A stretch of 24,995 bases of DNA, from IMG/VR virus record IMGVR_UViG_3300045920_000007, positions 1-24,995 of that record; one strand, written 5' to 3'. Below the pieces are notes generated by a model. That model was not told the DNA's origin. It made no database searches and worked only from the letters and a program-made list of their open reading frames with translations. Positions 1 through 24,995 of this stretch are shown piece by piece. This stretch comes from a virus. The first letter of the stretch is position 1. Each line of letters opens with the position of its first letter. Both the position numbers and the translations under genes were made by a program.

Positions 1-2
1 CG

Positions 3-941
3 CTGCAGGTGGCCAGGCTCGAGGTCATGGCTGCTGACGCCAGAGCCGAAGCCGATCGCCTGACGGCTCTCGTTGAGGCCGAACGGGTGACTCATCGGGC
101 AGAATTGGCGCAGCGAGTCGAGGCCGACACGGCCGCCCGCTCGGAAGCCGACGCACGGATCGAGGCGCTGCGGGCAGCCTTAGACGTCGCTAACGAAAAG
201 GAGCGGCAGGCTTCAGCCTTGTATACATCGGCTCTGGCCAATCACGCATCACTCGAAGCGGACGTGGCTCACAAACAGGCTGAGTTCACATCTAGACTGG
301 CCGATCTGGACGCCGAGAAGCGCGAGACCGCCGCCGCCATGGAGACCGTCCGCCAAGGACTGGCGCAGATGGAAGCGCAAAACGAGCAGGATCGGGCCGC
401 CCTCGAAGCGATGAGTGCTAAACAGTTGTCATCGTCCACTGAAGCGAGCACACTCTCCGCCGCGCTGCAGGCCACAGCAACCGAGCTCGAGACCGCGCGA
501 GAGAGCCTGTCTCGGCATGACGCCGATGCGTCCAGCGTCTTGACGGCTCAGCATGCGTTGATTGCCGACGTTATGCGACGCATGGTGGAACGTGAGACCG
601 ATCGGATCCGAAGGGCTCAAGCGTCACCGGAGAAATTGCGTCATGTGATCGAGACCTTCTACGACGGGCACGAGGATTTGATGGAACGGTCCCTGGTGCC
701 TTCGATCCGCGTCTATCTGGCCTGGTGTGGCAGTGGCGAGGACGCAGGGGCTGTCGCGCGGTCGTATGCGCGACGCCATGTCGATGAGTCGTTGCGGCAA
801 TTGCGTCTGGTACTGGACGGGGATGCCGACGCCTTCGCGGTCTCGCTGCCGGCGCTCCTGGCGCGTTGGGAACGAGACCGAGCGGCCACCATCGCGGATG
901 ACATTCTCAAGAAAGGACTCGACCATGCGCGCGGCCACTGA
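3..941 (+). CDS. Probable phage portal protein, C-terminal part (5' end outside window), with long coiled coil
   Basis: The reading frame is open from the first complete codon at position 3, and no ribosome-binding site precedes the GTG at 9, so the gene almost certainly begins upstream of the window. The visible 310 or so residues fall in two parts. Roughly the first 190 are Ala/Glu/Arg-rich heptad-like sequence with very few Pro or Gly, a predicted long coiled coil. The last 110 or so are globular, with MRRMVERETDRIRRAQ followed by a FYDGHEDLMERSLVPSIRVYL stretch (only partly quoted). This tail resembles the C-terminal segment of HK97-type portal proteins as I remember them. Its place directly before the prohead protease and capsid genes is where a portal gene is expected. 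The portal is the dodecameric DNA gate at the capsid vertex. The coiled-coil insertion is unusual. A separate scaffold-like protein is the alternative. The stop overlaps the protease start by 17 nt. Confidence 0.6.
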   Translation: MQVARLEVMAADARAEADRLTALVEAERVTHRAELAQRVEADTAARSEADARIEALRAALDVANEKERQASALYTSALANHASLEADVAHKQAEFTSRLADLDAEKRETAAAMETVRQGLAQMEAQNEQDRAALEAMSAKQLSSSTEASTLSAALQATATELETARESLSRHDADASSVLTAQHALIADVMRRMVERETDRIRRAQASPEKLRHVIETFYDGHEDLMERSLVPSIRVYLAWCGSGEDAGAVARSYARRHVDESLRQLRLVLDGDADAFAVSLPALLARWERDRAATIADDILKKGLDHARGH

Positions 942-1509
942 CTCCTATGAGCGTCGCCGGGCGGCCCGTGACGCGCAACTCGATGCGTTCGATGGGCGGA
1001 TCATCCGAGGGACGCCGATTGTCTTTGAGGCGCTTTCGCTGGATCTCGGCGGGTTTCAGGAGCGCATCCTGCCGAGTGCGGTGGACCGCACCTTGCGAGA
1101 GGGGCTCGACGTGCGGGCACTAGTGGATCACGATACCTCGAAAATCATCGGACGAACCAAAGCCGGGACGCTGTCGCTCCGGAAGGAACGAGACGGACTT
1201 TCCGCCAGAATCGAACCGCCGAATACCTCCGTGGCGAGAGACCTGGTTGAGTCGATTGGCCGCGGCGACATTTCGGGGATGAGTTTTGGCTTTCGCGTAC
1301 TGGATGACGATTGGCACATGGAGGACGGGATCCCGATTCGTGAGATTTTGGACATGGTGATCAGAGAAATCAGCATCGTGTCTTTTCCGGCGTACGAGGA
1401 CACCAATGTCGAAATCGCCAAGCGGTCGCTTGAACTGTTCCGCCAGTCGTCAGGCTGGAAGCCGTCCATCGGGTTTCTGGAGCGGGTTGCGAGAGCCGTC
1501 AAGCGATGA
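925..1509 (+). CDS. HK97-family prohead (head maturation) protease
   Basis: This 194-residue protein fits the caudovirus prohead protease family (Pfam PF04586), whose usual length is about 170-230. It would cleave the N-terminal delta region of the capsid protein inside the prohead. Visible signatures are the VDHD motif with the likely catalytic His at residue 69, the GDISGMSFGF motif around residues 114-123 with the catalytic Ser, and the EISIVSFPAYEDT block, which usually closes the catalytic core. I chose ATG 925 because AAAGGA (about 913-918) precedes it at normal spacing and because the family sequence starts just after it. The frame is open further upstream to 727, but that part only shadows the portal gene. 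The next gene starts inside the stop codon (ATGA). Its position between portal and capsid genes is classical. Confidence 0.93.
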   Translation: MRAATDSYERRRAARDAQLDAFDGRIIRGTPIVFEALSLDLGGFQERILPSAVDRTLREGLDVRALVDHDTSKIIGRTKAGTLSLRKERDGLSARIEPPNTSVARDLVESIGRGDISGMSFGFRVLDDDWHMEDGIPIREILDMVIREISIVSFPAYEDTNVEIAKRSLELFRQSSGWKPSIGFLERVARAVKR

Positions 1510-1703
1510 ACAAGAGAGGCCGCCCTCGTCTTGCGCCGGAGATGTCACAGCTCCCAGCCTGCCGGGTGCCAGCGGCGCTGCACGATGCGGCCATCAACGA
1601 AGCGATTGGACGGGATGTGCCCGTGTGCCAGGTGATCCGAGACGCCCTGATTTTGCACCTACAAAATCGGCTCCAGACGGACAGGCGCGACAATACGCAG
1701 TAG
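1506..1703 (+). CDS. Small protein, possible ribbon-helix-helix DNA-binding type
   Basis: This 65-residue basic protein starts at an ATGA overlap with the protease stop, so it is probably translationally coupled. After an RGRPRL opening, the segment from CRVPAAL through VIRDALILHL looks like a short beta strand followed by two helices, the pattern of CopG/Arc-type ribbon-helix-helix proteins. That would make it a DNA binder or regulator. The similarity is by eye and weak. A small head-associated or scaffolding-like function cannot be ruled out, given that it lies between the protease and the capsid gene. No ribosome-binding site of its own is obvious. About 210 nt without a gene follow it before the capsid start. 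Confidence 0.6.
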   Translation: MNKRGRPRLAPEMSQLPACRVPAALHDAAINEAIGRDVPVCQVIRDALILHLQNRLQTDRRDNTQ

Positions 1704-1912
1704 GTAGAACCACGAAGAGTCGGGCGGTGTGCGTGAGGCGCCCTCCGTGCAGGCCCGATGACAACGTGATGCCGTAGTCCCTGCCGAGGGCCTATCGCAT
1801 CAGCGAACACCCGGATTTGAGACAACCCGGTTGATTCGCCTGGTGTGCGAGGGCCCGCAATCGTCCGGTTCCAGGCCCGTGATCCTCCAGGCGATCGAGA
1901 GGACACACGACG
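1704..1912 (+). promoter_or_regulatory. Non-coding leader upstream of the major capsid gene
   Basis: This 209-nt stretch has no convincing gene, in a region where all neighbouring genes overlap. It contains an inverted pair CGCCTGG (1838-1844) / CCAGGCG (1887-1893), with a 42-nt loop, just before the capsid ribosome-binding site GAGAGGA (1897-1903). I see no clear -35/-10 pair and no U-tract terminator. It may be a structured 5' leader or carry a promoter for capsid expression, which is inference from its length and place. Confidence 0.3.
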
Positions 1913-3253
1913 ATGGAACTGAACGAGATCCGAGACCAGATCAACAAACTCGGGACCGACATGATGGCCCTGATGGCCAAGGCCAAGGGCGAACAGCGCG
2001 AGCTGACGTCGGACGAGGAGCAGTCGTTCGATCGCATGGACAGTGATCGCGAGAAGATGATTGCGACCGAGCGGCGCGGCCGACGTCTGGCGGAATTGGA
2101 AACGCCCTCGGGTCGCCTGTCCGACCCTCCGACGCCGTCTAGAGAGCGTCACGCACCGCGCAAGGATGAGTCGAAGTCGATCAATGTGGTCGAAGGTGTG
2201 AGGTCATGGTTGCTGTCCGTAGCTGGCGAGGAGCTCTCATCTGAGCGTCGGGAGGTGCTGTCCCGCATGGGCGTGCATGCAGGCAGCCGTCAGATGACCT
2301 TCAGGCTGTCGTCGGAGCCGTTGCCTGGACTCCGCATGGCCGATGCCAGTGCCTGGGAACAGCGCGCCCTGTCCACGCTGAACACGAGTTCTCCGGTCGA
2401 TGGGTACTACACCATCGAAAACGAGATGATGCGTCCGTTGGAGGAAGCCCTGCTCGCGTTCGGCGGAGTGCGTCAGAGGGCGACGGTGATTCGGACTGAG
2501 ACCGGCGCGGCGCTGCCGATTCCGACCGACAACGACACCGCGAACAAGGGCGAGATCATCGACGAGAATACTGCCGTCAACGAGAAGGACATCACCTTCG
2601 GGCAGTTGGTCCTCAACTCGTTCAAGTACAGCTCGAAGATGATCCGTGTCTCCGTCGAACTGTTGCAGGATGCCTCGTTCCCGCTGGGCCCCTATCTCGG
2701 TCGAAAGCTCGGCACCAGGATCGGACGCATCCAGAACGACCACTTCACGACAGGAAACGGTAGCACGCAGCCGAACGGCATCGTGACCGCTTCCACGGCA
2801 TCTGGCACGCAGTTGGCCGCGCAGACGCCGACGTATGCGGAGATGGTGAGCATCGAGCATTCGGTTGATCCGGCGTATCGGCAGAGTCCTGGCGTCGGAT
2901 GGATGTTCCACGACACCATGCTGGCGGAGGTCAAGAAGATCGTGGACGCAAGCACGGGCCGCCCGATCTGGCTGCCGAACATGATCGGCGGCGCGCCGGA
3001 CACCATCCTCGGACATCCGTATACCGTCAATCAGTCGATGGCGGTGGCGGCCGGGTCCGGTGCCGGCAAGTCGATCCTGTTCGGGGATCTGTCGAAATAC
3101 ATCGTGCGAGACGTGCGAGAAGTCACGCTCGTGGTGGCTGACCAGCTCTACGCGGCGTATCACCAGGTCGCGTTTCTGGCGTTCGCTCGGGCGGATGGGG
3201 ATCTGCTTGACGCCGGCACGCATCCGGTCAAGCACGCGCTGAACAAGTCATAA
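1913..3253 (+). CDS. Major capsid protein, HK97 fold
   Basis: This 446-residue protein matches the phage capsid family (PF05065). Residues 1 to about 80 are charged and helical (start MELNEIRDQINKLG), as expected for the delta/scaffolding domain that the prohead protease removes. A Pro/Ser/Arg-rich linker follows around residues 65-85. The mature domain holds family-like blocks such as TGNGSTQPNGIV (residues about 280-292), GVGWMFHDTMLAEVKK and the closing ILFGDLSKYIVRDVREV, which is typical of the HK97 capsid P-domain and axial region. The start follows GAGAGGA at 1897-1903. The N-terminal delta domain and the protease two genes upstream agree. A strong hairpin lies right after the stop. Downstream genes are not the usual connectors but a sugar-enzyme cassette. 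Confidence 0.95.
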   Translation: MELNEIRDQINKLGTDMMALMAKAKGEQRELTSDEEQSFDRMDSDREKMIATERRGRRLAELETPSGRLSDPPTPSRERHAPRKDESKSINVVEGVRSWLLSVAGEELSSERREVLSRMGVHAGSRQMTFRLSSEPLPGLRMADASAWEQRALSTLNTSSPVDGYYTIENEMMRPLEEALLAFGGVRQRATVIRTETGAALPIPTDNDTANKGEIIDENTAVNEKDITFGQLVLNSFKYSSKMIRVSVELLQDASFPLGPYLGRKLGTRIGRIQNDHFTTGNGSTQPNGIVTASTASGTQLAAQTPTYAEMVSIEHSVDPAYRQSPGVGWMFHDTMLAEVKKIVDASTGRPIWLPNMIGGAPDTILGHPYTVNQSMAVAAGSGAGKSILFGDLSKYIVRDVREVTLVVADQLYAAYHQVAFLAFARADGDLLDAGTHPVKHALNKS

Positions 3254-3263
3254 GGAACCGCTG

Positions 3264-3308
3264 GCGGAGTGGCCGGCAGGTCTCTGGGAGGACCACCGGC
3301 CGCTCCGC
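3264..3308 (+). terminator. Strong hairpin after the capsid gene (attenuator or mRNA processing/stability element)
   Basis: Arms 3264-3276 (GCGGAGTGGCCGG) and 3296-3308 (CCGGCCGCTCCGC) pair over 13 positions with one G-U wobble. GGTC/GACC (3279-3282 / 3291-3294) can extend the stem inward. It begins 11 nt after the capsid stop codon. No U-tract follows, so full intrinsic termination is unlikely. Partial termination, or protection of the abundant capsid mRNA 3' end, fits better. Confidence 0.6.
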
Positions 3309-3329
3309 ATCATGACCAGGGGGGTGTTC

Positions 3330-3557
3330 ATGATCCGTATCCGCATCACTGAAGCCTGCACCGCCCGTCTCACATTTGCTCCAGGCGATCTGCTCTCGCT
3401 GACTGACGTGGGGCCTGACGTTGAGGCGTTCTTGAAGTCCACCCGCGTGGACGGTAAGCACGTCGCTGTGGTCGTTCGTGGCCGAGACGAGCAGGCCATC
3501 ATGGCGGACGACGAAACGGCCGTCACGGCGAGAACGCGGCGGAGTTCTGCGGCTTAA
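3330..3557 (+). CDS. Small protein of unknown function downstream of capsid
   Basis: This is a 75-residue protein. ATG 3330 is preferred over the in-frame ATG 3312 because AGGGGGG (3318-3324) lies 5 nt before it, a very strong ribosome-binding site, and the product then begins MIRIRIT. The sequence has alternating hydrophobic strands in the first 50 residues, including LTFAPGDLLSLTDV and KHVAVVVRGR, suggesting a small beta-rich fold. It ends in a disordered, Ala/Thr/Arg-rich tail. I do not recognise a family. Small proteins directly after the capsid gene are often head decoration or completion proteins, but nothing in the sequence proves this. It ends at 3557, immediately before the ATG of the next gene at 3558. 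Confidence 0.7.
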   Translation: MIRIRITEACTARLTFAPGDLLSLTDVGPDVEAFLKSTRVDGKHVAVVVRGRDEQAIMADDETAVTARTRRSSAA

Positions 3558-4178
3558 ATGGCTGACGCCGTGCCTCGTCTGTTCCCCGGATCCACGGTGG
3601 TCTGTTTGGGCACTGGCCCGAGTCTCCGCGCGGAGGATGTGTCCTACTGTCGAGGCCGGGCGAAGCTGTTGGCAGTCAAGGACGCCTATCGGCTCGCGCC
3701 TGATGCCGACGTGCTCTATTCGGGCGAGATCAGATGGTGGCGTTACTGGGCGCAGCATGATCCGGATGGTCTCGCGGCCATTCCCTTGCGCTATTCGGTC
3801 GATGGCCAGGCGCACCCGTGGGCGACGATTCTGCAGAATTCCGGGATTGATGGCCTCGAGACCGACCCGTCAGGTCTCAGAACCGGCGAGAACTCCGGGT
3901 ATCAGGCCGTGGGTCTCGCGGTGCATCTCGGCGCCAGCAAGATCGTGTTACTCGGCTACGACTTCATGGCGAACAATGGGAAGCTGCACTTTTTCGGGAA
4001 CCACCCGTATCAGACGGTGCCGACGGGCCAACTGGCTCACGCCTTTCATCGGTTCATGGCGCATTTTGCGACGCTCGTGGAACCATTAAAGCGGATGAAC
4101 ATCGCGATCGTGAACGCGACTCGAGAGACGGCCTTGACGTGTTTCCCGCAGATGTCACTGGCCGAGGCGCTCGCGTGA
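3558..4178 (+). CDS. MptE/DUF115-like protein, possible sialyltransferase-fold sugar enzyme
   Basis: This 206-residue protein opens with a Rossmann-like strand and the motif CLGTGPSL (residues 16-23). That matches the GNGPSL-type loop of the DUF115/MptE-like superfamily and of bacterial sialyltransferase-like enzymes, where it binds the nucleotide donor. Further blocks are LLAVKDAYRLAPDADVLYSG, a WWRYW segment, and NSGYQAVGLAVHLGASKIVLLGYDF (each only partly quoted). They resemble phage proteins that, as I recall, are annotated with this superfamily. Its likely role is sugar transfer, or recognition of a nucleotide-linked substrate, in the cytoplasm. It begins directly after the previous stop and its own stop overlaps the next gene's GTG (GTGA). 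It opens a six-gene cassette of sugar-modifying enzymes, which supports a glycosylation role. Acceptor and donor are unknown. Confidence 0.7.
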   Translation: MADAVPRLFPGSTVVCLGTGPSLRAEDVSYCRGRAKLLAVKDAYRLAPDADVLYSGEIRWWRYWAQHDPDGLAAIPLRYSVDGQAHPWATILQNSGIDGLETDPSGLRTGENSGYQAVGLAVHLGASKIVLLGYDFMANNGKLHFFGNHPYQTVPTGQLAHAFHRFMAHFATLVEPLKRMNIAIVNATRETALTCFPQMSLAEALA

Positions 4179-4927
4179 CGACTCCGCTCCAAGTGTTTAT
4201 CGGCTGGGATGCACGCGAACATCGAGCGTGGAACGTCGCGCGGATGAGCATGAAGTGCCATGCCTCTGTCGATGTGGACACGCGACGGCTGGCGCTGGCC
4301 CCACTCCAGACACAGGGACTCTATCGGAGACCGACCGAGGACCGAGGCGACGGCAAGCTCTGGGACGTGATTTCTGAGGCCCCGATGTCCACTGGCCACG
4401 CGATCGCCCGGTTTCTCGTGCCGCATTTATGCGGGTATTTCGGATGGGCGCTGTTCACCGACGGTGACGTGCTGTTCCGCGACGACGTCGCGAAGCTGTT
4501 CGCGCTGGCCGATGACCGTTTCGCCGTGATGATCGTGCAACACGACTACACGCCAGCCGAGACCGTCAAAAAGGGCGGCCATCTGCAGACGTCGTATCCG
4601 CGCAAGAACTGGTCGTCGGTGATGCTGTTCAACTGTGGGCATCAGGCTAACCGCGCGTTAGACGTAAACCTCATCAATAGCGTCCCAGGACGAGACCTGC
4701 ACAGGTTTTGCTGGCTCGATGATGACGTGATTGGCGGATTGCCGCCCAGATGGAATGTCCTGGTTGGCCATTCGCCATATGACGAGATGGCGGCGCTCGT
4801 GCATTTTACAGAAGGCGTGCCAGATGTGCCTGGGTACGAGGGCGTGCCGTATGCAGATGAGTGGTTCGGTCATGCCAAGGCGGCCGGCTACCGGCTGTCC
4901 ATGCCGTGCGTCCAGGTGCCGGCGTGA
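4175..4927 (+). CDS. GT-A fold glycosyltransferase with DGD motif
   Basis: Read from GTG 4175 this is a 250-residue protein. The GTG overlaps the preceding TGA and the family-like N-terminus (PLQVFIGWDAREHRAWNVA) follows at once. The longer in-frame start at 4139 would shadow the upstream gene. It looks like a cytoplasmic GT-A glycosyltransferase related to GT8-like enzymes. A first strand VFIGWD is followed by the metal/nucleotide-sugar motif TDGDVLF, with DGD at residues 96-98. Next comes an acceptor-side block KNWSSVMLFNC (about 145-154), then LDDDVIGGLPPRWNVL (181-196) and HFTEG (210-214), all familiar from GT8-type enzymes. No membrane segment is seen, so soluble transfer onto a protein or small-molecule acceptor is plausible. 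Donor sugar cannot be read from the sequence. Confidence 0.82.
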   Translation: MTTPLQVFIGWDAREHRAWNVARMSMKCHASVDVDTRRLALAPLQTQGLYRRPTEDRGDGKLWDVISEAPMSTGHAIARFLVPHLCGYFGWALFTDGDVLFRDDVAKLFALADDRFAVMIVQHDYTPAETVKKGGHLQTSYPRKNWSSVMLFNCGHQANRALDVNLINSVPGRDLHRFCWLDDDVIGGLPPRWNVLVGHSPYDEMAALVHFTEGVPDVPGYEGVPYADEWFGHAKAAGYRLSMPCVQVPA

Positions 4928-5751
4928 CCGGATGGCTGATTGCGATGGTCGTTGAATTCTTGCTGTTCGATCCGGTCTCGTCTCGCGGCTCCACCATGTT
5001 TGAGGCGCTCACAGACACGGCGCAAGGCCACACGTGCGTCACGACGCGGGCCTATAGCGGGACGTCCGATCTTCTGATGCTGTGGGGGCCTGGGGCTCCG
5101 AATCGTTTCCACGCCATGCGCGCGCACCTGGACAGAGGCAAGCATCTCGTCGCATGGGACTTGGCGTATTGGCAGCGTGATAACAAGGTCCGCTGCTCGA
5201 TTGACGGCGCGCATCCCAGCGCGTGGGTCATGCGGCGTGAGTGGCCACAGGATCGGCTACTGCACGATGGAGTCTCTGTCTACGACAGATGGCAGCCAGA
5301 CGGGCCGATCCTGGTGGCCGGCTTAGGCCAGAAGGCGCGCGTCCAGTATGGGGCTTCAATCGTGGACGCCTGGGAGGCCTCGATGATTGCCGCGTGCCGA
5401 GCCCGCTACAGCAACCGAGTCCTGTATCGGAGCAAGAACGGCGGGGCCGTTCCCGCTGGTGTGGATCGAGCTCAGTCAGGTCAGATTGACGATGCGCTGT
5501 CTGGCGCGTCGCTCGTGGTGACGTGGCATAGCAACGTCGCCGTGGATGCGATGAGGCTCGGTATTCCCGTGATCTGTCGCGACGGCGCCGCGGCGGCCGT
5601 GTATCCGTCAGAGCTTCCATCGACTGGCCGTCCTGCGCCGCTCGACCATGGCCTGCGGGCTAAATTTCTCGCGAATCTGGCGTGGTTTCAATGGGCACCT
5701 GACGAAGCCGAGACGTGCTGGGGTTTTCTCAACGGACTGTTGACGAGCTGA
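4924..5751 (+). CDS. Putative GT-B-like glycosyltransferase
   Basis: This protein is 275 residues from GTG 4924, which overlaps the previous stop (GTGA, the same junction type as its neighbours). ATG 4945 is an alternative start. The C-terminal half carries SLVVTWHSNVAVDAMRLGIP followed by VICRDGAAAAVYP (residues about 196-228). This is the Ser/Asn-x-x-x-Asp/Glu-ala and GxPVI pattern seen at the nucleotide-sugar end of GT-B enzymes and of capsule-export/CDP-glycerol-transferase-like proteins. The N-terminal half has LLFDPVSSRGSTMF and HLVAWDLAYWQRDNK, which could be the acceptor domain. I infer a soluble sugar-handling enzyme, from this motif and from the cassette it belongs to. Exact family membership is uncertain. 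Confidence 0.62.
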   Translation: MTGWLIAMVVEFLLFDPVSSRGSTMFEALTDTAQGHTCVTTRAYSGTSDLLMLWGPGAPNRFHAMRAHLDRGKHLVAWDLAYWQRDNKVRCSIDGAHPSAWVMRREWPQDRLLHDGVSVYDRWQPDGPILVAGLGQKARVQYGASIVDAWEASMIAACRARYSNRVLYRSKNGGAVPAGVDRAQSGQIDDALSGASLVVTWHSNVAVDAMRLGIPVICRDGAAAAVYPSELPSTGRPAPLDHGLRAKFLANLAWFQWAPDEAETCWGFLNGLLTS

Positions 5752-6497
5752 TGCGCGTGGTTTGCCCGTATCGCCCCTATCCGCCAGAGACGCTGCCGCA
5801 TGCGGAGGGGATCGGCCCGTTCGATTGGCTGGATGCGATCCGCATGATGAGTGCCAGTGTGGCGGTCACGAATCGCTGTAAGACGCACGTTATCACAGAC
5901 GCGAAGACGGCCTTGCCGATGCCGGCGCTCAGGTTCAAAACGACCGAGCAGGCGTTGATGTTGTGGGTTCTGGATGTCTCTCGTGCCTACCTGGAATCGA
6001 GGCACTTCAACACAGACACGGTCATGGTCTGTCCGGATCTGTTGGTCTACCGCGATCTGCGCGGCAGGTTCAACGGTGATTTGGGCCTCGTGATTCGTCA
6101 GGAAGAGAAACATCTGGCGTCTGGGCGCCCGCTGATCAATGGCGTGCAGTGGTGGGCGGTTCGGGCGAAGGATCGGCTGGTCGCTGCCTTCAGAGACGCC
6201 TTGCGTATCGCGAAGACCTTACCAGACGAGATCATCGCGTGGGGGGCCGACACGGAGCCATTGCGGATGATGGCCGAACCGCTCCAGCCTGGCGTCCACG
6301 TCAGGGGCGGGCTCTCCGTCAATATGATCCCGTGCGAGGGCGTGCTCGAGGCGCTGGCCTCTCGGACGATTGACAGGTTGGAGTCAGGGGAACAAATAGG
6401 ATGGCCTCAAGCGGCCCTGATTGACTTCAGAAGCACGCGGAAGCGATACATGCGGGCGTTCTTTGAAGCGACATACGGGCAAGCGGTGCTGGCGTGA
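5751..6497 (+). CDS. Putative GT-A-like glycosyltransferase, degenerate metal motif
   Basis: This 248-residue protein starts at ATG 5751, which shares one base with the preceding stop (TGATG). The in-frame ATG 5715 would overlap the upstream gene by 37 nt. The N-terminus MRVVCPYRPYPPE and the block KTHVITDAKT, then LWVLDVSRAYLES and TVMVCPDLLVYRDL (about residues 90-103), follow the order of a GT-A nucleotide-diphospho-sugar transferase: donor strand, helix, then the DxD position. Here the DxD site reads CPD, so the metal-binding motif looks altered. Later, WWAVRAKDRLVAAFRDAL and an IIAWGADTEPLRMM block resemble the acceptor half. I call it a glycosyltransferase-like protein because of this order and its position inside the cassette. 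It could be a catalytically weak paralogue. Confidence 0.55.
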   Translation: MRVVCPYRPYPPETLPHAEGIGPFDWLDAIRMMSASVAVTNRCKTHVITDAKTALPMPALRFKTTEQALMLWVLDVSRAYLESRHFNTDTVMVCPDLLVYRDLRGRFNGDLGLVIRQEEKHLASGRPLINGVQWWAVRAKDRLVAAFRDALRIAKTLPDEIIAWGADTEPLRMMAEPLQPGVHVRGGLSVNMIPCEGVLEALASRTIDRLESGEQIGWPQAALIDFRSTRKRYMRAFFEATYGQAVLA

Positions 6498-7141
6498 AGT
6501 GGGCGCGAGGCTGGGCGTTCCCAGACGCTGATGAGTTCATGGTTAACGAGCTCGGGTATGACGGGACGTATCAGATGGGGCATTTGGAAGCGGCACTCTC
6601 GTATGTGACCGACTGGGGATGTGCGATTGACGGCGGCGCGCACATCGGCACGTGGTCGAGGGCGATGAGTGCCAAGTTCGGATCGGTCGTCTCGTTCGAG
6701 CCGAGCCCTGATACGTACGAATGTCTGGTGCAGAACATGTCTGCCTTCGGGTGTGCCAATGTGGCCTGCCATCACGCCGCGCTGGGAGGTGTCGCCGGGT
6801 CTGTCTCCGTGATGTGGGATGCCGTGAATGAGGCCCGCGCGAACACCGGGGCTCGATACGTTACGAAGATCGGGAACATCCCGATGGTGACGGTCGATAG
6901 CTTCAATCTGGATCACATAGGGTTTCTCAAGCTGGACGTGGAAGGCTCAGAGCCGGACGCCTTGCGGGGGGCTGTGACCACGATCCACAGGTGCAGGCCG
7001 ATCGTGCTGTTCGAGGACAAAGGGCTCTGGAAGCGCCATTACGGCCTCCCGAGAGATACCGTGCAGCGATTCCTGACCGGCATCGGCTATCAGCGTCTCG
7101 AGCGTGTGTCGATGGATGAAATCTGGGGGCCGCCATCGTGA
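6494..7141 (+). CDS. FkbM-family SAM-dependent methyltransferase
   Basis: This is a 215-residue class I methyltransferase of the FkbM type, starting at GTG 6494 inside the previous stop (GTGA). SAM-binding motif I is CAIDGGAHIGTWS (residues 43-55). The acidic loop after the second strand is VVSFEPSPDTYECL (about 65-78). The FkbM-typical FLKLDVEGSEPDALRG lies near residue 140. FkbM enzymes usually O-methylate sugars or polyketides, and are often found beside glycosyltransferases. Set between glycosyltransferase-like genes, the simplest reading is that it methylates a sugar added by its neighbours. Methylation of sugar caps could vary the virion glycan or protect it. No membrane segment is seen. 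Confidence 0.88.
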   Translation: MKWARGWAFPDADEFMVNELGYDGTYQMGHLEAALSYVTDWGCAIDGGAHIGTWSRAMSAKFGSVVSFEPSPDTYECLVQNMSAFGCANVACHHAALGGVAGSVSVMWDAVNEARANTGARYVTKIGNIPMVTVDSFNLDHIGFLKLDVEGSEPDALRGAVTTIHRCRPIVLFEDKGLWKRHYGLPRDTVQRFLTGIGYQRLERVSMDEIWGPPS

Positions 7142-7986
7142 ACGTCTTGATCTGCGGACGCGGCAAGGGTTCCTGGGAGATGCGAGGCGTCCAGGTCGGA
7201 GACGCGATCGGCGCACGGGTGGTCTCGGTGCCGTCTTATGGCGATCTGAAGTGGGCGGACATCGTGGTACTCATCAAGCGAGCTGGCATGGAGCACGCGA
7301 AGCGTGTGCACAGGTCCGGCAAGCCAATCGTCTGGGATGCGCTCGATTATTGGTCTCAGCCCGCGCACAACCGTTTGACGAGAGAAGAAGCGAGGCATGA
7401 GTTCGCCGGCCAGATCCGTGCGATCTCTCCGCACTTGGTGATCGGCGCGACGAAGGCGCAGGCCGATGACGCGAAGGGCGAATACATTCCCCATCACTCA
7501 TGGTCAGGCCTGTCGCCGGCTCCATGCCGAGACGAGATGCGCGTGGTCGGCTATGAGGGCAACCCGATTTACCTCGGGGCCTGGGCCACTGCGCTCGAAG
7601 ACATCTGCCTGTCTCGCGGCTGGTCGTTCGTGGTCAATCCGCCGTCCCTGAGTGACTGCGACCTGCTCGTGTCGCTCCGCGATGGTGTTTGGGATGGCTG
7701 GATGTGCCGGGAATGGAAGAGCGGGGTGAAGGTCGTGAACGCGATCGCTGCGGGGCGCCCGATTATTGCTCAGCCGAGTGCCGCGATGCGAGACATTCAA
7801 CCTCCAGGGTCGGTCGTGGAGAACGTCGTGGAGTTACGACAGGCCCTTGAGCGATGGGCGGCTCGCGACTGGCGGACCACCTGCGTGGAAGTGTGCCGAC
7901 AAAAGGCCGTGAGATACACGCTTAATGCCGTCGCGCGGCATTACAAGCTCATGCTGTCGCGTGTGGCGGAGTCTGTAGGTGTTTGA
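7138..7986 (+). CDS. Putative GT-B-fold glycosyltransferase (GT4-like)
   Basis: This protein is 282 residues from GTG 7138, again overlapping the previous stop. It begins MNVLICGRGKGSWEMRGVQV, an N-terminal Rossmann strand plus glycine-rich loop as in GT-B enzymes. SGKPIVWDALDYW (about 60-72), a VIGATKAQADD linker segment and WDGWMCREWKSGVKVVNAIA with AGRPIIAQPSAAMRDI follow. The last block resembles the C-terminal donor-binding helix and loop of GT4-type enzymes (K-x-x-N-A-x-A-x-G-x-P). It closes the sugar cassette, and its 3' end overlaps the connector gene's start by 8 nt, so the cassette is read as part of the late head operon. Confidence 0.65.
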   Translation: MNVLICGRGKGSWEMRGVQVGDAIGARVVSVPSYGDLKWADIVVLIKRAGMEHAKRVHRSGKPIVWDALDYWSQPAHNRLTREEARHEFAGQIRAISPHLVIGATKAQADDAKGEYIPHHSWSGLSPAPCRDEMRVVGYEGNPIYLGAWATALEDICLSRGWSFVVNPPSLSDCDLLVSLRDGVWDGWMCREWKSGVKVVNAIAAGRPIIAQPSAAMRDIQPPGSVVENVVELRQALERWAARDWRTTCVEVCRQKAVRYTLNAVARHYKLMLSRVAESVGV

Positions 7987-8620
7987 TCTGATTGATACGG
8001 CGGAATCGCTCGTGACTGGTCCGGTCAGGGAGCCGTTGGACTTGGAAGAAGTTAAAAAGGCCCTCCGGATCACTTCGGAGACTGAGCATACGCTCCTGGT
8101 CACGTGGATGGCAGCCGCGCGACAGTATTTCGAGGTCGAGACCGGGCGCCAAGTCATGCTCGCCACCTGGGAGTACCACTTGGACGAGTTCCCCGTGTAC
8201 CCAGCCATCGAAGTGCCTCGACCACCGCTCGTGAGCGTCGAAAGCATCTCGTATCTCGATGAGGCAGGCGTTACGCAAACGATGGATCCGGCGGATTACA
8301 CGGTGCATACCGCGGCTGGCCCGCTGTGTCCTCGTGGGCGGATCTCAATTCCTCATGCGAGCGTCTGGCCGACTTCTGGGGAGCACCAGAAGGCCGTCAC
8401 GATTCGGTATCAGGCGGGGTACGGGGAGGTGTACGACAGCGTGCCTGAACTCATTAAGGGGACTCTGCTCCTGATTGTGGGCGTCTATTACCAGTTTCGG
8501 GCGAACGTCTACGCGCACCGCGGGGGGGGTCTGGAAACGCTCCCGATGGGCGTGGAGCCAATCGTGCGGGCGTTCCGTGAAACCGCCATTCAGACGCTGG
8601 CCCCGAGGCGGGCATGCTGA
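7979..8620 (+). CDS. Head-tail connector, HK97 gp6-like / phiE125 gp8-like
   Basis: This 213-residue protein starts at GTG 7979, preceded by GGAG at 7968-7971. It has the layout of the gp6-like head-tail connector family (PF05135; TIGR02215-type). An N-terminal helical part has EPLDLEEVKKALRI and LLVTWMAAARQYFEVETG. A beta-rich middle has WEYHLDEFP, PRPPLVSVESISYLDEAG and VTIRYQAGYG. A C-terminal helix set begins VPELIKGTLLLIVGVYY. The protein would form the ring under the portal that joins head and tail. Its last codons overlap the next gene's ATG by 7 nt. Normally this gene comes soon after the capsid gene, whereas here 4.7 kb separate them. Confidence 0.88.
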   Translation: MFDLIDTAESLVTGPVREPLDLEEVKKALRITSETEHTLLVTWMAAARQYFEVETGRQVMLATWEYHLDEFPVYPAIEVPRPPLVSVESISYLDEAGVTQTMDPADYTVHTAAGPLCPRGRISIPHASVWPTSGEHQKAVTIRYQAGYGEVYDSVPELIKGTLLLIVGVYYQFRANVYAHRGGGLETLPMGVEPIVRAFRETAIQTLAPRRAC

Positions 8621-8955
8621 ACGCGGGCGATATGGACCGGGAGATTGTGCTCGAAACAGCCGTCCTGGCGCAGAACCAGGACACCGGCGAAGCGGCGCCG
8701 GATTGGGCCACGGCGACACAGGCCACCGTGTGGGCCCAGTGGCTGCCGGCTGGATCGCGCGAAGCCTGGCAGGCGCAGCAGCGTCTCGGGGCCTATGTGG
8801 ACGGGGTGTTTAGAATCTACGACCTGGAGTCTAGGCCGTCTCCGACCTTAACCCGCGTGCTGTTTCAGGGTCGGACGTTCGACGTGAAACCGTGGGTGGA
8901 GATTGGGCGTGGGGAGGGGCTGGAACTTCCCGTGGTGGCGCGCGCTGATGATTGA
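8614..8955 (+). CDS. Head-tail adaptor / head closure protein (SPP1 gp16-like)
   Basis: This 113-residue protein begins at ATG 8614 within the end of the connector gene. It shows the small beta-barrel pattern of the SPP1 gp16 / Phage_H_T_join family (PF05521). A start like MDREIVLET, a middle with ATVWAQWLPAGSREAWQAQQ, then YVDGVFRIYDLESR and a late VLFQGRTFDVKPWVEIGRGE all follow the usual order. It would seal the connector after DNA packaging. ATG 8632 (MDREIVLET) is an in-frame alternative start that would fit the family better. It overlaps the next gene by 8 nt. Confidence 0.85.
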   Translation: MLNAGDMDREIVLETAVLAQNQDTGEAAPDWATATQATVWAQWLPAGSREAWQAQQRLGAYVDGVFRIYDLESRPSPTLTRVLFQGRTFDVKPWVEIGRGEGLELPVVARADD

Positions 8956-9394
8956 GTTCAAGGTCTCTGGATTCAAGGAACTTGAGCGCAACCTTCGGAA
9001 GCTCCCGCAGGAGATCGCCGGGAAGGTGTTGCGTGAATCGCTCAGAAAGGCCGCGCAGCCAGTCGTGGAGCAGGCCAAGACGGCGGCGCCACGCTCAACG
9101 GACCCAGGATCGCAAGGGCATTTGGCTGACAGCATTGCACTGCGGTCGTTCAAAACCGAGGGTCTGGATGACCTCGAAGTCAATCTGTGGTTGGGGCCAA
9201 GTCCGAAGCACTTTTACGGCATGTTCCATGAGTTCGGCACGCGCAAGATGCCGGCACGGCCGTTTCTCCGACCGGCCTGGGATGCTCAGGGTAACGAGGT
9301 ACTGGATGCGTTTGGGCGACTGCTCGGTGCCGCGATTGAGAAGGCAGCCAGGAAACTGCACAAGGCAGCCAGGAAACTGCACAAGTCGAAATGA
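8948..9394 (+). CDS. HK97 gp10-like tail completion protein
   Basis: This 148-residue protein starts at ATG 8948, overlapping the previous stop. The longer frame from 8903 only shadows that gene. The opening IEFKVSGFKELERNLRKLP, the helix GKVLRESLRKAAQPVVEQAK followed by APRSTDPGSQGHLADSI, and FYGMFHEFGTRKMPARPFLR (residues about 91-110) are the defining order of the HK97 gp10 / phage tail-component family (PF04883). Its role is in completing the head-proximal end of the tail. The C-terminus is extended by an exact duplication of seven codons giving KAARKLH twice (DNA repeat 9341-9361 / 9362-9382). The next gene starts in its stop codon. Confidence 0.9.
   Translation: MIEFKVSGFKELERNLRKLPQEIAGKVLRESLRKAAQPVVEQAKTAAPRSTDPGSQGHLADSIALRSFKTEGLDDLEVNLWLGPSPKHFYGMFHEFGTRKMPARPFLRPAWDAQGNEVLDAFGRLLGAAIEKAARKLHKAARKLHKSK
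9341..9382 (+). repeat. Perfect 21-bp tandem duplication at the gp10 3' end
   Basis: The unit AAGGCAGCCAGGAAACTGCA plus C occupies 9341-9361 and again 9362-9382 with no differences. It is in frame and repeats KAARKLH at the protein C-terminus. The identity of both copies suggests a recent duplication. Confidence 0.95.
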
Positions 9395-9819
9395 ACGTGC
9401 TGTCCGGACTGCGAACGTATCTCTTGGGGGATGCCGCGATCGTGGCTCTCGTGGCGGCCAGGGTGTATCCGGTCACGGCTCCACAGGGGGAGACACGGGC
9501 CAGGCTGGTGTTAACGCCGATCACGGGGTTTCGGCAGCCGATTTTGCACGGACCTGCGTCTGTCGGGCGTCCACGGTATCAGGTGGACGCCTGGGATGTG
9601 ACGTATGAGGGGGCGCAGTCGCTGGGCAATCTCGTTCGCCAGAGACTCGAAGGGCAGAACGCGACATGGACGGATACGAGTAGCCCGCCGGTGTCCATCG
9701 GTGTGCAAATCGAGTTCGTGGATGATCGCGTGCTGTTCGAGACAGACGTGAGCGGAGGGCACTATCGGCACTCGGCCGATTACTACATCTGGCACGGGAC
9801 GAACGGAGGGACGGTCTGA
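9391..9819 (+). CDS. Tail terminator / tail completion protein (DUF3168-like)
   Basis: This 142-residue protein starts at an ATGA overlap. The start LSGLRTYLLGDAAIVALVAARVYP, the strand block RARLVLTPITGFRQPILHGP, the YQVDAWDVTYEGAQSLGNLV segment and the late IEFVDDRVLFETD with YRHSADYYIWHG (partly quoted) match the DUF3168 family (PF11367), related to lambda gpU and HK97 tail-terminator proteins. It caps the growing tail tube and joins it to the head. It lies exactly between the gp10-like gene and the tube gene, as expected. An intergenic space of 200 nt with a terminator-like hairpin follows. Confidence 0.85.
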   Translation: MNVLSGLRTYLLGDAAIVALVAARVYPVTAPQGETRARLVLTPITGFRQPILHGPASVGRPRYQVDAWDVTYEGAQSLGNLVRQRLEGQNATWTDTSSPPVSIGVQIEFVDDRVLFETDVSGGHYRHSADYYIWHGTNGGTV

Positions 9820-9914
9820 CCCGAACGATCTAAATCAGTCTTTGACGCTGCGCTAGGGCGTGCAACCCGAACAGGCCGTACCCCTCCGGCTCGCGCAGTG
9901 ACAAGGGGGACACG

Positions 9915-9970
9915 GAAAAAGGGGCCGTGTTGACGCTGCTACAGAGCAGTGCCAATGCGGCCCCTTTTTC
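9915..9970 (+). terminator. Intrinsic terminator-like hairpin, symmetrical, before the tail tube gene
   Basis: Arms GAAAAAGGGGCCG (9915-9927) and CGGCCCCTTTTTC (9958-9970) pair perfectly over 13 bp. A second stem CTGCT/AGCAG (9936-9940 / 9945-9949) sits in the loop. The GC-rich stem ends in a five-T run on the + strand, and the A run gives the same on the - strand, so it could stop transcription in both directions. It lies 50 nt before the tube gene. I see no clear promoter between it and that gene, so it may be leaky, antiterminated or an RNA-processing site. The rest of 9820-9914 shows nothing recognisable. Confidence 0.8.
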
Positions 9971-10019
9971 TGTTGTTCCAGATGCTTAACCGAGGGCATG
10001 TGACAGGAGACGACGAACG

Positions 10020-10436
10020 ATGTCCGACGCCATTTCAACCCAGGGAACCAAGTTCTACCGTGCGCCGGCGAGCTCGCCGGCTTCGTTCTCGCTGGTGCCG
10101 GAGTGCCGGGTGATTCCTGGTCCGGTCCAGACGTCCGAAGAAATCGAGGTGACGCATCTTGACAGCACGGGTGGACGACGTGAGTACATCCAGTCGTTCA
10201 AGGACGCGGATGATCTCAACGTCGAAAGCAACTACATCACGGGCGATGCCGTCCAGGCGCTGATCCGCGGCGATTACTCGAGCGGCGCGATCAACACCTG
10301 GAAAGTCGAGAACCCTGATGCGACCACGCAGACCTTTGAGGGATTCGTCAAGACGCTAGGGGAGACCTCGGCGGTTGGCGAAGCGAAGCCGTTCAACTTC
10401 ACCGTCAGGATCACAGGAGCCGTCACGTTCTCGTAA
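10020..10436 (+). CDS. Major tail tube protein
   Basis: This 138-residue protein with AGGAGA at 10005-10010 before the ATG has a good ribosome-binding site, as fits a highly expressed gene. The layout is that of lambda gpV-like and TP901-like tube proteins. An N-terminal strand TQGTKFYRAP is followed by FSLVPECRVIPGPVQTSEEI and the typical EVTHLDSTGGRREYIQSFKD segment (residues about 43-62). NVESNYITGDAVQALIRGD and the final FNFTVRITGAVTF come next. Stacked rings of this protein form the tail shaft. The tail chaperone and the tape-measure gene follow it, which is the standard order. Confidence 0.9.
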   Translation: MSDAISTQGTKFYRAPASSPASFSLVPECRVIPGPVQTSEEIEVTHLDSTGGRREYIQSFKDADDLNVESNYITGDAVQALIRGDYSSGAINTWKVENPDATTQTFEGFVKTLGETSAVGEAKPFNFTVRITGAVTFS

Positions 10437-10468
10437 GCAGCGTGGGCGGTGACTAGAGGGGGTGACTC

Positions 10469-10825
10469 GTGAGCAATAAGCGTCATGTTGTCGAATTGTC
10501 CGACAGCACAGGGCAGACGTATACCCTGCGGTTCGGGACCAATGCCATATGTGCGGTGCAGGACGAATTGAATCTCTCGCTGGGGGAGATTCTGAAGCAA
10601 TTCGATCACGACAAGCTCGACATGCGGACCATCCGTACGATGGTGAAGTGTGCCGTGGTGGAACCGAAAGGCGTCACGGCGGAGCAGGTCGGAGACTTCA
10701 TTGACGATGTCGGATTTGAAGCAGTCACGAAGGTGATCGGGACCGTCTTCGGGAGCGGCGAAGCGGGCCCTCCTGGCGGGCCGAGTGGCGGCGATTCCAA
10801 GTCGAATGCGCCTCACTCGGCATAA
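10469..10825 (+). CDS. Tail assembly chaperone, short (G-type) product
   Basis: This 118-residue protein starts at GTG 10469 after AGAGGGGG (about 10454-10461). The N-terminal 90 residues (HVVELSDSTGQTYTLRFGTN, then VQDELNLSLGEIL, and VGFEAVTKVIGTVF) form a small globular domain. A Gly/Pro/Ser-rich tail ends at TAA 10823-10825. The position between tube and tape-measure genes is that of lambda gpG and its relatives, which coat the tape measure during tail assembly. The tail carries a slippery site (10765-10771) and a stem that lead a fraction of ribosomes into the -1 frame to make a longer G-T product of 210 residues, join(10469..10771,10771..11100). The family itself is weakly conserved, so the call rests mainly on place and on the frameshift signal. 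Confidence 0.8.
   Translation: MSNKRHVVELSDSTGQTYTLRFGTNAICAVQDELNLSLGEILKQFDHDKLDMRTIRTMVKCAVVEPKGVTAEQVGDFIDDVGFEAVTKVIGTVFGSGEAGPPGGPSGGDSKSNAPHSA
10765..10821 (+). promoter_or_regulatory. -1 programmed ribosomal frameshift signal
   Basis: The heptamer G GGC CCT (10765-10771) fits X XXY YYZ in the frame of the upstream gene and would re-pair as GGG CCC. Eight nt later GCCGAGTG (10780-10787) pairs perfectly with CACTCGGC (10814-10821), with ATTC/GAAT able to pair in the loop. The -1 frame is open from 10705 to 11100 and codes for a chaperone-T-like domain without its own start. This is the standard arrangement of tail G/GT genes. Confidence 0.82.
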
Positions 10826-11100
10826 CCACCGATCGATTTGATGACCTCTCGATTCAGGATCTGCACATTGAGCGGGAAGCCGCCCGGAAGCGGTGGGAGG
10901 ACTGGTATGCCCTCGGACTGTTCGTGGCGTGGCATGTCGCCGCGATCGGGCGCGCGAAGCGTCTGCCGAGCCTGAGTTCGCTGATCAAACGGCTGCGGCA
11001 GGCTGGCGACGACCAGACGCCAGAGCCGCAGGACTGGCAATCGGTGCGTGACTGGATGATGGCGAGGGAAGCCGTGCAGAGCAAGAAGAAAAAGCGCTGA
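10771..11100 (+). CDS. Tail assembly chaperone, T extension made by -1 frameshift
   Basis: These 109 residues are read in the -1 frame after slippage of the preceding gene at 10769-10771. The -1 frame has no stop between TGA 10702-10704 and TGA 11098-11100. It also has no ATG until the pair near the C-terminus, so the product cannot start on its own in the usual way. The sequence opens SWRAEWRRFQVECASLGITT and contains LSIQDLHIEREAARKRWEDW, YALGLFVAWHVAAI and a basic end with KKKKR. The helical, charged pattern with Leu/Trp spacing is like the T domain of lambda GT and related proteins, which binds the tape measure and recruits tube protein. Together with the G part the fusion is 210 residues. 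The tape-measure gene starts 3 nt after the stop. Confidence 0.82.
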   Translation, partial: SWRAEWRRFQVECASLGITTDRFDDLSIQDLHIEREAARKRWEDWYALGLFVAWHVAAIGRAKRLPSLSSLIKRLRQAGDDQTPEPQDWQSVRDWMMAREAVQSKKKKR

Positions 11101-11103
11101 CAC

Positions 11104-14100
11104 ATGGCTGCGGTCATTGGGTCTCTGCGAGCGGAACTCTCGGCGACTGTTGCCAAGTTCGAAAAGGATCTTGGTAAAGCGGCCGATGCCGTCCGCGATG
11201 CGAGTAAGCGCCTCACGGTTGTTGGCAACGACTGGCGGAAAGTCGGCGCCCAGATGCAAGCGGTCGGCTCTGGTCTGACCAAGACACTCACGGTGCCCTT
11301 GGCAGGCCTCGGCGTGGCTGCCGCTCGCGTGGCGGTCAACTTCGATGAGGCGATGGACGAGATCCGCGCCGGCACCGGGGCCACAGGCGAGGAGCTTGAC
11401 CGGCTCGGACATTCCTTCCGGAATGTCTTCGCGAAGGTGCCCAATGAGATCCAAGACGTCTCCAGGGCCATTGCGGATCTGAGCACGCGCACCGGACTGT
11501 CCGGCCAACCGCTCGAAACACTGGCGACACAAATGCTCAATGTGTCGCGCCTGACGAAAACCTCCATTGGAGACGCGATTGCCGCGACGACGCGAGTCTT
11601 CGGGGATTGGTCGGTCGCGACGAATCAACAGTCACAGTCGCTCGATTATCTCTTCCGTGTCTCTCAAAACACCGGGATCGGCTTTAACCGTCTGAGCGAA
11701 TTGGTCGTGCAGTTCGGGGCGCCGATGCGTGCCCTCGGGTTCAGCTTCGAGCAGACCGCCGCCCTGATGGGCAAGTTTGAGAAGGAGGGCGTCAACCTCG
11801 AGACGGTGATGTCAGGGCTCCGGTTCGCGCTCGGGAAGTTCGCAGCGTCAGGACGTGAACCCGCGCAAGCCTTCGCCCATGTCACGAGAGCCATTCAGCA
11901 GGCGAAAACAGAGAGCGAAGCGACACAGATTGCCTTTGAGAATTTCGGTAGGCGTGCGGCGGTGGATATCAGTCGGGCGGTGATTGAGGGTCGGTTCAAC
12001 ATTGAGGATCTCGTCCGCACGCTGCAAACCTCTAAGGACACTATCAACGATGCGGCGCGCGATACGCTGAGTTTTGGTGAGCGGTGGAGACTCGCGAGTC
12101 ACCAGATCCAGGCCGCCATCGAACCGCTCGGGACTCGGCTCCTCGACGTACTTGAGGGGCTCCAGCCCGCGATTGAAACCGGCGCCAAGGTGCTCGCCTC
12201 GCTGGTCGAGGGCTTCTCGAATCTGCCACGCGGCACGCAAGTGGCCATCATTGGGATTGCGGGTTTCGCGGCGGCGCTCGGGCCCATCGTCTTTATCGGC
12301 GGGCAAGTCGTGTCGAGCGTGTCCGCGATTGTGCTGGCGTTCGGCAAGGCAGGATTTGCCGCGCGGGCGCTAGTGGGCCTCTTGACCGGTGCGAGTGGTC
12401 TGGTCGGTGGACTCAAGGCCACGACTGTAGCGATCGAAGGCGCGTCGCTGGCGTCGAAAGGACTCCTGCTTGGTCTCGGTGGAGTCGTCTCGATCCTGGC
12501 TGGTGGTGCGTTGCTGGTCGGACTGAAGCAATACCTGGATCTCAAAAATAAGCTGGACACGCCGAGCAAATCCGGCCAGTTCCTCCCCGGGCTCACCGAT
12601 GGACTCGGCAACGCCAAAGCGGCCGCTGAGGATCTCAAGAAGGGCCTAGTGGACATCACACAGACGGTGCAACAGATTGGCCCGAAGGTCTCGGTCTCCG
12701 CGAAGACGTTGGGGGAATTCGGGAAGTCTGCGGAGTCCGCCGCGGCGGCATTGGGAGAAGGACTTGGCGAGGCAGCCTACGTCAGCGAAGAGGCCCTGAA
12801 GAAAGCCAAGAAGTCGGCGGAGGAGTTCAAGGAAGCCCTCGCAGACGTGACCTCTCATGGGGGGAGTTTCCACGACATCCTCAAGACGATCAACGCCGAG
12901 ACGGTGGAGGCGATCGCCTTCTACCTCAGGCATGGCGCAGCCGTCAACAAGCTGGCCGTGGTGTATGGCCTGACGGAAGCGCAGATCGAAGCGGTCGCCG
13001 ATCAGTTGCGGTTTCAGGAGTCGGTCATCAAGCAGAGCAGCAAGTCCTTCGTGCAGCTTGGCGTGGATGTCAGCGCTGCGGCTCGGCACGCGGAGCAGTT
13101 CCGTGAGCAATTCCGAGGGCTCACGCGAGACAACATCATCGCGGCTGAGTCTGTGGATTACGTCTCTCAGGTGTTCGACCAGAACAGGCGAGCGGTGGGC
13201 GCGTCCACCAATGTTTTACAGGACGTCGGAGAAGCCGCGCAACGTGCCGGAGAGAAGTTTCACGAACTGCGTCAAGAAGTCGAGGATGCGTCGAACTTCT
13301 CGTTTGCCAAACTCGCCTCGGCGTTCTCTGACGCCCTCGGAGACCTCAATAGAGTCTTCGAGGCGGCCTTTGAGGGCGGCGGCGGCTTACTGGGCGCGAT
13401 CCAATCGATCGGCACGCGCATCACCGCCGATGTGCTGGGACTGATCCCGGTCGTCGGGGGCGCGCTGTCCAAGTTTGCTGGCGCGATTGTCTCCGGACTC
13501 AAGAAGATCGGCGATCTGTTCTCGACGAGTCCAGGCGAAGACGTCGTCAAGAGCGTGAGGACGTGGGGCATCAAGATTTCCGAGGAACTCGGGAACTCCA
13601 TCGCTGAAACCGCCAAGACGATCTTTCGCGGCAACCGGCGTGTCGCCGAAGTGTTCAGGCTGGGAGACATCATCGACGCCGCGGGCGGCATCGATGACAA
13701 GAACGTCAAGCAATTGCTGGCGCGTTTCCGCGACGTGTTCGTATTCGTCTCTGGCGGGATGATGACGTCCGCGCAGGGCGCGAAGGTGCTGGATGACAAC
13801 TTCCAGGCGTTCGCCAATCACTTCCTGGCCAACAGCAAGCTGATCTCAAAGGAACTCGTTGAAATCATTCGGCTGAACGATGAATGGGGGACGAAGTCGA
13901 AGGCGATTCAGGACTTTGTCTCTGGACAGCTGACCACGACTGTTATTCCAGGCTTGCAAGCCTTCACGGGTGCGACGAGGACCGCGTCAGGCGCGATTGC
14001 CGAGAACGAGGGCACGCTCAAGGGGCTGACACAAGAACTGAGGGAGACCGAAAAGCGCCTGATCGATCTCGCGCTCGCGCAGGACAAGGCTGCCGAGAAA

Positions 14101-15249
14101 GGCGATACCGACGAAGTCGAGCGGCTGTCGGGGGAAATCGCGAGGCTGACGCAGGAACAGGCCACGCTCAACCAAGAAATCCTGACAGTCAATAGCACCA
14201 TCGCGACGCAACGCGGGCTCCTCGATACGCTGAAGATTAGTTCGCAGGGCGCGGCCGATGCGCTCTCCGCGTCCGTCGGCGCGGCGTTCAGCAAGCTCGT
14301 CGATGCCGGAGTCCCGGTGCTCGATGTCGTTGACCAGCTCGAGCCGGTGGTGTCAGAACTCGGCGCGAGCTTCCAGTCCGCCGGGTTCGAGGGCAGTACG
14401 GCCTTCCAGCAATTGCAAGCCACTATGGCGCTCGCGAAGGACGAGATTGCCGGTCCTGCTATTACGGCCGTGACTGGATTAGGGAACGTCCTGGCCGGGC
14501 TGAGCAATACCGGGCTGCTCACGCAGGACATGTTCTCCGGACTCACTGGTCAGATTACGTCCACGTTCGGCACGTTGATTGCCGGCGGGGCCGACGGCGA
14601 GACCGCGCTTCGGCTCATGCAGGATCCGTTGCAGACGGTGTATGAGCTCTCGCAGGAGTTCGGGTTTGCAGTGGATGAGAGCACGCAGGCCCTCGTGGAG
14701 CAGGCGAAGGAACAGGGCATCGTCGGGGAGAAGTTCAAGTCCGTCCAGAAGCAGATGCTGGATGCGACTAACAAACTCGTCTCGGCGATCGAACGGCTCG
14801 CGAATAGCTTCACCGGATCGTTGGCTCGCCAGGCCGAGGCTGGCGCACGCTCCGTGCAGCGGTCCCTGGATGGCATCGAGGCCCCGTCGCTGACGATTGA
14901 GATTGACTATAGCGACCCAGGGTTTACGCCGAATGTCTCCGGCGGGGAATATCCGGAGTTCCAGCACGGATCGGGAGGCATCCGGAACTTCGGCACGGGC
15001 ACGCTCGCGATGCTGCACGGTCGAGAAGCCGTGTTGACCGAGCATCAACTCAATCGAGTCGGAGGGCGGAACAGCAAGGCCGTCGTCGTCAATCTGTCCG
15101 TGGAGCCGCACTTCCACGGGGTGTTCACCAACGATCCGGTTGGGTTGCGAACGGTCTCGCGTGACGTGCTCGCGCCGCAGCTCGTCTCCAGCCTGACGCG
15201 CGACGATGCCGGGCTCGTGAAGGCCATCAAGAAGGCGATCGGGCGATGA
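11104..15249 (+). CDS. Tail tape measure protein (TP901 core type)
   Basis: This 1381-residue protein is the longest gene here and sits directly after the chaperone genes. The N-terminal part (residues about 1-380) has the TP901-type core. It includes VGAQMQAVGSGLTKTLTVPL, NFDEAMDEIRAGTGATGEEL, and the IADLSTRTGLSGQPLETLA and FGAPMRALGFSFEQTAALMG blocks. Hydrophobic segments follow at about 378-475 and again near 774-810, as expected for a protein that may enter the host membrane during DNA ejection. A coiled coil lies at about 966-1040 with TQELRETEKRLIDLALAQDK. The end carries GTLAMLHGREAVLTEHQLN, a common tape-measure C-terminus. The rule of thumb of about 1.5 angstrom per residue suggests a tail of roughly 200 nm. 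Its stop overlaps the next ATG. Confidence 0.95.
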   Translation: MAAVIGSLRAELSATVAKFEKDLGKAADAVRDASKRLTVVGNDWRKVGAQMQAVGSGLTKTLTVPLAGLGVAAARVAVNFDEAMDEIRAGTGATGEELDRLGHSFRNVFAKVPNEIQDVSRAIADLSTRTGLSGQPLETLATQMLNVSRLTKTSIGDAIAATTRVFGDWSVATNQQSQSLDYLFRVSQNTGIGFNRLSELVVQFGAPMRALGFSFEQTAALMGKFEKEGVNLETVMSGLRFALGKFAASGREPAQAFAHVTRAIQQAKTESEATQIAFENFGRRAAVDISRAVIEGRFNIEDLVRTLQTSKDTINDAARDTLSFGERWRLASHQIQAAIEPLGTRLLDVLEGLQPAIETGAKVLASLVEGFSNLPRGTQVAIIGIAGFAAALGPIVFIGGQVVSSVSAIVLAFGKAGFAARALVGLLTGASGLVGGLKATTVAIEGASLASKGLLLGLGGVVSILAGGALLVGLKQYLDLKNKLDTPSKSGQFLPGLTDGLGNAKAAAEDLKKGLVDITQTVQQIGPKVSVSAKTLGEFGKSAESAAAALGEGLGEAAYVSEEALKKAKKSAEEFKEALADVTSHGGSFHDILKTINAETVEAIAFYLRHGAAVNKLAVVYGLTEAQIEAVADQLRFQESVIKQSSKSFVQLGVDVSAAARHAEQFREQFRGLTRDNIIAAESVDYVSQVFDQNRRAVGASTNVLQDVGEAAQRAGEKFHELRQEVEDASNFSFAKLASAFSDALGDLNRVFEAAFEGGGGLLGAIQSIGTRITADVLGLIPVVGGALSKFAGAIVSGLKKIGDLFSTSPGEDVVKSVRTWGIKISEELGNSIAETAKTIFRGNRRVAEVFRLGDIIDAAGGIDDKNVKQLLARFRDVFVFVSGGMMTSAQGAKVLDDNFQAFANHFLANSKLISKELVEIIRLNDEWGTKSKAIQDFVSGQLTTTVIPGLQAFTGATRTASGAIAENEGTLKGLTQELRETEKRLIDLALAQDKAAEKGDTDEVERLSGEIARLTQEQATLNQEILTVNSTIATQRGLLDTLKISSQGAADALSASVGAAFSKLVDAGVPVLDVVDQLEPVVSELGASFQSAGFEGSTAFQQLQATMALAKDEIAGPAITAVTGLGNVLAGLSNTGLLTQDMFSGLTGQITSTFGTLIAGGADGETALRLMQDPLQTVYELSQEFGFAVDESTQALVEQAKEQGIVGEKFKSVQKQMLDATNKLVSAIERLANSFTGSLARQAEAGARSVQRSLDGIEAPSLTIEIDYSDPGFTPNVSGGEYPEFQHGSGGIRNFGTGTLAMLHGREAVLTEHQLNRVGGRNSKAVVVNLSVEPHFHGVFTNDPVGLRTVSRDVLAPQLVSSLTRDDAGLVKAIKKAIGR

Positions 15250-16088
15250 GGTTTTCGCGGCCGAGTGACCGGCTCTCGCCGACCTGGACGCTGGCGACTG
15301 GCACTGCCCAGACTGGCTACGACGTCGGCAACCTCAACACGACGCTCGCCACGATCGATCCGAGCCTGCCCTGCTGGATTACTGGCACGCAGATCCGTGT
15401 CACGGCAGACCTTGGATCCGCCTTCGAAGTCACAGCCGTGGCGCTCGTCAATCACACGTTCGACGCCGGCCTGCAAGTGCTGTTTCAGATGAACAGCTCG
15501 AACAGCTTCGGCTCCCCCCCGGTCAGCGAGGCGTTTACGGTGCCCACGCACTACGAGAACGGCTACGCCTGCAACGCGTTTGTGGACCTGGAAGCCGCGA
15601 TCCCTGTCGCTGGCAATCGGACGTATCGGTGGATCTCCGTCGCGAATCCGTCACAAGCGAACAGCGCAGAAGTGGCCATCGGGGAGATCTGGGTCTGCGG
15701 ATCTGGCGGATGGCGTCGTCTGACGCCCTACGATATCAGGCACGAATACACGATCCGCAACGGTCATCTGGTGGTCTCCCATCGGAGCGTCAAGGGGGTG
15801 CATACCCGCTATGACGTGGGCGCCAGAGACAATCGATCGTGGGCGGTCGCCGTGGGCACGGACCAGACCGGGCTTGAGCAATTGCTCGAGTGGGAAGATG
15901 ACGCGCGACATCCTGCCTACCCGAGTCTGGTGTCGCTGGACGAGGCGAGCAGCAACCAGCGGGATGCCGAACCACGGATCGTGATCGTGACGGAAGCGCT
16001 CGAGTCACGGTCACTGCATCACGGCGTGTTCTATACGGTCGAGTTCGCTCTGCAGGAATTGGGCTTTGGGGAGCCCATCCCGGTATGA
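15246..16088 (+). CDS. Distal-tail-like structural protein
   Basis: This 280-residue protein starts in the tape-measure stop codon (ATGA). This is the standard place of the distal tail protein, which joins the tube to the hub. The N-terminal half (residues about 20-130) is beta-rich, with QIRVTADLGSAFEVTAVALV and LFQMNSSNSFGSP. That pattern recalls a discoidin/galactose-binding jelly roll, a fold used for sugar or protein contacts. The middle block RTYRWISVANPSQANSAEVA and the step AIGEIWVCG continue it. The C-terminal half has YDIRHEYTIRNGHLVVSHRS, RSWAVAVGTDQTGLEQLLEW and VFYTVEFALQELG. A carbohydrate-binding role in host attachment is possible but unproven. The family is assigned by position and fold pattern, not by a strong motif. 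Confidence 0.7.
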   Translation: MRFSRPSDRLSPTWTLATGTAQTGYDVGNLNTTLATIDPSLPCWITGTQIRVTADLGSAFEVTAVALVNHTFDAGLQVLFQMNSSNSFGSPPVSEAFTVPTHYENGYACNAFVDLEAAIPVAGNRTYRWISVANPSQANSAEVAIGEIWVCGSGGWRRLTPYDIRHEYTIRNGHLVVSHRSVKGVHTRYDVGARDNRSWAVAVGTDQTGLEQLLEWEDDARHPAYPSLVSLDEASSNQRDAEPRIVIVTEALESRSLHHGVFYTVEFALQELGFGEPIPV

Positions 16089-16104
16089 GGACTAGACCGA
16101 CTCC

Positions 16105-19100
16105 ATGACGCAACAATTCATCGCGGGCCGGTCGTATGCGGCGGCGGGCAACGACGGCACGGTGAACGGGTTTACGTGCCCGTTTGCGGGCGGGCTTCAG
16201 TCCTGGCTCTCGACCGAGGGGCCGGCCACTGTCCGCGTGATGCGCGATACCGTCTGGGACGGCTTCACGTTTGCGCGGAGTGTGGCGCCAGGATCTGGGA
16301 TCTCCGTCGCCTATTACGTGCGCGTCAACGCGAGCACGGACACGCTCATCGTCACGCTGGATGACACGAACTACACCGGGGCCGCGTCCTCGGTCTCTGT
16401 CTCGTTGACGGAAGGCGATACCGTCTGCGTGAAGCGTGTCGCGACTGGAGGGACTCCAGCGGCCGGCGATACGCTCTGGTCGTTCATGCAAACCGTCAAC
16501 AGCGTTGACGAAAGCTGGTACGGGTGGCAGGAAAATACCGCACGGAGCACGACTCGTAGTTGCGGCCCGTTCAATGCTCAAGAGGATGGCTGGAACATCG
16601 TGGTCGGAAATTTCCTCAGCCTGATTCCCGTGGCTGGCGATTTGACCGAATACTACATCGGGGATCTCTCGGCGGCGCCGGGTGTTGGGAAAAGCTGGGA
16701 GATCGCGGTCTACATGGGCGGCGGAGGACTGCCGACGAAACAGGACGGAACCGGCGGCACGGTGGACACGGTCGAAACTATCGCGGACGCGGCCGTCAAT
16801 GTTCATTGGACCGGCACGCTCCCGCTTGTGGCGACTGACCTGCTGGCGATTCGCACGACGCCCTCTGGGTCTCCAACCTCAACCACGATGCCGGGGGCCG
16901 TGGTGTTCAAGGCCTCGATTCCCGGCCAGTCTATTTTCTGCGGCGGTCGGAACAGCGCGAACAGCGGATCCTCGGTCACCTACAGCGGGAAGGTTGGTTC
17001 GTCGGTCGGCGTCTGGGACACCACGGAAAGCGACGTCGAGCATCTCGGCCCGCAGACGCCCTACACGCTATCCGGCCTGATGGTGTATTTGAATGCCGCA
17101 CCAGGTGCTGGCACGAGTCACACCATCAGCGGGCGAATCAACGCGCTCGATCCGTCGAACGGGCCGAGCGTCACGATTGCAGACACCAGTCAGGGGCCGA
17201 CGTCCGATACCCGCAGCATGCAATTGCAGCCTGGCTTGCGCTGGGCGCTCAAATCGACGCCGGCCAATTCACCAAATGCCAGGAACGTCTATTGGGGCAT
17301 CGGGGCGACGGTCGGATCGTGTTCTGGAGGCGGGCAAATCGTTGTCGAGGCCGATCCGCCAGATGGCGAAGAGTTCACGGGCACCCTGATTGATTATCGG
17401 GCCTGGGTGGAACTCTCATTCGATGACCAGATTCGACAATTGGGGATCGATGCCCTGAACGTGCTCGCCGGTCGGACGCTCCCGTTGGTGATTGAATACG
17501 GTGACATCGAGCGTCATCTCTCCGGTCGCAAATCGGCCTATCAGATGGGCTCCTGTGTCTTGCGTGTGGACGATTCATCACGACTGCTCTCGACGCTCGA
17601 AGCGGCACAGGCCACGCAGTATTGGTACAACCGTGAAGTCACGATCTACCTCGCATCGAAGGCCACCATTGAGGCCAACGGAACACCGCACGTCTTGATG
17701 CGTGGATTGTGGCGCGGGTTTTCGACCTCTGGTTTATCGGCCAGCATCACCGTCAGTGACATTCTCGGATCCGAGTTCTCCCCGTTCAATCTGGAACGCG
17801 AGATTCCGGATCGGGTCATCGACGTGACGACGTTCGGCACGACCTGTCCAGAAGCCTCCCGCGGATTGCCGGTGCCGATCATCTACGGTCACCATTCCGA
17901 CCGAGCCTTGACGAGCGGCAATGCGGTCTCGAGTGTCGTCGCCGGACAGCCCGTGGCGCCGCTGTCGGCGCCGACCGGCGTCTCGGTCAGTCTCGTCTCT
18001 GGCACCCCCACGAACGGACACAATGGGCGGCAGTATTCCTATGCCGTCTCGTTTACCGTGAACGGGCTCCACACGGAATGGTCTGTCGTGGTGGCGCAGC
18101 CGAATACGCCGACGACGGTGAATCAACTGAGCTGGAACACCCCTCCGGCCGGGACGTCAGAGATCCACATCGCGCGTGGCTGGTCCCCCAATTTCCGGCA
18201 CACATTCGCGTACGTCTCCACGAACGAACACAACCCGTCATACACTGGGATCTTCAGTCTTCCAGCCAACTCGACCTCGTTTATAGATTATTGGCCTGAC
18301 ATTGAGGAGCGTTCGGCTGATTCCTCTGATGGCGTCTGGACGCTGTCCGGTGCGCTGCAGAATTTTGTGGTCTACGTCTACGCTGAGCGCGCGGACGGGA
18401 CATTCAGTGCGCCTGGCATCTCGAATTCAATCTCGATCGCGCCGATTCTCGAGGGCCCATCGTCCAGTCGCGTCAACCCACAACGCGATATCACGTTGAC
18501 GTGGTCTGCCTATACCGGAGCGGTCAACTATCACCTCCTGGTGTATATGGACTGGTGGGCGAACACGAGCGGGACGTATTCGGCGTATCACATCGTCCCT
18601 GGCACCTCGACGTCCTACACGGTCCCCGTACCTCCGAGGGGCACGGTTGTCTCGGTGTCACTGCCCGTGGTCACGGCGATTCCAGCGGGACGGATCCCCA
18701 CCATTCATGTCGGCGAAGAGGACATCGGTGGCACGCTGTATCAGCGGTTGCTGGTGTGCGGTCATGCGATCCAGCACATTGAGACGATCTATGAGGAGGT
18801 GCCGTCCCAGACGCCGCAACTGCCAGGGACTCCACCGCTCCCTCCAGTCTGGCAGCCGATACCAGTCAGCGTGTTTGGGGCAACATGGCTCGCGCCGGGG
18901 TTCGCTGGCTGGCCGTTTGCCACGACGTATCGTGATCTAGCCGGCCAGTGGTTCACCATCATCTATACGACACTGAATCCCCCGCCGCCGACGCGCGTGG
19001 ATCTGTGTGCGATCGAGGATGTGGGCGATTCGAGCGGGAACACCATCAAGGCGTCCACGCGGGTTGTGAATCATCTGTTCAAGAATTGGTTCCTTCCAGA

Positions 19101-19983
19101 CGCGAATACCAGTTACCGGTCTGGATCCTGGCTCTCCCCGAAGACCTTTGACAATGGGGATCCTGTCGTCAATACGCAAAGCCTCTCTGACGTGGAGACG
19201 ATCCAGGTGGCTCGGATTGGTGGCGAAGGCTATGAGTTAGCCGTCTACATCGGGGCGTTTATCTCGCTGCGTGACGTGCTCGGGCGGGTCTACGAAAACG
19301 CCAACATTCGGATCGGACAGAACCAACACGGGCAGGTATTCTTCTGGGATCTGGATGAGTGGCAGGACACCTCATCGGCTCGAGTGGTCACTGACGTCCG
19401 CGATATCGTCGCCGAAACTGACATCGACCGGCGCCTCGATGAGATGGCGAATCGCTGGATCTTCAGTTGGGGCTATCGGCCGTCAGATGGCAGTTTCGAC
19501 ACGCCGACCGACATTCTCGATGACACGACCGCTATCGCGAACAATCGCGACGTGGTGGCCAAGGGGCAGCGTGAGTTCTTTTACGTGAATCATCAGGCGT
19601 CAGCCTATGACGTGATTCTGCGTGAGCTCATCTGGGGCAGTGAACCGCCGCGCTACGTCCGAGTGACCTGCACACTCCGTCAGGTAGCGGTGAAGATCGG
19701 TGACGTGATTGTCGTCACGGATTATCAAGGGGTTGGGGCGGCCGGCTGGAACGGGCGGCGCCTGGCCGTGTTGGGGATGATCGTGCGGTTAGGCAGTTTG
19801 GACGAGGCTCCGTCGGTCGTGCTCGAGTGCGTGGATATCGAGCGGATTCTGACGGATCTCGTGGTCCGCGTGCCGGCTGGCCAGCTGTCGTTCACCGGAC
19901 AGACGCCGTCGAGCCTGGCGATTGCGAGTATCGCCGGGACGCTGTCGTTTACCGGACTGGCGCCAACCGTCATTCGGACGTAA
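16105..19983 (+). CDS. Large tail hub / fibre protein with fibronectin-type modules
   Basis: This 1292-residue protein follows the distal-tail-like gene by 16 nt. Residues 1 to about 420 are beta-rich and low in charge, with many Gly, Ser and Thr, as in fibre or receptor-binding regions. At about 450-590 a hub-like part contains LPLVIEYGDIERHLSGRKSA and MRGLWRGFSTSGLSASITVS. Two fibronectin-III-like modules lie near 617-731 (starting APTGVSVSLVSG) and 779-850 (ITLTWSAYTGAVNYHLLVYM). From about 960 to 1255 the sequence has the look of baseplate hub or Tal-type domains, with YVRVTCTLRQVAVKIGDVIV. It ends with a doubled motif AGQLSFTGQTPSS / AGTLSFTGLAPTV. It probably forms the tail tip and contacts the host. 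Hub and fibre functions seem merged in one chain. Confidence 0.82.
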   Translation: MTQQFIAGRSYAAAGNDGTVNGFTCPFAGGLQSWLSTEGPATVRVMRDTVWDGFTFARSVAPGSGISVAYYVRVNASTDTLIVTLDDTNYTGAASSVSVSLTEGDTVCVKRVATGGTPAAGDTLWSFMQTVNSVDESWYGWQENTARSTTRSCGPFNAQEDGWNIVVGNFLSLIPVAGDLTEYYIGDLSAAPGVGKSWEIAVYMGGGGLPTKQDGTGGTVDTVETIADAAVNVHWTGTLPLVATDLLAIRTTPSGSPTSTTMPGAVVFKASIPGQSIFCGGRNSANSGSSVTYSGKVGSSVGVWDTTESDVEHLGPQTPYTLSGLMVYLNAAPGAGTSHTISGRINALDPSNGPSVTIADTSQGPTSDTRSMQLQPGLRWALKSTPANSPNARNVYWGIGATVGSCSGGGQIVVEADPPDGEEFTGTLIDYRAWVELSFDDQIRQLGIDALNVLAGRTLPLVIEYGDIERHLSGRKSAYQMGSCVLRVDDSSRLLSTLEAAQATQYWYNREVTIYLASKATIEANGTPHVLMRGLWRGFSTSGLSASITVSDILGSEFSPFNLEREIPDRVIDVTTFGTTCPEASRGLPVPIIYGHHSDRALTSGNAVSSVVAGQPVAPLSAPTGVSVSLVSGTPTNGHNGRQYSYAVSFTVNGLHTEWSVVVAQPNTPTTVNQLSWNTPPAGTSEIHIARGWSPNFRHTFAYVSTNEHNPSYTGIFSLPANSTSFIDYWPDIEERSADSSDGVWTLSGALQNFVVYVYAERADGTFSAPGISNSISIAPILEGPSSSRVNPQRDITLTWSAYTGAVNYHLLVYMDWWANTSGTYSAYHIVPGTSTSYTVPVPPRGTVVSVSLPVVTAIPAGRIPTIHVGEEDIGGTLYQRLLVCGHAIQHIETIYEEVPSQTPQLPGTPPLPPVWQPIPVSVFGATWLAPGFAGWPFATTYRDLAGQWFTIIYTTLNPPPPTRVDLCAIEDVGDSSGNTIKASTRVVNHLFKNWFLPDANTSYRSGSWLSPKTFDNGDPVVNTQSLSDVETIQVARIGGEGYELAVYIGAFISLRDVLGRVYENANIRIGQNQHGQVFFWDLDEWQDTSSARVVTDVRDIVAETDIDRRLDEMANRWIFSWGYRPSDGSFDTPTDILDDTTAIANNRDVVAKGQREFFYVNHQASAYDVILRELIWGSEPPRYVRVTCTLRQVAVKIGDVIVVTDYQGVGAAGWNGRRLAVLGMIVRLGSLDEAPSVVLECVDIERILTDLVVRVPAGQLSFTGQTPSSLAIASIAGTLSFTGLAPTVIRT

Positions 19984-20007
19984 ACCATGGCGCGGAAAGG
20001 CGATGAG

Positions 20008-20280
20008 ATGGCCGAGGAGAATGGCTACGGTGTCAGGTTCGGGCCACCGTGGATTCAGGCGTTACTCCGCTGGGGCCCGACAGCGGCGATCGCGGGATTT
20101 CTCGTCTGGTTTCTGGCTGGGACGATGGATACCAGAATGTCCGCGATGGAGCGCGCGATCCAACAGCACATGATCGAGTCGGCACACGATCGGGCGGAAC
20201 TGCGCTACATCATGCAGCAAATTTGCTGGAACACGGCGAAGACGGAAACGGAGGCCCGGTCATGCGGTCTAAAGCCCTGA
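20008..20280 (+). CDS. Small membrane protein with one transmembrane segment and a helical tail
   Basis: This protein is 90 residues from ATG 20008, chosen because GGAAAGG (19994-20000) precedes it by 7 nt. The in-frame ATG 19987 gives a 97-residue form but has no ribosome-binding site. A hydrophobic stretch WGPTAAIAGFLVWFLAG forms one membrane segment near the N-terminus. The C-terminal half (MDTRMSAMERAIQQHMIESA) is helical and would face one side of the membrane. Small one-pass proteins after the tail genes are often holin-like or lysis-related, but no endolysin is recognisable nearby, so the role stays open. It overlaps the next gene by 19 nt. Confidence 0.72.
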   Translation: MAEENGYGVRFGPPWIQALLRWGPTAAIAGFLVWFLAGTMDTRMSAMERAIQQHMIESAHDRAELRYIMQQICWNTAKTETEARSCGLKP

Positions 20281-20651
20281 AGATCGTCGCCTTGCCATTC
20301 GTGCTCGCCGCGGGCCTCTCGGCGGTGCAGACCTCCCCGCCAACCGTGGCCGGGATGTATACCTGCGCCGGCACCGACGCACACGGGCGCGCCTATCGGA
20401 GCACGCTGGAGATTGCCGCGCATGTCGAAGGCTACGCCATGCAATGGGGGCCTGCGAGACCGCCAGTCGTCTTTGGTTTCGGGATTGTCCATCGCGCGGT
20501 ATTAGCGGCGTGGATCGTGGACACCGGTAATGCCGTGGTGGGCGTGGTGGTCTACACGATCGCTCCGGACACCTTGGAGGGCACCTGGACGGCTGGGGAC
20601 GGGCGCACGCACCCGGAATCCTGCCAGCGCGACTGGTTGCAAGCCGTATGA
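20262..20651 (+). CDS. Secreted small protein with signal peptide, fibronectin-binding-protein-like repeat pattern
   Basis: This protein is 129 residues from ATG 20262, preceded by a perfect GGAGG at 20250-20254. The in-frame ATG 20049 would shadow the membrane-protein gene. Residues 1 to about 25 (MRSKALKIVALPFVLAAGLS) form a signal peptide with a basic start and hydrophobic core, so export is likely. The mature part shows GMYTCAGTDAHGRAYRSTLE, AMQWGPARPPVVFGFGIVHR, VVGVVVYTIAPDTLEGTWTA. This Y-x-C/G-x-G-x-Y-x-G, then G-x-G, then YxI, then L-x-G-x-W spacing is like the small bacterial family often labelled fibronectin-binding protein. In a phage it could alter the cell envelope, help lysis or exclude other phages. 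The function is not shown by the sequence. Confidence 0.72.
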   Translation: MRSKALKIVALPFVLAAGLSAVQTSPPTVAGMYTCAGTDAHGRAYRSTLEIAAHVEGYAMQWGPARPPVVFGFGIVHRAVLAAWIVDTGNAVVGVVVYTIAPDTLEGTWTAGDGRTHPESCQRDWLQAV

Positions 20652-20803
20652 CGCCTGACGAACGTCTGCGAGAGATTCAACGGCTCGAAATCCGCCTGAT
20701 CCAATTACTGGGCGACGCGCGTCAAGTGGTGGGTCAATTGGACGAGGCGATCCACAAGCTGGCCGACGAATTGCGGCGGATGCTCGAACCAACGGAGAAG
20801 TAG
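20648..20803 (+). CDS. Small coiled-coil peptide
   Basis: This 51-residue protein starts at an ATGA overlap and begins MTPDERLREIQRLEIRLIQL. Leu and Ile recur at heptad spacing throughout, with many Glu and Arg and no Cys or Pro after residue 3 until near the end. That predicts a single amphipathic coiled coil. No family is recognised. The close overlap with the secreted-protein gene and the next gene suggests it is translated. Confidence 0.6.
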   Translation: MTPDERLREIQRLEIRLIQLLGDARQVVGQLDEAIHKLADELRRMLEPTEK

Positions 20804-20805
20804 CG

Positions 20806-20973
20806 ATGCACGACGAGACGCAATGGCAGCCCGCCTCAAACTGGCGGCAGTGGTGCCAGTTCTGTTGCGCGGTGGGCTGTGTCGAGTTTCAGGCCGGGGT
20901 GTTCTGCTGCAGGAAGTGCGGGCGAACCTGGAAGCCTGATCCTCCGCGCGAGGAAGACGACCACTCGGTATGA
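20806..20973 (+). CDS. Zinc-ribbon mini-protein
   Basis: This is a 55-residue protein from ATG 20806, with GGAG at 20794-20797. Six Cys include the pair patterns WCQFCC and FCCRKCGRTW, giving a CxxC ... CxxC arrangement that would bind one zinc. The chain ends in an acidic tail (PREEDDHSV). Small zinc ribbons can bind nucleic acid or partner proteins. The exact role cannot be read. Three nt separate it from the next gene, which is also a zinc ribbon. Confidence 0.62.
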   Translation: MHDETQWQPASNWRQWCQFCCAVGCVEFQAGVFCCRKCGRTWKPDPPREEDDHSV

Positions 20974-20976
20974 GGG

Positions 20977-21159
20977 ATGCCGCCGCCTCTCATTCTGGTC
21001 TGCCAGCATTGCGCGGCGTCCGTCCTGGTGCGCCGTGGGGCGCTCCCGACGACCTGTGCCATTTGTCTCAAGGAGGCCAACTGGCGCGTGACGGAACCGG
21101 CGGAACTCACCCGCTGGGACCGGTGGATGTTGCGCTGCTTGGGAATCAATCCTGACTAG
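20977..21159 (+). CDS. Zinc-ribbon mini-protein
   Basis: This is a 60-residue protein from ATG 20977. The first half has VCQHCAASVLVRRGALPTTC and AICLKEANW, so two CxxC pairs (CQHC and CAIC) about 15 residues apart form a classic zinc ribbon. The second half is helical (WDRWMLRCLGINPD). The upstream TGAGGG gives only a weak ribosome-binding site, so coupling to the previous gene is likely. Function is unknown. It may be a nucleic-acid-binding or adaptor protein like its neighbours. Confidence 0.62.
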   Translation: MPPPLILVCQHCAASVLVRRGALPTTCAICLKEANWRVTEPAELTRWDRWMLRCLGINPD

Positions 21160-21172
21160 TAACAATCTGGTC

Positions 21173-21985
21173 GTGATTTCAGACACGCATTGCGGTTGCC
21201 GGCTGGGGCTCTGCCCGCCCGATCCGATACGCTTGGACGACGGCGGTTTCTATCGCGCTTCTGAACTCCAGACCGAAGTGTGGGCGTGCTGGCGTGACTT
21301 TTGGGATGTGTGGGTGCCGATGGTGACCGAGGGGGAAGTCTACGACCTCGTGCACAACGGCGACGCGATCGACGGTGTGCCACATCAAGCCAAGACGCCC
21401 ATCAGCCACAACATGGAAGACCAACTTCGCATTGCGGAGGCCGCGCTCCGTCCAGTCGTGGAGCACTGTCAATCGCGTGGAGGGCGCTACTACCATATCC
21501 GAGGCACCGAGGCGCACGTCGGGAAGTCGCAGGAATACGAGGAGCGGCTTGCGCGGACGCTCGGGGCGATTCCCAACAGAGTCTCTCAATACGCGCGTCC
21601 GGATCTGTGGATCCGCGTGGGGCAGTCGCTCGTCCATCTGCTTCATCACATTGGCACGACCTCGAGCGCCGCGCACGAAGCGTCAGCCGTCAATGCTGAA
21701 CTGACGGCAGAATACGTCGAAGCGGCACGCTGGCGCCGGGAGCCGCCGGACTTTGTCGTCCGGTCGCATCGTCATCGGTCCATTGCGGTGGATATTGACT
21801 CCAAGAAAGGCACGGCGGCCGGGATCGTCACGCCAGCCTGGCAGGGCAAAACGCCCTTCGCGTGGAAGGTGGCCGGGGCGAGACTGGCCGAGCCGCAATT
21901 CGGCGGGCTGCTCATCCGGCAGAGCAAGAAGACCCACTACTACATGCGGAAGGTGTATACCGTGGGCCGGAGCGAAGAGGAATAG
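21173..21985 (+). CDS. Calcineurin-like metallophosphoesterase
   Basis: This 270-residue protein starts at GTG 21173. No ATG lies upstream in the frame before a stop, and the family normally begins with the first metal motif almost at once. Motifs are in order. ISDTH has the D and H of D-x-H at residues 4 and 6. HNGDAID has D64 and D67 of GDxxD. GTEAH (111-115) stands where GNHE/D is usual. HHIG lies at 158-161 and SHRHRS (198-203) stands where GHxH is usual. Phage versions with a GTEAH block exist as I remember them. It would hydrolyse a phosphoester, possibly a nucleotide or nucleic acid, with two metal ions. The substrate cannot be told. It is followed directly by the next gene. Confidence 0.85.
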   Translation: MISDTHCGCRLGLCPPDPIRLDDGGFYRASELQTEVWACWRDFWDVWVPMVTEGEVYDLVHNGDAIDGVPHQAKTPISHNMEDQLRIAEAALRPVVEHCQSRGGRYYHIRGTEAHVGKSQEYEERLARTLGAIPNRVSQYARPDLWIRVGQSLVHLLHHIGTTSSAAHEASAVNAELTAEYVEAARWRREPPDFVVRSHRHRSIAVDIDSKKGTAAGIVTPAWQGKTPFAWKVAGARLAEPQFGGLLIRQSKKTHYYMRKVYTVGRSEEE

Positions 21986-22261
21986 ATGGAGGTCAGCCGG
22001 GAGCGGTGGCTGAAGGCCCTGAACGAACTGGACGATCCAGAGGAGCCAGGCGCCCTCACGATGAAGGAACTGCAAATCGTCTTCGGCTCAGAGGAGCATC
22101 CGTTAGGAACAACCCGGACGAAGCATCGCATCAAGAGGCTCGTGGCTGCCGGCCGGTGTCGCGTGACGACGAAGCGTATCGTTGGAATGACAGGGCGCTA
22201 TGTCGTCGTGCCCGCCTATGTCCTGCTCTCCGCTCCTCGACATCACGGGGATGCCGCGTAA
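21986..22261 (+). CDS. Possible winged-helix DNA-binding protein
   Basis: This 91-residue protein begins at the base after the previous stop. The core TMKELQIVFGSEEHPLGTTR and KHRIKRLVAAGRCRVTTKRI followed by MTGRYVVVPAYVLL shows a helix, a turn, a recognition-like helix with KHRIKRL, and a beta wing. This is the winged-helix pattern, and the protein is basic over this part. The likely role is DNA binding, perhaps in regulation. No specific family is recognised. Its stop is overlapped by the next gene by 11 nt. Confidence 0.55.
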   Translation: MEVSRERWLKALNELDDPEEPGALTMKELQIVFGSEEHPLGTTRTKHRIKRLVAAGRCRVTTKRIVGMTGRYVVVPAYVLLSAPRHHGDAA

Positions 22262-22592
22262 GCCAACCGGCGCGGCGTTGCTCGCGGAAGTGCTCATTGC
22301 GCTTGGCGGCCGGAGCGTCGTCGAGCGGTTCATCCCAGGAGACCATCGCGGCGAGCTCGTCTCAGGCTGTTGGGAGGGCGGGAAGACGATCCACGTCAAC
22401 CCAGCCGTTGATGTGGTCGATACGGTGATTCACGAGACGCTCCATTCCGTCCGTCCGCAGTGGTCGGAATCCTACGTGCGGAACCGAACCTCCTGGCTCA
22501 TGAAGCAGTTAAGCGACGCACAGATCCAACAGGTCTACCAGGATTACACGAAGCGAAAGAAGACCCGCCGTGGACGAGACGCTACGGCGTGA
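22251..22592 (+). CDS. Small HExxH-motif protein, possible metallopeptidase
   Basis: This protein is 113 residues from ATG 22251 (PRKPTGAALLAEV). The earlier in-frame start at 22200 would overlap the upstream gene by 62 nt and its product has no family-like start. The segment VIHETLHSVRP holds HETLH at residues 61-65, the zinc-binding motif of gluzincin-type peptidases. A third ligand could come from the Glu and His residues nearby (WSESYV). The tail is very basic (KRKKTRRGRD). Such small HExxH proteins occur in phages with unknown targets. A peptidase role is possible but the chain is short and lacks clear family features. Confidence 0.58.
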   Translation: MPRKPTGAALLAEVLIALGGRSVVERFIPGDHRGELVSGCWEGGKTIHVNPAVDVVDTVIHETLHSVRPQWSESYVRNRTSWLMKQLSDAQIQQVYQDYTKRKKTRRGRDATA

Positions 22593-22884
22593 TTTCGTGT
22601 TGCGGAAAACCTGCCCCGTGTGTTATCACGGCTGCGGTGATCATGCGAGTTGGTGCCAGCGAATGACGCCCGAGCAGGAATCCCACCTCGAGCGCGTCCG
22701 CGTGCAGGTTCTTGCTGACATTGACGCGAAGTATCGGCAGGGCCAGGCCGAGCACGGCGGCAACCTGTGGGAGAAACCTGGGCTGCTCGACGAAGCGATC
22801 AAGGAAGCGATCGATCTGGTGGTCTACCTGTATTCCTTGCGGGAACAACGCGCGGCACCGAAGCTTGGGGAGTTCCACGATTGA
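22570..22884 (+). CDS. MazG-like / NTP-pyrophosphohydrolase-like protein with N-terminal Cys motif
   Basis: This protein is 104 residues from GTG 22570, overlapping the previous gene by 23 nt. ATG 22663 is an alternative that drops the Cys-rich start. Residues 14-29 (TCPVCYHGCGDHASWC) have a zinc-like CxxC and further Cys. The C-terminal part with KYRQGQAEHGGNLWEKPGLL and EAIKEAIDLVVYLYSLREQ carries the ExxD step seen in all-alpha NTP pyrophosphatases such as MazG, where it binds magnesium. The EExxE half of the MazG motif is not clear. It may hydrolyse or sense nucleotides. Confidence in the family is moderate. Confidence 0.55.
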   Translation: MDETLRRDFVLRKTCPVCYHGCGDHASWCQRMTPEQESHLERVRVQVLADIDAKYRQGQAEHGGNLWEKPGLLDEAIKEAIDLVVYLYSLREQRAAPKLGEFHD

Positions 22885-23063
22885 CGCCAAACGCCCCGAT
22901 CCTGCTCCGTCAGGGCCGCCCGGTCTGTCCGACCTGTGGAGTCGGCTTCTCTCGGCTCGTGGTGTGGCCGGCTGACCTGACCGAGATCCCCTGCCCGCGC
23001 TGCGGCACGGCCGTTCCCTTGAGCGGGCCCGCCCAGCCAGAACCAGCCGGAGGGCCAGCGTAA
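22881..23063 (+). CDS. Zinc-ribbon mini-protein with TTG start
   Basis: This protein is 60 residues from TTG 22881, which overlaps the previous stop as TTGA, with GGGGAG (22867-22872) in front. It contains VCPTCGVGF and CPRCGTAVPL, two CxxCG pairs about 27 residues apart, a typical zinc ribbon. The rest is Pro/Ala/Gly-rich. No in-frame ATG lies within the coding part, which supports the TTG start. It is at least the third such ribbon in this region. Its stop codon lies inside the inverted repeat that precedes the XRE gene. Confidence 0.6.
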   Translation: MTPNAPILLRQGRPVCPTCGVGFSRLVVWPADLTEIPCPRCGTAVPLSGPAQPEPAGGPA

Positions 23064-23101
23064 GATTACGCTTGACAGCCCGTGGCGGCGTGGCGTAAGC
23101 T
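23057..23101 (+). promoter_or_regulatory. Promoter and candidate operator of the XRE regulator
   Basis: A perfect -35 TTGACA (23072-23077) is followed after 18 nt by TAAGCT (23096-23101), a weak -10. Overlapping its upstream side is the inverted repeat AGCGTAA GA TTACGCT (23057-23072). A third GCGTAA lies at 23093-23098 across the -10. Three half-sites placed on the promoter elements suggest autoregulation by the protein encoded right after. The transcript would start near the ATG, perhaps without a leader. Confidence 0.55.
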
Positions 23102-23111
23102 TCCGGCCGTC

Positions 23112-23324
23112 ATGCAGCACACACAGACCCCGCTGGTCCGGCTCCGGCGCTCACGGACCCTGAATCAGCAACAACTGGCCGAGCTCGTCGGCATCAGCCA
23201 ACAGACCCTCAGCAAGATCGAGCGCGGGCAGATCCGGCCGGATGTGGGCGTGCAGGCGCGGCTCGCGGCGATCTTGGGGGCGGCGGTCGAGCACGTCTTT
23301 CCGGCCGACACGGTGACCCGCTGA
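23112..23324 (+). CDS. XRE-family HTH transcriptional regulator
   Basis: This protein is 70 residues from ATG 23112. The in-frame GTG 23082 lies inside the promoter and has no ribosome-binding site. Residues about 18-39 (NQQQLAELVGISQQTLSKIE, then RG) form a clear Cro/CI-type helix-turn-helix with the usual LSKIERG recognition end. The rest (VQARLAAILGAAVEHVF) matches the small stand-alone repressor type. It would bind short inverted repeats as a dimer, and the three GCGTAA half-sites on its own promoter are the obvious candidates. It probably controls its own unit, or a choice between late and other expression. It overlaps the next ATG by one base. Confidence 0.88.
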   Translation: MQHTQTPLVRLRRSRTLNQQQLAELVGISQQTLSKIERGQIRPDVGVQARLAAILGAAVEHVFPADTVTR

Positions 23325-23632
23325 TGGCGGCACGCCGATTCTTCGTGGCCGGCCGTCTCCGAAAGCGATCCCTGCTCGGTCTAGGCGTGGCTCCGCTCAT
23401 GACCACGCGGGAAGCCGCCCACTACTTGCACGTCTATGGTATTCAAGCGGTCTATGGCCTGATCAAGACGCGGGATCTGCCGTTCCGGTTGGTGGGGAAG
23501 GGCTACCGCTTCGCGCAACACGAACTCGACGCATGGAGCACTCGGCACCGACAAGTCCGTGAGTCTGGATCCCACGATACAAAAGTCGCCACAAAAGCAG
23601 ACTCTGCCACGGCTACGGCTCTAAATCCTTAG
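23324..23632 (+). CDS. Excisionase-like / MerR-type HTH protein
   Basis: This protein is 102 residues from ATG 23324 (ATG 23399 is an alternative that begins the domain). The domain MTTREAAHYLHVYGIQAVYG followed by LIKTRDLPFRLVGKGYRFAQ and HELDAWS has the layout of the HTH_17/excisionase DNA-binding domain, with a winged R-x-x-G-x-G-x-R-F step. The first 25 residues are basic. The tail is Ala/Thr/Ser-rich and looks disordered. It may bend DNA as an excisionase or act as a regulator together with the XRE protein. No integrase is in the window to support excision. Confidence 0.78.
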   Translation: MAARRFFVAGRLRKRSLLGLGVAPLMTTREAAHYLHVYGIQAVYGLIKTRDLPFRLVGKGYRFAQHELDAWSTRHRQVRESGSHDTKVATKADSATATALNP

Positions 23633-23680
23633 TGTTTCCGATGATCTGCTCTGGCATGGGCTCTGCACTGTTATAGGGGC

Positions 23681-23728
23681 ATGGAGAGCAGCGAGATGAC
23701 ATTCGAAGAGTTCGAGGAGGCGCGATGA
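23681..23728 (+). CDS. Possible 15-residue leader peptide
   Basis: The short frame ATG 23681 to TGA 23728 encodes MESSEMTFEEFEEAR and overlaps the next gene's ATG by four bases (ATGA). AGGGG precedes its start closely. The next gene also has its own GAGGAGG ribosome-binding site inside this frame. It could couple translation to the next gene. Length alone makes chance possible. Confidence 0.3.
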   Translation: MESSEMTFEEFEEAR

Positions 23729-23958
23729 CGCAACCAACCTTCGGAAACCGACTGACGCCACTGTTCCGCAACGCAGCCGCAGAGGCCCAGGACTTGGCAG
23801 ACCGGAACGGCACTCCGGTCATGATCTGGCGGCGCGACGGCTGGTATACCGTGTGCGAGACACCGCCGGAATTGCTCGATCCAGATCCGGCCCTCGACGG
23901 CTGGCAAGAGCACGCGCTGGTTGACCCACACGAACCGAGCGAGTCATGCGGATTCTAG
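23725..23958 (+). CDS. Hypothetical small protein
   Basis: This protein is 77 residues from ATG 23725, with GAGGAGG (23714-23720) just upstream. It opens with a possible helix (TPLFRNAAAEAQDLADRNG) and two strands (TPVMIWRRDGWYTVCETPPE). The rest is acidic and Pro-rich. No family is recognised. The fold might be a small alpha-beta unit. It overlaps the next tiny gene by 13 nt. Confidence 0.65.
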   Translation: MTQPTFGNRLTPLFRNAAAEAQDLADRNGTPVMIWRRDGWYTVCETPPELLDPDPALDGWQEHALVDPHEPSESCGF

Positions 23959-24026
23959 GCACGCTGATTCGGCGGTATCGTGTGCGGCGGCGGTTGTTCA
24001 GGCTCTGCAAGGACTACGCGCAATGA
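23946..24026 (+). CDS. Possible 26-residue basic peptide
   Basis: The frame from ATG 23946 to TGA 24026 encodes MRILGTLIRRYRVRRRLFRL followed by CKDYAQ. It is strongly basic and amphipathic. It links the previous gene and the next one through overlaps (ATGA at 24023), as the other genes here do. Without homologues this remains tentative. Confidence 0.4.
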   Translation: MRILGTLIRRYRVRRRLFRLCKDYAQ

Positions 24027-24214
24027 CTCCGCTTCTGTCCTGGCTCCTGATTCTCGTGGCCGCGCTGATTGCCTTCGGCGTCGTCTACCTCAGCATGACG
24101 CTGATCGATTGGCTGATTGACATGGCCGCACGGCTGCGACGCCAGCGTCCTCGGGCTCCAGGCTTCGATCTGGACCGCAAGCGGCTGGATGTGATTGCGA
24201 GGTATCGGCGATGA
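24023..24214 (+). CDS. Small membrane protein
   Basis: This protein is 63 residues from ATG 24023 (ATGA overlap). The in-frame ATG 23921 would run through the neighbours. A hydrophobic N-terminus (LLSWLLILVAALIAFGVVYL) is a membrane segment, with a short second hydrophobic stretch (MTLIDWLIDM). A basic cytoplasmic-type tail follows (ARLRRQRPRAPGF). It could be a holin-like or other small membrane protein. No family is recognised. Confidence 0.6.
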   Translation: MTPLLSWLLILVAALIAFGVVYLSMTLIDWLIDMAARLRRQRPRAPGFDLDRKRLDVIARYRR

Positions 24215-24312
24215 ATGGTGCTTTGGTAGCGATGCTGATTGTCGCTCTCGTCGCTATTTGCTTATTGCTAGGCCGAGTGGAGCGTCTCGAACGAGAAAAG
24301 GACAAGCCATGA
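24211..24312 (+). CDS. Possible 33-residue membrane peptide
   Basis: The frame ATG 24211 to TGA 24312 encodes one membrane segment (MNGALVAMLIVALVAICLLL) followed by a charged tail (GRVERLEREKDKP). It overlaps both neighbours as ATGA. The hydrophobic core plus a Glu/Arg coil looks like a small spanin- or holin-type partner of the preceding membrane protein, but this is inference. Confidence 0.45.
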   Translation: MNGALVAMLIVALVAICLLLGRVERLEREKDKP

Positions 24313-24587
24313 GACTGCACCTTGTCACCGACGAATCGACCTTCACCGAGCAGGCTGAAGATTCGCTCTACGTGCAGGCACTCATGGTGGCCTTGGTAGG
24401 CGCGGCGCGTCCTGGCGTCATGGACCCGCCACTCCGCAACAAGCTGGGTGACTTCGCGATGGAGTTCGGCGCGGCGCTGCGCTTGGAACCTGGCATGACG
24501 GATCCCGTGCTGCACGGCGCGATCAGGGTGATTGCCGAGATTGCGGTTAAAGATGCGCTGGCGGTGATGAAGCGGAGGGTGTCATGA
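24309..24587 (+). CDS. Hypothetical protein
   Basis: This protein is 92 residues from ATG 24309 (ATGA overlap). The in-frame start at 24195 covers the upstream gene. After MRLHLVTDESTFTEQAEDSL the chain is mostly helical and Ala/Leu/Met-rich, with RNKLGDFAMEFGAALRLEPG and AIRVIAEIAVKDALAVMKRR. No motif is recognised. It ends at an ATGA overlap with the next gene. Confidence 0.65.
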   Translation: MRLHLVTDESTFTEQAEDSLYVQALMVALVGAARPGVMDPPLRNKLGDFAMEFGAALRLEPGMTDPVLHGAIRVIAEIAVKDALAVMKRRVS

Positions 24588-24995
24588 CGGTCGAAGAACT
24601 GCACGCGAAGCTCGTGGAGTTGAACAAGGGCGCGTTGTATGGCGGCGCGCACAAGCCTGGCGCTCGTGAGTTCTGCGCGCTGGAGTTCGACCATGCGGTA
24701 AGAGGCCAGCCGCACAGCGACTCGCCGGACAACCTGCCAGACATCCGTCCGCTGAACGACGCCGAGTGGTCTTCCGACGCAGTGAGAACAACCCACCTGC
24801 TCCGCGTCATGGCGGCGTTGTGGGATTGGCAGGCATGGCCTCTGGCGACGCGGCAGGCATGGACTGAGCGCGTCACCGTGGAGACCGTTCGCCAGATCAT
24901 CGCGACGCTACCTGGCTTGCCTGACGCCGAGCGCCAGCGGTGCCGAGCCGCCACGACGCCGCTTGCGGCGGCGGCGGCGGCGAGGGCGGCGGAGG
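24584..24995 (+). CDS. Hypothetical protein, runs off the window (3' partial)
   Basis: The frame from ATG 24584 is open for 137 codons to the window edge with no stop. It starts MTVEELHAKLVELNKGALYG. The middle has SSDAVRTTHLLRVMAALWDW and TRQAWTERVTVETVRQIIAT. The last visible part turns into Ala/Arg repeats coded by a GCG run (from about 24964). The Ala-rich end resembles helical tails of other phage proteins of unknown role. The complete gene and its function lie outside. Confidence 0.65.
   Translation, partial: MTVEELHAKLVELNKGALYGGAHKPGAREFCALEFDHAVRGQPHSDSPDNLPDIRPLNDAEWSSDAVRTTHLLRVMAALWDWQAWPLATRQAWTERVTVETVRQIIATLPGLPDAERQRCRAATTPLAAAAAARAAE

What the first reader, a model, noticed from the sequence alone, without database searches (positions are those of the whole stretch)
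3558..7986. Six-gene sugar-modification cassette set inside the head operon: candidate virion glycosylation system
Seen: between the capsid gene (ends 3253) and the connector gene (starts 7979) lie six tightly overlapping genes that look like a DUF115/MptE-like protein, a GT-A enzyme with DGD motif (residues 96-98), two GT-B-like proteins, a second GT-A-like protein with an altered CPD motif, and an FkbM methyltransferase. Known: phage-encoded glycosyltransferases are reported to decorate virion proteins in some actinobacterial phages, and FkbM enzymes often methylate sugars. Inference: a two- to four-step chain that builds a methyl-capped glycan on the capsid or another virion protein. It is not an isolated transferred gene, because stop/start overlaps link all members to each other and to the connector. 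Several donors and a methyl cap would be more elaborate than the usual single transferase.
Basis: partly seen in the sequence, partly recalled or inferred. Interest (0 to 1): 0.72.

Follow-up and report, generated by a model that had tools for sequence, protein, structure and literature searches.

The report
Phage virion sugar-coating gene cassette
A virus of bacteria carries six linked sugar-handling genes between its capsid gene and a head-tail joining gene, and the same set in the same order recurs in many other uncultivated phages, usually right behind a gene for a collagen-like protein, so it probably builds a methylated sugar chain on the virus particle.

Summary
Six intact genes (3558-7986), joined by 1-8 base overlaps, lie between an HK97-type capsid gene and a gp6-like connector gene. 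P1 is DUF115/MptE-like ("sialyltransferase"-like). P2 is GT8-like. P3 has a confident GT-B model closest to the Kdo transferases KpsC and WbbB but lacks their catalytic motifs. P4 has a confident GT-A model. P5 is an FkbM methyltransferase. P6 is weakly GT-B-like.

The cassette is not private to this phage. Of 33 dereplicated IMG/VR contigs found with P3 or P6, 16 carry P1-P2-P3-P4-P5-P6 in that order; 6 more are truncated but consistent. In 23 of 26 contigs with at least 1 kb upstream, the nearest recognised gene before P1 encodes a collagen-like (Gly-X-Y) protein, not found in the window phage. P1-P3-P3-P2-methyltransferase sets follow a tail gene in two cultured Caulobacter phages examined.

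The likeliest function is glycosylation of a virion surface protein with a short O-methylated glycan. No glycan or acceptor is shown. The collagen-like protein is an attractive acceptor in relatives, but it is missing here and its repeats are poor in Ser/Thr. I rate it a new variant of a known kind (phage virion glycosylation), not seen described in the searches made.

The parts
3558..4178 (+). P1: DUF115/MptE-like, 'alpha-2,3-sialyltransferase'-like protein, 206 aa; candidate enzyme for the first sugar
   Evidence: Pfam MptE-like E=3.4e-6, below its cut-off; PHROG 4603 E=1.1e-37; 21 of 21 aligned members match MptE-like at E<=0.1; invariant G20-P21-S22
4175..4927 (+). P2: GT8-like GT-A glycosyltransferase with invariant DxD (D96, D98), 250 aa
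   Evidence: phrog_28018 (unknown function) 7.4e-50; 15 of 25 members match Glyco_transf_8 at E<=0.1, best 4.9e-9, window protein only 0.031; alignment
4924..5751 (+). P3: GT-B glycosyltransferase-like protein with KpsC/WbbB-like fold but without conserved QXXXD and (K/R)XHP motifs, 275 aa
   Evidence: AF2 pLDDT 93.7, pTM 0.90; VIA Z 13.2, rmsd 4.2, 234 aligned to KpsC; motifs not conserved
5751..6497 (+). P4: GT-A glycosyltransferase-like protein of GT8-like shape, 248 aa; two copies in 7 of the 16 relatives with the full order
   Evidence: AF2 pLDDT 93.4, pTM 0.90; VIA Z 14.4 (rmsd 3.5, 189 aligned) to glycogenin-1; no match among PDB sequences at E<=5; copies
6494..7141 (+). P5: FkbM-type methyltransferase, 215 aa; candidate sugar O-methyl cap
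   Evidence: Pfam Methyltransf_21 1.1e-16 and TIGR01444 1.5e-22, both over cut-off; PDB 2py6 1.6e-9 with the alignment
7138..7986 (+). P6: putative GT-B glycosyltransferase, 282 aa
   Evidence: 6 of 15 members match Glyco_trans_1_4 (best 0.0038), 2 match Glyco_trans_1_2 (best 0.022); window protein 0.11; no fold predicted
1913..3253 (+). HK97-type major capsid protein gene, upstream border and candidate acceptor
   Evidence: PF05065 3.5e-57, TIGR01554 4.4e-79
3312..3557 (+). 81-aa ORF of unknown function between capsid gene and P1
   Evidence: no Pfam match at E<=1; only weak PHROG matches of unknown function, best 0.021
7979..8620 (+). gp6-like head-tail connector gene, downstream border
   Evidence: TIGR02215 3.9e-26, Pfam Phage_connect_1 7.8e-6
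937..1509 (+). Prohead protease (S78) gene of the head operon, for context; start chosen by inspection
   Evidence: PF04586 1.4e-43 on the longer ORF 727-1509

Best explanation
The six genes are one cassette that glycosylates a surface protein of the virion inside the host cell during assembly. P1, a minimal Maf/sialyltransferase-like enzyme, probably attaches the first sugar to the acceptor protein. P2 and P4 (GT-A) and P3 and P6 (GT-B) then extend the chain using host nucleotide sugars, and P5 O-methylates one of the sugars. In the window phage the acceptor is most likely the capsid or another head protein; in most relatives it may be the collagen-like protein encoded just upstream. Shown here: the gene set, folds or families of most members, conservation of content and order, and location among head genes. 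Inferred: late co-expression with the head genes, that the product is a glycan on a virion protein, the order of steps, the donors and the acceptor.
For: Overlapping genes between capsid and connector. GT or methyltransferase assignment of P2-P5, weaker for P1 and P6. The same order in 16 of 33 dereplicated contigs and 6 more truncated but consistent ones; in 15 of 23 contigs with at least 700 bases after P6 the next recognised gene is the connector, and the other 8 belong to two alternative architectures. In 23 of 26 contigs the nearest recognised gene before P1 encodes a collagen-like protein, within 44 bases of the P1 match in 21 of the 23. P1 relatives also lie between capsid and connector in phage D3, and P1-P3-P3-P2-methyltransferase sets follow a large tail gene in CcrColossus and CcrBL9. 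No PF00303 (thymidylate synthase/dCMP hydroxymethylase) gene in 10 of 10 related records, with the search ringing in 9 of 14 control genomes. No clear membrane span in any of the six (highest 19-residue Kyte-Doolittle mean 1.61, P3 N-terminus). Maf enzymes carrying pfam01973 put nonulosonic acids or Kdo on Ser/Thr of flagellin (PMC11339370, start of abstract and passages). Covalent glycans on capsid proteins of mycobacteriophages Che8 and Rita are reported (passage of PMC11256854).
Against: No virion, glycan or enzyme activity has been measured. Phage glycosyltransferases can also act on the host surface. The window phage lacks the collagen-like gene that accompanies the cassette in most relatives, so either the acceptor differs or the collagen link is incidental. 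P1 and P6 were not folded. P3 lacks the catalytic motifs of its nearest structural relatives, so its activity is uncertain. 17 of the 33 contigs do not show the full order: 6 are cut by contig ends, 11 differ.
Confidence: 0.68

Rival explanations
1. The cassette modifies the host cell surface (LPS or capsule) late in infection, for superinfection exclusion or to avoid progeny re-binding to debris, and sits in the structural operon only for late expression.
For: Phage glycosyltransferases are given this role for pelagimyophages (PMC7029224 passages). P3 has the fold of KpsC/WbbB, enzymes of capsule and O-antigen synthesis.
Against: No clear membrane span in P1-P6, hence no flippase-like member. 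The place before the connector is kept in phages with different head modules. No relative of P3 or P6 was confirmed in one genome for each of 84,980 bacterial and archaeal species with motif-limited scans, whereas lysogenic-conversion genes are often found in prophages (established knowledge).
Confidence: 0.15
2. In the relatives the cassette is a dedicated glycosylation system for a collagen-like virion protein, and the window phage has lost that protein and kept the enzymes for another acceptor or as a remnant. This is a special case of the best explanation and does not exclude it.
For: 23 of 26 contigs have a collagen-like gene as the nearest recognised gene before P1. Collagen-like capsid decoration is known in SPP1 gp12 (PMC6316719 passages), and mimivirus L230 glucosylates collagen-like viral protein (PMC9614988 passages).
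Against: Ser+Thr make only 4.5% of X/Y positions in the 626 Gly-X-Y triplets counted, so a Thr-rich BclA-like stalk is not seen; Lys is 10.9%, but a lysyl hydroxylase was not looked for. P1-led sets also occur without a collagen-like gene next to them: L014, L097, L009, L010 and CcrColossus by sequence, D3 and CcrBL9 by their annotation.
Confidence: 0.3
3. The cassette glycosylates phage DNA.
For: Phage glycosyltransferases acting on hydroxymethylated bases exist (established knowledge).
Against: No PF00303 gene in 10 of 10 records, some of them fragments; the genes lie in the head operon.
Confidence: 0.03

Closest known systems
Mycobacteriophage Che8/Rita capsid glycosylation (Freeman et al. 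2023; seen only as cited in PMC11256854)
   Same: Phage glycans covalently attached to a virion protein, with phage-encoded glycosyltransferases in the group
   Different: In the related phage Maravista the genes are near the 3' end of the genome; here four or five glycosyltransferase-like genes and a methyltransferase gene sit among head genes, in a phage whose capsid and terminase match phages of Gram-negative bacteria best
Caulobacter phages CcrColossus (gp126-gp131) and CcrBL9, sugar-gene clusters
   Same: P1-P3-P3-P2-methyltransferase order directly after a large tail gene
   Different: No P4, P5 or P6 profile match in the region read; CcrBL9 has a P5 relative elsewhere in its genome. The cluster follows a tail gene, not a capsid or collagen-like gene; genomes of 280-322 kb
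Pseudomonas phage D3 orf7 and coliphage P1 pmgO/pmgP
   Same: P1 relatives; D3 orf7 lies between capsid and connector
   Different: No P2-P6 profile match in the stretches read; functions unknown
Maf flagellin glycosyltransferases (pfam01973)
   Same: P1 carries the same Pfam family at low score; Maf enzymes attach nonulosonic acids or Kdo to Ser/Thr (PMC11339370)
   Different: P1 is a single short protein (206 aa), not the three-domain Maf
Retaining beta-Kdo transferases KpsC (GT107), WbbB (GT99), KrkA (GT140)
   Same: P3 model matches KpsC and WbbB over most of its length (Z 13.2-11.7); KrkA scores 9.7, tied with unrelated GT-B proteins
   Different: The Asp of QXXXD is present in only 4 of 18 P3 sequences, though its Gln column is invariant, and (K/R)XHP is replaced by R-x-K
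Mimivirus L230 and SPP1 gp12 (viral collagen-like proteins)
   Same: Viral collagen-like proteins in or on virions; L230 glycosylates one
   Different: L230 acts through lysine hydroxylation; gp12 is not described as glycosylated in the passages read; the window phage has no collagen-like gene

Membership tests
Phage virion glycosylation systems | Several glycosyltransferase genes in the phage genome | tested here: met
   P3 and P4 by fold, P2 through relatives; P1, P6 by weaker family matches
Phage virion glycosylation systems | Glycan demonstrated on a virion protein | not testable with these tools
   needs mass spectrometry of virions
FkbM methyltransferases (P5) | Profile match above curated cut-off | tested here: met
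   PF05050 61.9 bits against 22.7; TIGR01444 80.6 against 37.7
GT99/GT107/GT140 retaining Kdo transferases (P3) | KpsC/WbbB-like GT-B fold | tested here: met
   Z 13.2, rmsd 4.2, 234 aligned to KpsC; unrelated GT-B rows up to 9.4; KrkA 9.7 is tied with those
GT99/GT107/GT140 retaining Kdo transferases (P3) | Conserved QXXXD nucleophile motif (PMC12887879 passages) | tested here: not met
   best column pair holds Q and D in 4 of 18 aligned sequences; its Gln is invariant, the Asp is not
GT99/GT107/GT140 retaining Kdo transferases (P3) | (K/R)XHP CMP-binding motif | tested here: not met
   an R-x-K motif is found in the C-terminal part in 18 of 18 sequences instead; the invariant HP (97-98) is in the N-terminal part. 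The equivalence of R-x-K rests on inspection
DUF115/MptE-like (P1) | Match to PF01973 | tested here: inconclusive
   window 27.4 bits, below the 34.6 cut-off; 21 of 21 members match at E<=0.1, best 2.4e-7
Maf flagellin glycosyltransferases (P1) | Three-domain architecture around pfam01973 (PMC11339370) | tested here: not met
   206 aa in all, too short for three such domains; judged by length
GT8 (P2) | GT8 profile and metal-binding DxD | tested here: inconclusive
   15 of 25 members match PF01501 at E<=0.1, window protein 0.031, below cut-off; DxD Asp residues invariant
GT8-like GT-A fold (P4) | GT-A fold | tested here: met
   Z 14.4 glycogenin-1, 13.7 UGGT, 13.6 LH3, 13.3 PBCV-1 capsid GT and LgtC
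DNA hypermodification systems | dUMP/dCMP hydroxymethylase (PF00303) | tested here: not met
   0 of 10 records, controls ring in 9 of 14
BclA-like glycosylated collagen | Collagen-like protein in the same genome | tested here: not met
   window phage: no PF01391 match at E<=1 in the 48.6-kb contig; met in most relatives
BclA-like glycosylated collagen | Thr-rich Gly-X-Y triplets (recalled) | tested here: not met
   relatives' proteins: Ser+Thr 4.5% of X/Y positions in 626 triplets counted
gtrABC-type seroconversion clusters | Membrane-spanning flippase and transferase (recalled) | tested here: not met
   no 19-residue window above 1.61 in P1-P6

The most novel reading that the evidence does not exclude
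A widespread and undescribed class of uncultivated phages carries a portable glycosylation operon that, with a collagen-like head protein, makes a bacteriophage glycoprotein fibre with a variable, methylated and sometimes deacetylated glycan. It would be a phage counterpart of BclA or of mimivirus collagen glycosylation, with P3 founding a new glycosyltransferase family. The window phage would show the operon joined to a different head module without its collagen-like partner.
Probability: 0.27. Interest if true: 0.82.

Novelty: new variant of a known kind. Interest (0 to 1): 0.62.

Why it matters
As far as I recall, virion glycosylation in phages has been demonstrated in few cases. Here a six-gene cassette recurs in 16 other dereplicated contigs at a fixed place among head genes, with variable extra genes (second P4, methyltransferases, a PIG-L-type deacetylase), as one would expect if the glycan is under pressure to vary (inference). 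It suggests a testable function for P1-family genes in laboratory phages (D3 orf7, coliphage P1 pmgO/pmgP, CcrColossus gp126), which are annotated only as hypothetical, putative morphogenetic or sialyltransferase-like. It also links phage collagen-like proteins to glycosylation genes.

Tried and rejected
Collagen gene in the window phage: rejected. The only Gly-X-Y runs of five or more triplets in its contig are glycine-rich low-complexity runs and one five-triplet run in another reading frame than the called ORF; there is no PF01391 match and no match to the globular segment of the relatives' collagen-like proteins.

P3 as a bona fide Kdo transferase: rejected on motifs though the fold fits.

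'Unknown in isolated phages': tblastn with P3, P4 and P6 gave no match in 50,697 phage records at E<=0.01, but a P3 profile finds two genes each in CcrColossus and CcrBL9, so for P3 the absence was one of sensitivity. P4 and P6 profiles found nothing in the eight GenBank loci examined (D3, MW202512, Mosig, DLP_6, MW202462, CcrColossus, P1, CcrBL9), which are stretches, not whole genomes.

Bacterial prophages: scans of one genome for each of 84,980 species with alignments A3 and A6 matched 30 stretches each, none confirmed. Each scan rests on two short motifs, so this is weak.

PDB sequence searches gave nothing usable for P1 (an alpha-2,3/8-sialyltransferase only at 0.94), P3, P4 and P6, and a weak WbbM match for P2 (0.042). 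P1 and P6 were not folded because the cap is two. Genes of unknown kind in relatives (L036:6117-6974, L035:5284-6015, L049:5539-6828, L035:8415-9077) and D3 orf12 had no Pfam match at E<=0.05.

Literature: ten searches, judged by listed titles and abstract starts. None listed a paper on this cassette. 'collagen-like' with 'bacteriophage', 'glycosyltransferase' and 'FkbM' gave 0 papers.

Full report
OBSERVATION. The window is one 24,995-base virus record. Between the HK97-type capsid gene (1913-3253) and the gp6-like connector gene (7979-8620) lie an 81-aa ORF (3312-3557) and six longer ORFs. With starts chosen at the stop/start overlaps read from the sequence, P1 is 3558-4178, P2 4175-4927, P3 4924-5751, P4 5751-6497, P5 6494-7141 and P6 7138-7986. 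Neighbours overlap by 4, 4, 1, 4 and 4 bases, and P6 overlaps the connector gene by 8. All six are open over their whole length. GC content is like the flanks.

WHAT THE PROTEINS ARE. P1: Pfam MptE-like E=3.4e-6, below the curated cut-off; PHROG 4603 (alpha-2;3-sialyltransferase) E=1.1e-37; 21 of 21 aligned members match MptE-like at E<=0.1. P2: phrog_28018, function unknown, E=7.4e-50; 15 of 25 members match GT8, best 4.9e-9, but the window's own match is only 0.031; D96 and D98 invariant. P3: model with mean pLDDT 93.7; Foldseek best hits are KrkA, KpsC and WbbB (E about 1e-6); VIA Z 13.2, rmsd 4.2 over 234 residues to KpsC and up to 12.8 to WbbB, with unrelated GT-B proteins up to 9.4 and KrkA, at 9.7, tied with those; viral predicted structures named 'capsule polysaccharide biosynthesis protein' also match. 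P4: model with mean pLDDT 93.4; Z 14.4 to glycogenin-1, 13.7 to UGGT, 13.6 to the collagen lysyl glycosyltransferase LH3, 13.3 to the PBCV-1 capsid glycosyltransferase and LgtC. Most of these are tied, and they show a GT-A fold, not an acceptor. P5: FkbM over cut-offs and related to PDB 2py6. P6: 6 of 15 members match Glyco_trans_1_4, best 0.0038; not folded.

P3 IS NOT A CANONICAL KDO TRANSFERASE. KpsC, WbbB and KrkA share a QXXXD nucleophile motif and an HP motif in the C-terminal domain (PMC12887879, passages). In the 18-sequence P3 alignment no column pair carries QXXXD in more than 4 of 18 sequences. The Gln of that best pair is invariant (Q141), but the Asp is not. The C-terminal part has R-x-K in 18 of 18 instead of (K/R)XHP. 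The fold is shared; family membership is not met.

THE CASSETTE RECURS. Scans of IMG/VR with P3 and P6, then with their alignments, gave 35 contigs other than those of the window phage, 33 after merging two near-identical pairs. P3 or P6 is present in these by construction; the rest is not. Genes were recognised with profiles built from these loci; the portal and protease-capsid labels rest on Pfam and PHROG matches of one member each. After collapsing repeats, 16 of 33 have exactly P1-P2-P3-P4-P5-P6. Six are truncated by contig ends but consistent. One has P1-P3-P4 without P2. Nine show two other architectures: five with P6 followed by a P1 copy, four of these also with P2, and four with P1-P3-P6-P3-P2. 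One has only P1 and P6. Seven of the 16 have two P4 copies. Extra genes in relatives include Methyltransf_24 and PIG-L proteins above cut-off, and weaker Methyltransf_23 and TOD1_MUCI70 matches below cut-off. Where at least 700 bases follow P6 (23 contigs), the next recognised gene is the connector in 15 and another cassette gene in 8.

A COLLAGEN-LIKE NEIGHBOUR. A gene was called collagen-like if it had at least 12 Gly-X-Y triplets in runs of six or more, with a composition filter. In 26 contigs with at least 1 kb before the first detected P1, the nearest recognised gene is such a protein in 23 (17 to 63 triplets), within 44 bases of the P1 match in 21 of these, 226 and 472 bases in the other two. 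Pfam confirms the collagen family in three of three proteins tested directly and in 8 of 10 records searched by family; the two without a match are the window phage's contig and G012, whose contig starts inside the cassette. The order in relatives is protease-capsid fusion, portal, collagen-like, P1 ... P6, connector. The three exceptions are two contigs where the detected P1 follows P6, and one (L097) where P1 follows genes that look by inspection like connector and head-closure genes. The window phage has a different head block (portal, protease, capsid) and no collagen-like gene in its 48.6-kb contig, but shares the cassette, connector and several following genes with, for example, L022. 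So the cassette works, or persists, without that neighbour. The collagen stretches counted have only 4.5% Ser+Thr at X/Y positions (626 triplets, from the part of 19 loci where the ORF called just before P1 could be read), which does not favour a BclA-type acceptor stalk.

CULTURED RELATIVES. A P1 relative lies between capsid and connector in Pseudomonas phage D3, and coliphage P1 pmgO and pmgP match the P1 profile (4.5e-35 and 3e-9). In all, 75 of 50,697 phage records match P1, 18 match P2 and 31 match P5; P3, P4 and P6 as single sequences match none. In CcrColossus and CcrBL9, the two Caulobacter phages read, the order is tail gene, P1, P3-like, P3-like, P2, methyltransferase, further gene. 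P1-led sugar gene sets therefore sit behind different virion genes: collagen-like protein, capsid, or tail protein.

MECHANISM. The best reading is glycosylation of a virion surface protein: P1 first, P2/P4/P3/P6 extending, P5 methylating. Support for P1 as the enzyme that touches protein is by analogy: Maf enzymes with pfam01973 attach nonulosonic acids or Kdo to Ser/Thr of flagellin, and their central domain resembles the sialyltransferase Cst-II (PMC11339370, abstract start and passages). Against host-surface modification speak the lack of membrane spans and the constant tie to head genes. Against DNA modification speaks the absence of PF00303 genes in 10 of 10 records. The best terminase match (44.6%, Burkholderia phage BgVeeders33) and the best capsid matches (46%, Vibrio phages, over 63% of the protein) point to a Gram-negative host, where CMP-Kdo is made (established knowledge), although both searches also list many Gram-positive phages at lower rank. 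The host itself is unknown.

PRECEDENT AND NOVELTY. Capsid glycans of mycobacteriophages Che8 and Rita are reported (cited in PMC11256854; the original is not held). SPP1 gp12 is a collagen-like capsid accessory protein (PMC6316719, passages). Mimivirus L230 glucosylates hydroxylysine of viral collagen-like protein (PMC9614988, passages). None of the ten literature searches listed a description of this cassette, judged by titles and abstract starts; the library is open-access only. I rate it a new variant of a known kind.

Noticed in passing
window 1-941 (ends of contig G001): The ORF before the protease looks like a coiled-coil C-terminus of the portal protein. A segment of about 49 aa is repeated at the start of contig G001 and recurs at its end, where the portal ORF runs off; the contig has an 87-base exact terminal direct repeat there, so the genome may be nearly complete.
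   Followed up: partly
L054:669-1541 and L054:122-682 (G001 40669-41541, 40122-40682, outside the window): A second DUF115/MptE-like gene (E=4.3e-15) beside a methyltransferase gene in the same phage.
   Followed up: no
L109:3593-4255 and 4153-4779 (coliphage P1 pmgO, pmgP): Two adjacent 'putative morphogenetic function' genes of phage P1 match the P1-family profile (4.5e-35 and 3e-9); they may be sugar-transfer genes.
   Followed up: partly
L026:4583-5608, L022:4124-4885 and others: Collagen-like proteins with a Gly-X-Y stalk and a globular segment of about 85 aa between two stretches of it; two of three tested match CBM_5_12 weakly, below cut-off.
   Followed up: partly
window 3001-8000: AT skew is negative (-0.03 to -0.09) across the cassette but positive at 1-3000 and 9001-16000, with GC content unchanged; it is negative again at 16001-20000, so it is not unique to the cassette.
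   Followed up: no
G001 about 25100-26600 (at and past the window's end): Low-complexity repeats encoding Gly/Glu-rich runs in forward frames and Ala/Ser-rich ones in reverse, where the window's record stops.
   Followed up: no
L006:2987-4683: Two adjacent P3-family genes upstream of a P2 gene and of a portal/capsid block, in a contig outside the main set.
   Followed up: no
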